NCBI RefSeq assembly: GCF_900163865.1
Contig: NZ_FUKU01000042.1
Span: 1-64,000 of the forward strand
Origin: Sphingobacterium sp. JB170
Lineage (GTDB): Bacteria; Bacteroidota; Bacteroidia; Sphingobacteriales; Sphingobacteriaceae
Direction: 5' to 3'
DNA length: 64,000 nucleotides
The translations under genes and the position numbers were made by a program. Shown piece by piece: positions 1-64,000 of this stretch. The notes under the pieces were generated by a model. The model was not told where the DNA came from and did no database searches. It saw only the letters and a list, made by a program, of their open reading frames with translations. How positions within the stretch are numbered: position 1 is the first letter of the stretch; the number at the start of each line of letters is the position of its first letter.

Positions 1-2
1 AA

Positions 3-1004
3 AGTCTCCGGGATCTGGTGATCGCACTTGATGCCCACCAATCCAAATGCTATCATCTGGGAATGGGCAAGAATGTCTCCAGATCATCGTTAGCCAGAGC
101 CAACCAGGATAGGGATTACCATATCTTCGAGGAGTACGCCTATTACTTGGTCAACCAGGCCAGAGAGACCAGAGCCACCAACATCTTCGAGTTGGGTGGG
201 AACGTATATGCTTTCGATTCGACAACGATCGATCTGTGCCTTTCCGTGTTCTGGTGGGCAAAGTTCCGCCGGAGAAAGGGTGGTATCAAAGTACACACAT
301 TGTATGATGTGGAAACGCAGATACCGGCATTCTTTCATTTCACGGAAGCTTCCGTTCACGACTCAAAGGCTATGAAAGAAATCCCTTATGAATCAGGGTC
401 ATACTACATATTTGACCGGGCTTACAACAACTTTAAGATGTTGTATAAAATCCATCAGATAGGAGCTTACTTCGTGATCAGGGCAAAGACTAATCTGCAG
501 TACAAAACCATCAAATGGAAACGCAGATTGCCCAGAAATGTGCTTTCAGATCTAACGATCGGATTGACCGGCTTTTACCCGAAACAGTACTATCCAGGAG
601 CACTTCGGCTGGTCAAATACTGGGATGAACAACAGGAAAGAGAGTTCGTCTTTCTGACCAATGCCACCCATATATCAGCCCTGCAAGTCGCGGATCTTTA
701 CAGGAACCGCTGGCAGGTAGAACTGTTCTTCAAATGGCTGAAACAGCACCTTAAAATCAAAAAATTCTGGGGCATTACCGAGAACGCCGTCCGGATCCAG
801 GTCTATGCCGCCATCTGCACCTACTGCCTGGTGGCCATCGTTCAGCACGATATGAAATTGGACAGAAGCACTTACGAAGTGCTACAGATATTAAGCATCT
901 CCCTCACCGATAAAGCGAACCTGCGAGAGCTCTTTAGCAAAACTAAATTTCAATATGACAAAGAACGAACGGACCTTAATGGGCCAAATTTATTTAATTT
1001 TTAA
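3..1004 (+). mobile_element. IS4-family transposase, 5' truncated by window edge
   Basis: The reading frame is open from the first bases, so the N-terminal part, including the usual DUF4372-like region, lies outside the window. Numbering from the GTG at 18, the DDE catalytic residues are visible: D67 in YAFDSTTID, D133 in IFDRAYNN and E235 in RWQVELFFKWLKQ. The IS4 signature Y-(2)-R-(3)-E-(6)-K fits exactly (Y228, R231, E235, K242). The protein would cut and paste the element through a DDE mechanism. The C-terminus looks intact (stop at 1002-1004). The right end of the element is probably within 1022-1034, where it abuts a broken ATPase gene. Family assignment is sure; whether the copy is active cannot be judged without the left end. 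Confidence 0.93.
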
Positions 1005-1005
1005 A

Positions 1006-1034
1006 ACGTCCCAATTTTAATGGGACACTAGTGA
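1006..1034. repeat. Right terminus of the IS4-type element
   Basis: Directly after the transposase stop there is a short inverted repeat, GTCCCA, seven A/T-rich bases, TGGGAC (about 1008-1026), followed by ACTAGTG. The interrupted ATPase frame resumes at about 1031, so the element boundary must be here. The matching left end and target duplication are outside the window. Confidence 0.55.
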
Positions 1035-1159
1035 CGATACAATTCAAATAAGGTGCTTTTTCCGCTCCTACGTAATCCACTAACTACTTTGATAAGGTCT
1101 TTATCTTTATAGGCTAATAATTTAGACAGGTATTGTTTGCGGTTTGTGTAATTTCTCAT
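1028..1159 (-). pseudogene. 5' fragment of an AAA_14/DUF4143-type ATPase, cut by the IS element
   Basis: Reading the minus strand from the ATG at 1157-1159 gives 43 codons, MRNYTNRKQYLSKLLAYKDK followed by a Walker A segment GLRRSGKST and then LFELYRH and a TAG at 1028-1030. This is the N-terminus typical of the AAA_14 plus DUF4143 ATPases of bacteria (Y...L..L...DLIKVVSGLRRSGKST). The stop and the last codon come from the IS sequence, so the insertion lies immediately after the P-loop. The rest of the gene, if it survives, would be left of the transposon and outside the window. These ATPases have poorly known roles. The fragment is too short for its own annotation in most pipelines. Confidence 0.82.
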
Positions 1160-1178
1160 AGTGCAAAGACATTCAATA

Positions 1179-1217
1179 AATCATTAAAACTTTAATTGTT
1201 TACAAGTTTTAATGATT
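1179..1217. promoter_or_regulatory. Perfect 14-bp inverted repeat upstream of the broken ATPase
   Basis: Arms AATCATTAAAACTT (1179-1192) and AAGTTTTAATGATT (1204-1217) are separated by 11 bases and lie 20 bases upstream of the ATPase start codon. Without a T-run beside it, it looks more like an operator than a terminator. A second, shorter copy of the same half-site pair occurs at 1270-1300. Confidence 0.5.
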
Positions 1218-1269
1218 CTACGACTTTTTGATAATCATGAGCTTATAGATCCACTAGAATTTAAGAGTT

Positions 1270-1300
1270 ATTAAAACTCGCAGAAAACATAAGTTTTAAT
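1270..1300. repeat. Second copy of the TTAAAACT/AGTTTTAA inverted repeat
   Basis: ATTAAAACT (1270-1278) and AGTTTTAAT (1292-1300) repeat the core of the palindrome at 1179-1217, giving four copies of the half-site within 120 bases. It could be a paired operator for the ATPase gene, or sequence left at the edge of a former mobile element, since a decayed recombinase starts right beside it. Confidence 0.4.
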
Positions 1301-1302
1301 AA

Positions 1303-1500
1303 TTAATTTACATGCTCATCTACAACCTTACCCAACTCTTCACTTACGATTTTTGCATATACCTGTGTTTGCTGTATAGTAGCGCAAGCAACTTACTTAC
1401 ATATTCTATGGCTTACCGTTGTTTAGAGCATTGCTAGCATATGTATGTCGGCTCCACTCAATCATTTCTAGATAATATTCTTCGGAAACATTTGATATAT
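1303..1500 (-). pseudogene. Decayed tyrosine recombinase (integrase), C-terminal remnant
   Basis: The minus strand shows the C-terminal active-site block of a tyrosine recombinase spread over two frames. RHTYASNALNNGKP (arginine codon at 1448-1450) is the R-H-x-x box. After a shift comes EYVSKLLA, and after another shift CATIQQTQVYAKIVSEELGK, with the catalytic tyrosine codon at 1357-1359, ending at a TAA at 1303-1305. This matches the family order RHT-A--L--G----V---LGH--I--TQ-YAK. At least two frameshifts and a stop make it non-functional. The upstream part of the gene cannot be recognised. It marks a former integrative element or strain-specific insertion. Confidence 0.75.
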
Positions 1501-1539
1501 GGGATCTTTATCCGATTATCGAAGATGTAATTGTATAGA

Positions 1540-2281
1540 TTATTTATTGCCCATATGTTTGCCTAACGTAGTTAATACGTAGCGCTGCTTGCTACTAGTT
1601 GGATTATCAGGGTCTAATAATCCGACAAGCCCTGCTTTAATCGCCGGATTTAAATATTTCTCACGGAAGTTTTTTCGGTCCGATAAGCCAAGAAAGCCCA
1701 GCAAACCCTCTCTGCTATGCTCTCCCGTAAATACTGCCAGAAATCTTTCGACTTGGGGGGAGACTTGGGGGGACACCTTCCGAAATCGGAAATATCATCC
1801 GGATAAAGTATCCCATGAAGCGGAAGCATTCCTTACCGTAACTTTCCAAAATACGTGGTACGCCAGAGCCGAGTTGCTCCACCAGCTCCAAATCTCTATA
1901 AACACGCATCAACTCTCGATTTCTCGGAATGGATACGCCCTCAAAGAAATCTTCTTCACTCAACCCCTCTGGCAACCTACCTGCCGATATAATTTCGATC
2001 CGATCTGAAAAAATATCGAACTTGGGTGGCACTTCACGGGTGTAATCATTGTGAATGATCGAGTTAATAATAGCTTCGCGAATAGCAACCGGATTCCAGA
2101 GCCGTTTATCAATCCTTTCTTTGGATGTAATCTGCGTTTCCGTCCGATTTTCCAATTCTATTTTATCCAACACAGTTTTCGTTGCCTTGATCAGTGAACA
2201 AAAACCGTATTCATTGTTTTCAATCAAGTCAACCCGAAGATTACAGAAATGCCAAAGCACAGTTTGTTTAACAGGTGTCAA
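1540..2281 (-). pseudogene. RecG-like/Schlafen-type ATP-binding protein, 5' truncated and frameshifted
   Basis: The first minus-strand frame (2281 down to about 1790) encodes the conserved block of the putative DNA-binding/ATP-dependent helicase-like family: KERIDKRLWNPVAIREAI, NSIIHNDYTREVPPKFDIFS and ELMRVYRDLELVEQLGSG. The frame then runs out of homology, and the family C-terminus continues in another frame as VSPQVSPQVERFLAVF to a stop at 1540. A one-base slip near 1775-1800, beside two C6 runs that encode the SPQV repeats, explains this. The start at 2281 is only a TTG with a stop right before it, and the N-terminal AlbA_2/Schlafen domain is absent. Such genes often accompany mobile DNA. 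Non-function is likely but a sequencing slip at the C6 runs is not excluded. Confidence 0.75.
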
Positions 2282-2500
2282 TCAGCTTATTTTAAGTGGA
2301 CAGCAATGACGTCATATATTTAAATTAAGGTTAGTCGTAATATTGTATTGTCCCGAATTCAATAATAAAAATGTTATTTCTCATCTAGACGAATGAGAAA
2401 GTTGGGTTCTTAATCGCTAGAATGCCATAGCTACGTCGATGTTGCATACATAAACCAAACATACCAACGGCGATCGGTTGGGATAATGAACTGGTGCAAA
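2282..2500. other. Non-coding junction between the decayed region and the phosphatase operon
   Basis: No credible frame is present. The sequence TTAAGTGGACAGC near 2291-2304 directly follows the truncation point of the RecG-like remnant and has the look of an insertion-sequence end, but no partner end or target duplication could be found by eye. Confidence 0.3.
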
Positions 2501-2503
2501 TTG

Positions 2504-2542
2504 AAAAGGGGGCGTCTCAAATTTAGTTTAAGCTGCCCCTTT
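2504..2542 (-). terminator. Intrinsic terminator of the phosphatase operon
   Basis: AAAAGGGGGC (2504-2513) and GCCCCTTT (2535-2542) form a GC-rich hairpin. Read on the minus strand it ends in a T-run, 20 bases after the phosphatase stop codon. Confidence 0.6.
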
Positions 2543-2561
2543 ATTGCAATAAGTCATACCC

Positions 2562-4466
2562 CTATTTAGATGGCAGTTCGAGCAATTGACGAATTCGCTT
2601 CACAATATCAGTATTGTCCAAAAATCCTTGAAAAATTTCTGCTCCCGGACCATATGACATCAACGGAACGGGGATCCCGGTATGGTCTGTAGTAGCAAAA
2701 TTACCCAAGACCTGTCCTTTTTGTCTATTGGCATCTAATAGCACTAAACCTCCGGTTTCGTGATCTGAGGTGACGAGTACTAAGGTCTCGCCATTGAGAT
2801 CTGCATACTGCAATGCCTGGCCGACCAAGCGGTCAAAACTTAGATATTCTGTCACGGTAAACGGAATAGAATTACTGTGGCCGCCTCCGTCGATCTTCGC
2901 GCCTTCAACCATCAAAAAGAACCCTTTATCCGCACTTCTATCTTCTAAAAAAGATACCGAAGGACGAAAAACATCTTCAATCAAGCGATACGCTGTATGT
3001 GCTTCATTTTGGTCGTCACGAAGCTTATTCCATTCCCGATCTACCTGATCTTGGGCAAATACCAGCAGACGATCGCTTTTTGAACGTGCGATATGATCAG
3101 CCCCATCTACAATCTCTACATTTCTTTCTCGCAGTTGCTTAATCACCAAACTATCTGCAGTAGCAAATTCCTTAGCCGATCCACCAACCATTAAAGATAA
3201 TTTTGAATCTACGAGCTGAGCAGCAATACTATCTGCGTTATTCCTTTCGCGGACATGCGCGTAAAAAGCAGATGGTGTCGCACCCGTAATACCGTCATTT
3301 GATACTACTCCACCCACCATACCCGCCCTTGCGATCAAGTCGGGTAAATTGTCCACAGGCCTACCGGTTGTATCGACACCGATAAATCGGTTCCGAGTCT
3401 TTACCCCTGTTGCCAACGCACTTCCCCCTGCCGCTGAATCAGTGTGATAATTATCGGTAGAACTCGTGAATAGATAACCCGTATACGGCATATTCAATAC
3501 ATTCAACTGCCCTTTGTTAGCCATGGCGGCCGCCCAAAGTTGTGACAAGCCTGCTCCATCACTGATCAGCAAGATGATATTTTTCGGCCTTTCAACAGAA
3601 GCGTTGCTTTTCTTTTTGGGCAAATAGGTCTTGTAAAAGACATTATTCGAAAAGCTGTTCTTTGAATATGATCGCATGAATTCAGCGGCAGCCATAGGCT
3701 GATCGGTATTGATATAATCAATACCAAACTTCATCCATTCATACCATGTCGTCTTGGTATCTGGCGCTGCCCAAAATCTTACTTCCTTGCCAAGGCGATG
3801 TACCGAATCTATTGCATTTTTCACCGTTATCGAGTCCTGACGGGTCAACCGTCCCAAGCCATTCCACATCGATAATTGTGAAAACGGAGCACTAAAGAGT
3901 CCTATTCGCTCTAACTGCGCAGTCGTGTAATTTTTATTAAACTCACCATCAAAATAGAAGATATTATCATAGAGATGGAATTCTTCGGGTGTTGGACGAT
4001 TTCCACTAATGACGATTTTTACTGCTTTCGGATTATTTTTACTATCAAACAGATCTCTATAGGGCTGAAGCTTCTCCGATAACAATTTCAAGACCGCATG
4101 CCCGTCGGACTTGGGGTCAATCAAGAGCTGCAACCGTCCATTTTCGGGATACAAGAATCCATCGGTAGTATTTTCAAATGCTGCTATTATCGGTTCCAGA
4201 TACAACCTTTCAAAAGTATTCTCGGGCGTAATTTCCTCGTATTCATGTGCCACATATAAATTACGGTCTTTTAAAAAGAGATCGACTTCTATGGACCCAA
4301 ACCCCAATCCATACGCTAATGCAAACGGATGGTTTCTTGTATAATCATTATGTGAATGCAGGTTTTTCAGGTAGCTTGTTGGCTTAACCTGCGCAACGGT
4401 AGGTACAGCAATCTGGCTTGCGGCGCCTACAAGCGCCATAAAAAATACTTTTTTCATTCGAATCAT
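2562..4466 (-). CDS. Secreted two-domain phosphoesterase: GDPD/PI-PLC-like domain fused to PhoA-type alkaline phosphatase
   Basis: From the ATG at 4466 the product has 634 residues: a signal peptide ending near VAQ (about 27), a glycerophosphodiesterase/PI-PLC-like barrel (about 30-265) and an alkaline phosphatase domain (about 292-634). The first domain shows HSHNDY (37-42), E60/D62 in SIEVDLF and H74 in VAHE, as expected for GDPD active sites. The second shows D303 (SDGAG), nucleophile S344 in TDSAAGGS, E521/D526/H530 in VEGAKIDGGGH, D568/H569 in SDHE and H595 in TTDHTG, all PhoA metal or nucleophile positions. I infer stepwise release of phosphate from a phosphodiester in the periplasm or at the surface. 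A longer open frame back to 4583 overlaps susD and lacks a signal at its start. Last gene of the sigma-FecR-SusCD operon. Confidence 0.88.
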   Translation of the reverse strand: MIRMKKVFFMALVGAASQIAVPTVAQVKPTSYLKNLHSHNDYTRNHPFALAYGLGFGSIEVDLFLKDRNLYVAHEYEEITPENTFERLYLEPIIAAFENTTDGFLYPENGRLQLLIDPKSDGHAVLKLLSEKLQPYRDLFDSKNNPKAVKIVISGNRPTPEEFHLYDNIFYFDGEFNKNYTTAQLERIGLFSAPFSQLSMWNGLGRLTRQDSITVKNAIDSVHRLGKEVRFWAAPDTKTTWYEWMKFGIDYINTDQPMAAAEFMRSYSKNSFSNNVFYKTYLPKKKSNASVERPKNIILLISDGAGLSQLWAAAMANKGQLNVLNMPYTGYLFTSSTDNYHTDSAAGGSALATGVKTRNRFIGVDTTGRPVDNLPDLIARAGMVGGVVSNDGITGATPSAFYAHVRERNNADSIAAQLVDSKLSLMVGGSAKEFATADSLVIKQLRERNVEIVDGADHIARSKSDRLLVFAQDQVDREWNKLRDDQNEAHTAYRLIEDVFRPSVSFLEDRSADKGFFLMVEGAKIDGGGHSNSIPFTVTEYLSFDRLVGQALQYADLNGETLVLVTSDHETGGLVLLDANRQKGQVLGNFATTDHTGIPVPLMSYGPGAEIFQGFLDNTDIVKRIRQLLELPSK

Positions 4467-4516
4467 TTTTCTTGTCTTAGTTAACTTTTTCTTATTTACT
4501 AGATCGAATCTTTCTG

Positions 4517-6034
4517 CTACGGTTGGAACCAAACCTTTACATTTTGATCCGGCATCGTTCCGTCCATATGCTCCTGCACCCATTCGATTAGGCTCGGGTT
4601 GTTTTGCTCGTTATCGGAATACACATAACGTACGGGGATCTCTGCCCGCACTGAGGCTCCCGGTTTGATTTCGGGAATACCTGTTCTACGCCAGGAAGCC
4701 CACCCTTCGAAGCCATTTAGGAAGCTGTCCACAAAATATTGCTCAGCAATCATTGTAAGTCCTTTTTCGGATTGGTATTGATTTTCTGCATTTGACCAAT
4801 ATTCTTCCCGCTGATTATCACTGATATAAGGGTTTTGCGTTTGGTTTTGGCTGCCTACTTGTTTCCACTTATCAAAGGACGCCTCTACAGCCTCTTTATA
4901 TATTTCGTTAGCCTGCCCCGAAACTCCCATACCTCTTTGAATAGCTTCAGTTTTTAACAGCAACAGTTCGCTATAGGTCATTAAGAATGCGCGATTGTCT
5001 CGTCTTATGCGGCGTCCTACTACCGAAAAATCGCCATCGGTGTAATTTGTACGTTCGTATAATGCTTCCTGCTCGGCGGAACTCAACCCAGCGGTCTGTC
5101 CTCGGTATTCCAAACTCCCGTTTGCCAAAAACGAATTTCTAGTCGGCGCGGCGTAAATAAACAAGCGGGGATCCCCTCCTTTCACTAGCAATCCAATCAT
5201 TACATCACTTACTTTCGCATTATCCGAAAAGTCAACACCGCTTCCATCCGAAGAAGGATTCTGAATATACCAATTATAAAAATCGCTCGAATTATTATAT
5301 ACTAAAGTCGCACCGTCATCTACATTAGCGAATATGGGGTAACGGTCCGGATTGTTGAATATTTCCGATACTTGCTGCGACACATCTTTTTTTGCCGATT
5401 GCCTCATTAATATACGGATTTTTAGCGTGTTTGCGAATTTTCGCCACTTCTGAAGCTCGCCATCGTATAGAATATCTCGACTAATCGACGTTCCTTGGGG
5501 AAGTTCTGCCAAAAGATTGTTGGCTGAATCTAGGTCTGCTAACATCCGTTGATAAACTTCTTCTTGGGCCTGAAACTTCGGAAATTCCATTCCATCGATA
5601 TTTCCCATGCCGGCTTCGTCATATGGAATATCGCCAAATGCATCCGTAACCAGTGAGAGAACGTATACCTTATTGATATATGCCAGCGCGATGTATGCCG
5701 GCTGGTTGTTTTGCTCCGCTAGAAGTTTCATTTGATTAATATCTTTAATTAATCGTACTGCATTATTCCACTCCTCACGCCAGCTTGCTCCTGTGAGATT
5801 AAAGCGTCCATCGTTTTCACTAGTTCCACCAGGATAAGCCAGATGTTGGACGTACTGCCCAGCTCGACGACCACTTCCTACCATAGTATTTGCACTGCCA
5901 CTAATAATCGGTGGTAGCAGCATCTCGACGGGCACAACTGCCGGATTATTTGGATCTATATTAATTTCTTCGAAATTTTGGCAAGCCTGAAAGGATAGCA
6001 TTACAATTACCAGACAAACGAAATAATTTTTCAT
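4517..6034 (-). CDS. SusD/RagB-like nutrient-binding outer-membrane lipoprotein (SusD-like_2 type)
   Basis: 505 residues with a lipoprotein signal ending LSFQAC (Cys18). The following NFEEINIDPNNP and the motif AYINKVYVLSLVTDAFGDIP are typical of the SusD-like_2 branch, all-helical TPR-like proteins that sit as a lid on a SusC barrel and capture substrate at the cell surface. The start is fixed by the ATG at 6034, 28 bases after the susC stop, and the stop lies 50 bases before the phosphatase gene, so the three are almost certainly co-transcribed. The substrate cannot be read from the sequence; the downstream phosphoesterase suggests a phosphorylated compound. No defects seen. Confidence 0.93.
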   Translation of the reverse strand: MKNYFVCLVIVMLSFQACQNFEEINIDPNNPAVVPVEMLLPPIISGSANTMVGSGRRAGQYVQHLAYPGGTSENDGRFNLTGASWREEWNNAVRLIKDINQMKLLAEQNNQPAYIALAYINKVYVLSLVTDAFGDIPYDEAGMGNIDGMEFPKFQAQEEVYQRMLADLDSANNLLAELPQGTSISRDILYDGELQKWRKFANTLKIRILMRQSAKKDVSQQVSEIFNNPDRYPIFANVDDGATLVYNNSSDFYNWYIQNPSSDGSGVDFSDNAKVSDVMIGLLVKGGDPRLFIYAAPTRNSFLANGSLEYRGQTAGLSSAEQEALYERTNYTDGDFSVVGRRIRRDNRAFLMTYSELLLLKTEAIQRGMGVSGQANEIYKEAVEASFDKWKQVGSQNQTQNPYISDNQREEYWSNAENQYQSEKGLTMIAEQYFVDSFLNGFEGWASWRRTGIPEIKPGASVRAEIPVRYVYSDNEQNNPSLIEWVQEHMDGTMPDQNVKVWFQP

Positions 6035-6062
6035 ATTATATAATTTTATATTTTAAACTCAG

Positions 6063-9000
6063 CTAAAAAGCCACATTGATCGACATCCCAAAATTACGCA
6101 TAGATGGAAGGGACATTGCCTCTACGCCGACAAACTGCCCGTCGTATGCCGAAACTTCCGGATCTATATGCGGTACATCACTCCATAGCATTAAGTTTCT
6201 ACCGATAAGCGATACCGAAGCCGCTTTAATCGCCGTTCGTCGCAATATGCGTTGCGGCAACCTATAGCTTATCTTTACCTCTCTTAGTTTGAGGTAAGAG
6301 GCGTCGAATGTTGCAATACGGTCGTTATTATAGTATGCCTGCCAATAATCACGCACGGGGATGTCTACGCTGTTCGGCTCGCCCGTATCGATATCGATCC
6401 CTTCCCCAACGATTGTTCCCGCACCATTTTCATCCCGAAATGGTAATGACTCAGGAAGACTTCCTGCCCCAATTCCTTCGATAAATGTCCGGGAATGTAC
6501 TACACCTCCTTTTTGGCCTGCGAACAAGAAATTAAGATTCCAATTTTTATACCTCAAATCGTTAGCTATACTACCTATCCATTTCGGATTGACATTTCCC
6601 AGGTATCCCCAATCACCATTCTCTTCCTGCGGGAGTCCATTGCGGTGCACTAACTGATCGTTATCATAAATAAGATAATCGCCATAAAGAGAGCCCGACG
6701 ACCCGTCACCTTTTGTGTTTTCGGAGCGTAGCTCCAGGGATGCCCAACGTTCCAACTGACGAATACGGGAAATACCTTGATCTTCAGCTAGCGAGATCAC
6801 CTTATTTCGATTGAAAGAATAGTTGACGAAGATATCCCACGAAAAATTGTTGCTGCGTATCGGCGTTCCACTCACCATAAGCTCTAACCCGTGATTCGTC
6901 ATCTCACCCACATTCAACAGTTTGGTATCGTAACCCGCCGAAGGATTGAGCGTTACAGGGATAATTAGATCGGTTGTTCTACTTTTATAATAGGTGAGAT
7001 CCAACCCCAGTCGATTGCTAAAGAATCTAGAATCGAATCCAAATTCGTAGGACACTACCTTTTCGGGACGAATGTTCTCGTTAGGATAATTGTTATTATG
7101 AATAGCCACTGTCTCTCCCCCCCATCCTTGCGTCACCATGAAATTAGGCAGGGTACGATACGGTTCCAAATCTCTTCTTACCGAAGAAGCCGCACCCCTA
7201 ATTTTTAACATATTGAGTTGCTCGCTACGCCATCCAAACAGTTCAGAGGCGATTATACTCAGGGAGGCCGACGGATAGAAATAGGAATTATTGGCTTTTG
7301 GTAATGCGCTCGACCAGTCGTTGCGGCCAGTTATATCTAAAAAGACCATATCCCTATAACCGATCTGACTGGTTCCGTAAATGGAATTAATCTGTTTTTC
7401 CTGATAGGTGTTCCCCGCTAACAACGGTTCTCCGTTATTGGTCAGATTGTACACGTTCGGTATTGCTAGGCGCGGAGCAATTGCCCCTAAACGCTTTGAA
7501 ATCTGCGACATTAAGTTACCACCTATCGAAGCGTCGAAAGAAAAATCTGAATGCAAAACCGGACTATAGCTCAAGAGCATGTCGTGGTTGGACTCAATAA
7601 AATAGACATCGTCCTCCTGATAGTAACCATTCTTATACTGACTCGATGAGTTTGCATGTCTCATCGTCCGCTTATCATTGTAAAAATCTCTTCCCGAACG
7701 CACCATCAACTTAAGATCTGGGCGAATGTCGTATGTGGCCTTTACATTACCATATACGCGATCCCTATTATTACCATTCAGATTCTCGTAAGCGACAAAA
7801 TATGGGTTGTTCCAAATTGTACCATTCATATTAAAGATTGGAGAATTTTGTTCGGTATTGTTACTTTCCGGCCGCCAGTAATCTTTCAACGAATTCATAT
7901 CTAAGTTACGCGGCATATATAAAAACATTCGCATGACGGATTCATCATTCTTAGCGCCATAACTTGCCCGGTTATCACTCGAACTATTAACCCAGTTCAT
8001 CACCACGTCCAATCTTAAATTCGGGACAATCTGATACCCCGCATTCATTCCGAGCGAATTTCGGCTTAAATCCGTATTTGGTACCATACCAGATTGAGAC
8101 AGATTGGTATACGAAAAACGGTAATTGAGTTTGTCGTTGCTATTAGATATCGATAAACTGTTTGTAAAAGTTTTGCTAGTCTGCAGGAAATCTTTCAATT
8201 GATCACGATGTGCGACAAAAGGTGTTGCAATGCGCTCTCCGGTTGCCAGATCAATTGGCGAATCCCATTGCTTTATCAATTGACCATTCAAGGATGGGCC
8301 CCAGTTTTCCATAACGTTATCAAACTTTCCTGGATTGGTACCCGCACCATCCACATATTCATAGTTACCGTAGCGGCCCTGACCATACTCATATTGATAA
8401 TCAGGAAGTTTCAATGGTGTTCCAAAATCCACATGTGTATTAAAATTAATTCCAACGCCTTTCGCGTCTTTACCAGATTTAGTGGTAATCAATACAACAC
8501 CATTCGATGCACGTGAACCATACAATGCCGCAGCGTTAGGGCCTTTAAGTACCGAAATGCTTTCGATGTCATTCGGATCAATTTCCCCTGCCGCGTTTCC
8601 ATAATCAACCTCTCCTTCCCCTCCTGTAAAATTGGGGTTATTAAAATCCTGTCTTCCAGTAAAAGCTCGTGTCGATTGTTCGTTGTTATTACTCACCGGA
8701 ACACCATCAACCACGAATAGCGGTGAATTATTGTAATTATAGCCGCTCACAAAGTTCTGTCCTCGGATCTGTATATTGGACGAAGCTCCGATACCGCCAG
8801 AGGAATTTGTAATCTGTACGCCCGCCACGCGCCCGCTCAACGTGTTCACTAAATTAGTCTCATGTGCTTCCTGTATCTTATTCCCGTCCACCTGCTGTAC
8901 CGAAAACCCAACCGATTTCGATGCCCGTGTGATACCGAGCGCAGTTACGACAACCTCCTCAAGCGACGACGACTGTTCGATCAAACGAACGAGTAACGAA

Positions 9001-9317
9001 TTTTTGTCATCTGCACTTACCAGAAACTCGGTTTCGACGTGACTTTGGTAGCCAACACGTGAAAATACGATATTATAACGCCTGCCGACCCGTAGATTGC
9101 GTAGTTCAAAGACGCCATTCTCGTACGAGGCTGTAGAAACCGCACTGCGTTGTTCGTCTTTAGTTGAAACCGAAACCCCACTCAATGGATTCCCGTCCTG
9201 ATCGAGCACACGCCCCTTCACTTGTCCGGTTTGCTGCGCCTGTAGTTCTCCAACACAAAAGAACATATAAACTAGGCATAGCAATGATAAAAAATGATAA
9301 AATCTGTTTAGTTTCAT
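6063..9317 (-). CDS. SusC/RagA-like TonB-dependent outer-membrane transporter
   Basis: 1084 residues. A signal peptide (ends near LQAQQ, about 28) precedes a carboxypeptidase-regulatory-like beta-sandwich (about 32-115, GQVKGRVLDQDGNPLSGVSV), a TonB box-like EEVVVTALG, a plug domain with IQIRGQNFVSG, PLFVVDGVPVSN and the hallmark SISVLKGPNAAALYGSRASN, and a long beta-barrel ending in NVAF. It would import the SusD-bound ligand across the outer membrane using TonB energy. There is no separate STN domain in front, so contact with the FecR protein would have to use another surface or the SusC N-terminal extension. Middle gene of the ECF sigma-controlled operon; 37 bases from fecR and 28 from susD. 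Confidence 0.95.
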   Translation of the reverse strand: MKLNRFYHFLSLLCLVYMFFCVGELQAQQTGQVKGRVLDQDGNPLSGVSVSTKDEQRSAVSTASYENGVFELRNLRVGRRYNIVFSRVGYQSHVETEFLVSADDKNSLLVRLIEQSSSLEEVVVTALGITRASKSVGFSVQQVDGNKIQEAHETNLVNTLSGRVAGVQITNSSGGIGASSNIQIRGQNFVSGYNYNNSPLFVVDGVPVSNNNEQSTRAFTGRQDFNNPNFTGGEGEVDYGNAAGEIDPNDIESISVLKGPNAAALYGSRASNGVVLITTKSGKDAKGVGINFNTHVDFGTPLKLPDYQYEYGQGRYGNYEYVDGAGTNPGKFDNVMENWGPSLNGQLIKQWDSPIDLATGERIATPFVAHRDQLKDFLQTSKTFTNSLSISNSNDKLNYRFSYTNLSQSGMVPNTDLSRNSLGMNAGYQIVPNLRLDVVMNWVNSSSDNRASYGAKNDESVMRMFLYMPRNLDMNSLKDYWRPESNNTEQNSPIFNMNGTIWNNPYFVAYENLNGNNRDRVYGNVKATYDIRPDLKLMVRSGRDFYNDKRTMRHANSSSQYKNGYYQEDDVYFIESNHDMLLSYSPVLHSDFSFDASIGGNLMSQISKRLGAIAPRLAIPNVYNLTNNGEPLLAGNTYQEKQINSIYGTSQIGYRDMVFLDITGRNDWSSALPKANNSYFYPSASLSIIASELFGWRSEQLNMLKIRGAASSVRRDLEPYRTLPNFMVTQGWGGETVAIHNNNYPNENIRPEKVVSYEFGFDSRFFSNRLGLDLTYYKSRTTDLIIPVTLNPSAGYDTKLLNVGEMTNHGLELMVSGTPIRSNNFSWDIFVNYSFNRNKVISLAEDQGISRIRQLERWASLELRSENTKGDGSSGSLYGDYLIYDNDQLVHRNGLPQEENGDWGYLGNVNPKWIGSIANDLRYKNWNLNFLFAGQKGGVVHSRTFIEGIGAGSLPESLPFRDENGAGTIVGEGIDIDTGEPNSVDIPVRDYWQAYYNNDRIATFDASYLKLREVKISYRLPQRILRRTAIKAASVSLIGRNLMLWSDVPHIDPEVSAYDGQFVGVEAMSLPSMRNFGMSINVAF

Positions 9318-9354
9318 AGAAATTGTTATTGTTTGGTTTTTACTTGTGATTCAT

Positions 9355-10461
9355 TTACTTTATTTCATATGTTTCCTCTTCCGGTGCCCGTATGTTATTT
9401 TTTAAACGGATTAGCACTTGATTAGCGCTTTCATTTATATATTGCAGATCGTTAACTAGGCAGATGGTATTTAAAATCGTTGCCAAATCATCATGCGCAG
9501 AGAACTCACCGGTGAACGTCAAGTTGCGCGGCACCGCTGGATCTAGGATGATACGTGTATCAAATTTTTGAGCGACCTGACGAATTATTTCTGTTAAATC
9601 ACTTCTTACAAATCGAAGGTTTTTCGGTTGACCGGTAAGGCTATTGGATATATGCTGATCTACGATTTCTGATTGTGTATCCAGTTTTACTTTTACAGCA
9701 GGTTCCCTCACCATTATTTTACGGGTCTCATCTATATGTAACATCTCTCCAACGGTTAAGTACGTGTCCCGGATTCGCATTCTTGCCTCATTGGTGGAAC
9801 GGATCACCACGTTCCCTGATAACAGGTGTACCGTTGTATTCGCTAATTTTCTACCGTCAACAATAAACTCCGTACCGAGCGCTGTCGTGGTAAATCCATT
9901 TGCCTTCACTTCAAAGGGTAACAGACTGTCACGCTGCACGGCAAACTTTCCTTCGCCAATCAGCTCTATTTGGCGGTTTGCGCTACCATATTCATTATCG
10001 TAACGGATGGTACTATGTGGTGAGAGCACGATCGTGGAACCATCGCACAACACATATCGGACCGTGTCATACGACGAGGAAACCGTATAGATTTTGTTTG
10101 ACGCAATTAAGGTGTGAATAGCGTCTGTTGTATAGTCATTCGAATTCTGAAGGGTAAAGTAGGTGCCGAACGTACCGAGGATTACCAACACAGCAGCTGC
10201 AGCAATCCATTTATAAGGATAAATTTTTCTAACATGCCCGTGTATACCTGCTCGGCTGCGGATTGTCTGCAACAATTTGTAGGACTGATCCGAACTGAGC
10301 AATTCTTGGTCTTCTTGCTGCTCACCAAACTCCGATTTTAGCTGACGCTGTAAGTCCGACTGCTGGTTCTCAACTTTATCGAGTAAATCTTTCGCTTCGG
10401 CCTGTTTTAGCTTACCTTTCCAAAAAGAATGGATGCTATTTCGTATGTTGTTTCCCATCAT
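9355..10461 (-). CDS. FecR-type anti-sigma factor
   Basis: 368 residues: a cytoplasmic N-terminus (about 1-85) that would hold the sigma factor, one membrane helix (about 88-108, WIAAAAVLVILGTFGTYFTL), a FecR domain with YDTVRYVLCDGSTIVLSPHS and TTALGTEFIVDG, and a C-terminal DUF4974-type domain (LTEIIRQVAQKFDTRI, LTFTGEFSAHDDLATIL). It sits in the inner membrane and releases its sigma factor when the partner outer-membrane receptor is loaded. It lies 100 bases downstream of the ECF sigma gene and directly before susC, the standard trans-envelope signalling order of Bacteroidota. Two ATGs, 10461 and 10458, are equally possible. Confidence 0.94.
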   Translation of the reverse strand: MMGNNIRNSIHSFWKGKLKQAEAKDLLDKVENQQSDLQRQLKSEFGEQQEDQELLSSDQSYKLLQTIRSRAGIHGHVRKIYPYKWIAAAAVLVILGTFGTYFTLQNSNDYTTDAIHTLIASNKIYTVSSSYDTVRYVLCDGSTIVLSPHSTIRYDNEYGSANRQIELIGEGKFAVQRDSLLPFEVKANGFTTTALGTEFIVDGRKLANTTVHLLSGNVVIRSTNEARMRIRDTYLTVGEMLHIDETRKIMVREPAVKVKLDTQSEIVDQHISNSLTGQPKNLRFVRSDLTEIIRQVAQKFDTRIILDPAVPRNLTFTGEFSAHDDLATILNTICLVNDLQYINESANQVLIRLKNNIRAPEEETYEIK

Positions 10462-10561
10462 ACGTAAATACGACGGGTTAACTCAAACGGCAATAGGGTC
10501 AGTAGTTAACAAATTATTATTAAAACATTAATAACAAACCAACACACGCATACCGTTTGTT

Positions 10562-11176
10562 TTACAGATAGATATATGCACAGGCTAGAACTAGCACACT
10601 ATTCCCATAAGCATAGGAATTACTGGTCGCTATGTGTTGTTTAATACTCTTATTGGCCTGTTTAAGATATTCTGAGACCGAGTTTACCGATAAACCCAAC
10701 GTCTCTGCCACACGTTCTTTGGAATATCCTTCGTAACGGTGCAGGCGGAAAACCTCTTTCTTACGTGGAGATAATTTGTCGATAGCTTCTTCCAATAGTT
10801 GTAGCTGTCCGCGTAGGATTTCATCTTGCTCGTGCCCATTCTCTACATCTAGGTACAACGAATCGTAGTCCTCTACAAAATCGATATGGTCACGTAATTT
10901 CTTTTTGAGAAAGTCCATTGATTTATTAAAACTCACGACAAAAAGCCAGCTTGCAACGGATTTGTCTTTATCTATCTTATATCGATTTTGCCAAAGACTA
11001 AGGAAAACATCTTGTAAAATCTCTTGTGCATACTCAGGCGAGTGTACTATTTTTAAGATATTCGAATATATTTTTTGTTGGTGACGATGGTAAATTGCTG
11101 TGAATGATGATTCACATCCATGGTTTAGCTGGAGGAGTTCTTTGACTTCCCCAAATGATTTAAAATTATCTTTCAT
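10562..11176 (-). CDS. ECF-type RNA polymerase sigma-70 factor (FecI-like)
   Basis: 204 residues. Region 2 is recognisable as AIYHRHQQKIYSNILKIV followed by AQEILQDVFLSLWQNR and WLFVVSFNKSMDFL. Region 4 is LSPRKKEVFRLHRYEGYS with the helix-turn-helix AETLGLSVNSVSEYLKQA. Regions 1 and 3 are missing, as in ECF factors. The last 15 residues are hydrophobic (NSVLVLACAYIYL), an unusual tail that some Bacteroidota ECF factors carry. It would direct transcription of the downstream SusCD-phosphatase genes and probably its own operon once FecR releases it. Start ATG at 11176. Confidence 0.94.
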   Translation of the reverse strand: MKDNFKSFGEVKELLQLNHGCESSFTAIYHRHQQKIYSNILKIVHSPEYAQEILQDVFLSLWQNRYKIDKDKSVASWLFVVSFNKSMDFLKKKLRDHIDFVEDYDSLYLDVENGHEQDEILRGQLQLLEEAIDKLSPRKKEVFRLHRYEGYSKERVAETLGLSVNSVSEYLKQANKSIKQHIATSNSYAYGNSVLVLACAYIYL

Positions 11177-11983
11177 TGTTTTGCGTCATGCTAGACATTT
11201 ACCAGTACTTTCGACCGAAGCAAAAATATCCTTTTCAGCATCCGACCTACGGCTAATCCATATTATATTTTTGTTAATTCGATTATATACTATTTTTTAC
11301 ATTTCCTGATTGGCGTTTATAGGCTAACGCAATAAGAATACAGGATTGCTGAAATTTAAACGGTGTAGCACATAGCCCCCTTTAAACTATAATTGCCCAC
11401 GAATCATTTCTACAGATTTAAAACGTAGAATGTGACTAACTCGATTTTCAAATTAATAACAATCGCCGAAGCCTACATAAGACCAGAAAAAAAATTGATA
11501 CGATTCGACAAAATCTTGATCAAACAGTTCCACCCAGAGTCTGTACTTTAGCTCTTGGATATTTAAAGAAAGTAACACGAAATTTCCTTTCAAAAAATGC
11601 CACCGTTTGCAATATTAATGATATTGAACCAATTATAAATTTGCAGCGTAAATCGATGGAGCGATTTAGATCAAAACGTACCGCACGCGTACAACAATTC
11701 GATTATGAATATCCTCAATAACAGACGATTTAGATAAATACGTTAATAAATATACTTGTAACCAAAAAAGAAAGAACTGACTATGAAATTAAGCTGCTCA
11801 ATTCAGAAAGATACTTTCGCATTAATAACTTATATACATAACTGTATATCAATTAATATTATTTACGAGAAGACCACTACTATCTTAGGGTATTAAACCT
11901 CAACGCTTTGGCACACAACCATCGTACAAATAATACAAATTAACTAACCTTATTTAAACCGATGTATTTCGGACGAAACCTAT
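11177..11983. other. Long divergent intergenic region, with an open frame lacking a start codon
   Basis: About 800 bases separate the ECF sigma gene (minus) from the IPT/NHL gene (plus), so both promoters should be here. On the plus strand one frame stays open for about 95 codons, ending at a TAA at 11719-11721. It reads INNNRRSLHKTRKKIDTIRQ, later GYLKKVTRNFLSKNAT and MERFRSKRTARVQQFDYEYP. It has no early ATG and I cannot match it to a family; it is either chance or the remnant of a gene. The remainder is AT-rich with no hairpin I would call. Confidence 0.35.
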
Positions 11984-13366
11984 ATGTATATGCAAATTCA
12001 AAACAAAGTTAGGTGTTGGCACATCCATCGATTATTGCTCGGATTGATCGTGCTTACTTTAACGCAATGTAAAAAAGAGACGGTAACACAAGAAGGCGGC
12101 TTTGATGCTTCTAAACCGGTCTTAATCACAGACTTCTATCCAAAAGAAGGAGGAGTAGGAAATAACCTGATTATATATGGAGAAAATTTCGGAAACGACC
12201 CGACTAAAATTATAGTAACGATTGGAGGGAAAGTCGCAAAGGTTATTGGAATAAAGAATAATAGCCTTTATTGTACCATTCCCGAAAAAGCATATGACGG
12301 GGATATTCACATCGCAATTATCGATCAACAGAATAAAGAAGTAGCGAGTGCAATGTCGAAGGAGACATTCTCCTACAATAGAAAGCTGCTTGTATCTACC
12401 TTTCTCGGAAAATACTATCAAGTTTCAACAGATTTCCAAGAAAAAGAAGGGCCCTTCAATGATTGCGGTGCTTTTAAAGGGATAATGTGGCTCTCTTTTG
12501 ATCCAAAAAATAAAAACCATTTATATTTTACTGCCGATGGTAACAGTTCCCGTTTGATCGACTTCGAAAATGAATATGTCAGTTACTTTCGAACAGGATT
12601 TGGAAGAACTTCTATAATCAGTTGGAAAGCAGATGGCGATCAAGATATGGTAGTTGCTGACAACCATGCCAGTGACACTAAATATGGAAATTACATATTT
12701 AGCAGAAACTCTAATTTCCTCCAAAAGGAAGCTATTCCTGTTTATGCCCGTGGTGTCCAGGGAACAATGGTTCATCCAAACGGTGAGTTATACTATTCTA
12801 GATATAGAGCGGGTGACGTACGCCGATACGATTTTGAATCAAAAGAAGATAAACTTGTGTTTGCGAATCCTTATAGTGGCATCGCAGTACGCATGGTAAT
12901 ACACCCTTCTGGAGATTATGCTTATTTGATCGAAAATGAAAAGCATTTTATCATGCGAACAGACTATGATAGAGAGAAAAAGACCTTTAAGACGCCTTAC
13001 ACAATTTGTGGAGGTGCCGGAATATCTGGATATGCCGATGGAATAGGAACTAGCGCGAGATTGCATAATCCTGTACAGGGTGTTTTTGTGAAAAATTTAG
13101 AATACGACGCTGCTGGCGGTGACCAATATGATTTCTATTTCTGTGATTCTAACAATCATGCAATACGTATTTTAACCCCACAAGGGAGAGTCGGTACCTT
13201 TGCCGGACGCGGAAATAATGGCACGAGTGGATACGCAGATGGCGATTTACGAACAGAAGCTCGTTTTAATAAACCACAAGCAATTGCTTACGATGACGAA
13301 AGAGAGTGTTTTTACATTGGTGACACGAACAATTATCTCATCCGAAAAATCGCTAGAGAAGAATAA
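11984..13366 (+). CDS. IPT/TIG and NHL-repeat surface lipoprotein of a polysaccharide-type locus
   Basis: 460 residues. A lipoprotein signal (LIVLTLTQCKKE, Cys29) is followed by an IPT/TIG immunoglobulin-like domain (about 45-130, VLITDFYPKEGGVGNNLIIY, GENFG) and a C-terminal propeller with NHL-type repeats (GISGYADGIGTSARLHNP, GTSGYADGDLRTEARFNKP). Proteins of this layout sit beside SusC/SusD genes in Bacteroidota and are thought to bind glycan at the cell surface; this is family knowledge, not a demonstrated role. It is 23 bases before susC, so it leads the operon. The start at 11984 has a second in-frame ATG two codons later. Confidence 0.85.
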   Translation: MYMQIQNKVRCWHIHRLLLGLIVLTLTQCKKETVTQEGGFDASKPVLITDFYPKEGGVGNNLIIYGENFGNDPTKIIVTIGGKVAKVIGIKNNSLYCTIPEKAYDGDIHIAIIDQQNKEVASAMSKETFSYNRKLLVSTFLGKYYQVSTDFQEKEGPFNDCGAFKGIMWLSFDPKNKNHLYFTADGNSSRLIDFENEYVSYFRTGFGRTSIISWKADGDQDMVVADNHASDTKYGNYIFSRNSNFLQKEAIPVYARGVQGTMVHPNGELYYSRYRAGDVRRYDFESKEDKLVFANPYSGIAVRMVIHPSGDYAYLIENEKHFIMRTDYDREKKTFKTPYTICGGAGISGYADGIGTSARLHNPVQGVFVKNLEYDAAGGDQYDFYFCDSNNHAIRILTPQGRVGTFAGRGNNGTSGYADGDLRTEARFNKPQAIAYDDERECFYIGDTNNYLIRKIAREE

Positions 13367-13389
13367 TCAATCAAAGTAGAACAAAAATT

Positions 13390-16300
13390 ATGAAAATTAT
13401 TTTACTAGCATGTATCGCGTGCCTTGGTATCCCATTTAATGCCATAGCACAGGTAGAGATCGTTGTTCAAGGCACGGTAACAGATATAAATAAGCATCCA
13501 ATTAGTGGAGTAAGTGTTTCGATAAGTAACACTCCGGGTTTAGGTTCCATCACCGATATCGACGGCAAATACAGTCTAAAAGTTAATTCGTATCAAACAC
13601 TTGTTTTTACTTATTTGGGTTACCAAAAGCAAGAAATATTAGTGAAAACTCAAAAGGAGATAAACGTCGAATTGAAAGAATCAGATGCAAGCGTCTTAAA
13701 CGAAGTCGTGGTTACTGCTACAGGTGCGCAAAAAAAAATAGCTATAACTGGAGCAATTACCACCGTAGATGTGGAGCAGCTCAAATCAAACCCTTCTTCT
13801 TCCGTTGCTGATGGACTAGCAGGAGTCGTACCAGGTATAATGGCGATGCAAACTTCAGGTCGACCAGGGAGTATCTCAGAATTTTGGATACGGAGTATCT
13901 CGACATTCGGCGCTAGCAACGCTGCTTTGGTACTAATCGACGGATTTGAACGCGATTTAAATGAAATAAATGTGGAAGACATAGAATCGTTTTCTGTGTT
14001 AAAGGATGCATCCGCGACCGCAATTTATGGAAGTAGAGGCGCCAACGGCGTTATTCTGATTACAACCAAACGAGGTAAAGAAGGAAAAGTTAATATTCAT
14101 GCTAAAGTGGAAGGCTTTTATAACACTTTTACGAAACTTCCAGAATTTGTTGATGGTTATCAATATGCTTCTATGGCCAATGAGGCAAAAGTTGCGCGGA
14201 ATGAGCAGCCATTATTTTCATCTGGAGAGCTTGAAATACTTCGTCTGGGCTTGGATCCAGATCTGTTCCCCAATGTAGATTGGAGCGACCTTGTTTTGCG
14301 TGATGGAGCAAAAAGCCAGCGTAGTATTCTAAACATTAATGGAGGCGGAAAGACGGCGCGTTATTACATTTCGGGAAGTTACCAGAACCAACAAGGTATG
14401 TATAATGTGGACGATGCATTAAGAGATTATAACACGAACGCCAATTTCCGTAAATATACCTATCGACTTAGTGTCGATATGGATATCACAAAATCTACAT
14501 TGTTAACTGCTGGTATTTCAGGATCATTACGTAAACAAAATGACCCAGGCGTTGGAACTGATGCTATTTGGACAGCATTGATGGGATATAACGCGATAAC
14601 TGCTCCCGTTGTATACTCGGACGGAAAAATACCCGCCGACGATGATGGTGACGACGATCCCAATAATGGTGACGGCCGCATAAATCCATGGACTCAGGCT
14701 ACAATGACGGGCTACAATGAAAATTGGAGCAATAATATTCAAACGACATTAAGTTTAAACCAAAATTTAAATTTCCTGACGAAAGGACTTCGGCTCGTAA
14801 GTCGCTTTGGTTACGACACCTATAATAACAATTATATCAACCGATCTAAACGTCCAGAATTATGGGATGCGAACCGCTATCGAGATGCTGACGGAGAATT
14901 AATCTTTAAAAGAATATTTGAAGAGAAGGTAATGACGCAAACATCAGGTTCAGACGGTGAAAAACGAGAGTTTTTTGAATGGGAATTACACTATAACCGT
15001 AGTATCGGTGATCATCGTTTTGGAAGTGTAATTAAATATAATCAGCAGGCAAAAGTATTCACTCAAAATATCGGCACCGATCTTAAAAACGGTATTGCAC
15101 GACGTCTTCAGGGATGGGCAGGACGCGTAAATTACAATTGGAAATCCCGGTATTATATTGATTTCAATTTCGGATACACTGGCTCCGAAAATTTTCACAA
15201 AGATTACCGATTCGGCTTCTTTCCTGCAATCTCAGGTGCGTGGAATATTGGCGAAGAACCTTTCGTAAAGAATGCCGAGTGGATCAATATGCTTAAGGTT
15301 CGGTATTCCTACGGAAAGACTGGAAACGACAATTTAGGTGATGTTCGGTTTCCGTATTTGTATACGATCGAGCAAATGGATGGAGGCGGGTACAATTTTG
15401 GCGATTTTGACGCTTCCGATTCTTGGAGCGGAATGCGTTATTCGTCCGTTGCTGCTACTAACGTTTCTTGGGAAATTGCGACCAAACAAGATTTGGGAAT
15501 CGATTACTCGTTTTTCCAAGATAAGCTTAATGGGTCGGTCGATTATTTTACAGAACGCCGTGAAGGAATTTATATGAGTCGAAATTTTCTACCCGGATTC
15601 GTTGGGTTAGAAAACAACACATCCGCTAATGTCGGTATCGTCGAAGCACAAGGATTTGATAGCCATTTTTCTTTTAAACAAAAAATAAGACAAGTGGATT
15701 TGACTTTTCGCGGTAACATCACCTATAGTAAAAATGAAATTATAGAACGAGACGAAGAAAATACAATTTACGACTATAAACTCCAGGCAGGAAACCGAGT
15801 GAACCAGGCAAGGGGATTAATCGACTTAGGCTTATTTAAAGACTATGAAGACATTCGGAATAGCCCGACACAGACATTTAGCGAAGTGATGCCTGGTGAT
15901 ATTAAATACAAAGATGTTAATGGCGACGGTATTATTAACGACGATGATAGAGTAGCAATTGGCGCGACCACTAGACCGAACCTCACCTTTGGCTTTGGTA
16001 CGTCGGTCCGTTGGAATGGGTTGGACTTAAATATGCATTTTCAGGGCGTAGGGAAATCAACTTATTTTATTGACGGTTCATCGGTGTATATGTTTAGTTT
16101 GGGTGAAAATTGGGGAAATATCATGTCGGACATGGCAAATAGTAATCGGTGGATATTAGGTGAAAATGAAGACCCAAATGCTGACTATCCGCGTTTGACA
16201 TACGGCGCAAATGCAAATAATTATCGTAAGTCTACTTTCTGGTTGCGAGATGGTTCGTACATACGGTTAAAAACATTGGATTTAGGTTATTCTTTACCTC

Positions 16301-16470
16301 AAAAGCTGGTAAACAGAGCACATCTTAAACAGGTTCGCGTGTTTCTTATAGCCACCAATCTACTGACATTCACCAATTTTAAGCTCTGGGACCCAGAACT
16401 GGGAAGTTCAACGGGTAAGACTTACCCATTAAGTAGAACTTTTTCAGCAGGAGTCTCTATTAATTTATAA
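13390..16470 (+). CDS. SusC-like TonB-dependent transporter of the sulfatase locus
   Basis: 1026 residues: signal peptide ending at AIAQ (about 20), carboxypeptidase-regulatory-like domain (about 25-105, GTVTDINKHPISGVSVSIS), TonB box-like NEVVVTATG, plug with EFWIRSISTFGASN, ALVLIDGFERDLNEI and FSVLKDASATAIYGSRGAN, and a beta-barrel ending in GVSINL. It would import an oligosaccharide captured by its SusD partner. The stop is 11 bases before susD. The operon context (IPT/NHL lipoprotein before, SusD, DUF4973-like lipoprotein and sulfatase after) points to a sulfated glycan. No frame damage seen. Confidence 0.95.
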   Translation: MKIILLACIACLGIPFNAIAQVEIVVQGTVTDINKHPISGVSVSISNTPGLGSITDIDGKYSLKVNSYQTLVFTYLGYQKQEILVKTQKEINVELKESDASVLNEVVVTATGAQKKIAITGAITTVDVEQLKSNPSSSVADGLAGVVPGIMAMQTSGRPGSISEFWIRSISTFGASNAALVLIDGFERDLNEINVEDIESFSVLKDASATAIYGSRGANGVILITTKRGKEGKVNIHAKVEGFYNTFTKLPEFVDGYQYASMANEAKVARNEQPLFSSGELEILRLGLDPDLFPNVDWSDLVLRDGAKSQRSILNINGGGKTARYYISGSYQNQQGMYNVDDALRDYNTNANFRKYTYRLSVDMDITKSTLLTAGISGSLRKQNDPGVGTDAIWTALMGYNAITAPVVYSDGKIPADDDGDDDPNNGDGRINPWTQATMTGYNENWSNNIQTTLSLNQNLNFLTKGLRLVSRFGYDTYNNNYINRSKRPELWDANRYRDADGELIFKRIFEEKVMTQTSGSDGEKREFFEWELHYNRSIGDHRFGSVIKYNQQAKVFTQNIGTDLKNGIARRLQGWAGRVNYNWKSRYYIDFNFGYTGSENFHKDYRFGFFPAISGAWNIGEEPFVKNAEWINMLKVRYSYGKTGNDNLGDVRFPYLYTIEQMDGGGYNFGDFDASDSWSGMRYSSVAATNVSWEIATKQDLGIDYSFFQDKLNGSVDYFTERREGIYMSRNFLPGFVGLENNTSANVGIVEAQGFDSHFSFKQKIRQVDLTFRGNITYSKNEIIERDEENTIYDYKLQAGNRVNQARGLIDLGLFKDYEDIRNSPTQTFSEVMPGDIKYKDVNGDGIINDDDRVAIGATTRPNLTFGFGTSVRWNGLDLNMHFQGVGKSTYFIDGSSVYMFSLGENWGNIMSDMANSNRWILGENEDPNADYPRLTYGANANNYRKSTFWLRDGSYIRLKTLDLGYSLPQKLVNRAHLKQVRVFLIATNLLTFTNFKLWDPELGSSTGKTYPLSRTFSAGVSINL

Positions 16471-16481
16471 TCAACGACATT

Positions 16482-18560
16482 ATGAAAAATATATATTCAA
16501 TTTTAACTTTCGTCGGATTTACTTTATTAAGTACGGGATGTGCCGATTATTTGGACTCCGATTATCTATTTGATGAACGATTGACAACAGAAGACGCCTT
16601 CACGAACCCCGATTACGTCAATCGTTGGTTAGCGCGAACGTATTCCTTTTTAGGTAGTAACTATCTACAGGATGTAGCCAGTAAAAAAACAGTCCCTTTT
16701 AATTTCGCTGATGACATGTTCTTTGGCGACGAGAATAATGGTTACAAAAGATGGAAGAACGGGCAATATGATGAAGGTGGTTTGCACGGCGAAAGTAGTG
16801 AAATATGGAATACCGCGTATAAAGGAATTCGACAAGCGACTATTTTTCTTAATAATATCGATATAAACACAACATTTTCAGAATCAGAAATTGCTGCTCT
16901 TAAAGGTCAAGCGCGGTTTTTAAGAGCTTACTATTATTTTATCTTATTACGTACATATGGTCCAATACCAATAATTTCGGATGAGGGCATTGATTACACG
17001 AAAGAATATGATGAAATAGCGCAGCCACGAAATACGTACGAGGAATGTGCAAATTATCTTGCGAACGAACTTTCTAAAGCCGCTAAAGGACTTCCGCTGA
17101 AGCAAGGTATCCAAGAAATTGCGAGGCCGAGCCGAGGCGCAGCCTTAGCGCTTCGTGCCAGAGCTTTGTTGTATGCCGCAAGTCCGCTCGCCAATGGGAA
17201 AGCCCCTGGGGCGGTAGCAACGGCGATGATCAACGAAGATGGGACTCCCTTACTTTCGCCGACTTATGATGAATCTAAATGGGCAAAAGCGGCGGCCGCC
17301 GCAAAAGATGTAATAGATTTGGGGCAATATCAACTATTTGTAGCGTATAAAAAGGAAACAGGCGACATTGCATATCCCGCTACCGTTACACCTCCGCTAG
17401 ATAGTGAATTTTCCAATGAAAACTGGCCATCTGGCTGGCTTAATATTGACCCCTTTGAGTCATATCGGGCTTTATTTAATGGCACGGTGCCTGCGTTTCA
17501 AAATCCCGAACTGATATTTACACGTGGTCAAAACCAAGGTGGTGAAGGGATTAATGTATTGGTATTGCATCAGTTACCTAGGCTGGAAGGAAAAGGCTAT
17601 AATTCGCATGGTATGACACAGAAACAGGTGGACGCGTATTATATGAATGACGGAAGCGACATACCAGGAATGAACAGTATGTACGCCGGGCTAGATGCAT
17701 ACGAGGGACGTTATAATACGCAAGCCCGCAAGACAGGTTTTGTCACAAAAGATGAACTAAGTCTCTACCCTGAATTGGGACCATTAGGTATAGGCGTGAG
17801 TAAACAGTATGCACAGCGTGAGCCTCGATTTTACGCTTCGGTTTCTTATAATGGATCGACTTGGAATTTACTAAATTCAGAAAGCGTTAGAGACGAAAAA
17901 AGCAATGTTCAAATTTGGTATTATCGTGGAGATCCAAATGGGTATAAAAACACGACGTATTGGACACGGACTGGGATTGGAATAAAAAAATATATACATC
18001 CCGATGACATCAGTAATGTAGCCGTTACTGCCTATGATCAAAGTCGGATGACGAAAAAAGTTGATCCGGCAATCCGCTATGCCGAAGTTCTATTAATATA
18101 TGCTGAAGCGCTGAATGAATTAACAGGATCATTTAACATTCCATCGTGGGATGGCAGTAAAACACATTCTATCTCGCGCAATATCAGTGAAATGAAAAAC
18201 GGAATCCAACCAATCCGGATTCGATCGGGATTAGTAGATTATGCGAGCGAAGTATATGCCGACCAAAATAAATTTCGAAAAAAACTTAAAAGAGAACGCC
18301 AAATCGAATTATTTGCTGAGGGACATCGTTACTTTGATTTGCGTCGATGGACGGACGCCCCCGCAGAGGAATCGGCACAAGTTTATGGAAATGACGCATA
18401 CGCGACAAAAGCGCAGGCAGAACTTTTCCACACACCAATAGCCACCCCGTCATTGCCCTCTATTTTTACCCTCAAAATGTGGTTTTGGCCAATTAGCTTT
18501 AATGAACTTAAGCGCAATAAGTACCTGATTCAGAATCCAGGTTGGACAAATCCTGAATAA
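16482..18560 (+). CDS. SusD-like glycan-binding lipoprotein of the sulfatase locus
   Basis: 692 residues, long for SusD proteins. The lipoprotein signal ends at LSTGC (Cys20). Family marks include LKGQARFLRAYYYFILLRTY, PSRGAALALRARALLYAAS and the C-terminal RERQIELFAEGHRYFDLRRW followed by PGW near the end (IQNPGWTNPE). It is a surface-exposed TPR-like protein that binds glycan over the SusC barrel. It starts 11 bases after susC and ends 18 bases before the next lipoprotein gene, so the cluster is one operon. Confidence 0.94.
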   Translation: MKNIYSILTFVGFTLLSTGCADYLDSDYLFDERLTTEDAFTNPDYVNRWLARTYSFLGSNYLQDVASKKTVPFNFADDMFFGDENNGYKRWKNGQYDEGGLHGESSEIWNTAYKGIRQATIFLNNIDINTTFSESEIAALKGQARFLRAYYYFILLRTYGPIPIISDEGIDYTKEYDEIAQPRNTYEECANYLANELSKAAKGLPLKQGIQEIARPSRGAALALRARALLYAASPLANGKAPGAVATAMINEDGTPLLSPTYDESKWAKAAAAAKDVIDLGQYQLFVAYKKETGDIAYPATVTPPLDSEFSNENWPSGWLNIDPFESYRALFNGTVPAFQNPELIFTRGQNQGGEGINVLVLHQLPRLEGKGYNSHGMTQKQVDAYYMNDGSDIPGMNSMYAGLDAYEGRYNTQARKTGFVTKDELSLYPELGPLGIGVSKQYAQREPRFYASVSYNGSTWNLLNSESVRDEKSNVQIWYYRGDPNGYKNTTYWTRTGIGIKKYIHPDDISNVAVTAYDQSRMTKKVDPAIRYAEVLLIYAEALNELTGSFNIPSWDGSKTHSISRNISEMKNGIQPIRIRSGLVDYASEVYADQNKFRKKLKRERQIELFAEGHRYFDLRRWTDAPAEESAQVYGNDAYATKAQAELFHTPIATPSLPSIFTLKMWFWPISFNELKRNKYLIQNPGWTNPE

Positions 18561-18578
18561 TAGTTTTAATTTTTTGTA

Positions 18579-19580
18579 ATGAAAAAAAGTATTTATCTAG
18601 TTTTTTTAATGATTGCAACCGCAGGATGCGTTGTATCATGCAATGATGAGTGGAAAGAAGAACAGTTCGTCCAGATGCCTTCATTCAAAGCAAGCCCCAA
18701 TACCGAAGGTGTAACGTTCTGCTACGTCCGATATAATGCGGCAGGGAAAATGCGATTTGATCTCCCAATAATTGTGAGTGGTTCGACACCAAATTCCATT
18801 GATCGAACTATTCATCTAGGATTGGATACGGATACTTTGGCAAAATTAAACCAAGAGCAATATGGCCATCGCAGCGAATTATATTTCAAACAGTTAGAAA
18901 GTAAATATTATAGTATGCCACTTGTCGTTGATGTTCCGGCAAATGTAAGCACCGTCACTGTGCCCATCGATTTCACATTAGGAGATTTAGATCAGTCAGA
19001 CAAATGGTTGTTACCTTTACAGATTTTAGATGAACCTAACTACAACTACATCGCAAATCCTCACAAACACTACCGCAGAGCAATGCTGCGTATCACACCA
19101 TTTAACGACTATTCCGGGGAATATGGTGGAACATTGTATAAGATATATCTTGAAGGAGATAATGAGCCGCTTACATTAAATACCCACCGTACATTTGTTG
19201 TGGATGAACAAACATTATTTCTCTATGCCGGTCTCAGAGATATAGACTTTCTCGACCGCAAAAATTACAAGGTGTTTATCAAGTTTACGGACGACAAGAT
19301 CGATCTTCAAAAGAAAAAATTAGAAATATGGAGTGATAATTCGGAAAATAACAAATTTAAAGTAGGAGAACAGCAATCTTATTATACCATTGATGAGGCA
19401 TGGGACGCTCAGCGTCCCTATATGAAGCACGTTTATATCACCCTATATCTTTCCTATGAGTTTGAAGATTATACTGCAATTCCTGGCCAACGACTAAAAT
19501 ATCGCGTAGAGGGGACATTATCCATGCAACGTGATTTGAATACATTAATACCAGATGAAGATCAGCAAATTCAATGGTAA
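18579..19580 (+). CDS. Surface lipoprotein, DUF1735/DUF4973-like (putative glycan-binding protein)
   Basis: 333 residues with a lipoprotein signal (IATAGCVVSC, Cys17 or Cys21). The N-terminal half looks like a DUF1735/BT_3987-type beta-sandwich (FCYVRYNAAGKMRFDLPIIV, then LAKLNQEQYGHR and VPIDFTLGDLDQSDKWLLPL). The C-terminal half (YSGEYGGTLYKIYLEGDN, DIDFLDRKNYKVFIKF, LKYRVEGTLSM) fits DUF4973. In other Bacteroidota such proteins follow SusD as surface glycan-binding subunits. The exact ligand is unknown. It is the last tightly linked gene of the cluster; a 1.4-kb gap holding the opposed regulator separates it from the sulfatase. Confidence 0.8.
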   Translation: MKKSIYLVFLMIATAGCVVSCNDEWKEEQFVQMPSFKASPNTEGVTFCYVRYNAAGKMRFDLPIIVSGSTPNSIDRTIHLGLDTDTLAKLNQEQYGHRSELYFKQLESKYYSMPLVVDVPANVSTVTVPIDFTLGDLDQSDKWLLPLQILDEPNYNYIANPHKHYRRAMLRITPFNDYSGEYGGTLYKIYLEGDNEPLTLNTHRTFVVDEQTLFLYAGLRDIDFLDRKNYKVFIKFTDDKIDLQKKKLEIWSDNSENNKFKVGEQQSYYTIDEAWDAQRPYMKHVYITLYLSYEFEDYTAIPGQRLKYRVEGTLSMQRDLNTLIPDEDQQIQW

Positions 19581-19706
19581 AAAATAGTAATTTCATACGT
19601 TTAAAGGATACTTCCAATTTGTATACTTTTATCGTATGGAATTACTGCAACATAAAATGACAAGACAGGCTAAAAAAGGATAGCGAAATATTAGGTCTTC
19701 GAAATT

Positions 19707-20486
19707 TTATCGACGATATTCAGTTTCGCGTTGAAGAGAATTGAAATATTCTCGTGGGCCAAGTTTAAAATACCGTTGAAAGTTTTTCGTGAAAACGCTT
19801 TGTGACCTATACCCGACCATAGTTGAAATCTCATACAATGAAAACTCATTTTCGGCAATGAGCGTGACCGCCCTTTTTAATCGCTTGATATCGATCAATT
19901 CCTTTGGTGACAGCGAGGATAGAGATTTTATTTTCCGATAAAATGTCGGCCGGCTCATGTGCATATGATAGGCTAGCAAATCAATATCCAAATGCGGCTC
20001 TTTCATATTTTTACATATATAGTCATCTAACTTTTTAAGAAAAGACTCATCACCCTTGGATAGTGCGATTACCCTTACATCCTCGAACGGAGAATTTGCA
20101 ATATGATCCTTTATTTTGACACGATTACTAAGCAAATTTGCCATTTGTGTTCGTAATAAACGTTGAGAAAAAGGCTTTTGTATATACGCGTCGGCTCCAT
20201 TTTCTAGGCCTTCAATTTGGGCGTTAAATGTATTTCTAGCCGTCAACAATATAATTGGAATATGACAGTATTTAATATCTGTTTTAAGAATTTTACATAA
20301 TTCAAACCCGTCAACTCCCGGCATCATCACGTCTGAAATGATTAGATGAACAATCTCTTTATTTAATAAAGACAAAGCATTTTCTCCGTTTTCTGCGAGA
20401 TGTAATTTGTATGTATCTTCTAAAACGTCAGAAAGTAGTTCAAGTATTTCTTTATTATCATCAATAATTAAAATCGATTCTTTCAT
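19707..20486 (-). CDS. Response regulator with AraC-type output domain, no linked kinase
   Basis: About 259 residues from the ATG at 20486 (an ATG at 20510 would add 8). The receiver domain (1-120) shows ILIIDDNKE with the acidic pair, the phosphoacceptor aspartate in LIISDVMMPGVDGFE, T in IILLTARN and K in GADAYIQKPFS. The C-terminal AraC domain (about 150-255) has LDIDLLAYHMHMSRPTFYRK and FSLYEISTMVGYRSQSVFTK, then YFKLGPREYF. This is the layout of the last two domains of a hybrid two-component system, yet the sensor and kinase parts are not in the 490 bases upstream. It lies convergent with the DUF4973-like gene and divergent from the sulfatase, so it probably controls this locus, but its signal input is unclear. 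Confidence 0.87.
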   Translation of the reverse strand: MKESILIIDDNKEILELLSDVLEDTYKLHLAENGENALSLLNKEIVHLIISDVMMPGVDGFELCKILKTDIKYCHIPIILLTARNTFNAQIEGLENGADAYIQKPFSQRLLRTQMANLLSNRVKIKDHIANSPFEDVRVIALSKGDESFLKKLDDYICKNMKEPHLDIDLLAYHMHMSRPTFYRKIKSLSSLSPKELIDIKRLKRAVTLIAENEFSLYEISTMVGYRSQSVFTKNFQRYFKLGPREYFNSLQRETEYRR

Positions 20487-20510
20487 ATTCGTACATTTTT
20501 CAACACCCAT

Positions 20511-21088
20511 TTAATTTCGAATTCCGCTAATTGTCTTGGAATGTCGTCAACTCCGTGTCGATTTCTATTACCTATCCTGTAAGCAACAAATCAAACGTCC
20601 GCAATCTAAAACTTAAGTAAAAGAACTACTGTTTTGTAATCGCCACAAAAATGATTCACCGCCAAGCTTTCGCTAAGACCCGTTAAATTACCTGTTTTAT
20701 GAAATGATATATCAGGCTCATAATTAGTTAAGACAACTATAGGCAAACTTTACATGCCTATTTACTAATATTCGTCTCGTTAGATAAACTTAATAAAAAT
20801 ATTCTTTTCCCCATAATCATCAAGATAATAATACTTTGATAGACAAACACCATAACAAACACACTATCAATATCATACGATTCGAATTTATTCGCAATCA
20901 GCATGTTTTTGAGACAAATCAACAAGAATTTGAATAATTGAAACAACAATAGTTCATCTTGAACTCGTTAACTTTGTTAATCGAGCGATTGAATTCAAGT
21001 GCGCAGCCGATCCACACGTATAGATCGGCACAAGCGGTCAATTAATCGAACATTAACTACTTTTGATCACGTACAATCTACAGTCAAT
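20511..21088. promoter_or_regulatory. Divergent control region between AraC-type regulator and sulfatase
   Basis: AT-rich, with no convincing gene; a minus-strand 63-codon frame at 20758-20949 is hydrophobic low-complexity sequence without recognisable relatives. TAACTTTG at 20969-20976 matches the Bacteroidota -7 box (TAnnTTTG) and would start a sulfatase transcript near 20983. The expected TTG 19 bases further upstream is absent, which fits a promoter that needs an activator such as the adjacent AraC-type regulator. Confidence 0.4.
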
Positions 21089-22564
21089 ATGCTTCGAAAA
21101 CTTTCATTAGTAATGATAATAATAGGCGTCTGCGCTTTACAATCACTATTTGGCCAAATTGATAAAAATAGCCAGCCGAACGTAGTACTTATTATTGCAG
21201 ACGATATCGGATGGGGCGACATCGGTTTCTATGGAAATACGGATGTCAAAACGCCCAACATTGACGCCCTGGCAGCTTCTAGTCTGGTATTTAACAATAT
21301 GTATCTTACAACAAGCAGCTGCAGTCCAAGTAGGTGTAGCTTAATCTCGGGTAGATACCCGCACAATACCGGCGCCCCCGAGCTACACGACCCTCTACCG
21401 GCGGATCAAGTTATGTTTCCGGAAATCCTCCGGAATAAAGGGTATTATACTGCACTTTCAGGGAAGAATCATATGGGTAATGCGGTCAAAAAAGCTTTTG
21501 AATTGATTTCGCTAGGAAAAGGGCCTGGCGCAGAAGAAGATTGGTTATCGATACTTCAAAATCGGCCAAAAGAAAAACCGTTTTTTATGTGGTTTGCCTC
21601 ACACGATGCGCATCGCGACTGGCAATTCGATCAGCACGGAACGATGTATAATCCAGACGGTATAAAAGTACCTCCAATGATGTTCGACGGACCTCAAACA
21701 CGAAAAGACGTTACTGGATACTATCACGAAATTTCGCGACTCGACCATTACGTTGGTGAGGTAGTTGGCGAACTTAAACGTCAAGGAATTTATGAAGATA
21801 CCTATATCATTTTTATGAGCGATAACGGAAGTCCATTTCCGCGTAATAAAGCTCGACTATACGACAGTGGAATAAAAAGCCCTTTTATTGTCCACGGCCC
21901 ACAAATAGGTATTGCGCGCGATTCTTCACTTGTTAGCGCAATTGATATTGCTCCTACCATTTTAGAAATAGCCGGGCTTCCCGCAATAGACAATCGAATA
22001 CAAGGAAAAAGCTTTTTGGGAACAATGCAAGGTCGCGAACATGCAACAAGAGATTTTGTATTCGCAGAACATAACTGGCATGTGTTTCAAGCCTATGAAC
22101 GTATGGTAAGGTTTGGAGACTGGGTATATATCCGCAATGGTTTCCCAAACAGGCAAAACCTAGCTGGCGAATCAACAAAAATGTTCCCCGCCGGAGAAGA
22201 GCTCTGGACAAGCTACGAGCAAGGGGCGACTAACGCGAATCAAGAAGATGTTTTTCTAAAACCGAGACCGGCCGAAGAGCTATTTAATGTGTCGTCCGAC
22301 CCCTTTCAATTTACCAACCTGGTGAACGACCAAAACAATCAAAAAATATTATCCTACCTGCGTAGCGTACTTACCACATGGATTAAAGAAACCGGAGATT
22401 CTCGGCCCGAAAATCCCACACCCGATCGTGACGATATCGAGGGGAAACGACTTCCGTTAAAATGGAGCAAGGGAGAAAAACCCGGTGCACAATTTAATGC
22501 TCACCAAATAAATCAACCTGGTCCTATATTAAAAAAACAATATGATCAACAAAATCAAAAATAG
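21089..22564 (+). CDS. Secreted type I sulfatase, sulfamidase (SGSH)-like
   Basis: 491 residues from the ATG at 21089; upstream in-frame codons (to 20999) lack a signal sequence and look like leader. A signal peptide ends near FGQ (23). The N-terminal metal site IIADDIGWGD (D38, D39) and the sulfatase motif SSCSPSRCSLISGR, whose Cys78 would become formylglycine, are intact. The stretch after it (YPHNTGAPELH, later YYTALSGKNHMG) resembles N-sulfoglucosamine sulfohydrolases more than arylsulfatases. FMSDNGSP supplies the second metal ligands. It would remove sulfate from an imported or surface-bound sugar in the periplasm. Substrate assignment to N-sulfate is inference. It needs a maturase encoded elsewhere. 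Confidence 0.9.
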   Translation: MLRKLSLVMIIIGVCALQSLFGQIDKNSQPNVVLIIADDIGWGDIGFYGNTDVKTPNIDALAASSLVFNNMYLTTSSCSPSRCSLISGRYPHNTGAPELHDPLPADQVMFPEILRNKGYYTALSGKNHMGNAVKKAFELISLGKGPGAEEDWLSILQNRPKEKPFFMWFASHDAHRDWQFDQHGTMYNPDGIKVPPMMFDGPQTRKDVTGYYHEISRLDHYVGEVVGELKRQGIYEDTYIIFMSDNGSPFPRNKARLYDSGIKSPFIVHGPQIGIARDSSLVSAIDIAPTILEIAGLPAIDNRIQGKSFLGTMQGREHATRDFVFAEHNWHVFQAYERMVRFGDWVYIRNGFPNRQNLAGESTKMFPAGEELWTSYEQGATNANQEDVFLKPRPAEELFNVSSDPFQFTNLVNDQNNQKILSYLRSVLTTWIKETGDSRPENPTPDRDDIEGKRLPLKWSKGEKPGAQFNAHQINQPGPILKKQYDQQNQK

Positions 22565-22638
22565 CATCGATCGACACCTCCGGCAACAGTAAAATTTGCT
22601 AAAGTGTTCCTCGACAGTTTTGCCTACCTATCGCGCCA

Positions 22639-22678
22639 AGAAAAAAAGGAGTCCCTGCAATACGCGCAAAGGACTCCT
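22639..22678 (-). terminator. Intrinsic terminator after the third susD
   Basis: AGGAGTCC (22647-22654) and GGACTCCT (22671-22678) form an 8-bp stem. On the minus strand it is followed by seven T residues, 25 bases beyond the SusD stop. It also separates the convergent sulfatase gene. Confidence 0.8.
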
Positions 22679-22702
22679 ACGATAAAAACTAAGTATAATG
22701 TA

Positions 22703-24460
22703 CTACCAACCTGGGTTTTGACCTAGATCAGGATTGATAACCAAATCCGTATTAGATATTGGTCGAAGGTATTTCTTTTGGTCAAATTGACGATCTTCGT
22801 CGTCTCGCCAGATAATATGCCCCTTGGTACCTTCTGATAATTTCGAAGCGCTACCGTCGATAACGACATATGATACACCTTGTTGCGGGGACGATGGTGT
22901 TTTACTAACAAACGAAACATCCGGTGTACCATTGCCATCTAAGTCCATTGCTTGATCCATCGCTGGCACATAAATACCTTTCCACGACATTTCTAGCAGT
23001 TCGCCTTTTTTCCAGCGCATAAGGTCATCATAGCGCAATCCTTCATACACAAGTTCGATTCCACGCTCTCGGCGTACTTCCAGTAAATATTTATCGGTGA
23101 TATCCGGAAAATAGACTTGCTGCAAGTAGCGATCAGCAACGACGGGTCGATTTTCTTCAATACCGGCACGCGCTCTAAGGGCTCCGATAGTTTCATCCCA
23201 GATCAAGGGATCAGAAGTTAACTTTCCAAGTTCCGCTGCCGCTTCCGCATAGTTCAACAGAATTTCAGCATAGCGCATCATTGTGATGGAATTATATCCT
23301 TCTGCAACTCCATCCAAACGTTTATCATCCAAGCTAAATTTCAATAGATGGTAGCCCGTGAAGGTATACCCAAAGTTTGGAGGAGCAGCCGAACCGTCTG
23401 AGCGCGTATATCCTAAACTACGAACAGTTTGCGCCAGTCGTGGATCACGTTCTTTCATCTCCTGGACAAACGGGATCTCATCAAATCCTGTCCTATCGGT
23501 AAACCGGCTTCCGTCAGTGTTTAGATACGTGTTGACAAATTGTTTATTTAATCCCCACCGCGCGCCATAGGTAGCAGAATTAAATTTCCATGTAATCTCA
23601 TGCCATCGTTTCAATGAATTATTGTGAACATTTGCCCACATCACCTCCGTAGAAACAGGATTTTCACTAATAAACAAGGTTCTATAGTCGGTCTCCGGAC
23701 TTCCCGTACTGTACAAGCTATACTGTTTCGAGTCTATCAATTCTTTCGATGCATTAAATGCATCAGTGAGCCATTTGTCGGCCGTGTTTTGAAGATTTAA
23801 CTCATCGTGGTACTTACGGTAGGTACCTTCGAATAAACAAATCCGAGATTTAAGACCGAGGGCTACCCATTTAGTAATGGTAGAGGATGTATTATCCTTG
23901 GCGTCTCGAATATTGGCTACCGCAAAATCCAAATCTGCCAGTACAGAATCCATAACGGACGCTCGCGGGTCTCTCGGCTTATACAATAGCTCGCGATCCT
24001 CCGTTGAGAGAGGCTGTGAATACCAAGGCACATCTCCATAATCTTTTACCATATCGAAGTAAAACAGTGCGCGGTAGAACCGTGCGATTCCGGCAAAATG
24101 ATTTCTTGCTTCCTCAGGGATGGCAGGGTTATCATATTTACTCAAAAAGTAATTCACGTTTCGCAGCTTGGTCCAGCTCCACGCGCCTTGATCAACTGAA
24201 GAGAAATTCCCTGCAATAAACTTTGGGGAATTATTCTTAGAAGTATACTCTCCCATTTCGTCTGCCTGTACGAGCGCTAACGCGGATGGAGTAAATTGCT
24301 GATAGAACGAATTTACATAAAGCTGAAGGTCCGCTTCGGTATTAAAATATGTAGAAGGCACCAATTTGTCAAAAGGCTCGCGATCGAGGAAATCTTTGCT
24401 ACATGATGAAAAAGCCACAGCTATGAATCCTAATATGCCGATTTTTAGTTTTAAGTTCAT
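22703..24460 (-). CDS. SusD-like lipoprotein of the PHP-phosphoesterase operon
   Basis: 585 residues from the ATG at 24460; the open frame continues back to 24541 inside susC without a signal. The lipoprotein signal is LGFIAVAFSSCSKDFLDREP (Cys about 20), the classic SusD start. Further marks are FAGIARFYRALFYFDMVKDY, MMRYAEILLNYAEAAAELG, VRRERGIELVYEGLRYDDLM and a final GQNPGW. It binds substrate above the SusC barrel. It begins 10 bases after the susC stop codon. Ligand unknown; the PHP phosphoesterase at the head of the operon is the only hint. Confidence 0.93.
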   Translation of the reverse strand: MNLKLKIGILGFIAVAFSSCSKDFLDREPFDKLVPSTYFNTEADLQLYVNSFYQQFTPSALALVQADEMGEYTSKNNSPKFIAGNFSSVDQGAWSWTKLRNVNYFLSKYDNPAIPEEARNHFAGIARFYRALFYFDMVKDYGDVPWYSQPLSTEDRELLYKPRDPRASVMDSVLADLDFAVANIRDAKDNTSSTITKWVALGLKSRICLFEGTYRKYHDELNLQNTADKWLTDAFNASKELIDSKQYSLYSTGSPETDYRTLFISENPVSTEVMWANVHNNSLKRWHEITWKFNSATYGARWGLNKQFVNTYLNTDGSRFTDRTGFDEIPFVQEMKERDPRLAQTVRSLGYTRSDGSAAPPNFGYTFTGYHLLKFSLDDKRLDGVAEGYNSITMMRYAEILLNYAEAAAELGKLTSDPLIWDETIGALRARAGIEENRPVVADRYLQQVYFPDITDKYLLEVRRERGIELVYEGLRYDDLMRWKKGELLEMSWKGIYVPAMDQAMDLDGNGTPDVSFVSKTPSSPQQGVSYVVIDGSASKLSEGTKGHIIWRDDEDRQFDQKKYLRPISNTDLVINPDLGQNPGW

Positions 24461-24470
24461 TGAAGTATGT

Positions 24471-27400
24471 TTAGAAAGTAACATTAATACCAAATGTTGT
24501 GGTCTTGAGCTGCGGATACGCATATCCTTCTCCGGATCCATTGGTTAATTCTCCGATTGGTTTTTCGATGACTTCTGGGTCGAAATTCTCCGTATGCTTA
24601 AACAAACCCGAAAACGTGAATAGATTCTGAGCAGTCAAGAACAATTGAACATTGCTCAATTTAGCTCCCTGTACCCACCGTTGAGGCAATGTATAATCCA
24701 AAGTCAATGTTTTCAGTCTTAAGTACGAAACATCTTGTAAATACCGTGTTTGTGGGGCGCCTAACGAACGGTCGGCACCAAGAGCGGTATAGCCACGGTA
24801 ACGTGGGAAGTAAGCATCAGGATTATCCTCGGTCCAGATATCCTCCATCATCTTGGTCGGCTGGTAACCATAAGGTCTGTTATACGGTCCCCAGAATAAG
24901 CCGGCTTCTTTAGCGAAATAATAATCACGCTTGCCAACACCTTGGAAAAAAGCGGATAGGCCTATCCCATTCCAACGACCCGATAGTGTAAAACCAAATT
25001 GATAACGCGGAGAGTTGTTACCGATCACCTTACGGTCACCCGGATTATCCAGAGTATTGTCACCCTGGTTAACAACACCATCACCGTTGAGGTCCGCAAA
25101 CTTCAAATCGCCTGCCAGCCAAACATTATTATTGGAGTTACGAATGAAACTCTGGTCAGCATGGTTCGCTACATCTTCGTCTGAGGCGAAAAAACCCAAT
25201 GTTTGATATCCCCATATCTCACCGACTTCTTGTCCTACGTAATAGCTACTTAGCACATTTTCAGGATTGTTAAAGCGGGTAAGATGTGATTTGCTATCCC
25301 ATAACGATCCGTTGATACCCCAATTGAAAGGTTTCCCGGCAAGCTCAAACTGATTGTTATAGTTAACCGTCAGCTCCCATCCCTTTGTTGACATATCGGC
25401 AAAGTTACCGTACGGTACTGCTGCACCAAATACATTTGGTAAGGGCTGACCAATAGTGAACATATCATAAGTTTTCCGGTTGTACCAGTCAAACGTCAAG
25501 TTCAGCGCGTTGTCAAAGAAGCCTAAATCCATCCCCACGTTGAAGGTCGTTGAACGTTCCCAAGTAAGTCCATCAGGAATTACTCCTGGAATCGACGTGT
25601 AACTTGGTTGTACGCCGCCCAATACAACATTTGTCTTAGCGACAGACATTTGTTCCAAGTAACGGTACGGCGCAACATTCCCGTTCCCCAATGAACCGAA
25701 AGATGCGCGGAACTTCAAATTACTGACCAGCGGTTTAGCATCTTCAAAAAATGACTCGTTCGACACGACCCAACCCGCAGACACCGAAGGAAAGAAACCA
25801 TACCGTTGATCTTCAGGAAACTTGGACGACCCATCGTAACGGCCATTCAGCTCCAATAGATATTTACCATCATACGCATAATTTAAACGGTAGAATAGCC
25901 CTATGTATGCCCACTCGTTACCACCACCGGCGATATTATAGTTTAGCCCGTCCATCAGGTTAAAATCAGGTTTGTCCGGAAGGATAATCCCGTCGCGCTG
26001 TGCATTTAACGTTTTAAAAGTTTGCGATTCGACGTTATAACCTACCAAGGCATTAATATCATGCTTCTCGTCAAAAGTTTGCGTATAATTTGCGGTAATA
26101 TTGCCGGCGATATATTTGGTACGTTCCCCCAGCTCGCGCAACATGCTGCGGCCGAAGCGATAAACCTCGCCCGGGGAGTTACTATAATCAACATAGTTGT
26201 TCGTCCGCTGCTCATCCTGCCACGTTCGCGAGTACGTTAAGTCCCCTTTTAAGGTAAGAGCACTAAACGGCTTAATGATCACGCCTGCTGTATTTCTTAA
26301 TACCGTATTGTTTAAATCGGAAGCATTATTACCTTCCATAAAAGAAGCTATCCCAGTATATACTGCCGAATGGGTATATGTCCCGTCAGGATTATGTATT
26401 ACCGCCATCGGATATCCTTGGTGTTCAAATTGACGCCAAATATTCCCGTCACCATCAGCAAACATGGGATAATGGTAATCATATGAACTGATTTCAGTAT
26501 TATTTTCAAAGGTTAACCAGTCGTTAACTTTCACATCACCCTTACCGCGGATATTATATTTATTAAATTTATCTGGATTGTAATTGAAAATCCCGGCCTG
26601 ATGATAATAACGTCCGGATAAATAATAAGATGCTTTTTCGCCGCCACCTGAAATGCTCAATGCTTGCTCGGTGCTTGGCATATCATCGCGATAGACCATA
26701 TTATACCAATCCGTATTACCAAAATATTCCCAACGGTTGGTTGCTTCATTGAAGATAGCATCCTCGCCCGTCGGATTCTCCGATTGTTGCTTTAACCTTT
26801 CCAAATATTCCAACGAAAAAGGGTAAATATTGTTTACAGAAATTGGAGTTGACTTGTAGTCGTTCCATGCATTGAATGCCGTATTGAAGTTGTTTGCCCA
26901 CTCGTATCCATTGGTTATTAATTTCGGTTCAACAACACGATTGTTGATCGAGAGGTTCGAATTAAATGTGACGGTAGCTTTACCGCCTTTTGGTGATTTA
27001 GTAGTGATTAAAACAACCCCAAATGCTGCCCGTGAACCATAGATTGCAGCAGACGAAGCATCCTTCAAAACCGTTACACTCTCAATATCATTCGGGTTCA
27101 CCATATTCGGATCACCCTCTACCCCATCGATCAAAACAAGCGCACTACCACCGGCTCCAATCGAAGTTGTTCCCCGCACATTAAATGTTGCTCCACGTGT
27201 AGGACTTCCGTCCACCATTTTCAAATTTAAGTTCGGTAAGGCACCTTGCAGCATACGGCTTAAATTCGCTGCGGGACGGTTTTCTAACACTTCAGATCCT
27301 ACTTGCGATACCGCACCAGTAAGGTTTATCTTTTTCTGTGTTCCGTAACCTACCACGACAACTTCTTCTAAGTCATTTTTGTTATCGAGCTGTATCACGA

Positions 27401-27716
27401 TATTATTAAATGGGCCAGTGACTTGCTGTGTTTTGGTGGTAAAACCGACGTAGGAAACGGCTAGCGTAACAGAAGATGCATCGGTTTCTAAAGTAAATCG
27501 TCCGTTTTGATCCGTCGCCGTACCTTTATTTGTTCCCTGTACGGTCACGGTTGCATTTTCAATTGGATTCCCATTGCCATCGACAACTTGCCCTGAAATA
27601 GTTTGCTGATAATCGCTTCGGAAAGCTAGTTCGTTCCTTAATTTCGAAGCTTTCGACTCCATCGGGAAGGACAATATCGTCCCTGCCAATAGAAATATTG
27701 GTATGTATGGTCTCAT
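24471..27716 (-). CDS. SusC-like TonB-dependent transporter of the PHP-phosphoesterase operon
   Basis: 1081 residues: signal peptide (ends near SKA), carboxypeptidase-regulatory-like domain (about 38-125, ISGQVVDGNGNPIENATVTV), TonB box-like EEVVVVGYGTQKKINLTGAV, plug with PTRGATFNVRGTTSIG, ALVLIDGVEGDPN and ESVTVLKDASSAAIYGSRAA, and a full barrel ending in TFGINVTF. It lies 12 bases after the PHP gene and 10 before susD. Sequence of the plug differs clearly from the two other SusC proteins in this window, so it is not a recent duplicate. Confidence 0.95.
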   Translation of the reverse strand: MRPYIPIFLLAGTILSFPMESKASKLRNELAFRSDYQQTISGQVVDGNGNPIENATVTVQGTNKGTATDQNGRFTLETDASSVTLAVSYVGFTTKTQQVTGPFNNIVIQLDNKNDLEEVVVVGYGTQKKINLTGAVSQVGSEVLENRPAANLSRMLQGALPNLNLKMVDGSPTRGATFNVRGTTSIGAGGSALVLIDGVEGDPNMVNPNDIESVTVLKDASSAAIYGSRAAFGVVLITTKSPKGGKATVTFNSNLSINNRVVEPKLITNGYEWANNFNTAFNAWNDYKSTPISVNNIYPFSLEYLERLKQQSENPTGEDAIFNEATNRWEYFGNTDWYNMVYRDDMPSTEQALSISGGGEKASYYLSGRYYHQAGIFNYNPDKFNKYNIRGKGDVKVNDWLTFENNTEISSYDYHYPMFADGDGNIWRQFEHQGYPMAVIHNPDGTYTHSAVYTGIASFMEGNNASDLNNTVLRNTAGVIIKPFSALTLKGDLTYSRTWQDEQRTNNYVDYSNSPGEVYRFGRSMLRELGERTKYIAGNITANYTQTFDEKHDINALVGYNVESQTFKTLNAQRDGIILPDKPDFNLMDGLNYNIAGGGNEWAYIGLFYRLNYAYDGKYLLELNGRYDGSSKFPEDQRYGFFPSVSAGWVVSNESFFEDAKPLVSNLKFRASFGSLGNGNVAPYRYLEQMSVAKTNVVLGGVQPSYTSIPGVIPDGLTWERSTTFNVGMDLGFFDNALNLTFDWYNRKTYDMFTIGQPLPNVFGAAVPYGNFADMSTKGWELTVNYNNQFELAGKPFNWGINGSLWDSKSHLTRFNNPENVLSSYYVGQEVGEIWGYQTLGFFASDEDVANHADQSFIRNSNNNVWLAGDLKFADLNGDGVVNQGDNTLDNPGDRKVIGNNSPRYQFGFTLSGRWNGIGLSAFFQGVGKRDYYFAKEAGLFWGPYNRPYGYQPTKMMEDIWTEDNPDAYFPRYRGYTALGADRSLGAPQTRYLQDVSYLRLKTLTLDYTLPQRWVQGAKLSNVQLFLTAQNLFTFSGLFKHTENFDPEVIEKPIGELTNGSGEGYAYPQLKTTTFGINVTF

Positions 27717-27728
27717 AAAACGAATAGC

Positions 27729-28877
27729 TTATTTCAATTTTATATCAAATTGAAGATGTTTATCGCTGCGGATATAGGTCGATACGATTTCATAACTTAA
27801 TTTAGCTTGCCCATCCTGCGCGGTTAATATTTGTGTAGATTCTGGATAAAGTACGATACGCTTAGTACCGTTACCTTCTTTTAAAATCAACTCGAAATAT
27901 AAATCACTATTATTTTTCACCTCGTAATACTTCGTTACCCGGTTCGTTTTTGCATTTTTCTTTTCGTGATAAGCCGAACCTACCTCGATACAAGCATCAA
28001 CCAAATTACGTACATGCTCCTCTTTACCGAACAAGTATTTACTCGACCATGCTACGGTACGACCAGCATCGAGCGCTTGACGAATTGATGCGGCACTTTT
28101 ATCTTTAGCCATCACAAGGGTCATTGTCCTATGAACACCTTCTTGGCCAATGTTATAACTATGTGCAATAAGGTTGTGTATGTCGGTATTCCCGATAATT
28201 GTGAGATCTCTGTCTAGGCCCCAGTCTAATGCCTTCTTGTGGAACCCCAGTCCGTTTACCACTTCGATACCGTGAAGCTTTTTCTCTTGATACATTTTCT
28301 CGACAAAATCAATCCATTCGTATGAACCGGGAATTTTATCCACCTGCCATCCTGGATGGTTCCAAAAGATAAATGCATCTTGCTCAATCGCTTTATCAAT
28401 CGCTTCTTGATCTAATTTCGAATCGTTATCAGCAACCAGCTTATTAGCATCCTTAATAAAAAGTGCGTTAAAATGTCCCGGAGGCGTTTGACGGGTTATT
28501 TCGGTTGCTTTAATCAGGCCAATATTATTTTCTTTGGCTAGATTAACCGCTAAATCATGAGATCGGTTATGATCGACCTTTACGTCTTCATGATGGGGAT
28601 TATACTCCATGTGTTCAGTGTACGAGATAACATCTAACCCCTCTTTCCATGCTTCTTGCACGCGAACATTCGGCCATACGTGACCGTCTGTAAATACAGT
28701 ATGCATGTGAAAATCACATTTCAATACCTGAAAGCCGCCAACATTGGGAATACTTACATGTTGTCTTTTTACGGGATACGCAAATTCGTCCATGCGCATG
28801 ATTCCGTTGTCAGTTTGAGCTTGTAACGATGCGCCGCAGAATAGCATTGCACCTAAAAACGACATTTTAATTTTCAT
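27729..28877 (-). CDS. Secreted PHP-domain phosphoesterase (Sb-PDE-like)
   Basis: 382 residues from the ATG at 28877 (a GTG one codon earlier is in frame). A signal peptide ends at LQAQ (about 20). The PHP metal-binding motifs are visible: LKCDFHMHTVFTDG, YTEHMEYNPHHEDV, KATEITRQTPPGHFNALF, FWNHPGW and the last IIGNTDIHN. The layout agrees with PHP proteins named for a bacterial phosphodiesterase of the Sb-PDE type, but many relatives have no known substrate. The signal peptide places it in the periplasm or outside. As first gene of an operon with SusC and SusD, it probably processes, or is fed by, the same phosphorylated ligand; this is inference. Confidence 0.85.
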   Translation of the reverse strand: MKIKMSFLGAMLFCGASLQAQTDNGIMRMDEFAYPVKRQHVSIPNVGGFQVLKCDFHMHTVFTDGHVWPNVRVQEAWKEGLDVISYTEHMEYNPHHEDVKVDHNRSHDLAVNLAKENNIGLIKATEITRQTPPGHFNALFIKDANKLVADNDSKLDQEAIDKAIEQDAFIFWNHPGWQVDKIPGSYEWIDFVEKMYQEKKLHGIEVVNGLGFHKKALDWGLDRDLTIIGNTDIHNLIAHSYNIGQEGVHRTMTLVMAKDKSAASIRQALDAGRTVAWSSKYLFGKEEHVRNLVDACIEVGSAYHEKKNAKTNRVTKYYEVKNNSDLYFELILKEGNGTKRIVLYPESTQILTAQDGQAKLSYEIVSTYIRSDKHLQFDIKLK

Positions 28878-29309
28878 CACTTTAATGGTTGATTATTATT
28901 TCCCAAAAGTAGCGACGCATTATTAACACACTATTAAGAATACATTTTAAATTAATTAACAATTTTTAACGTAAAAAAATAACAAGAAAGCTAACGTAAT
29001 ATTTAAAAACATCATTATTATCACATACACACGTAAAAAAAATGTTTTTAAATAAAAATAAATATGTTTTTTTTATGGGTGGTAGTGCTCAACCCTTCTA
29101 TTAATTCATATTTTGATCACAATTAGTTAACGTGAAGGAAAAAATGAACATTTTTTCGAAGTTTTAAGCTTCAAGTAGGATCAAGGAAATAGCGACGAGG
29201 AAACATCGCCACTATAAATATTTCGGGTCTTTGAATAATGTATCGCGAGAAACCGTACCTTCAACACCTCCGGAATGCTAGGTAAATACATAATAACCAG
29301 ATAATACCA
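28878..29309. other. AT-rich leader and promoter region of the PHP-SusCD operon
   Basis: About 430 bases with no credible gene on either strand. It contains several A and T runs between 28960 and 29070. The promoter of the minus-strand operon must be here, but I see no clean TTG-N19-TAnnTTTG match. Confidence 0.4.
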
Positions 29310-30134
29310 TTATTTATGTTCAGTCACGTACTCCCCCGCCACGGATCGCCACAATTCGGCCATTTTTTGGTGAGCCGCTGCCGTCGGATGGACACCATCC
29401 CAAAGCCAGTAATCCGAAGCTACCCGCGGGTGCTCATTTTCCAGCTCAGCGAACAATGCATGAAAATCCACTACCGTAACGCCGTACGCGGTGGCTAGCT
29501 GACGGACCTCCACGGAGAGTTTCGTTACAAGCGAAACATACCGTTCATCTTTCACACGTTCCCCACGTGCTACAAACGGTGTGCATAAAACAATCCGAAC
29601 ATCAGGGTATTTTTCGAGAGTTTGCTGTATTAACGTGGCATATGTTTGTGACCAAAGTGCGTAGTCGAATGATTTCTTTTCTGATTGCACAAATTGGGCA
29701 ATGTCATTGGTTCCAATCAAAATCGAAACGACGTCGGGTTTTATATCAAGCACATCTTCTTGCCAGCGTTTGGAAAGATCATCTAACGTGTTTCCACTTA
29801 TCCCACGATTAAAAAATTCGAGTTTATACTCGGGATACCCGCCCATATAAAAAGCCGCCGATAAATACATAAACCCACTTCCAAAAAGGTGGTTTTGATC
29901 CCAATGGTTACGCTCACTACTGGACTTTACGCCGCCCCCACCCCAATTTCCATCGGTAATAGAATCGCCGAGAAACAAGATACGTTTTCCCTGAGCAAGC
30001 AGACCGCTGGTATAGATCAGCATAATACACAGAACCAAAACACTTCTAAATGCATTGGTCGTACAATAATTTATAATATTTAAATTCGGCATATAACGAG
30101 ATAGAATTATTCTTAAGAAAAATACTAACGACAT
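29310..30134 (-). CDS. Secreted SGNH/GDSL-type hydrolase
   Basis: 274 residues from the ATG at 30134; an ATG at 30092 would give a signal peptide closer to the start (VLVLCIMLIYTSGLLAQ). Block I is RILFLGDSITDGNW with the nucleophile serine, block II is RGISGN, block III is SILIGTNDIAQF and block V is WDGVHPTAAAH with the Asp-His pair. It hydrolyses an ester, probably acetyl groups on carbohydrates, outside the cytoplasm. Distances of more than 150 bases on the 5' side and 430 on the 3' side suggest a single-gene unit. Function within the family cannot be narrowed further. Confidence 0.9.
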   Translation of the reverse strand: MSLVFFLRIILSRYMPNLNIINYCTTNAFRSVLVLCIMLIYTSGLLAQGKRILFLGDSITDGNWGGGGVKSSSERNHWDQNHLFGSGFMYLSAAFYMGGYPEYKLEFFNRGISGNTLDDLSKRWQEDVLDIKPDVVSILIGTNDIAQFVQSEKKSFDYALWSQTYATLIQQTLEKYPDVRIVLCTPFVARGERVKDERYVSLVTKLSVEVRQLATAYGVTVVDFHALFAELENEHPRVASDYWLWDGVHPTAAAHQKMAELWRSVAGEYVTEHK

Positions 30135-30194
30135 CCTTGGAAATCAAGAACAAAAATACAAAATAGATTGAAAGCAAAATTCTTATAAAAAACT

Positions 30195-32102
30195 TTAGAC
30201 CCATTCCCAGATGCTACGATACTGCGCCGTAGACTCCGCAAATGATAACAACCCCTGGTAAAACGGATGCTGCCCAATGGTGCTGCTATCGCCGATAATT
30301 ATAAGCTTCTTCTTGGCGCGCGTCATCGCGACATTCATGCGCCGAACATCAGACAGAAAACCTATTTGCTGTCCACTGTTGCTCCTTGTCAAGCTAATAT
30401 AAATCACATCTTTCTCTTGCCCCTGAAAACTATCGATAGTATTTATCTGAATAAATGCTGCAAAAGGCCGCAACTGCTCATCCTCGGTGATGATTTCCTT
30501 TAAGAATGCCGCCTGGCGGCGATATGGGGCTATAACGCCAATGCTAGGAAACGGCTTTTCGTGATAAGCCGCTGCAAGAGACGCTATTGTCTGGCTAAGG
30601 TGCTTCCGTAAAAACGCAGCCTCCTCAACATTAAAGATGGCACTATCAAGCTGGGTTTCTTCAAAACCACTACCCGCTGTATCAATGAACTCGATCGGGG
30701 CCGAATCTTGCAACAACGTCCAACCTGCAACCGTGCTAGCTGCTTGCAGTTTCCCCTGGTAGAGCGCTTGCGATGGATATTGCATGATCTGCTCATGCAT
30801 CCGGTACTGCATATCAAGCAAAGAGACTTCTGCAGGATATTTTCGAACAAGCTTCTCAAATAAAGTATTATTAAGGCCTTCATACATGTTATGATGCGAT
30901 TTCACGGTCGGCGGCAGCTGCAGGTGATCCCCTGCCAGCACGAGTTTGCTTGCTTTAAGAATAGGAATCCAGCATGCCGGTTCAAGTGCCTGTGCCGCCT
31001 CGTCGATAACAACGGTGGCGTACGTCCGATCACGAATTGTAAAATGATTGGCACCCACGAGGGTTGCTGTAACCACTTGCACATGGTCCAAAATATCTTG
31101 CAAAATATAATCCTGTACACGTTCAATCTCTTTACGTAGTTTGTGCGCTTCATCAAACAAAGCCTTACGCTGCTCCCGTTCATTCTTCCCAAAACTCCGT
31201 TTATATTTATGAGCTATCTCGGTATATGCGCGAGCTTGCTTGCTTAGGTCTTTAGCTTCTTTATTTGCTCGGTGGGTTTCCATCTGCGCATCGAGCGTGA
31301 GCTCCTGTAAGTGGCTAGACACTTTAACAGGATTTCCTATGCGTACCACTGACAGTCCTGCCGCATCGAGTCTCTCGGTGAGCACATCAACAGCTATATT
31401 GCTTGGAGCAACAACCAAAATTTGTCTTTTTTCCTGCTTTAATAATGCCGCTATGCCCTTAATTAATGTTGTTGTCTTACCCGTACCTGGAGGGCCATGC
31501 AGGATCGATAAGGGGCGCTCACTTAAGATATGCTGAATAGCGCTATTTTGACTGGCGTTACAGTTTTCATTCGTATAGTTTAATTCCTGTTGTAAGGCAG
31601 CTGCTGGCAAAACTTGTTCTCCGACAAGCTGCCGAATAAGTGCTCCTTGCTGACCAGCGGACTTTAGCTCTTTCGCTTTACGCAGGGCATCATGCATCTC
31701 CCGGTAAGCGTTTTCATCGAACAGCAAATCTACCCCCAGCTTACCTCTACGACTCCAGTCAGGGAGCTCATCCACGCGGAATGAAATGCGCATTGTGTTC
31801 CCACGCACAAAAGCAATAATTCCATCAATCCGATCATACTCTGGATCATGATTAGAGAATAAGGACACCGGCATACCGAAACGGAATTTATCTCCCTCTT
31901 GAAGATTATTAACTTTATTCACGCTAATGGTTAAATAATCACCTCGTCCCAGCTCACTCTCCCCAATAGAAATTGGAAACCAGGTCATCCCCTGCGCGCG
32001 GCGCTCCTGCAACGAGCTTTTTAATAAAAGGGTTTCATACTGCGCTCGATCGTAATGCTGCTCCTGATCTAATAGAGAGGTAAGTTCTTCGAAATATTCC
32101 AT
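30195..32102 (-). CDS. Upf1/IGHMBP2-like superfamily 1B DNA/RNA helicase
   Basis: 635 residues from the ATG at 32102; the frame extends to a TTG at 32144. An N-terminal beta-rich domain (ERRAQGMTWFPISIGESELG) precedes the two RecA-like domains. Motif I is ILHGPPGTGKTTTLIKG (about 195-210), motif II VIDEAAQALE (about 365), motif III LAGDHLQLPPTV, motif IV-V SIGVIAPYRRQ and NTIDSFQGQEKDVI, motif VI DVRRMNVAMTRAKKKLI. Such bacterial proteins resemble eukaryotic SMUBP-2 and unwind DNA or RNA 5' to 3'. The gene starts about 105 bases after the S24 repressor gene on the same strand with no terminator visible, so it may share SOS-like control. Confidence 0.9.
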   Translation of the reverse strand: MEYFEELTSLLDQEQHYDRAQYETLLLKSSLQERRAQGMTWFPISIGESELGRGDYLTISVNKVNNLQEGDKFRFGMPVSLFSNHDPEYDRIDGIIAFVRGNTMRISFRVDELPDWSRRGKLGVDLLFDENAYREMHDALRKAKELKSAGQQGALIRQLVGEQVLPAAALQQELNYTNENCNASQNSAIQHILSERPLSILHGPPGTGKTTTLIKGIAALLKQEKRQILVVAPSNIAVDVLTERLDAAGLSVVRIGNPVKVSSHLQELTLDAQMETHRANKEAKDLSKQARAYTEIAHKYKRSFGKNEREQRKALFDEAHKLRKEIERVQDYILQDILDHVQVVTATLVGANHFTIRDRTYATVVIDEAAQALEPACWIPILKASKLVLAGDHLQLPPTVKSHHNMYEGLNNTLFEKLVRKYPAEVSLLDMQYRMHEQIMQYPSQALYQGKLQAASTVAGWTLLQDSAPIEFIDTAGSGFEETQLDSAIFNVEEAAFLRKHLSQTIASLAAAYHEKPFPSIGVIAPYRRQAAFLKEIITEDEQLRPFAAFIQINTIDSFQGQEKDVIYISLTRSNSGQQIGFLSDVRRMNVAMTRAKKKLIIIGDSSTIGQHPFYQGLLSFAESTAQYRSIWEWV

Positions 32103-32207
32103 ATACTGAATTAACGGCCGCAAAATACTTGATTTTTTAACCAAAACATAATCTAAGCAGCCTTATGGGCACACCAGACGTACAACAAAAGACCCGGAGG
32201 TATGTAT

Positions 32208-33011
32208 CTATTTTGTATTCATCTTACGATCCAATTCTTGGATGGCCCGAAGCACTGTCGATATATCCGAAGGTGATTCGGGAAAAACGTTAGTAGTATA
32301 ACTGTGAAATTTCCAGATCTCCAAGACTTCATTGATGCCAACTTGGTAAGGCTGGTAAGCAGGGTTTAACGACCGTAGAACAAGGGTACCATCGGCATGA
32401 ATAGTCACCAATTTAAAAACGAAGTCATCTTGTCTTTTTAAAATAACAATACAGGGCGTATTGGGCTTTATGGAACTCCAGTCGGCAAGGTATTTACCTG
32501 TAATATCACTTCCCTCCGGTATAGGAAGCATGGAATCCCCTGTAATTGGAAATATACGATAAGTATCGCCTTTGGGTAAATTTGGCATCGAGTACTTTGG
32601 TAAACCGGCAATAAACTCTGGATCTGCATAGCCCGTAGCATAACCGGCCTTCGCCTTTATCGGGACGTACTCTACATGCTCATTGTTTTCTTTATTGACG
32701 CTGATAGCCAGCACACGCAGGTTACCTCCTCTTATATACACATCATTGCCCTCCTCGAGCTCGCGCAATTTCAGCTCCCCCAACTTGGACAAGTCTACTT
32801 TCAATAATGTATCGACACTAACGGAGAAAAAAAATGAAAAATTTAAATAATCTTCCGGTTGTGGAGACTTTGTATTTCCAGCTTCAAGAGCAGCTAGCTT
32901 AGCCCTTGTCAACCCAAGTTTTGCTGCACTCGCCTCTTGACTCATCCGCTTGCGCTCACGAAGAAATTTAATATTAGAAGCAAAATATATTTTTTGTTTT
33001 TCAGTTTTCAT
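32208..33011 (-). CDS. XRE-S24 (LexA/CI-like) self-cleaving repressor beside the imu mutasome genes
   Basis: 267 residues. The N-terminal XRE helix-turn-helix is at about 10-65 (IKFLRERKRMSQEASAAKLG). The C-terminal S24 peptidase domain has a likely cleavage dipeptide A122-G123 in IKAKAGYATGY, catalytic S160 in ITGDSMLPI and K200 in DDFVFKLVT. RecA filament-stimulated autocleavage would relieve repression after DNA damage, as with LexA. It is divergent from imuA, with a palindrome in the 62 bases between them. Many Bacteroidota have no typical LexA, so this protein is the likely damage-responsive switch for the imuA-imuB-dnaE2 cassette. Role is inference; domain calls are firm. Confidence 0.9.
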   Translation of the reverse strand: MKTEKQKIYFASNIKFLRERKRMSQEASAAKLGLTRAKLAALEAGNTKSPQPEDYLNFSFFFSVSVDTLLKVDLSKLGELKLRELEEGNDVYIRGGNLRVLAISVNKENNEHVEYVPIKAKAGYATGYADPEFIAGLPKYSMPNLPKGDTYRIFPITGDSMLPIPEGSDITGKYLADWSSIKPNTPCIVILKRQDDFVFKLVTIHADGTLVLRSLNPAYQPYQVGINEVLEIWKFHSYTTNVFPESPSDISTVLRAIQELDRKMNTK

Positions 33012-33033
33012 TTGCTATAATTGATAACACATG

Positions 33034-33054
33034 TTTGTTATTAATAATAACAAA
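33034..33054. promoter_or_regulatory. Palindromic operator between the S24 repressor and imuA
   Basis: Perfect 9-bp arms TTTGTTATT (33034-33042) and AATAACAAA (33046-33054) flank a 3-base centre. Outer bases extend the symmetry imperfectly (ACATG on the left, TGT on the right), and a further half-site GATAACA lies at 33023-33029. Its place between two divergent starts makes it the probable binding site of the S24 repressor. Confidence 0.7.
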
Positions 33055-33073
33055 TGTACTTAATTTTTCGGAT

Positions 33074-33829
33074 ATGGTGGGGATAGAAAAAAAAGAAATC
33101 ATCAAGAAACTGCAGCAAGAGATACTTTCGCTGGAAGGTTTCAAAAGCGCGACGACAGACTTACAACAAGAAGATATAGGTTTCCAGTTAATGGCGGACG
33201 CATTTCCTAGACATACCTTCCCAAAAGGAACAATTCATGAATTTATCAGCCAAACAGCCGCATGTGCTACTGCGGTAAGTGGGTTCGTGTCATCCATCTT
33301 ATCCATATTGATGAATAATGACACACCTTGCCTTTGGATTAGCACCAAGCGAAGCTTATTCCCCGCCGGTTTAGGCTACTTCGGTGTTCAACCCGACAAG
33401 ATCATATTCATCGACATTACAAAAGATAAAGAAGCGTTGTGGGTAATGGAGCAAGCACTCAAATGCAGCGCCCTCTCGGCGGTAGTAGCGGAACTCAGCG
33501 AGGTGTCTTTTACCGAATCGCAACGCCTTCAGCTTGCTGTCGAAAAAAGTCAGGTAACAGGCTTCTTGCATCGCAGAAAGCCACGTCGCGAAAATACACT
33601 TGCCTGCACCGCACGATGGAAGATCACCCCGCTAGCGAGTTATACAGAGAACGGCTTACCAGGAGTTGGCTTTCCTTTATGGGAGGTAAACCTAGAGAAA
33701 ATACGAGGAGGAAAACCAAGAAAATGGGCCCTAGGTTGGCGAGACAACAAATTCATTTCTATTGCCGCAGAACAAGCACCACAACAACGCACATTAAAAA
33801 AACAAGCAGTATGCCTAAACGTTTCTTAG
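33074..33829 (+). CDS. imuA: ImuA-like RecA-related mutasome protein
   Basis: 251 residues from the ATG at 33074; the open frame begins at a TTG at 33035 inside the operator, so the later start is preferred. The sequence shows the ImuA hallmark FPKGTIHEFISQTAACATAV followed by FVSSILSILM and LWISTKRSLFPAGLGYFGVQ, a RecA-like fold without a clear Walker A. It ends with SIAAEQAPQQ. In mycobacteria and Caulobacter the equivalent factor supports ImuB and DnaE2 in damage-induced mutagenesis. Its 3' end overlaps imuB by 19 bases in another frame, showing translational coupling. Confidence 0.87.
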   Translation: MVGIEKKEIIKKLQQEILSLEGFKSATTDLQQEDIGFQLMADAFPRHTFPKGTIHEFISQTAACATAVSGFVSSILSILMNNDTPCLWISTKRSLFPAGLGYFGVQPDKIIFIDITKDKEALWVMEQALKCSALSAVVAELSEVSFTESQRLQLAVEKSQVTGFLHRRKPRRENTLACTARWKITPLASYTENGLPGVGFPLWEVNLEKIRGGKPRKWALGWRDNKFISIAAEQAPQQRTLKKQAVCLNVS

Positions 33830-35307
33830 CGATATGGTTTCCTTATTTATCCGTAGATAATGTTCTAAAAAAGTCGCCCGATCTTCGTGATAAACCCTTC
33901 GTGCTTTGCGCTGCGGAGCAGGGAAAAATGATCATTAAAGCCGTCAGCACCCGGGCTAGAAAAGAGGGCATCAACGTAGGTGATGTATTGACTAGTGCTA
34001 GAGCAATCCTGCCGGAGGTAGCAAGTTTTCAAGACGACCCCATTACGACACAAAGGGTCTTAAACGCACTTGCAGAATGGTGCCTTCGCTTTTCGCCAAT
34101 TGTTGCTGTAACTTCCCCCGATTGCCTACTCCTAGATATCAGCGGATGTACGCATCTATGGGGGGATGAACGCTCTTATATAGAAAGCTTAAAACATAGG
34201 CTTGCTCGCGAAGGGTACCAAATACGCGCGGCTATTGCCGATACAATTGGAGCTGCCTGGGCGCTGGCCCGCTATAGCAGCTCTCCGCTTCCCATAGTAG
34301 AGCCCACAAAGCATGCTGAAGCATTAGGCTTGCTTCCCCCGGTAGCTTTACGCATAGCGCCAGCAACCGTACTGCGCATGCAGAAACTTGGGTTCAAACA
34401 CATAGGTCAGTTCATGAACATCCCTAGAAGCTCCCTGCGAAGGCGATTTGGAGAGGACTTATTACAGCGCTTGCATCAAGCATTGGGCAATTACCCGGAG
34501 GTTATTACGCCGATAAAACCGGCAGCACCTTATGAACAGCGTCTCCCCTGTTTGGAACCGATATGTACTGCTACAGGCATAGCCATAGCCTTGCAAAATC
34601 TACTCGAAGAACTTTGCGCAAGACTTCAAAAAGAAGGTAAAGGTCTGCGCAGCGGCATCTTTAAAGGGCACCGCATCGATGGAAACATACAGCAAATACA
34701 TATCGGTACTAATAAAGCTTCTCATAATGTAGCACATCTTTTTAAATTATTTGAGCTAAAGATTCCAACCATCGAGCCTGCGCTGGGTATTGAATTGTTT
34801 GTCTTAGAAGCTTCAATAGTGGAAGATATACAAGATGCGCAGGAAACTTTATGGGGCGCCCCGAGCGCGTACAGCAAGATCGCTGAGCTCCTTGATAATA
34901 TAGCAGGGAAGGTAGGTCTATGTGCCATTCGTCGCTACCTGCCCGCAGCGCAGCACTGGCCCGAACGCTCGATAAAAACAGCGCATTCGCTTCAAGAGGC
35001 ACCATCCATTCCTTGGTCGAACAACCTGAATAGGCCAATACACCTATTGAGTAAACCCGAACCCATTAAGGTGACCGTACCCCTGCCCGATTACCCACCA
35101 ATTTTATTCATTCATAAGAAAAAAGTATATAAACTAACCAAAGCGGACGGCCCAGAAAGGATCGAGCAAGAATGGTGGATAGAAGATGGAGAAGCCCGAG
35201 ATTATTACCGGGTAGAAGATGACCAGGGAGCCCGTTATTGGCTCTTTCGTCTAGGTCAATATGGACAAGGGGAACCGCAATGGTTCCTGCATGGATTTTT
35301 TGCTTAA
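33811..35307 (+). CDS. imuB: ImuB, catalytically inactive Y-family polymerase-like protein
   Basis: 498 residues from MPKRFLAIWFPYLSVDNVLK at 33811; a longer frame upstream (from 33439) is only shadow coding inside imuA. In active Y-family enzymes the first strand carries an aspartate (as in DMDCF), but here it reads AIWFPYLS, so the catalytic site is broken as in all ImuB proteins. The fingers/palm block PDCLLLDISGCTHLWGDE and the ImuB-typical NRPIHLLSKPEPI near the C-terminus are present. It acts as an adaptor bringing DnaE2 to the sliding clamp. Three bases separate it from dnaE2. Confidence 0.9.
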   Translation: MPKRFLAIWFPYLSVDNVLKKSPDLRDKPFVLCAAEQGKMIIKAVSTRARKEGINVGDVLTSARAILPEVASFQDDPITTQRVLNALAEWCLRFSPIVAVTSPDCLLLDISGCTHLWGDERSYIESLKHRLAREGYQIRAAIADTIGAAWALARYSSSPLPIVEPTKHAEALGLLPPVALRIAPATVLRMQKLGFKHIGQFMNIPRSSLRRRFGEDLLQRLHQALGNYPEVITPIKPAAPYEQRLPCLEPICTATGIAIALQNLLEELCARLQKEGKGLRSGIFKGHRIDGNIQQIHIGTNKASHNVAHLFKLFELKIPTIEPALGIELFVLEASIVEDIQDAQETLWGAPSAYSKIAELLDNIAGKVGLCAIRRYLPAAQHWPERSIKTAHSLQEAPSIPWSNNLNRPIHLLSKPEPIKVTVPLPDYPPILFIHKKKVYKLTKADGPERIEQEWWIEDGEARDYYRVEDDQGARYWLFRLGQYGQGEPQWFLHGFFA

Positions 35308-35310
35308 AAG

Positions 35311-38300
35311 ATGGACTACGTAGAACTACAAGTAACCAGTAACTTTACCTTTTTGCGTGGCGGTTCTCACCCTGAGGAACTCGTAGAAACTGCTGCCGCT
35401 CTTGGGTACAAAGCTATCGCTATTACCGACAGGAATTCCTTAGCAGGAATCGTCCGTGCCCATCTAGCTGCCAAAAACAAAGATATTCGCTTTATTCCCG
35501 CATGTAGATTAGACCTGCTCGATGGTCCCAGCCTCCTGGCATTCCCAGCAGATAAAATGGCATATAGCAACCTCTCGAGCCTTTTAACAAAGGGGAACCT
35601 ACGAGCGGAAAAAGGTGCTTGTCATCTCTATAAATCTGATGTATATGCGCATGCGGCGGGAATTACTTTCATCGTGCTACCACCCGATACCCTAAATAAT
35701 GATTTTGACTTCGATACGACTTATCTCCAGAGTTTACAAGAGTATAAGGAAGCCTTTGGACCTAAACTTTATATTGGCGCAGCATTCCTGTATAGCAGTA
35801 ATGATCAAAAAAAAATGCACCGCATATGGCAGCTCGAAGACAAATTCAACATCCCTATTGCGGCACTAAACGATGTACATTACCACAGCCCCGAGCGCCG
35901 GCAGCTACAGGATATACTAACCTGTATTCGTGAGAAATGCACCGTCGAATCGGCCGGGTTAAAACTGCATGCGAATGCGGAACGTTACTTAAAAGCCCCC
36001 AAAGAGATGTACCGAATTTTTCGCCAATACCCCCAGGCTATAGCAAACAGTTTAGCAATAGCGGATACTTGTAAATTCTCCCTACAGGAGCTTGAATATA
36101 TTTACCCCGAAGAAATTGTTAACGAAAGCAAGTCTCCCATAGAAGAGCTAACTATGCTTATCTGGAAAGGTGCTCATCAATATTTCGGAGATTCCATCCC
36201 CGAGACACTGCGTGCAACATTGGAACTGGAGCTCGCATTTATCAAGAAAAAGAACTACGCCTCTTACTTCCTTACCGTATACGATCTGGTACGTTTCGCG
36301 CGGGAACGTGAAATACTATGTCAAGGCCGCGGTTCTGCAGCCAACTCGGCGGTATGCTACTGCCTGGGAATTACAGCGGTCGATCCCACAAAATTTAAAC
36401 TTCTCTTCGCCCGGTTCATGAGTGAAGCCAGAAATGAGCCACCAGATATTGATGTAGATTTCGAACATGAAAGACGGGAAGAGGTCATACAGTATATCTA
36501 TACTAAATACGGTCGTCACCGAGCTGGCATCGTCGCTACGGTAACACAGGTGCACTGGAAAGGGGCTATTCGGGATGTCGGAAAAGCAATGGGACTTTCC
36601 GTGGATCTGCTCGATAAACTCTCCAAGTCGGCTTATGAATTTACCGAGGATTGGTTTTCCAGCAACGAACCTACTACAGATGGCTTTGCTGCTGACGATC
36701 TTCATTTAAAAAAGACACTCGAGCTAACGAAAACATACATCGGTTTCCCCAGACAGCTTGGCCAGCATACTGGAGGTTTTGTAATAACCCAAAACAACCT
36801 TTGGGATCTATGTCCGATTATCAATGCGCGGATGGAAGATCGCACCAATATCGAGTGGAACAAAGATGATATCGAAGCGCTGGGCTTTCTGAAGATTGAC
36901 GTACTGGCACTCGGGATGCTCACCTGTATTCGTAAAGGATTTGAGCTAGCCAAGAAGCATTATAACATCGAACTAACCTTAGCAAACATCAAGCAGGATG
37001 ACGCTAAAGTCTATCAAATGATTAGCCTTGCGGATACCTTAGGCGTATTTCAGATTGAGAGCCGCGCACAAATGTCTATGCTGCCGCGCCTGAAACCTAA
37101 CAATTTTTATGATCTAGTGATCCAAGTAGCCATTGTGAGACCCGGTCCGATACAGGGGGGCATGGTACATCCTTACCTAAAAAGACGAAATGACGAAGAG
37201 CCCATAGAATACCCCTCTAAAGAACTGCAGAGTATACTCTCGCGCACGCTGGGAGTCCCTTTATTTCAGGAACAGGCTATGGAGATCGCTATTGTTGCCG
37301 CAGGCTTCACCCCGGCACAAGCCGATGGTTTGCGCCGAACTATGGCGACTTTCAAAGCTAAAGGAAAGGTCGCCGAGTATAAACGGATGCTTATCCAAGG
37401 GATGATAAAAAACGGATATGAAAAAGAATTCTCGGAGCGCGTATATCGTCAACTCGAAGGTTTTGGTAGTTATGGGTTCCCCGAAAGTCATGCAGCAAGT
37501 TTCGCACTACTGGTCTACGTGTCTTCGTGGATAAAATGCTACTATCCCGATATCTTCGCCTGTTCGCTACTGAATAGCCAACCAATGGGATTTTACTCGC
37601 CGGCACAGATTGTCATCGATGCGCGCAAACATGGCGTACAAGTACGTCCGGTGGACATCAACCATTCTCAATGGGATAATACGCTGGAGGAAAAGTCAGG
37701 AATGCATCATATTTTACGCTTAGGTTTCCGTCAAGTGAAATCACTACAACAACAAGAAATAGCACTCTTGTTAAAAGGACGAACAAAGCCTTATCAAACA
37801 ATAAACGAAGTGTTTCATAACGGCGTACCTATCTCCGCTATGGAGCGCCTAGCAGATGCTGATGCGTTTGCTTCTATTGGACTCGATCGCCGGCAAGCGC
37901 TATGGGCAGTTTCTGCCCTTGCAGACAATCCTACCGGACTGTTTGCGGAGCAGCTTTCAGATAGTGCTTTTGAGCAGCAGATCGAGCTACCTTCCATCTC
38001 CGTTAAGGAACATGTGATGCAAGATTATGCGTACACATCCTTATCACTCAAAGCGCATCCTGTTAGCTTTGCTAGAAAACACCTGCAGAAGCTCCACGTA
38101 ACGCCCGCAACCCAGCTTAACAGCCTCAAAGATGGGGATCTTGTAAAGGTATGTGGCTTAATTACCGTGCGTCAGCGTCCGGGTACGGCCAAAGGTGTGT
38201 TATTTATTACGATAGAAGATGAAACAGGGTTTTCGAATCTTGTGGTATGGGGGAAAACATTTGACATATACCGAAAAGTAATTTTGCAATCTCGCTTATT

Positions 38301-38520
38301 GATGGTTGTTGGAAAGCTACAAATAGAGGGTAAAGTTCTCCATGTAATTGTACACTCTTGTCACAATATGAACCAGCTCTTACAGCTAGAAAGCATGGAA
38401 CAAATCAAAGGCACAGCGGATAAAAAGGCACAAAAAGAACAAAAATTAACCCGCACCATGCACAACCGTTCGAGCAAAAGCGTGCAGACGGAGTTATTTC
38501 CATCCAGAGACTTTAAATAA
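35311..38520 (+). CDS. dnaE2: Error-prone DNA polymerase III alpha subunit DnaE2 (ImuC)
   Basis: 1069 residues, the usual length for DnaE2. The N-terminal PHP domain begins DYVELQVTSNFTFLRGGSHP. The polymerase core has GRGSAANSAVCYCLGIT and the catalytic aspartates in PPDIDVDFEHERREE (about 378-392), followed by VRPGPIQGGMVHPYLKRR and the helix-hairpin-helix region GFPESHAASFALLVY. The C-terminal OB domain is VCGLITVRQRPGTAKGVLFI. It is the catalytic member of the imuA-imuB-dnaE2 mutasome and copies damaged DNA with loss of fidelity. It is expected to be induced with the two upstream genes, to which it is tightly linked. Confidence 0.95.
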   Translation: MDYVELQVTSNFTFLRGGSHPEELVETAAALGYKAIAITDRNSLAGIVRAHLAAKNKDIRFIPACRLDLLDGPSLLAFPADKMAYSNLSSLLTKGNLRAEKGACHLYKSDVYAHAAGITFIVLPPDTLNNDFDFDTTYLQSLQEYKEAFGPKLYIGAAFLYSSNDQKKMHRIWQLEDKFNIPIAALNDVHYHSPERRQLQDILTCIREKCTVESAGLKLHANAERYLKAPKEMYRIFRQYPQAIANSLAIADTCKFSLQELEYIYPEEIVNESKSPIEELTMLIWKGAHQYFGDSIPETLRATLELELAFIKKKNYASYFLTVYDLVRFAREREILCQGRGSAANSAVCYCLGITAVDPTKFKLLFARFMSEARNEPPDIDVDFEHERREEVIQYIYTKYGRHRAGIVATVTQVHWKGAIRDVGKAMGLSVDLLDKLSKSAYEFTEDWFSSNEPTTDGFAADDLHLKKTLELTKTYIGFPRQLGQHTGGFVITQNNLWDLCPIINARMEDRTNIEWNKDDIEALGFLKIDVLALGMLTCIRKGFELAKKHYNIELTLANIKQDDAKVYQMISLADTLGVFQIESRAQMSMLPRLKPNNFYDLVIQVAIVRPGPIQGGMVHPYLKRRNDEEPIEYPSKELQSILSRTLGVPLFQEQAMEIAIVAAGFTPAQADGLRRTMATFKAKGKVAEYKRMLIQGMIKNGYEKEFSERVYRQLEGFGSYGFPESHAASFALLVYVSSWIKCYYPDIFACSLLNSQPMGFYSPAQIVIDARKHGVQVRPVDINHSQWDNTLEEKSGMHHILRLGFRQVKSLQQQEIALLLKGRTKPYQTINEVFHNGVPISAMERLADADAFASIGLDRRQALWAVSALADNPTGLFAEQLSDSAFEQQIELPSISVKEHVMQDYAYTSLSLKAHPVSFARKHLQKLHVTPATQLNSLKDGDLVKVCGLITVRQRPGTAKGVLFITIEDETGFSNLVVWGKTFDIYRKVILQSRLLMVVGKLQIEGKVLHVIVHSCHNMNQLLQLESMEQIKGTADKKAQKEQKLTRTMHNRSSKSVQTELFPSRDFK

Positions 38521-38524
38521 AAAA

Positions 38525-38555
38525 AGGTAGAGACCATCTAAATTGGGCCCTACCT
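38525..38555. terminator. Imperfect bidirectional terminator between dnaE2 and catalase
   Basis: AGGTAG (38525-38530) and CTACCT (38550-38555) pair, extended inward with two mismatches. An A-run on the left serves the minus-strand gene; the plus side has only a weak T-run. Confidence 0.4.
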
Positions 38556-38577
38556 AAATCATAATCAACCAATATTT

Positions 38578-40092
38578 TTAGCCTCGCGAAGGTCTTGGCG
38601 CCCATTTATCGTACGGCGTCAAATCAAACGCATTAACTTCTTCCATAGTAAGCCCTAGCGCAGCAGCTACGCCTTGGCCATATTCTGGATCTGCTTTAAA
38701 ACAGTTCCTGATATGCCGAATCTGAATGAATTTATCGGCTCCACCTACCTGTGCAGCAGTATTATCAAACAACAACTGCGCTTTTCCGTCGGCTTTAATA
38801 ATACGGAATAAATCACCGGGTTGCGTGAAATAATCTTCATCATCATCTCTGAAGTTATGTGCATATGCAGTACCCTCCAAATCTAAAGGAGGTTCTTTCG
38901 CTTCAGGCTGCTCTTCCCACTGTCCGTAACTATTCGGGTTGTAATGAATCGTATCTCCATAGTTACCATCAACCCGCATTTGTCCGTCGCGATGGAAAGC
39001 ATGGTAAGGACATCTCGGCCTATTCACTGGAATTTGGAAATGGTTCACACCTAAACGGTAGCGCTGTGCATCGCCGTAGGAGAACAGCCGACCCTGAAGC
39101 ATCTTATCGGGCGAAAAACCGACCCCCGGAACAATGTTCGTTGGGTTAAATGCTGCCTGCTCGACATCTTGAAAATAGTTTTCCGCATTTTTATTTAATT
39201 CAAATTCACCTACGGGGATCAATGGGTAATCCTTTTTCGACCACACTTTAGTTAAATCGAACGGGTGAAAACGATACGTCTTAGCTTCTTCCTCACTCAT
39301 AATCTGAACGAACATCTTCCATTTCGGAAAATCCTTACGCTCAATAGCATCGAATAAATCTCGTTGCGAAGACTCGCGATCTTGGCCAACCACTAGAGCT
39401 GCTTCTTCGTCCGTATAATTCTCTATGCCCTGCTGAGAAACAAAGTGGAACTTAACCCAGTGCCTAACATTATCTTTATTTATAAAGCTATAAGTATGGC
39501 TTCCGAATCCATGCATATTTCTAAAACCTTTCGGAATCCCACGATCACTCATTACAATGGTTACTTGGTGTAGCGATTCAGGTAACAACGTCCAAAAATC
39601 CCAATTGCTATTTGCATTACGTAAATTCGTTTTAGGATCACGTTTCACCGCATGATTTAAATCCGGGAATTTCATAGGGTCACGAAAAAAGAAAACAGGT
39701 GTATTATTTCCCACCAAATCCCAAATACCTTCATCGGTATAATACTTCATCGCAAACCCGCGAATATCACGCTCTGCATCTGCCGCACCACGTTCACCTG
39801 CAACAGTAGAGAAACGAGCAAACATTTCAGTCTCTTTACCTATGTCACTAAAAATACTTGCTTTGGTATATTGCGTAATATCATGCGTAACCGTGAATGT
39901 GCCAAATGCTCCCGATCCCTTCGCATGCATCCTACGTTCCGGAATAACTTCCCGATCAAAATTTGCCATCTTTTCAAGGAACCAGAAATCTTGCATTAAT
40001 AAAGGACCACGAGGACCGGCCGTTTGCGAATTCTGATTGTCTGGTACTGGTGCACCAGTTTGTCTAGTAAGTTTTGTTTTTTTTTCTTCCAT
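38578..40092 (-). CDS. katA: Monofunctional haem catalase (clade 3 KatA type)
   Basis: 504 residues, as for small-subunit catalases. The distal haem histidine is in [18 protein letters not shown] (H56), the asparagine region is [20 protein letters not shown], and the proximal tyrosine lies in [15 protein letters not shown] (near residue 340). The N-terminus carries [20 protein letters not shown] without a signal peptide, so the enzyme is cytoplasmic and breaks down hydrogen peroxide. It stands alone, with over 300 bases of upstream sequence for control. No OxyR site could be identified by eye. Confidence 0.97.
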
Positions 40093-40406
40093 TATAAAAC
40101 TGTTTTCAAAATTTCAATAACACATAATACAATAAGACAGGTGGGGATAACAATGAGCGAAATTGGCTACTATTAATTCAAAAAAAAGAACGTAATAATA
40201 CAAAAAAACCTCTCTATCGATTAACAATATAAGAATTTCTAACTAAAGTTCAATATTAATTTTGTTTAAACAACTCTATAATATGCGCTAAAAACAAGTA
40301 AACAAATTAAAAGTTTTCCTAAAAAAATAAAAGCTTTCCACTACCCAAGAATTCTGGATATTTTTTATATATTCGTCTAACGAAATACAACAAACGCACC
40401 AACAAA
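40093..40406. other. Divergent upstream region of catalase and a small membrane protein gene
   Basis: AT-rich sequence of 314 bases. The promoters for katA (minus) and the 70-residue protein (plus) must be here. I find no perfect Bacteroidota promoter and no clear palindrome. Confidence 0.35.
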
Positions 40407-40619
40407 ATGAAAGCGCTCATTATAGTCGTTACCTTGATTATTTACAAAGTCATTTGTACCTCAATAGACTTTCATTACAATCCACTCTCCGACGGTTTGC
40501 AAATAAAAAACCTGTTAATTGATGTCGTACTGATGATATCCGTTCTGGCAACCGTCCGCTTTGTGGCTAAAAAAATTCAGCACCTATTAGCGGCACGTTC
40601 AACATCAAGCGGAAACTAA
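40407..40619 (+). CDS. Small membrane protein of unknown function
   Basis: 70 residues from an ATG at 40407. Two hydrophobic stretches (ALIIVVTLIIYKVICTS at the start and NLLIDVVLMISVLATVRFVA in the middle) suggest a two-helix inner-membrane protein with a basic, serine-rich tail. I do not recognise a family. The frame is not a shadow of another gene and ends 42 bases before the convergent SMP-30-like gene. It may be real but rests only on the open frame and its composition. Confidence 0.5.
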   Translation: MKALIIVVTLIIYKVICTSIDFHYNPLSDGLQIKNLLIDVVLMISVLATVRFVAKKIQHLLAARSTSSGN

Positions 40620-40661
40620 TGCCGCCTAAAACCAAATGCGACATTCCATATATTACTGACC

Positions 40662-41513
40662 TTAAAGCCAATCTGGGTAAATCTTAAAAACTTTCTCCGA
40701 CGCAGTAATAAATAAATATTCATTGTTGCTACCCCCAAAACATACGTTCGCCGTCCATTTTGCAGGCACCCGAATATGTTTTATTTGTTCCCCCTGAGCA
40801 TTATACACAAATACGCCGTCGCCAGTAAGATATAGATTTCCATTTTGATCGACCGTCATCCCATCGGACCCTCGTGCACAGAATAGCTTTTTATTAGCAA
40901 GAGCACCGTCATCAAGAATGTCGTAGACATAAGTCTTACTAGCCCCGATATCAGCGACATACAAAAGTGTACCATCCGGAGATCCAACAATACCATTCGG
41001 ACGGCCGAAATCAGCATCCAAATTTTGCAGCTCGGTGCCAACCAACTTATACACAGCTTCGGGTAGTTCCGATTTCGTCCGGGTCCAATAAGAACGCTGG
41101 TAATAAGGATCCGATAAGTATATGATCCCTTGCTTGCTAATCCATAGATCATTCGGACCGTTCAACTTTTTACTCTTGTAGCCTTTAACCAACACCTCTT
41201 TTTGCTTGGTGGTCGTAGAAATACGCCAAAGCTCATTGTTCTGATCCGCACAAGCGATAATATATCCTTCTTGGTCGATATAAAGTCCATTAGAGCGGCC
41301 TGCGGGCTCCAAAAAAAGGCTGAGCTGCCCACCGCTGGAGTATTTCCAGATACGATTATTGGGCTGGTCGGTAAAATAAATATTGCCCAAGGAATCCCGC
41401 GCAGGTCCCTCGGTAAAACTAAAATCCCCCGAAATAAGTATAACCTCCCCTTTATCCTGTCCCCAAGCAAGGACTGTATTACATAATAAAATTAATAGGC
41501 ATAGGTTTTTCAT
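40662..41513 (-). CDS. SMP-30/gluconolactonase-like beta-propeller, secreted
   Basis: 283 residues with a signal peptide ending at AWGQ (about 19). The propeller repeats include SFTEGPARDSLGNIYFTDQP, SNGLYIDQEGYIIACADQNN, LNGPNDLWISKQGIIYLSDP, RPNGIVGSPDGTLLYVADIG and GSDGMTVDQNGNLYLTGDGV. The first supplies the metal-binding glutamate (EGP), the third Asn and Asp ligands, and the later GSDGMTVD block the catalytic-site Asp. The family hydrolyses sugar lactones or related esters using a divalent metal. The signal sequence puts it in the periplasm. It stands alone between two convergently or divergently placed neighbours, so the pathway is unknown. Confidence 0.87.
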   Translation of the reverse strand: MKNLCLLILLCNTVLAWGQDKGEVILISGDFSFTEGPARDSLGNIYFTDQPNNRIWKYSSGGQLSLFLEPAGRSNGLYIDQEGYIIACADQNNELWRISTTTKQKEVLVKGYKSKKLNGPNDLWISKQGIIYLSDPYYQRSYWTRTKSELPEAVYKLVGTELQNLDADFGRPNGIVGSPDGTLLYVADIGASKTYVYDILDDGALANKKLFCARGSDGMTVDQNGNLYLTGDGVFVYNAQGEQIKHIRVPAKWTANVCFGGSNNEYLFITASEKVFKIYPDWL

Positions 41514-41576
41514 ACCTTAAAGATACAGATTTTACACGAACCGAAAAAGCACGCTGATAAACTGTAAATTTCACAC

Positions 41577-42275
41577 TTGAATGCCTATCTTCGTTTTGGA
41601 ACAACTACGTATGCGTTGAACGAATATCTCTTATTTATCGATACAGAAACCTCGGGTGTGCCCTTACGCTGGGACCGTCCCTATTCGGACCAGAAGAACT
41701 GGCCTTCGGTCATCCAAGTTGCTTGGATCATCTACGATCGCCAAGCCAACGAAATCCGGCGTGTCTGCGAATACATCTATGAAAAAGATATCTCCATCAG
41801 CAAAGGCTCAAAAAAAGTCCATCAGATCGATATCGCGCTACTCGCCGAGCGTGGCAACCGCCGCAAAGATGTACTACGCAAACTGTCGCACGATATCAAT
41901 AAATACAATCCCTTAATTATTGGTCATTTCGTTGAACTCGATGTGCAGATTCTGAGTGCTGATTTTTTTAGAGCGCAGCTCGACAATCCATTTATTGGAA
42001 AAGATTTTTTCTGCACAATGCTAAACAGTGAAAAATACGCGCTTAATCCGCAGACAAAATACTTGAAGTTAGCGCAGCTCTATGATTACCTTTTTAAGGT
42101 GATGCCAAAAACTTTACACGAAGCCCTCGCAGATGCCGAGCTAACAGCAAACTGCTTTTTTGAACTTCGTAGTAGAAATGAACTCATGCGCGAGGATTTC
42201 CAAATCCAGCAGCAACGTTTTGAGAAAGAACTGAATATTATAGAAAAACTAAAGGTAAAACGAGGACATAAATAA
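41577..42275 (+). CDS. DnaQ-like DEDDh 3'-5' exonuclease
   Basis: About 232 residues. The exonuclease motifs are Exo I LLFIDTETSG (D22, E24), Exo II in IIGHFVELDVQIL and Exo III HEALADAELTANCFF with His and Asp, the DEDDh pattern. No ATG can begin this frame: a stop lies at 41565-41567 and the only candidates are TTG at 41577 or TTG at 41616, which gives NEYLLFIDTETSG at the start. The second fits the usual N-terminus of such proteins, the first is the longest. The gene ends 11 bases before the cNMP/CBS/DUF294 gene, forming a two-gene operon known from several bacterial groups. Substrate unknown; single-stranded DNA or RNA ends are expected. Confidence 0.87.
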   Translation: MNAYLRFGTTTYALNEYLLFIDTETSGVPLRWDRPYSDQKNWPSVIQVAWIIYDRQANEIRRVCEYIYEKDISISKGSKKVHQIDIALLAERGNRRKDVLRKLSHDINKYNPLIIGHFVELDVQILSADFFRAQLDNPFIGKDFFCTMLNSEKYALNPQTKYLKLAQLYDYLFKVMPKTLHEALADAELTANCFFELRSRNELMREDFQIQQQRFEKELNIIEKLKVKRGHK

Positions 42276-42286
42276 AGATAGGTCTT

Positions 42287-44194
42287 ATGGAAAACATGAT
42301 CGAACTCCTAAAAAGGACACAACCTTTTAACCTCCTTCCAATGAGTGTACTCACCGAAGTAGCTAAATCGTTGACAACAAAAACCTTCACTAAAGATACC
42401 CTAGCTTACCGGCAAGAAATCACCGAGCTGCAGGGGGTTGATTTTATTGTAAAAGGTGAATACGAAACTTTTTTCTTCGATAGTGTGCAGAACAGGCGGT
42501 TGCTAGAGACACATAACTCCCCGTATTGCTTCGGTGGACTATCGATCCTACTCAATAGAACAAAGGCATTAAAATCCGTTATGGCAAAAAAGGGGACAGT
42601 CATTTGCAGCCTGCCACGCAAAGAGTTTTTGGAATTATGCCAAAGTCATAATGAGTTCTTTCAATATTACACCACGGATTTCGGCCAGCGAATGTTAAAC
42701 GATGAGTTTTCTCATTTTGTCAAAACACCAGCCTCCTTCGAGGAAAGCTACATCGCCGCCGAACAGCTCTACTCCCGCCGCATTGATGGCATTATTTACA
42801 AGGATATCGTTTCCTGTCTGATAGGAACCCCTATCTATGAGGCCGCCAAACATATGGCCGACAACCGCGTGAGTTGTTTATTTATTCGCGATGAGCAAGA
42901 AAATATTATCGGCTACGCCACCGATATTACCTTGCGCGATAATGTAATCGCTAAGCAGGTTGACACCAATCAAACAATAGATTCAGTGATGGATAACCCC
43001 ATTGTATCGATTTCTCATCAGGCATACCTCTACGAGGCCGTATTGATGATGTTCCGCACAAAAACACGCTATTTACTCGTGGAGAAACACGGCAAATATG
43101 TCGGGTTTTTGAGCAGAAACCGTTTACTGAGTGAACAGGGGCAATCTCCCCTGGTATTCATCCAATCGGTCAAACTAGCTGAGACCACCCAGGAGCTGGG
43201 ACAAAAATGGAATTACGTGCCCGAAATCATCAACCAGCTTCTGGGCCGCGGGATCAATGCAGAAATTACGAACCAAGTTATCACAACCATTGCAGATGCG
43301 ATCGCTATAAAAGTCATCGAGAAAGTTATCCGTGAAATTGGCGAGCCGCCGGCTAAATTCGTATTTATGGTTACCGGTAGCGAAGGTCGCAAAGAACAAA
43401 CCTTAAAAACAGACCAGGATAACGCTATCATATATGAAGATAAGGCCAACGAACACCGTGAAATGGTACGCGCCTACTTCCTCGATTTTGCCAATAAAGT
43501 CTCTGACCAATTAAATGAAATCGGCTTCGTTTACTGCAAAGGAGGTTACATGGCAAGCAATCCCGATTGGACCCATTCGCTCTCACACTGGAAGCGAAAT
43601 TATAAAAATTGGATCGATGAAACCGTACCCGAAAATGCCATTAAGTTCTCCACATTTTTCGATTGCCGCTTTTTATATGGAGACCGCACGATTATCCACC
43701 AATTGAAAGAATTTCTGGAAGAAGAGCTTCAAAAACCCAATGATCGATTCTTCACTTTTATTGGACGTAACGCGCTGCAATACGAACCGCCGCTAACATT
43801 TTTTAAAAATATTAAAACCGAAAAAATCGACAGGTCCGAGGTACTTAACATTAAAAATGCGATGACACCAATCGTCGATTTGGTGCGCGTGTATGCTCTT
43901 AAGAACCGTATTTATGAGGAAAACACAGGGGAGCGATTAGCGAAGCTCACCAAACTCGGCGTGTTCAGCAAAAAACAGTACGAAGAGCTTTACCAATCAT
44001 ACTATTACCTAATGGCGCTGCGTCTTGAAAACCAAGCCAATCAAATCTTAATTGAAAAGATAGAACCGAACAACTATATCCGGATTGACAAATTGACAAA
44101 AATCGAAAAAGTTACGTTAATCGAAATTTTTAAAACAATTAACAACTTCCAAGTGGGTATAAAAATGCGATTTACTAACAATCTGCTCGGTTGA
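42287..44194 (+). CDS. cNMP-binding, CBS-pair and DUF294 nucleotidyltransferase-like protein
   Basis: 635 residues. A cyclic-nucleotide-binding fold (about 1-140, NLLPMSVLTEVAKSLTTKTF) is followed by two CBS motifs (about 165-290, RVSCLFIRDEQENIIGYATD and TRYLLVEKHGKYVGFLSR), a DUF294 nucleotidyltransferase core (about 330-470, MVTGSEGRKEQTLKTDQDNA, where the G-S and D-x-D type residues are kept) and the DUF294 C-terminal substrate-binding helices. The order matches GlnD-like signalling proteins of unknown target. Partnered with the preceding exonuclease in one operon, it may sense a nucleotide and modify a protein; that is inference. It converges on the next gene with only 20 bases between. 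Confidence 0.9.
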   Translation: MENMIELLKRTQPFNLLPMSVLTEVAKSLTTKTFTKDTLAYRQEITELQGVDFIVKGEYETFFFDSVQNRRLLETHNSPYCFGGLSILLNRTKALKSVMAKKGTVICSLPRKEFLELCQSHNEFFQYYTTDFGQRMLNDEFSHFVKTPASFEESYIAAEQLYSRRIDGIIYKDIVSCLIGTPIYEAAKHMADNRVSCLFIRDEQENIIGYATDITLRDNVIAKQVDTNQTIDSVMDNPIVSISHQAYLYEAVLMMFRTKTRYLLVEKHGKYVGFLSRNRLLSEQGQSPLVFIQSVKLAETTQELGQKWNYVPEIINQLLGRGINAEITNQVITTIADAIAIKVIEKVIREIGEPPAKFVFMVTGSEGRKEQTLKTDQDNAIIYEDKANEHREMVRAYFLDFANKVSDQLNEIGFVYCKGGYMASNPDWTHSLSHWKRNYKNWIDETVPENAIKFSTFFDCRFLYGDRTIIHQLKEFLEEELQKPNDRFFTFIGRNALQYEPPLTFFKNIKTEKIDRSEVLNIKNAMTPIVDLVRVYALKNRIYEENTGERLAKLTKLGVFSKKQYEELYQSYYYLMALRLENQANQILIEKIEPNNYIRIDKLTKIEKVTLIEIFKTINNFQVGIKMRFTNNLLG

Positions 44195-44214
44195 GAAGAC
44201 GGCAATAGGAAAAT

Positions 44215-45570
44215 TTAAGACAAGGTAATCTCTAGCACGTTGTCAACCTCCAGGCTGGTATTTAGGTAAAACAGCCTATTTTTATTGCCCGACGACATTT
44301 TTAGAACAGCGGTATTTGGTGGTATCCCCCCTTCATTATCCGCCACAAAACGTATCCGATTCAATCCCTTTTTAAGCGTTATTCCGATTCGCTGCGGCTC
44401 GCGTAAAACGGCTAGTCCATTTTGGACCGGTACCTCATTTACCAAAATACTAATCTTATCTCCGTCTTGAATTTGATCGTCCCAAAACTCGAGAAACAAG
44501 ATAGGATCGGAGACCTTCCATACGCCGACCTTTCGTAGCGCACGGGGCACCTCTACTGGCTTATCGCTTACCGCAACGGTTTTCCCTTTACGCGCAGAAG
44601 TTTTGACATCGTTTTTTCCGGCCGTTTTGGAAACCGAATCCGGCTGATAGTTAAAACTCGCAACCATTAAAGTTGCAAATGCATTGGAACGATCTGCGAA
44701 ATTAAAGCTATAACCTCCGTAGTCTGTGTCGGTGAGGATAAAATTCGCGGTATTCGGTGGAAGCTCTCCATAGTTATCTGCAAAAAAAGCAATATAATTC
44801 TGTCCAGAATCGAGCTTCAGTTTTCGCTGCTCCATCATACGCTCGATGGGCACTCTATTAATAAAAGTTCGGCCATTATGTACGATCGTAATCGTATCCC
44901 GATCATAACGTTCCTGATCGCGTATCGATAAATCGAGCTGCTCACTGTTTGTGGAAAACGTGTCGTAGATTCCATAATAGATCGAGTCGGACGAGAGTAT
45001 TTCATGAATGGCGACGCTGTCCGACCAGGCGAGTGGATCAACCTTTTTTAATTCCAGCGGGGTACGATACAAAAATTCACGTAAATAAACTTTATCATTG
45101 ACAAAAACCTCGTTGTCAGACAGCCCCTTCATAAAAAACGCAAAATTATCGAACCACATCCGGCGAATACGAATCGAATTGTCCGCCGTCCGATGAAACA
45201 CACCGTTGAGGTATATCATCCAAGGTCCGAGTGAATAAGGCGCTTCCCTAATCGGGTATTTATTTCGGGCAATAGCCAGCTCCGATTCATTCTTTCTCAC
45301 CAAGAGTAGGCTATATTCACCCACAAAATCTCGATATTTCAATGTTAAACGAGACGGATAAAGCATTTGGGATACCGGCGCCGCAATATCAAGCGCCATT
45401 TCAAGAGGCGGCATATGTGGCGCCTGCTTGTAGCGTAATTGCCACTTCCCTTCCCACGGGATGGTTTGTCCGTAACAAGTAACACTAAACCAAAAAACGA
45501 ATGACAAAACACCGATCAATATAGGAGCTTTGCAAAGAAACCGAGTACGTGAAAAGAAATATTTCTTCAT
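44215..45570 (-). CDS. Secreted protein of unknown function with a duplicated PPNTA-motif domain
   Basis: 451 residues from the ATG at 45570; 43 more codons are open upstream but the chosen start gives a signal peptide (hydrophobic about 12-33, ending CYGQ). The first third is a beta-rich unit (WEGKWQLRYKQAPHMPPLEM, LTLKYRDFVGEYSLLLV) of a type seen as an uncharacterised Bacteroidota periplasmic protein. Two related segments follow: about 225-300 (TITIVHNGRTFINRV ... IAFFADNYGELPPNTANFIL) and about 370-451 (DKISILVNEVPVQNG ... IRFVADNEGGIPPNTAVLKM), clearly a duplicated domain joined by a Ser/Lys-rich linker. I know no function. It converges with the DUF294 gene and lies alone otherwise. Confidence 0.8.
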   Translation of the reverse strand: MKKYFFSRTRFLCKAPILIGVLSFVFWFSVTCYGQTIPWEGKWQLRYKQAPHMPPLEMALDIAAPVSQMLYPSRLTLKYRDFVGEYSLLLVRKNESELAIARNKYPIREAPYSLGPWMIYLNGVFHRTADNSIRIRRMWFDNFAFFMKGLSDNEVFVNDKVYLREFLYRTPLELKKVDPLAWSDSVAIHEILSSDSIYYGIYDTFSTNSEQLDLSIRDQERYDRDTITIVHNGRTFINRVPIERMMEQRKLKLDSGQNYIAFFADNYGELPPNTANFILTDTDYGGYSFNFADRSNAFATLMVASFNYQPDSVSKTAGKNDVKTSARKGKTVAVSDKPVEVPRALRKVGVWKVSDPILFLEFWDDQIQDGDKISILVNEVPVQNGLAVLREPQRIGITLKKGLNRIRFVADNEGGIPPNTAVLKMSSGNKNRLFYLNTSLEVDNVLEITLS

Positions 45571-45661
45571 TGTAAACTGCGTAGTGCTGAAAAATACAGA
45601 ATACAATCCGCGGAAGCAACTTGCGTGTTTATCAAACACAAAAAAATAATAACAAAAACAT

Positions 45662-45691
45662 TTGCTTAGTGTTAAAAATACACTATCTTTG
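45662..45691 (+). promoter_or_regulatory. Consensus Bacteroidota housekeeping promoter
   Basis: TTG at 45662-45664, 19 bases, then TATCTTTG at 45684-45691: an exact fit to TTG-N19-TAnnTTTG. Transcription would begin near 45698. Confidence 0.75.
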
Positions 45692-45697
45692 TGGTTC

Positions 45698-45765
45698 ATA
45701 ATTTAGGTTTATAATTGGTTAGTTAGGGTTTTCATTCTCCCCGTTTGAAAACCCTTCTTTTTTTC
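45698..45765 (+). ncRNA. Candidate small RNA or attenuated leader, about 68 nt
   Basis: A transcript from the promoter above would run about 27 bases before entering a hairpin with loop ATTCTCCCCGTTT and ending in a T-run. It contains no ORF. It could be a free small RNA, with the C-rich loop as contact site, or a leader that attenuates expression of the isomerase gene at 46023. Family is not recognised. Confidence 0.5.
45725..45764 (+). terminator. Intrinsic terminator close to the consensus promoter
   Basis: AGGGTTTTC (45725-45733) pairs perfectly with GAAAACCCT (45747-45755), followed by TCTTTTTTTCTT. The 9-bp stem and T-run make it strong on the plus strand, although it lies 260 bases upstream of the next gene rather than behind one. 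Confidence 0.8.
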
Positions 45766-46022
45766 TTAAAAACCTAATAACAAAATAAATAACATCTGAT
45801 TCATCGCTCAAAAAAGCACAGCGCCCGTCTTAGGAAACGATCCGCAATAAAACACATTCGCTTAGATATCGATTTGTTAATGATCGTATTTGTTTGTATT
45901 TTTAGTATTACATTATAAAAGCCGCTTCAAGCATTAACAATCAACCTGTATACGCACGTTAAACGTATATTACAAATCATCAAGTTAATACCGCGGCTGG
46001 TATATAAACAAAAAAAGCAACT

Positions 46023-47081
46023 ATGACGATGAAAACAATCAAAGGTCCTGCAATCTTTCTTGCGCAATTCATGGATGATCAAGCACCGTTCAACAATTTA
46101 GATAATATCTCCACATGGCTCGCCGATTTGGGGTACAAAGGTGTCCAAATACCAACCTGGGACTCGCGTTGTATCGATTTAAAAAAAGCAGCAGAAAGCA
46201 AAACGTATGCCGATGAACTCAAAGGAAGCCTACATGATAAAGGAATAGAAATCACAGAACTTTCTGTACATCTTCAAGGACAACTGGTTGCTTCGCACCC
46301 TGCATATAATACCATGTTTGACGGCTTTGCGCCGGAGGCGTTCCACAATGACCTTCAAGCGCGTACAGAATGGGCCGTCAATCAAGTTGAATTGGCAGCA
46401 AAAGCATCAGCAAACTTGGGGCTGAATACCCTCGCTGCGTTCTCTGGAGCATTGCTATGGCACACGGTGTATCCTTGGCCTCAGCGCCCGGCAGGCCTCG
46501 TTGAAACGGGCTTTAAAGAGCTAGCAAATCGCTGGAAACCACTTCTTGATATCTGCGATAGCTACGGTGTAGACGTTGCTTATGAGCTTCATCCAGGAGA
46601 AGATCTTCACGATGGTGTCACCTTCGAGCGATTTTTGGAAGCACTCGATAACCACCCTCGAGCGAATATACTTTACGACCCGAGCCATTTCGTATTGCAA
46701 CATCTAGACTACCTTCAATTCATTGATTTCTACCACGACCGTATTAAGGCTTTCCATGTTAAGGATGCTGAATTTGTTAAGAGTGGCAAATCGGGCGTAT
46801 ACGGTGGATATCAAGATTGGATTGATCGTCCAGGACGCTTCCGCTCGTTAGGTGATGGGCAGGTAGACTTTAAGGGCATCTTCACGAAGCTATCGCGTTA
46901 CGGTTTTGACCGCTGGGCGGTTATTGAATGGGAATGCTGCATCAAAGATCCTGTACAAGGAGCGAAAGAAGGCGTTGAATTTGTCAATAACCATATCATC
47001 GAGGTAACAACGAAAACTTTTGACGACTTTGCTAGCACCGGTGCCGACGATGCGTTAAATCGTGAGATCCTAGGTTTATAA
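46023..47081 (+). CDS. Sugar phosphate isomerase/epimerase-like TIM barrel
   Basis: 352 residues with no signal peptide. It has the xylose isomerase-like (AP_endonuc_2) fold: the start KGPAIFLAQFMDDQAPFNNL and WLADLGYKGVQIPTWDSR give the first strands, and likely metal ligands are the Glu in DVAYELHPGED, the Asp/His in NILYDPSHFVL, the His in IKAFHVKDAE and the Glu in WAVIEWECC. Relatives isomerise or epimerise keto-sugars and are often paired with Gfo/Idh/MocA oxidoreductases. Two such oxidoreductases lie 4-6 kb downstream on the other strand, which may be more than chance. An ATG two codons in (46029) is an alternative. Confidence 0.87.
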   Translation: MTMKTIKGPAIFLAQFMDDQAPFNNLDNISTWLADLGYKGVQIPTWDSRCIDLKKAAESKTYADELKGSLHDKGIEITELSVHLQGQLVASHPAYNTMFDGFAPEAFHNDLQARTEWAVNQVELAAKASANLGLNTLAAFSGALLWHTVYPWPQRPAGLVETGFKELANRWKPLLDICDSYGVDVAYELHPGEDLHDGVTFERFLEALDNHPRANILYDPSHFVLQHLDYLQFIDFYHDRIKAFHVKDAEFVKSGKSGVYGGYQDWIDRPGRFRSLGDGQVDFKGIFTKLSRYGFDRWAVIEWECCIKDPVQGAKEGVEFVNNHIIEVTTKTFDDFASTGADDALNREILGL

Positions 47082-47406
47082 GAAGTAGCATAAACAAATT
47101 CGTCACTTATGCGAACTTGGATGTACACTACTATCGGCTGCAAGCGTCATACTTATACTGTCCATCTGGCTTCTCAGGATAAAAACTAAAAAAATTCGAA
47201 GGGACCGACGAGTACACGAATGGAGCGAAATTTAGACTTTAACTGGATGTATGCACTTTCAATAAAGCTTGAAACCCAGTCCATCAGCGATGATTGGGGA
47301 GGTTACAATCCTGCCTTCAGCAAGGAAAAAGCAAATTTTCAAAAAGTATCGGCTTTCTTTTGTTGAGAGAGAGTCAATGCTTTTTAAAAATTAAACTAAA
47401 AAAGTC
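47082..47406. other. Gap without a convincing gene
   Basis: The plus strand has two short open frames, 26 codons from 47109 and 49 codons from 47221 (MERNLDFNWMYALSIKLETQ...). The second looks protein-like but matches nothing I know and has no ribosome-binding context. It may be a remnant. Confidence 0.3.
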
Positions 47407-47447
47407 GCTATCGAACCGATAAAAATTATCGGCTCGATAGCAACTTT
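47401..47447. terminator. Strong bidirectional intrinsic terminator
   Basis: A 16-bp stem, GCTATCGAACCGATAA (47407-47422) against 47426-47441 with one mismatch, and a 3-base loop, flanked by A-rich sequence on the left and T-rich on the right. It sits downstream of the isomerase gene (plus) and the YceI gene (minus). Confidence 0.85.
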
Positions 47448-47469
47448 CGTATAAATTAAACCTTATTGG

Positions 47470-48147
47470 TTACTTTTTTGTACCAATTACGTTCACCCCA
47501 ACCTCAATATCTTTACTGATACCCCATTCTGCAGGATCTGCCGCTGTAGCACCAAATTTAATACCCCAAGCTGTACGATCGACGATGAATTTACCATCAA
47601 CGGTAACCTTATCATCTTCGAGAGCAACTTTCGCTGGAAACGAAACGTTTAGCGTGCTATCCAATAGGGTCAAGTTACCACTCACTGTTTTATTCGAACC
47701 CGCAACCGCACCTTCTGCCGCTGCTCCGCTTAAATCCGTTACGCTGGTAATTTTGAAGTCCGCGTTAGGATGCTGCTCAACAGCAAAGAAATCTCCTGTT
47801 TTCAAATGATTTTCAAGATCAGAAGCTTCTTTATCAGCTTCCGTAACAGATGCTGTATCTACCGATATCGAAGACATATCGATAACGAATTCACCAGCGA
47901 CGATGTTACCGTCAGCAACCGAAAATTCACCCGAAGACAATGAAATAACTCCCCATCTAGGTGCAAATCCACCTTTATGTGTTGCTTTCCATGAAACAGA
48001 AGAAGTACCTAAATCTACCGCGAAAACATCACCTTGGTGTTCCGCAACTTCTTGCTTTTCGCTAACATTTGTATTCGTTGAATTACCGCCACATGAGGCG
48101 AAAATGATGGCTGCTGCAGCCACAATAGATAAACCGATTTTTTTCAT
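47470..48147 (-). CDS. YceI-family lipoprotein
   Basis: 225 residues. Lipoprotein signal AAAAIIFASCGGNS (Cys19) and a short linker, then a lipocalin-like YceI barrel with VSWKATHKGGFAPRWGVISL, GEFVIDMSSISV, DLENHLKTGDFF and FIVDRTAWGIKFGAT. The family binds isoprenoid-like lipids or is made under acid or base stress; the physiological role in Bacteroidota is unknown. Only a -7-like box (TACTTTTG on the minus strand, 48193-48200) is visible as promoter evidence. Single gene, with a strong terminator behind it. Confidence 0.92.
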   Translation of the reverse strand: MKKIGLSIVAAAAIIFASCGGNSTNTNVSEKQEVAEHQGDVFAVDLGTSSVSWKATHKGGFAPRWGVISLSSGEFSVADGNIVAGEFVIDMSSISVDTASVTEADKEASDLENHLKTGDFFAVEQHPNADFKITSVTDLSGAAAEGAVAGSNKTVSGNLTLLDSTLNVSFPAKVALEDDKVTVDGKFIVDRTAWGIKFGATAADPAEWGISKDIEVGVNVIGTKK

Positions 48148-48335
48148 TTGTTAAATATATATTCTTTAATCTATTAATTCAATTTGTTAATTCAAAAGTA
48201 TACAACATTTTTAAAATTCGAGATATCATATGTTAAGAAAACAAAAAATATATGTCTCGTCCCGATTACCCTGCAGTGAATCAATGCCGCGTCCCCTACG
48301 ATTGTCCAGCCTTAGCCTTGTTTACGGGGAAGCAC

Positions 48336-49571
48336 CTAGGTTAAAACATCTAGCGAAACCTTTATAATTTCCACCGCTTGGTCAATTTCTCCCTTCGAAA
48401 TGACAAGTGGTGGGGCAAATCGTATTTTATCCCCGTGTGTGGGTTTGGCCAGCAAGCCATTTCGCATAAGCGCTAAGCATAATGTATAAGCTGCCTGTGG
48501 ATCCTTATGTTTAATAACGATCGCATTTAACAATCCCTTCCCGCGGATCGTCTCCACAGCAGGGTGATGGATCGCACGGAGCTTTTCTCGAAAATATTCA
48601 CCGAGCTCCTGTGCTCTTTTATCTAACTTTTCCTCTTCCAGGACTGCTAAGGCTGCGATAGCAACTGCACATGCTAGCGGGTTCCCCCCATAGGTAGAGC
48701 CGTGTTCTCCTGGACCAATGCTTAACATCACCCGGTCATCTGCAAGTACGGCAGAAATTGGAAGCACGCCGCCGCTCAAAGCTTTACCGAGAATTAAAAT
48801 ATCGGGACGCACCCCTTCGTGGTCACAGGCTAGCATTCGTCCCGTTCTACAGAGCCCTGTTTGCACTTCATCAGCAATAAATAAAACGCTATGTGCATTG
48901 CATAAAGCGTAGGCTTCCCTCAAATAGCCATCATCAGGCACGAGTACGCCGGCTTCTCCTTGAATTGGCTCTACCAAAAAGCCGACTACGGCAGAATCCT
49001 GTAATGCATCTTTCAACGCGCTAAGGTCATTATAGGGAATGGTTATATACCCCTGGACGAAAGGACCGAAACCGTTTTTTGCGGCTGGGTCTGTGCTAAA
49101 CGACACCACGTTAATCGTCCTTCCATGGAAGTTGCCCTCTACGGTAATAATTTTTGCTGTGTTGCTAGGAACGCCCTTGACCTTGTATCCCCACTTACGG
49201 GCTAACTTCAAAGCCGTCTCAACCGCTTCGACTCCCGTATTCATAGGTAACACCTTCTCGTATCCAAAATACTTCGTGATATACTGGGTATACGAAGCCA
49301 TCTTATCACTATGAAATGCGCGCGAGGTCAAGGTCAACTGCTGGGCCTGTTCGATCAAAGCTGAAATAATACGTGGATGGCAATGCCCTTGGTTAACAGC
49401 AGAATACCCCGAAAGAAAATCAAAAAACCGCTTCCCTTCCACATCCCAAACGAGGGAACCTTTCCCTTTGGACAGCACAACGGGTAACGGGTGGTAATTA
49501 TGCGCTCCATATAATTCTTCGGTTTGAATATATAATGCTGTTTTTTCCGATATACTATTATTAATTGCCAT
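48336..49571 (-). CDS. rocD: Ornithine aminotransferase (ornithine-oxo-acid transaminase)
   Basis: 411 residues from the ATG at 49571; earlier codons up to 49682 are open but out of character. Class III PLP aminotransferase marks: [90 protein letters not shown], and the PLP lysine in [17 protein letters not shown]. The Y-E-type recognition region [18 protein letters not shown] near the N-terminus is characteristic of ornithine transaminases. It converts ornithine and 2-oxoglutarate to glutamate semialdehyde and glutamate. Single gene in the cytoplasm. Confidence 0.95.
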
Positions 49572-49738
49572 AATTAGATCTTTTGGAATGTTCAAACTAA
49601 CGGCAGCAAGATAATGAAAAATACAGAAATTAAAAGCCCAAGCGGCTATTTTAGAGCTTAAACAACGAAACTCAAAATTCAATGCTAGGAAGATTGAATC
49701 GTATTACTTACCTTAGAATAGAACTAATATAAATCCTT

Positions 49739-50185
49739 ATGCCAGTAAAAAAAATCACATTATTTATGTTGACATTAATAGTTACCGTTGGTTTACCCTC
49801 CGCTCATGGGCAAGACAAAAGCGTTACCGAAGTCGAGGAAGCAGTAAACAATCTTGTAAAAGCAATGTTGCACCCCTCGGAGCCGGCCCTTAAAAATTTA
49901 TCCATCGAACAATTGACCTACGGACATTCTAGCGGGAAAGTGGAAAGTCAACAAGAATTTATCGGCACCTTGGTATCGGGCACTTCAGTATTTGAACAGA
50001 TCGAAATTGAGAATCAAACCGTTCAAGTAATAGAGAATACAGCAATCGTGCGTCATACCCTACTCGCAAAAACAAACGACCCTGGAAATGGGCCGGCGAG
50101 TATCAAATTAGGCATTGCCCTTACCTGGATAAAGACTCAAGGGACATGGAAGTTATTAAGCCGTCAAGCATTCAAGCTACCCTAG
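49739..50185 (+). CDS. Secreted NTF2-like (DUF4440) protein
   Basis: 148 residues with a signal peptide ending HGQ (about 25). The body KSVTEVEEAVNNLVKAMLHP, LTYGHSSGKVESQQEFIGTL and LGIALTWIKTQGTWKLLSRQ is a cone-shaped NTF2-like fold of the DUF4440/SnoaL-like group. It may bind or convert a small ligand in the periplasm; no substrate is suggested by the sequence. Single gene, followed by a bidirectional terminator. Confidence 0.85.
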   Translation: MPVKKITLFMLTLIVTVGLPSAHGQDKSVTEVEEAVNNLVKAMLHPSEPALKNLSIEQLTYGHSSGKVESQQEFIGTLVSGTSVFEQIEIENQTVQVIENTAIVRHTLLAKTNDPGNGPASIKLGIALTWIKTQGTWKLLSRQAFKLP

Positions 50186-50205
50186 AAAGGGTCGGCAAAA
50201 AAACT

Positions 50206-50248
50206 AAAAAAATAGCGGGATAAACTAATGTCGTATCCCGCTATTTTT
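50206..50248. terminator. Bidirectional intrinsic terminator
   Basis: AAATAGCGGGATA (50210-50222) and TATCCCGCTATTT (50234-50246), a perfect 13-bp stem with A and T flanks. It ends the DUF4440 gene (plus) and the cold-shock-domain gene (minus). Confidence 0.9.
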
Positions 50249-50267
50249 ATGAAAATTCAAACAATTG

Positions 50268-50696
50268 TTAACTTAAAATCACTTCAGAGATCTGATTTCC
50301 TTGCTTAGTACGAATAAATTTGTACTTCACATGCTGATCCAGGCGTAACACAATCCCCGCAATTTTATCGTTAAAATAAACGGTCTGTTTTGTTAGATTA
50401 TCTCGGATGAAACCATAGTGTCCCTCATTATTATAATAAGAAACTTTTCCATGGTGATATTCATCTTCGTCACTCGTTGGACGCAATAGATCCTCTTCCT
50501 TAAATTCGTATTTTTTCTCTGGAGGTGTATTTGAAATATTCCCAAATTCGTCAACATACGCAAACATTTCTTCTAATGCTTTACCTTTGTTGTTATCGGA
50601 TTTGTGAAGTTCCTTTTTTTCTTGCTTCTGTTGTCTTTTCTGTTGTTGCTTCTTAACGCGCTCTTTTTTGTTAAATGTAATTTGGCTTCTACCCAT
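50268..50696 (-). CDS. Cold-shock-domain protein with basic N-terminal extension
   Basis: 142 residues. The first 35 are Lys/Gln-rich and coiled or disordered (KKQQQKRQQKQEKKE), then an acidic linker. The C-terminal 65 residues form a cold-shock-like OB fold, with HGKVSYYNNEGHYGFIRD corresponding to RNP1 (K-G-FGFI) and VYFNDKIAG to RNP2. Likely an RNA-binding protein acting on translation or RNA structure. Ordinary CspA proteins are about 70 residues; this longer form with a basic tail is a common Bacteroidota variant. Isolated gene. Confidence 0.87.
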   Translation of the reverse strand: MGRSQITFNKKERVKKQQQKRQQKQEKKELHKSDNNKGKALEEMFAYVDEFGNISNTPPEKKYEFKEEDLLRPTSDEDEYHHGKVSYYNNEGHYGFIRDNLTKQTVYFNDKIAGIVLRLDQHVKYKFIRTKQGNQISEVILS

Positions 50697-50925
50697 TCAA
50701 TGAAATTAATTATTTTAAATTATTAGAAATGCTATATGTCTTAACACTTCGTATTTTAGAGCTTTATCGAAAGATAAAAGGCGGTGTTAAAGGTATATGT
50801 GCAAAGATACGAAATTCACCACCCATTTCCAAATTCTATCTACCCCATGAACAAGCACTTAAGCCGTTAGATAACCACCTGAGCCAGGCCGAATTAATAT
50901 CATTTAACCGAAGTGTCAGTGCCCA

Positions 50926-52209
50926 TTATACCTGGGGAAGCGTGTACCCATTATGATATTCTGCACGTAAAAATGTGTTTGCTTGCGCATCGGTAAATTG
51001 ACGTTTTTGCTTGTCCCAATACAATTTTTTACCCGTTTTGTAGGCTATATTACCCATTTGCGAGAAAATCGCGATATGGGCGCCCGCCTGAACAGGGGCA
51101 TGAAGCAGCGCGGTGTCTTTTTTATGAATTGCAGCAACAAAATTCTGCATATGCATCAATAGTCCATCATCACTGGACGGCTGCAAAGCTATGGCTTCCA
51201 TACGATCACCCTCGGGAATTACCTCCCAACCATTGCGATCTAACACGAGTGTTCCATTATTTCCAATAAAGGAGACGCCATGATTTCTGTTATACGGCCC
51301 TAAATCAATTCCATTGGCATGTTCCCACTGAATATTAAAATCATCAAATTCAAAAACTGTGGTCAACGTATCGGGCGTCTCGGCAGCGTCATCGGGATAA
51401 GCGAACTTACCTCCGGCCGCCATAACAGATTTTGGATCTGAAACTTTCATACCTAATAAGGCATAATCGAGCATATGAACACCCCAGTCGGTCATAAGTC
51501 CTCCGGCATAATCCCAGAACCAACGAAACTCGAAATGAAAACGATTTGGATTGAACGGACGTTTCTTAGCGGGGCCAAGCCATCTGTCGTAGTGTACACC
51601 AGCCGGAACGGCAGTATCAGGCTTCACCGGAATACTCTTCATCCAGCCCTGGTATGCCCAAGCTTTCACCAGTCGTACTTTGCCCAGTTTTCCCGAATGC
51701 ACAAAGTCAACCGCATCTTTGAAATGCTTTTGGCTGCGTTGCCACTGCCCGACCTGAACTATACGGTTGTACTTTGTTGTCGCAGCCACCATCGCTTCAC
51801 ATTCATGAATGGAGTTCCCTAACGGTTTCTCGACATATACATGTTTCCCTGCAGCTACCGCATCGATCATCTGTAAACAGTGCCAGTGGTCAGGCGTACC
51901 AATAATAACAGCATCGATACGCTTATTTTCCAAAAGCTCCTTGTAATCTATATATCGCTCTACTTTGATATTCTTGGCTGCAAGTTCCGCGATACGCTTA
52001 TCTAAAACATTTTCATCCACATCGCATAGCGCGATACATTCGACATTAGGCACCTTCAAGATCGCGGTTAAGTCTGCCCAGCCCATACCATTCACACCAA
52101 TTAACGCGACCCGAAGCGGTTCATTATTCATCGTTTGGGCAGAAGCTTTATAAAACATACCGCTAGCTGCAAGCACAGCGGCGCTTCGTATAAAATCTTT
52201 TCTTTTCAT
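50926..52209 (-). CDS. Exported Gfo/Idh/MocA-family oxidoreductase
   Basis: 427 residues. The N-terminus KRKDFIRSAAVLAASGMFYK resembles a Tat-type signal peptide (K-R-x-D-F-I), ending near ASAQ. The Rossmann domain begins LRVALIGVNGMGWADL, with GTPDHWHCLQMIDAVAAGKH and VYVEKPLGNSIHE carrying the catalytic Lys of EKP. The C-terminal domain shows GGLMTDWGVHMLDYALLGMK. Tat export would fit delivery with NAD(P) already bound. Family members oxidise sugar hydroxyls or act in 3-keto-glycoside routes. It lies 22 bases after a close paralogue without a signal, in one operon. Confidence 0.9.
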   Translation of the reverse strand: MKRKDFIRSAAVLAASGMFYKASAQTMNNEPLRVALIGVNGMGWADLTAILKVPNVECIALCDVDENVLDKRIAELAAKNIKVERYIDYKELLENKRIDAVIIGTPDHWHCLQMIDAVAAGKHVYVEKPLGNSIHECEAMVAATTKYNRIVQVGQWQRSQKHFKDAVDFVHSGKLGKVRLVKAWAYQGWMKSIPVKPDTAVPAGVHYDRWLGPAKKRPFNPNRFHFEFRWFWDYAGGLMTDWGVHMLDYALLGMKVSDPKSVMAAGGKFAYPDDAAETPDTLTTVFEFDDFNIQWEHANGIDLGPYNRNHGVSFIGNNGTLVLDRNGWEVIPEGDRMEAIALQPSSDDGLLMHMQNFVAAIHKKDTALLHAPVQAGAHIAIFSQMGNIAYKTGKKLYWDKQKRQFTDAQANTFLRAEYHNGYTLPQV

Positions 52210-52231
52210 GTATAAATTAGTTTTTCGTTGA

Positions 52232-53455
52232 TTAATCTTTAAAGTGCGGCAATTGATAACCGTTATGATAAGTCGCAGTCAATAATTTATTTGCTTCTTC
52301 TTGCTCAAACATATTATTTGTTGCATCCCAAATCAACTTATCCCCCGTCCGGTAAGCAATATTAGCCATCTGCGAGAGTTTAGCAATATGGGCCGCTTGC
52401 TGTATCGGCGCATGAACGTGTCGCGGGTTACCGTCACGCACGGCATTGATAAAATTTACCATGTGCCGCTCGAGTCCGTTGTCCACCTTGGGCTGCACCG
52501 GAACGCTCTGCATTCGATCTTTCTCGGCAATCACTTCCCAGCCCCCTCTATCGAGTACCAGCGTCCCCTTATCACCTATGAAAGCAATACCGTGCTCCCT
52601 TCCATAGGGGCCGTTACTTATACTCGTTGCATGCTCCCAGACAATATTAAAACCATCAAATTCATAAACAGCGGTTAATGTATCCGGGGTGTCACCAGCA
52701 TCATCTGGATAAGCGAATTTACCGCCCATCGCCATAATTGCCGTCGGTGTTGAAGCTTTCATACCCAGTAGTGCATAATCCAGCAGGTGTACACCCCAGT
52801 CAGTCATCAATCCACCCGCATATTCCCAATACCAACGAAAGTTGTAATGGAAACGGTTGGGATTAAATGGCCTCCGCGCAGCGGGTCCCTGCCATGTCAG
52901 ATAATCAACTCCCGCCGGAACCGGCCCATCGGGCATCTCAGGCACACGTTTTTTCCAACCTAGATATGCCCATGATTTTACTGTCCGTATTTTACCAAGT
53001 TTACCACTGTGAACGAACTTGACGGCGTCATTGAAATGTTTCTGACTACGTTGCCATTGTCCAACTTGTACAACGCGCTGATATTTATGTTGTGCTTGAA
53101 TAAGCAGATCACACTCCCCAATGGAATTGGCGAGAGGCTTTTCTACATACACGTCTTTACCCGCCTGCATGGCGTCTATAGCCTGCAAACAGTGCCAATG
53201 ATCGGGCGTTGCCACAATCACGACATCGATATCGGCCTCGGATAACATTTTTTTATGGTCCTTATACCATTTGGGCTTCATACCCATTTCTTCCAGTTCC
53301 TTTGATCGTTCATTAAGTACAAGGTCATCGATATCACATATGGCGACACAAGTCACATCTGGAACTTTCAAGATCGCTTGAAGGTTATTCCACCCCATTC
53401 CTTTAAGGCCGATTGCCCCCACTCGAATTGTCTTATTTAAATTATAATGCGTCAT
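52232..53455 (-). CDS. Cytoplasmic Gfo/Idh/MocA-family oxidoreductase, paralogue of the downstream gene
   Basis: 407 residues beginning directly with the Rossmann fold (IRVGAIGLKGMGWNNLQAIL) and lacking a signal peptide. It shares almost every motif with the exported neighbour: ATPDHWHCLQAIDAMQAGKD, VYVEKPLANSIGECD, VGQWQRSQKHFNDAVKFVHS, GGLMTDWGVHLLDYALLGMK. The two are a tandem duplication, probably with a shared or related sugar substrate handled on both sides of the inner membrane. First gene of the operon, 156 bases from the divergent HMA-AraC gene. Confidence 0.9.
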   Translation of the reverse strand: MTHYNLNKTIRVGAIGLKGMGWNNLQAILKVPDVTCVAICDIDDLVLNERSKELEEMGMKPKWYKDHKKMLSEADIDVVIVATPDHWHCLQAIDAMQAGKDVYVEKPLANSIGECDLLIQAQHKYQRVVQVGQWQRSQKHFNDAVKFVHSGKLGKIRTVKSWAYLGWKKRVPEMPDGPVPAGVDYLTWQGPAARRPFNPNRFHYNFRWYWEYAGGLMTDWGVHLLDYALLGMKASTPTAIMAMGGKFAYPDDAGDTPDTLTAVYEFDGFNIVWEHATSISNGPYGREHGIAFIGDKGTLVLDRGGWEVIAEKDRMQSVPVQPKVDNGLERHMVNFINAVRDGNPRHVHAPIQQAAHIAKLSQMANIAYRTGDKLIWDATNNMFEQEEANKLLTATYHNGYQLPHFKD

Positions 53456-53611
53456 TTATTTTATAAGGTTTATGCTGAAGAGCAAAAGCAATATACGAAT
53501 TTTCCCATCATCTAAGAATGATCAAAAAAATCTGGGCGATATTGTTACATTTTAGCGCTCCCCTTTTTTTCCGTACCTTTAAATGAAAACTATTACACAC
53601 AAAAGCGCCTG

Positions 53612-54169
53612 ATGAAAATCTACATAAAAAACATGGTTTGTGATCGCTGTAAAATGGCTGTGGAATCACAGCTAAAGCAGCTCGGTTTCACACCTGTAGT
53701 GGTGAAGTTGGGAGAAATAGAGATAAAAGAATCCGAGCTGGGCAGTAAAAAAGAACAACTCATAAACAACCTGTATCAATTGGGTTTCGAGCTCTTGGAG
53801 AACGACAAAAAGGCGTTCGTACAGCAAATAAAAGCACTTATTATCGAGCACATTCAACAGGATCACATCCTCCGATATAACCTTTCGGATTACCTGGCTA
53901 AGCAATCAGGAAAGAGCTACGCGTATATTAGTTCGGTATTTAAAGAGGTCGAAGGGTATACTTTAGAAAAATATTATATACGTCAACGAATTGAAAGGGT
54001 GAAGGAGCTACTCAGCTATGCGGAGCTAAACTTGAACGAAATTGCTTATAAACTCCATTACAGTAGCGTTGCCCATCTGAGCACCCAATTTAAACAAATA
54101 ACGGGCATGTCACCCACAGCCTATAAAAAACAAAACAACCATAACCGAATTCCACTCGACCGCGTGTAG
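53612..54169 (+). CDS. Fusion of a heavy-metal-associated domain with an AraC-type DNA-binding domain
   Basis: 185 residues. The first 65 form an HMA-like ferredoxin fold with C10-x-x-C13 in KNMVCDRCKMAVESQL; residues about 85-178 form an AraC helix-turn-helix pair (YLAKQSGKSYAYISSVFKEV and LNEIAYKLHYSSVAHLSTQF, then GMSPTAYKK). Binding of copper to the CxxC could change DNA binding, making this a one-component metal sensor. The copper ATPase gene follows 218 bases downstream on the same strand, the obvious target. The fusion is known in Bacteroidota but little studied. Domain calls firm; metal and target inferred. Confidence 0.87.
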   Translation: MKIYIKNMVCDRCKMAVESQLKQLGFTPVVVKLGEIEIKESELGSKKEQLINNLYQLGFELLENDKKAFVQQIKALIIEHIQQDHILRYNLSDYLAKQSGKSYAYISSVFKEVEGYTLEKYYIRQRIERVKELLSYAELNLNEIAYKLHYSSVAHLSTQFKQITGMSPTAYKKQNNHNRIPLDRV

Positions 54170-54386
54170 CCTGCCATTGCTTTAAGGCTTGTGCACGTCA
54201 TCGCCCCATCCCTCCTCTTACTCTTAAATTCTATAATTTTTTGGCGGAATAATATAATAAAAACCTACAAAACGTTTCGATATTTGTATTGTTTAGATAA
54301 CAAGATTCAATCCGATTTTCAAGCCGAGCACTGCCTATGAAAGCAAATCCTCTTGCTTGGAAAATCACCATTTAGAACACATTAGT

Positions 54387-57032
54387 ATGACCAAACAATA
54401 TAAAATTTCTGGTATGACTTGTAGTGGTTGTAAAGCAACCGTAGAACGTAAACTAAATGAGTTACGTGGCGTTCAGGCCACCGTAAACCTAGAAACGGCA
54501 ACAGCAACGATAGAACAAGATGGCAAATATTCTTTGCCTGATCTCCAAAAACAGCTAGCTACTGCGGGCGGCGCTTATCAAATTCACGATCTACATACTA
54601 CGGTTATCACAAAAGACAAAGAGCAGCAACCCTCACCTAGCGGCCGTTATATATGCCCTATGTTGTGTGAAGGCGACCATAAAGTTTACCACGAACAAGG
54701 CAGGTGTCCGGTATGCAATATGTTTTTAGTCCCGATCGAGACGATCGATCAACATACACACGCCAATCATCATCATGAAAAAAAGTCTCCTCCAGCGGAA
54801 AACGCTGGTAAATATTATTGCCCTATGATGTGCGAAGGGGATAAGGTTTATGACCAGCCGGGCTCATGCCCAATTTGCGGCATGAATCTAGAAAAGATTC
54901 CAGCGTTAACTTTGCGTACGGAGTATAGCTGCCCGATGCACCCCGAAGTGAAACAAAATCACCCTGGCAACTGTCCGATTTGCGGAATGAATCTGGTAGG
55001 TAATACACTTGAGGAGGAAGAAGATACCACTTACAAAAATCTCCGTCGAATGTTCTGGATTAGCTTCGCACTGACACTCCCACTGTTCATCATTGCAATG
55101 GGCGATATGCTACCTGGCAAAATAATAAGCCAGGTTATCCCACCTGCAGTAAACCCCTATATACAGCTGATTCTGACTCTTCCGGTTGTGTTTTACACTT
55201 GCTGGATGTTCTTCCGACTGGCGTGGACGTCATTCAAAACATGGAATTTGAATATGTTCAGTCTGATTGGTCTTGGCGCGGGAGCTGCGTTTATTTACAG
55301 TCTTGTAGCGCTATTTTTTCCATCGATATTCCCTGACGAACTGCTCGGTCAGCACGGCGAACCACCACTTTATTTCGAATCAGTTAGCGTTATTTTGACA
55401 CTCGTGCTACTCGGACAGCTTATGGAGGCCAAAGCGCATTCTAGAACAAACTCTGCGATGAAAGAGTTAATCAAATTGGCACCAGCAGAAGCAATTCGTG
55501 TTCAGGGATCCAATGAAGAAAGAATCGCGGTATCCGATATTGCAGTAGGTGATACCTTACGTGTGCGCGCTGGCGATAAAATACCTATCGATGGCAAAAT
55601 AATAGAAGGATCAAGTAGCATTGATGAATCTATGATTACCGGAGAGCCCATTCCTGTTGAAAAGGAGGTGGACAGCCCCGTGATTGGCGGAACTATTAAT
55701 GGGAATCATACATTTTTAATGCAAGCAGAGCACGTAGGGAACCAAACGCTCCTTGCGCAAATTATTCAACTAGTGAACGATGCTAGCCGAAGTCAGGCAC
55801 CGATCCAGAAGCTCACCGATAAGATATCACGTGTTTTTGTGCCTGTGGTTATGATCATTGCCTTTGTCACTTTCTTGACCTGGTATTTCAGTGGAATAGA
55901 TAACAAGTTGGCCTTTGCGCTCTCGAATATGTTAGCGGTCTTGATCGTTGCTTGCCCATGTGCATTGGGGCTCGCGACACCCATGTCCGTTATGGTAGGG
56001 ATTGGAAAGGGGGCAAAAAATGGCATCCTTATCAAAAATGCAGAAGCTTTAGAAAACCTTCAAAAAGTTGACACCTTGATCGTCGATAAAACCGGCACCT
56101 TGACCCAGGGGCGTCCTAGCGTATCGGAGATCTGGCCGAACGAACAAAACGTTCTCACGAAGAAAGACATTCTACAAATTGCCGCATCGGTAAATAAAAC
56201 GAGCTCACATCCGCTCGCTCAAGCCATGATGAACAGCGCGAAGGAGCAGAACCTGCAGCTATTGGATTTAATAAACTTTGAAAACATCCCCGGAAAAGGG
56301 GTTTCCGGACAGATTCATCATATGCAAGTCCTACTCGGAACCGAAAAATTAATCAGCGAGCACCATGTTGAGCTTCCAAAGGACCTGAGCACTAAAATCA
56401 CACAAGCGCAAAAACAAGGCAACAGTATCTCTATACTTGCGGTGGACAAAAAATACGCCGGCCTGCTGACCATCATTGATCAGGTGAAACAATCTAGTAA
56501 AGAGGCAATCGAGCACATCCAAGATCAAGGCATCACTGTCCATATGTTTACCGGTGACAACCCAAACACCGCGCAGGTTGTCGCTAAAAAAACAGGCATA
56601 GAATTCGTCAAAGCTAGTATGATGCCCGCGGATAAGCTCCAAGCGATAAAAAAACTGCAGCAAGAGGGGAAAATTGTCGCGATGGCCGGCGATGGCATAA
56701 ACGATGCACCTGCGTTAACGCAAGCTAACGTTGGTATCGCTATGGGGAACGGAACAGACATCGCCATGCAGAGTGCCCAAATAACGCTCATAAAAGGCGA
56801 CCTTCTGGGGATAGAAAAAGCAATAATGCTTAGTCACAAGATGATGCGGAACGTAAAGCAAAATCTACTCTTTGCCTTTTTATACAATATCATCGGTATC
56901 CCTATAGCTGCGGGCATCTTATACTCCAGCTTTGGCATTTTGATGTCGCCAATGATTGCTGCTGCAGCAATGAGCCTGAGCTCTGTTTCGGTAATCCTCA
57001 ACTCCTTAAAGTTAAACGGTTCGAAACTTTAA
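54387..57032 (+). CDS. copA: Copper-exporting P1B-type ATPase with one HMA and three extra metal-binding repeats
   Basis: 881 residues from [20 protein letters not shown] at 54387; upstream in-frame codons to 54357 begin with TTG. The HMA domain (C12, C15) is followed by three Cys-rich repeats: [10 protein letters not shown]...CPVCNMF (about 88-113), [10 protein letters not shown]...CPICGMN (about 143-168) and [10 protein letters not shown]...CPICGMN (about 180-203), with HTHANHHH between the first two. The ATPase core has [15 protein letters not shown], the CPC metal site [13 protein letters not shown] (about 520), the phosphorylation site DKTGTLTQ (about 566) and [10 protein letters not shown] (about 767). 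It pumps Cu(I) outward across the inner membrane. Three such heavy-metal-binding repeats are more than usual. Regulated, I infer, by the preceding HMA-AraC protein. Confidence 0.95.
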
Positions 57033-57047
57033 CAAGCTCCCAAAAAA

Positions 57048-57094
57048 AGAACCTCCCTTTTTGCGAACATATAGCTTGCAAAAAGGGAGGTTCT
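57048..57094. terminator. Very strong bidirectional terminator after copA
   Basis: A perfect 17-bp stem: AGAACCTCCCTTTTTGC (57048-57064) and GCAAAAAGGGAGGTTCT (57078-57094) with a 13-base loop. It serves copA (plus) and the convergent GH92 gene (minus). Confidence 0.85.
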
Positions 57095-57117
57095 AATCTC
57101 TAAAATGTATACAACCC

Positions 57118-59412
57118 TTAGATATCGTCTTTACTCAGCGAGAAAGGTAAATCTCCTTTATTTACGCCGCGATTTTTATTCGGTTCGGACTGCATATCAA
57201 AAGAAATATTAGCGCCCTTTACAAGTTCGCTATGTTTAATATAATTCTTCGTGTAATTTTTCCCATTCCATTTCATCGCATTGATGTATCTGTTTTCATT
57301 CGAATTGTTTTCCGCTTTAATGGATACTTGTTTTCCATTGGATAAATGTAGAGTCGCCTTTTTGAACAATGGTGCTCCCAAAATATACTCGTCCGTAGCT
57401 GGAGTAACCGGATAAAATCCGAGCGCAGAAAAAACATACCAAGCAGATGTTTGCCCGTTATCTTCGTCGCCACAATAACCATCAGGATTCGGTGAATACA
57501 TACGATTCATCGTTTCACGAACCCAATATTGCGTTTTCCACGGCGCACCGACATGATTATAAAGGTAGATCATATGTTGAATAGGCTGGTTCCCGTGTGC
57601 ATATTGTCCCATATTAGCAACTTGCATCTCGCGGATCTCATGAATAGGAAATCCATAGTAAGAATCATCAAATACGGGTGGCAGGCTGAACACCGAATCC
57701 AACTTAATTTCCATCGCTTGATGCCCCCCCAACAGGTTCGCTAACCCTTCAATATCCTGAAAAACAGACCAGGTATAATGCCAGCTATTTCCTTCGGTAA
57801 ACGCGTCCCCCCATTTAAACGGATTAAACGGAGATTGGAATTCACCATTTTTATTTTTACCACGCATTAAACCTGTTGCCGGGTCGAATAGATTTTTATA
57901 ATTGAACGAGCGGGCCTTATAGAGCTTCTGATCCTTTTCGGGCTTATCCAGCGCTTTTGCAAGCTGATAGATCGAAAAGTCATCATAAGCATATTCTAGT
58001 GTTCGTGCTGCGTTTTCATTGATATCTACATCATACGGCACGTAACCTAACTCCTTATAATAAGAGGCTCCAGCACGGCCTACCGCAGGTAGCGGTCCTG
58101 CATTGTTCGCTCCATGGAGCAATGCTTCGTAGAGCGTTTCAATATCTTTGGAGCGTATCCCTTTAACCCACGCGTCAGCAACGACCGAGGCCGAGTTATT
58201 CCCCACCATGACGCTACGTAATCCTGGGCTCGCCCATTCAGGTAGCCACCCACTCTCGCGGTACGCATTAGCGAGTCCTTCCTGCATTTTTTCACTGACT
58301 TCTGGATACATTAAATTTAGGAATGGAAAAAGGCTCCGGAAAGTATCCCAGAATCCCGTATCGGTGAACATATATCCAGGTAAAACCTCGCCATTGTAGG
58401 GTGAATAATGCACCACTTGTCCTTGCTCGTCGATTTCATAAAACATTCGCGGGAATAATAACGAGCGGTACAAACAGGAATAGAAGGTTCTCATATCATC
58501 GATCGTACCACCTTCAATTTCAATTTTTTTGAGCTCGGTATTCCAAATATCTTCACCCTTCGCGACCTGCTCATCGAACGTCACGCCGTCGAGCTCTTTC
58601 AAATTAATGGCCGCCTGTTCTTTTGAAATAAATGAAGACGCTACTTTTACAAGTATTTGATCTCCTCGATTAGCAATCTGAAAACCAACGAGTGCTCCCA
58701 CGTGATCGGCCTTCACGAGATAACGATCCTCGCTAAGTACGGAGTCGGCGAAGGTCGCAATATTTGCAAACGGATGATCAAACTCCAACACATAATAATT
58801 TTTAAAATTATCGGGTACTCCCCCACTGTTCTTGGTCGAATAACCAATTATCTTTTGCTCCTTGGGCAATACCTCTACATAAGAACCTTTATCAAATGCA
58901 TCCAGGAGTACATACGCCTCATCGGTCTTAGGAAAAGTAAGACGGAAATATGCCGCACGTTCAGTCGGCGTAATTTCGGTGGTCACGTCGTAGTCCGCTA
59001 GATAGACCGAGTAATAATGTGGCTTGGCAACTTCCGCTTTATGTGAGAAGTGACTAGCGCGCTTTTCCTCATCGAACGATTTCACGCCCACCATAGGCAT
59101 AATAGAGAACTGACCGTAATCATTCATCCATGGTGAGGGTTGATGGGTCTGCTTAAAACCACGCAACTTTTCAGCGGTATAGCTATACATCCAGCCATCA
59201 CCCATTTTTCCAGACTGCGGGCTCCAGAAATTCATTCCCCATGGCAAGGCAATAGCGGGATATGTGTTTCCGGTAGAAAACATATAAGTGGACTGCGTAC
59301 CGACCAGTGTACTCACCAAGTCGATCGGATTTTCCACTTTATCGATTGTCTGGCTGTGGGCAAAAAGCAGACTCCCGCTTAAGAAAATTGTTGTTAAAAA
59401 TTTAAATTTCAT
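57118..59412 (-). CDS. Secreted GH92-family alpha-mannosidase
   Basis: 764 residues from the ATG at 59412 (a TTG one codon earlier is in frame). A signal peptide ends at AHSQ (about 21). GH92 marks: LVSTLVGTQSTYMFSTGNTY and PAIALPWGMNFWSPQSG at the N-terminus, FWDTFRSLFPFLNLMYPEVS, the acid-containing TEGNSWHYTWSVFQDI and the base region YCGDEDNGQTSAWYVFSALG. The family comprises calcium-dependent inverting exo-alpha-mannosidases that trim host or fungal N-glycans or mannans; linkage cannot be read from sequence. It lies by itself, without SusC/SusD beside it, and 79 bases from the oxidoreductase gene upstream. Confidence 0.94.
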   Translation of the reverse strand: MKFKFLTTIFLSGSLLFAHSQTIDKVENPIDLVSTLVGTQSTYMFSTGNTYPAIALPWGMNFWSPQSGKMGDGWMYSYTAEKLRGFKQTHQPSPWMNDYGQFSIMPMVGVKSFDEEKRASHFSHKAEVAKPHYYSVYLADYDVTTEITPTERAAYFRLTFPKTDEAYVLLDAFDKGSYVEVLPKEQKIIGYSTKNSGGVPDNFKNYYVLEFDHPFANIATFADSVLSEDRYLVKADHVGALVGFQIANRGDQILVKVASSFISKEQAAINLKELDGVTFDEQVAKGEDIWNTELKKIEIEGGTIDDMRTFYSCLYRSLLFPRMFYEIDEQGQVVHYSPYNGEVLPGYMFTDTGFWDTFRSLFPFLNLMYPEVSEKMQEGLANAYRESGWLPEWASPGLRSVMVGNNSASVVADAWVKGIRSKDIETLYEALLHGANNAGPLPAVGRAGASYYKELGYVPYDVDINENAARTLEYAYDDFSIYQLAKALDKPEKDQKLYKARSFNYKNLFDPATGLMRGKNKNGEFQSPFNPFKWGDAFTEGNSWHYTWSVFQDIEGLANLLGGHQAMEIKLDSVFSLPPVFDDSYYGFPIHEIREMQVANMGQYAHGNQPIQHMIYLYNHVGAPWKTQYWVRETMNRMYSPNPDGYCGDEDNGQTSAWYVFSALGFYPVTPATDEYILGAPLFKKATLHLSNGKQVSIKAENNSNENRYINAMKWNGKNYTKNYIKHSELVKGANISFDMQSEPNKNRGVNKGDLPFSLSKDDI

Positions 59413-59490
59413 CAATTTATCGGCTTATTTAAGAATCCTCTAAAGTAAACAAAAATATCTAAAAACCGATAGCTAAAAGTATTTAGCATA

Positions 59491-60456
59491 TCATACAACG
59501 AGAACAATTTTACCGAAAAAATTGCCAGATTCCATCAATCGATGTGCCTCCGCCGCGTCTTCCAGTGGGATTTCCTTAAATACTTGTGGACGGAACTTTT
59601 GCCCGAGAAACGGCCAAATATGGGTAAATATCGATTCGGTTAATTCGGCCTTAAAGCCTGTATCGCGCGCGCGGAGCGTACTGCCTGTGATCAGCAAACG
59701 CTTCTGCATAACTTTAAAAATATTTAAAGGGACTTTTGCACCCTGTGTGGCGTTAATATAGACCAAACGGCCATCCGGGGCAAGCAAATCTATATTTTTC
59801 TCAAAATAATCACCTGCGAGGCTATCCAAGATAACATCAATACGTTCGTGCTGTAATACGGCGTAAAAATCACTTTCTTTATAATTTACCGTACGATCAG
59901 CCCCCAATTCCGTACAATACTTACATTTCTCTGGTGTGGAAGATGTAGTAAAAACACGCGCTCCAAACGCTTTCGCTAGCTGTATCGTCGTACTCCCAAT
60001 TCCGCCAGAGCCACCATGAACAAGAATACCGTCCGCCGCAGAGAGCCGCCCACGTCGAAAGACGTTATCCCAAACGGTATATATATTTTCCGGCAGTATT
60101 GCCGCTTGCGCATAGCTCAACCCAACAGGCACAGGCAGGCAGATATCTTGGTGTACCGCGACATGTGTCGCATAACCGCCCCCACCAACGAGCGCACAAA
60201 CGCGATCGCCGACCGACCATCTTGTCACCCGTTTTCCTAGCGCTACAACCATCCCAGCCACCTCCAAGCCCGGGATATCTGCTACTACGCCGGGCGGCGC
60301 TGGGTAATTGCCTTTTCGCTGGAATACATCAGGCCGATTTACACCGGCCGCCTTCACGGCAACCAATACTTCATCATCCCTTACCGGTGGTGTCACTCTT
60401 CGGACGAATTCGAGTACTTCAGGTCCGCCAAACTTTGTAATTACAATGGCATGCAT
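59491..60456 (-). CDS. NAD(P)H:quinone oxidoreductase, zinc-free MDR (PIG3/QOR) family
   Basis: 321 residues from MHAIVITKFGGPEVLEFVRR at 60456; the 12 extra codons upstream lie inside the previous gene. Medium-chain reductase features: GROES-like VKAAGVNRPDVFQRKGNYPA, GLEVAGMVVALG and the nucleotide-binding VHGGSGGIGSTTIQLAKAFG, then LGADRTVNYKESDFY. Structural and catalytic zinc ligands of alcohol dehydrogenases are absent, as in QOR/PIG3 proteins. It reduces quinones or enals with NADPH, guarding against oxidative damage. The start codon lies one base after the stop of the preceding TonB-type gene, so the two are co-translated. Confidence 0.93.
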   Translation of the reverse strand: MHAIVITKFGGPEVLEFVRRVTPPVRDDEVLVAVKAAGVNRPDVFQRKGNYPAPPGVVADIPGLEVAGMVVALGKRVTRWSVGDRVCALVGGGGYATHVAVHQDICLPVPVGLSYAQAAILPENIYTVWDNVFRRGRLSAADGILVHGGSGGIGSTTIQLAKAFGARVFTTSSTPEKCKYCTELGADRTVNYKESDFYAVLQHERIDVILDSLAGDYFEKNIDLLAPDGRLVYINATQGAKVPLNIFKVMQKRLLITGSTLRARDTGFKAELTESIFTHIWPFLGQKFRPQVFKEIPLEDAAEAHRLMESGNFFGKIVLVV

Positions 60457-60457
60457 A

Positions 60458-63226
60458 TTATTTCTTCTTTGGATATTTCTGCAACCGCACATTTAAAGTC
60501 ACCATAAAATAACGCCCTAAACGGTTGTTTTTAGCTTCGTAGAGATCATTTCCGATGTATTCGCTATAGGTACCCATATTCTTGTTTTGATCGAGCAAAT
60601 CGAAACCCTGAATACGCAGCACGGCGGCTTTGTTATTAAAAAATGAAAATTCCATGTAAGCATTTATGATCGTCGGGTTGCTATTCATGAAACTGCTCTC
60701 ATATCCCGAATTAAATCGTTGCGACATTTCTGCACCTAGGGTGATATAATCTGATAAATAACCTTTCGTACCAGCACTGAACAATAAACTATGGGCTGTA
60801 ATTTCGGTTGCATAGGGCCATGTGTAACTCGCATGGTTTAGTAAGTAATTGGTATTAAATAACGTCTCAAAATAGTCACTCCAATTGTATCGAAATTGAA
60901 GCGATTGCGAATATATAAACTGTTCGGTTTTATTCCGTTCATCATTTACATAGGAAAGGTTATTATAAAAATCGGCGCTTCCTACCAGATCCAGTTGAAG
61001 GCTCTCGTTAAATATCGGCGTATTAAACAAATAATACCATTTTAGATCATAATAACCATCTGCATTCTTGAACGTCGTTTCTTGTATTGTGGAGGTCGTA
61101 TACGCTTTCTTGTCAGAGACGATCTTGTTGGACACGAAGTTATAGGCAAAGTTTGTTTCAAAATATTGGCTACGGGCGGTGATAAATTTACGGAATGTCG
61201 TGCTAATACGATTCGAAAATTCAGCCTTGAGTTCGGGATTACCTACTATAATATTCTGTGAATTGCTGTTGTCACGCACGGGAATGATGTGCAAGAAATT
61301 AGGCTGATTGTTTTTACCCCTGTAATCTATGGACCAATCAATCTCTTTATTTATTCGCCATTTGAAACCGGCGGTCGGCACGAGGTTGACGTTACGATAG
61401 CTGTATATTAAATCTTCAGCAGGTAAATTTCCGACAAGCTTTAGCGGCTGAACAGCAAAACCAATATTCGCACGGACATTACTGTTGGGCGTATATTGGT
61501 AGTTTAACCCTACCTTGCTGCTGCTGAACCGGTAATTGTAGTTTACGCCCAGCGAATCTACGTAATAAAAGTGCCCAAGCTCCTCGGTTTTATTTTTGTC
61601 TTCCACGAGCCTCCTTGTGGTCATATCGGTCAATTGGTAATCGTACACAAGTTCTAGCTTGCTGTAATCCGAGAATGGTTCTACGTACGATAACGATACT
61701 TTCATCCCGTCGGATCCGTTATCTTTCTGAATAAAATAACGTTGTTCGAAATTGGAAACTGTTGGTGAACCGGTTGAAGAATCGACCGTGATGTATCGAT
61801 CCAAAACATCTTCCAGTTCATCATTGCTATTGAAGTTTAATGTAACATTCCCAATAAGCTTACGCCCCGGCTTCTGAAAGGCCTTTGAATAAACGACGTT
61901 GACATCCATATTAGGGTTTTTCGAATAGGAAGTATCTCGATATGTTCCTCGATTCGAAATTTGGTTATTATCGATTTGGCGTTCTCGGCTGTTTCCAGTA
62001 TACGTCTTGTTATAGGTGAATACTGGTCTTATCTCTAAGAGGTCCTCATTTTTAAACTTGTGTTTCAATTCCGCTGTAAATCGGTGGTAGCTATCGTCGT
62101 TGTTGGTTTGATAGGATTCCTGATTCGAGATCAGATTCTCAATATAATTAGAGCGCAGCCAAGAGGTACCTCGGGTGACATTATCCTTTCGTGTAAAACT
62201 ATAACTCCCATTGAATTGTGTGTTGGTCGTAATATTATCAGAGAAGTTAAATCCGACGGATTTGATATTATTTAGTCCATCGGTAGGATCGACAAAATCT
62301 GTTGCATCATACAAAGAACGGTCGCGATCCCCCACACCGTTAGGTGATCCAAAAGAAAAGAGACTCGTATTGGTATTATTGATCGAGCCGACCACCGAAA
62401 ACTCCTGTCCGTCGTCAAACCTATTCACACCGATACTTCCTATAAACCGTTCACTGGTTCCTCCTCCTGCGGTGACTTGTCCAAAAGAAATACGTTTACG
62501 ATCTTCTTTTAATACAATATTTAGAATTTTCTCCGGCTCATTGGTTTTCATACCTGTGTTCGACGCATTTTCCCCGTAGGAGTTAATAACCTGTAATTTA
62601 GCGATAAAATCCGCGGGCAAATTCCGCGTTGCTGTCAACACATCGCCTCCGAAAAACTTCTTACCGTCCACGCGCACCGATAAAATAGGCTTCCCCTGCG
62701 CATAGACTATCCCGTCACGGGAGACCCGTATACCGGGTAACTTCTTCAACGCCTCCTCTAGCAGGGAGTTCGTCCGAAAGCTGAACGCATCCATGTTATA
62801 TTGAACGGTATCGGTGGAATAAATTACAGGGACCGTTTTAACTACGTAAACGCCCTCAATTAAAGATGATTGAGGCGTAAGTACAACGTTAGGCATCATG
62901 TAGAAGCCTGTTCTGGCTGCTACGGGCAGCTGTTTATTAATAATCTGATAGCCCAGCATGCTATAGGAGATTTGGACATTCTTTCCCTTAACAGGTGTAA
63001 ATTCATAATATCCTGCGCTCGAGGTACTCGTCACGAGTGTATCAAATTCACTCGTTAAACGGACCGTAACACCATCCATACGCACATTTGCAGTGTCGAT
63101 GACATATCCCTGTATTTGCCGGTCAGCTGTCTGCGCTTGAAGTTCAGACACACCTACTACATGGATGCAAACCAAAGCAACTATAACAATAAAACACTTT
63201 AGATACCCCACAAATATTGTTTTCAC
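60458..63226 (-). CDS. Large TonB-plug outer-membrane beta-barrel protein with N-terminal CarboxypepD_reg domain
   Basis: 922 residues from a GTG at 63226, the only start able to give a signal peptide (CFIVIVALVCIHVVGVSELQ, ends AQ). Domains: carboxypeptidase-regulatory-like (about 38-120, IQGYVIDTANVRMDGVTVRL), TonB plug (about 135-235, NSLLEEALKKLPGIRVSRDG and GKPILSVRVDGKKFFGGDVL) and a beta-barrel of the OMP_b-brl_3 type. It lacks a SusD partner. Some relatives transport iron chelates or peptides; no ligand is indicated here. Ferritin lies upstream but on a separate transcript (terminator at 63312-63334). It overlaps by operon with the QOR gene. Confidence 0.9.
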   Translation of the reverse strand: MKTIFVGYLKCFIVIVALVCIHVVGVSELQAQTADRQIQGYVIDTANVRMDGVTVRLTSEFDTLVTSTSSAGYYEFTPVKGKNVQISYSMLGYQIINKQLPVAARTGFYMMPNVVLTPQSSLIEGVYVVKTVPVIYSTDTVQYNMDAFSFRTNSLLEEALKKLPGIRVSRDGIVYAQGKPILSVRVDGKKFFGGDVLTATRNLPADFIAKLQVINSYGENASNTGMKTNEPEKILNIVLKEDRKRISFGQVTAGGGTSERFIGSIGVNRFDDGQEFSVVGSINNTNTSLFSFGSPNGVGDRDRSLYDATDFVDPTDGLNNIKSVGFNFSDNITTNTQFNGSYSFTRKDNVTRGTSWLRSNYIENLISNQESYQTNNDDSYHRFTAELKHKFKNEDLLEIRPVFTYNKTYTGNSRERQIDNNQISNRGTYRDTSYSKNPNMDVNVVYSKAFQKPGRKLIGNVTLNFNSNDELEDVLDRYITVDSSTGSPTVSNFEQRYFIQKDNGSDGMKVSLSYVEPFSDYSKLELVYDYQLTDMTTRRLVEDKNKTEELGHFYYVDSLGVNYNYRFSSSKVGLNYQYTPNSNVRANIGFAVQPLKLVGNLPAEDLIYSYRNVNLVPTAGFKWRINKEIDWSIDYRGKNNQPNFLHIIPVRDNSNSQNIIVGNPELKAEFSNRISTTFRKFITARSQYFETNFAYNFVSNKIVSDKKAYTTSTIQETTFKNADGYYDLKWYYLFNTPIFNESLQLDLVGSADFYNNLSYVNDERNKTEQFIYSQSLQFRYNWSDYFETLFNTNYLLNHASYTWPYATEITAHSLLFSAGTKGYLSDYITLGAEMSQRFNSGYESSFMNSNPTIINAYMEFSFFNNKAAVLRIQGFDLLDQNKNMGTYSEYIGNDLYEAKNNRLGRYFMVTLNVRLQKYPKKK

Positions 63227-63311
63227 TCGTTTGAGATCAATATACGAAAAAAATGAATTTTGATATACCTTTCTCTCCTAACGTCGAAACTTTATTTTTT
63301 GTATAAAAAAA

Positions 63312-63334
63312 GGGCTGTTTCTGCGAAACGGCCC
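63312..63334 (-). terminator. Intrinsic terminator after the ferritin gene
   Basis: GGGCTGTTTC (63312-63321) and GAAACGGCCC (63325-63334), one G-T pair, 3-base loop. On the minus strand a run of seven T residues follows. Confidence 0.85.
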
Positions 63335-63358
63335 CAATTATGAATTATCTTGAATTAA

Positions 63359-63886
63359 TTACTCCCCGTCAAAAGTAACTTTCACTAAGTGTTTGTCAAT
63401 CTCCCAACGTCCTGTACCTTCTTCTCCAATTACATCAAATAATTCGAGAATACGACGCGCAACATACTCCTCTTCCACTTGTTCTTCTAAGAACCACTGC
63501 AAGAAATTAAACGTCACGAAATCTTTCGCTTTCATACATTTGTCTGCAATATTATTAAACTGCTCCGTAACAAACATTTCTTGCTCCAAAGCCTGTTCAA
63601 AAACACCACGAAACGATTCAAAATCCACAGGGATGTTTGTGATCTCTGGCGAAACTGCGCGACCTCCGCGATTATTGATAAAGTTGAAAATTTTCAACAT
63701 GTGTATGCGTTCTTCATCAGCTTGCGTAGCAAAAAATGTCGCTGAATTATCTAGTCCCTGATCATCGCACCAAGAAGACATTGCTAAATAAAGAGCCGAT
63801 GAATGTGCTTCTACTTTAACTTGTGCATTTAATATATTTTCGATATCCTCGCTAAGCGATGTTTTCAATTTCAATAAATCTTTCAT
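63359..63886 (-). CDS. ftnA: Non-haem ferritin
   Basis: 175 residues, the usual ferritin length. The four-helix bundle carries the ferroxidase ligands: E in AQVKVEAHSSALYLAMSSWC, E-x-x-H in QADEERIHMLKIFNFI and the later EQEMFVTEQFNNIADKC and WFLEEQVEEEYVARRILEL. There is no signal peptide. It stores iron as a 24-mer in the cytoplasm and limits Fenton chemistry. A Bacteroidota promoter lies upstream (63919-63947) and a terminator follows. Single gene. Confidence 0.95.
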   Translation of the reverse strand: MKDLLKLKTSLSEDIENILNAQVKVEAHSSALYLAMSSWCDDQGLDNSATFFATQADEERIHMLKIFNFINNRGGRAVSPEITNIPVDFESFRGVFEQALEQEMFVTEQFNNIADKCMKAKDFVTFNFLQWFLEEQVEEEYVARRILELFDVIGEEGTGRWEIDKHLVKVTFDGE

Positions 63887-63918
63887 ATTATTTATCCTTT
63901 AAGATTCTACAATAGTAA

Positions 63919-63947
63919 CAATGTTAGCCCCACATTGTTTGCTACAA
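63919..63947 (-). promoter_or_regulatory. Promoter of the ferritin gene
   Basis: On the minus strand TTG (63945-63947), 18 bases, then TAACATTG (63919-63926), one base off the TAnnTTTG box and one base short in spacing. Transcription would start about 25 bases before the ATG. Confidence 0.55.
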
Positions 63948-64000
63948 AAATACATCAATAAAGATCTATTTGCATAAAAAAACTACAATACGAATTCAGT
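63948..64000. other. AT-rich right edge of the window
   Basis: About 50 bases upstream of the ferritin promoter; no recognisable gene part. Confidence 0.3.

Follow-up and report, generated by a model that had tools for sequence, protein, structure and literature searches.

A probable phosphate-starvation operon of the PUSII type with a GDPD-PhoA fusion phosphoesterase in Sphingobacterium sp. JB170

We analyzed a stretch of 64,000 nucleotides (the window) from the 4.4 Mb genome of Sphingobacterium sp. JB170 (contig NZ_FUKU01000042.1, positions 1 to 64,000). Five co-directional genes occupy positions 2562 to 11176 on the minus strand. Read in the order sigma factor, FecR, SusC, SusD, and fusion phosphoesterase, they are separated by gaps of 100, 37, 28, and about 50 bp:

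10562 to 11176, minus strand: ECF-type sigma-70 factor (204 aa; PF04542, Sigma70_r2; PF08281, r4_2)
9355 to 10461, minus strand: FecR-type anti-sigma factor with FecR and FecR_C (STN-like) domains (368 aa; PF04773, PF16344)
6063 to 9317, minus strand: SusC/RagA-type TonB-dependent transporter (1084 aa; TIGR04056, 595 bits; TIGR04057)
4517 to 6034, minus strand: SusD-like surface lipoprotein of the SusD-like_2 family (505 aa; PF12771, E=9e-78)
2562 to 4466, minus strand: secreted GDPD-like/PhoA-type fusion phosphoesterase (634 aa; PF13653 and PF00245; AlphaFold2 pLDDT 91.5)

An earlier note on this DNA had described five genes in line with short gaps. Open reading frames and domain profile matches confirmed that layout, and only the start of the fusion gene was corrected. 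Translation of this gene probably begins at the ATG at 4466 (alternative ATG at 4457), which yields the signal peptide MKKVFFMALVGAASQIAVPTVAQ. The start at 4583 given by the ORF tool was rejected as spurious because it overlaps susD and conceals the signal peptide. The sigma protein scored 115.6 bits against TIGR02985, slightly below the cut-off of that model. A lipobox (SFQAC) was found in the SusD-like protein by reading its sequence.

Just downstream of the operon, in the region from 1 to 2281, a gene for a DDE transposase (18-1004) is accompanied by a short ORF (1715-2281) whose match to a RecG-like family is confined to the C-terminal part of that family. The transposase and the partial RecG-like ORF suggest a rearranged border beside the operon. 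Elsewhere in the window (11984-24541 and 57118-59415) there are more SusCD sets, accompanied by a TIG-domain protein, a DUF4973 protein, and a sulfatase, as well as a separate GH92 gene.

The last gene of the operon codes for a protein with two domains:

3603 to 4385, minus strand: N-terminal GDPD/phospholipase-D-like TIM barrel, residues 28-288 (PF13653, structural model, conserved residues)
2565 to 3602, minus strand: C-terminal PhoA-type alkaline phosphatase domain, residues 289-634 (PF00245, E=2.6e-46; TAB5 match)

We examined the active sites in an alignment of 51 fusions drawn from several families. In the barrel, H37, H39, N40, D41, E60, D62, H74, D117, and K119 were invariant or missing from at most one row. 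Among these, H37, E60, D62, H74, and D117 supply the catalytic histidines and acidic metal ligands of the GDPD/PI-PLC-like superfamily, with individual roles that we assign by analogy. In the phosphatase half, D303, S344, T397, R408, E521, D526, H530, H569, and H595 were invariant, and D568 was kept in 50 of the 51 sequences. The alignment and the fold show that the two-metal site, the nucleophilic serine, and the active-site arginine of the PhoA class are all present. Since the catalytic residues are kept throughout the alignment, both halves are likely active, and this conservation bears out the earlier description of a GDPD-PhoA fusion with both active sites intact. At positions equivalent to D153 and K328 of E. 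coli PhoA, the window fusion carries glycines, which may open the active site.

The phosphatase half is nearest to the Antarctic enzyme TAB5 by sequence and by fold (Foldseek E about 1e-31). PF13653 is the sole family match in the N-terminal half, and the AlphaFold2 model of this region (pLDDT 92.6) is a TIM barrel whose top structural matches are mostly GDPD/PLD enzymes. Because it shares only 10-18% identity with these GDPD/phospholipase-D-like matches, we regard the barrel as a distant subfamily.

The divergence of the barrel bears on an alternative in which the locus serves a broad phosphomonoesterase: the PhoA half alone would be catalytic, and the GDPD-like half would be binding or structural. 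PF03009 matches 31 of 49 members of this highly divergent domain at E<=0.1, the structural matches reach a TM of about 0.5, and by inspection the usual PENT glutamate motif is absent near the N-terminus of the barrel. However, H37, H39, E60, D62, H74, D117, and K119 are kept in essentially all 51 fusions and follow one another as H..ExD..H..DxK, which is the residue order of metal-dependent GDPD/PLD enzymes. We therefore consider a purely structural or binding barrel unlikely. Our literature searches, which mostly missed subscription journals, found no paper on an assayed GDPD-PhoA fusion.

Variants of the fusion were also seen. A GDPD-like barrel of the same subfamily (G205:C2:1197397-1198104) lies inside an open frame of 1098 aa with no PhoA-domain match and is perhaps part of another fusion type. 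The best matches to the fusion in two loci (L005 and L008) were flagged with an in-frame stop. The L008 match covers residues 15-519 only and may be a degraded copy.

We surveyed the distribution of the fusion and its gene context. When each species was represented by one genome, a scan for relatives yielded at least 554, and the best 80 were kept. Among these best 80, the nearest named relative of the fusion comes from Sphingobacterium corticibacterium, with 78% identity. Of 296 sampled genomes from the phylum, about 20 encode a full fusion and another dozen encode the barrel but no full fusion. A susCD pair immediately precedes the fusion gene in 51 of 81 loci, and 33 of these 51 also have sigma and/or FecR genes. 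The recurrence of the SusC-SusD-fusion adjacency in 51 of 81 loci exceeds chance. The fusion gene has no susCD directly before it in 30 of the 81, which indicates that the transporter is not required for the enzyme to work. A maximum-likelihood tree of the enzyme (quick mode) resolved two clades, one of 18 rows that includes the window and has PF12771-type susCD where present, and one of 63 rows with the PF07980 type. The clades split by SusD family, and we therefore find one enzyme family paired with two different SusD families.

A candidate regulatory element lies upstream of the operon:

11260 to 11277, minus strand: PHO-box-like tandem repeat TTAACA-N5-ATAATAT (TTAACAAAAATATAATAT), 84-101 bp upstream of the sigma start

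When the window was aligned with five named orthologous loci, this element was the single conserved block upstream of the sigma gene. The pattern TTAAYAN5WTAAYAT has 18 exact sites in the genome, the operon site among them, compared with 4 for the reversed pattern. In the same genome, the motif is found upstream of the genes for a PhoB-like regulator (which scores under the curated PhoB cut-offs), DUF47-pit, polyphosphate kinase (ppk), and exopolyphosphatase (ppx). Across the genus, the exact motif is present at all 30 of 30 DUF47-pit genes and, with at most 3 mismatches, at 30/30 phoB and 26/30 ppk genes; shuffles mostly gave 4 or more mismatches. We then used a scoring matrix trained on the phoB, pit, and ppk upstream sets alone, with no fusion operon in the training. 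It scored at least 10 bits at 45 of 77 fusion operons versus 41 of 437 control upstream regions (rank test p=9e-18, with related species counted as independent). The window element itself scores 16.3 bits with this matrix.

Other analyses of the motif gave less. Exact TTAACA repeats peaked only weakly at a spacing of 11 bp (4 of 81 loci); we therefore base the argument on the trained matrix and the conservation among orthologues. An initial motif of three half-sites with two mismatches allowed had 50 genomic matches versus 40 for its reversed control and was abandoned for lack of specificity. In the JB170 genome, the motif also occurs upstream of an RbtT/DalT-type transporter gene, tsf, a TonB receptor gene, and a gene for a beta-lactamase-fold lipoprotein (L171, L172, L176, and L178). 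Some of these genes, such as tsf, have no evident link to phosphate, so the specificity of the motif is imperfect. We read the conserved motif as a candidate PHO box that the PhoB-like regulator may bind. Literature searches, mostly outside subscription journals, turned up no report of a PHO box of the TTAACA type in Bacteroidota.

The genes next to the fusion in its relatives point to the kind of substrate. PI-PLC-X genes adjoin it in 14 loci, mainly from a single Chryseobacterium lineage, and the other neighbours include PLC-type Phosphoesterase genes, calcineurin-like phosphoesterases (Metallophos), and one GDPD gene. The recurrence of these PI-PLC, PLC, GDPD, and Metallophos neighbours favors a lipid- or inositol-type phosphodiester as the substrate.

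A rival explanation is a glycan utilisation locus. The target would be a phosphodiester-bearing glycan (phosphomannan or GPI-like) that is sensed by sigma/FecR, with SusCD importing carbon and the fusion removing a blocking phosphate. Loci that sense glycans are typically controlled by sigma/FecR, the window contains other SusCD pairs and a GH92, and glycoside hydrolase genes (fucosidase, GH92, GH2, or GH43) adjoin a minority of the related operons. However, no glycoside hydrolase was identified in the window operon or in the operons of its close orthologues, a PHO-box-like element lies upstream, and the Flavobacterium counterpart is induced by phosphate depletion only. This explanation is thus decidedly improbable.

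Scavenging of teichoic-acid or nucleic-acid fragments rather than lipid headgroups is very unlikely: GDPD-like enzymes can cleave polyglycerolphosphate chains, but the recurring neighbours are lipid- or inositol-type phosphodiesterases, and among the neighbours examined we identified neither a nuclease nor a teichoic-acid gene. The earlier note had suggested that the operon could strip phosphate from a diester, such as a glycerophosphodiester or a piece of teichoic acid, and take up the rest. Import and dephosphorylation, probably of a phosphodiester, are supported by the residues, the folds, the PHO-box-like element, and the neighbours. The teichoic-acid link was considered and dropped, with no such neighbour among the loci examined.

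We conclude, with a probability of roughly 0.8, that the five genes form a PUSII-type phosphate-starvation operon that would combine PhoB-like control, diester import, and stepwise dephosphorylation. In this soil-type bacterium, the operon very probably imports small phosphorus-containing molecules at low phosphate, and its two-in-one enzyme frees the phosphate. The gene order, the domains, the conserved catalytic residues, the conserved PHO-box-like element, and the phosphoesterase neighbours were computed here. Low-phosphate induction is known for the equivalent Flavobacterium genes. Under phosphate limitation, the PhoB-like regulator would become active and bind the PHO box, jointly switching on the sigma, FecR, SusC, SusD, and fusion genes. 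The SusC/SusD proteins, a PusCD pair, would capture organic phosphate at the cell surface for TonB-energised import. The captured compound is most likely a small phosphodiester, for example a phospholipid headgroup. In the periplasm, the GDPD-like domain would convert the diester to a monoester, from which the PhoA domain would then free inorganic phosphate.

The sigma and FecR proteins of the operon present a puzzle. Classical surface signalling requires an N-terminal signalling domain on the receptor, which contacts the anti-sigma factor (PMC11637429). In the window SusC, CarboxypepD_reg starts at residue 32, and there is no N-terminal signalling (STN) extension. SusC proteins of the window clade are 1084-1085 aa long, compared with at least 1114 aa for the sigma/FecR-linked SusC proteins of other named loci, and those that we inspected contain an STN-like N-terminal region. 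The extension is also absent from the SusC proteins of L056-L060 and of operons from the genus Sphingobacterium (L044-L046, L050, and L051). Either another partner signals to sigma/FecR, or the PHO box now mainly drives the pair. We tentatively suggest, as a possibility that we rate well short of even odds, that loss of the signalling domain from the transporter severed sigma/FecR from surface signalling in the window clade and that the phosphate regulator captured the pair. Import would then be driven by starvation, and the fusion would take the imported diester fully to phosphate in one protein.

Research on SusCD systems has dealt mostly with glycans. Here, one enzyme, paired with two SusD families in separate clades, appears as part of phosphorus scavenging in Sphingobacteriaceae, Chitinophagaceae, and Weeksellaceae. 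The candidate PHO box offers a way to test phosphate control in this phylum, and the window clade provides a natural example of sigma/FecR whose receptor has no signalling domain.

We compared the operon and its proteins to known systems. The closest solved relative of the C-terminal domain is the TAB5-type alkaline phosphatase (PDB 2iuc, 31% identity), but the fusion carries an additional N-terminal barrel. That barrel shares the TIM fold and the H, ExD, H, DxK pattern with GDPD/sphingomyelinase-D-like enzymes (PDB 3no3, 1zcc, and 1xx1), although it is distant from them (10-18% identity, TM about 0.5). As in FecI/FecR/FecA signalling, an ECF sigma factor and a FecR protein (FecR_C) adjoin a TonB-dependent transporter, but in the window clade this transporter lacks a signalling domain at its N-terminus.

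The closest comparison is with the phosphate utilization systems of F. johnsoniae. SusC/SusD systems for phosphodiesters had been called little described in the earlier note, which is not borne out: PUSI-IV and PusCD had already been described in 2020, and PUSII shares the architecture of the window operon (PMC8115612). PUSII (Fjoh_3249-3252) consists of the periplasmic fusion PhoA1 (pf00245+pf13653), PusD2, PusC2, and the FecR-like regulator Fjoh_3252. Its genes are strongly induced under phosphate depletion, and its authors predicted diesterase activity for PhoA1 (PMC8115612). The window operon matches it in having a FecR-like regulator, SusC, and SusD alongside a fusion of the same two Pfam domains at consecutive loci, and thus belongs to a kind of system that has already been described. 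Two features set it apart. The window SusD belongs to PF12771 whereas PusD2 belongs to PF07980/PF14322, and the STN/FecR_C-like extension annotated at the N-terminus of PusC2 (pf16344) is missing from the window SusC. The main text of the PUSII paper does not mention a PHO box (PMC8115612). Because the window SusD is not of the PusD2 type and the enzyme tree splits by SusD family, we regard the operon as a variant that works like PUSII rather than as an orthologous PUSII. Beyond the known PUSII, it contributes a transporter of a variant type, a candidate PHO box supported across the genus, and a sigma/FecR pair whose receptor has no signalling domain.
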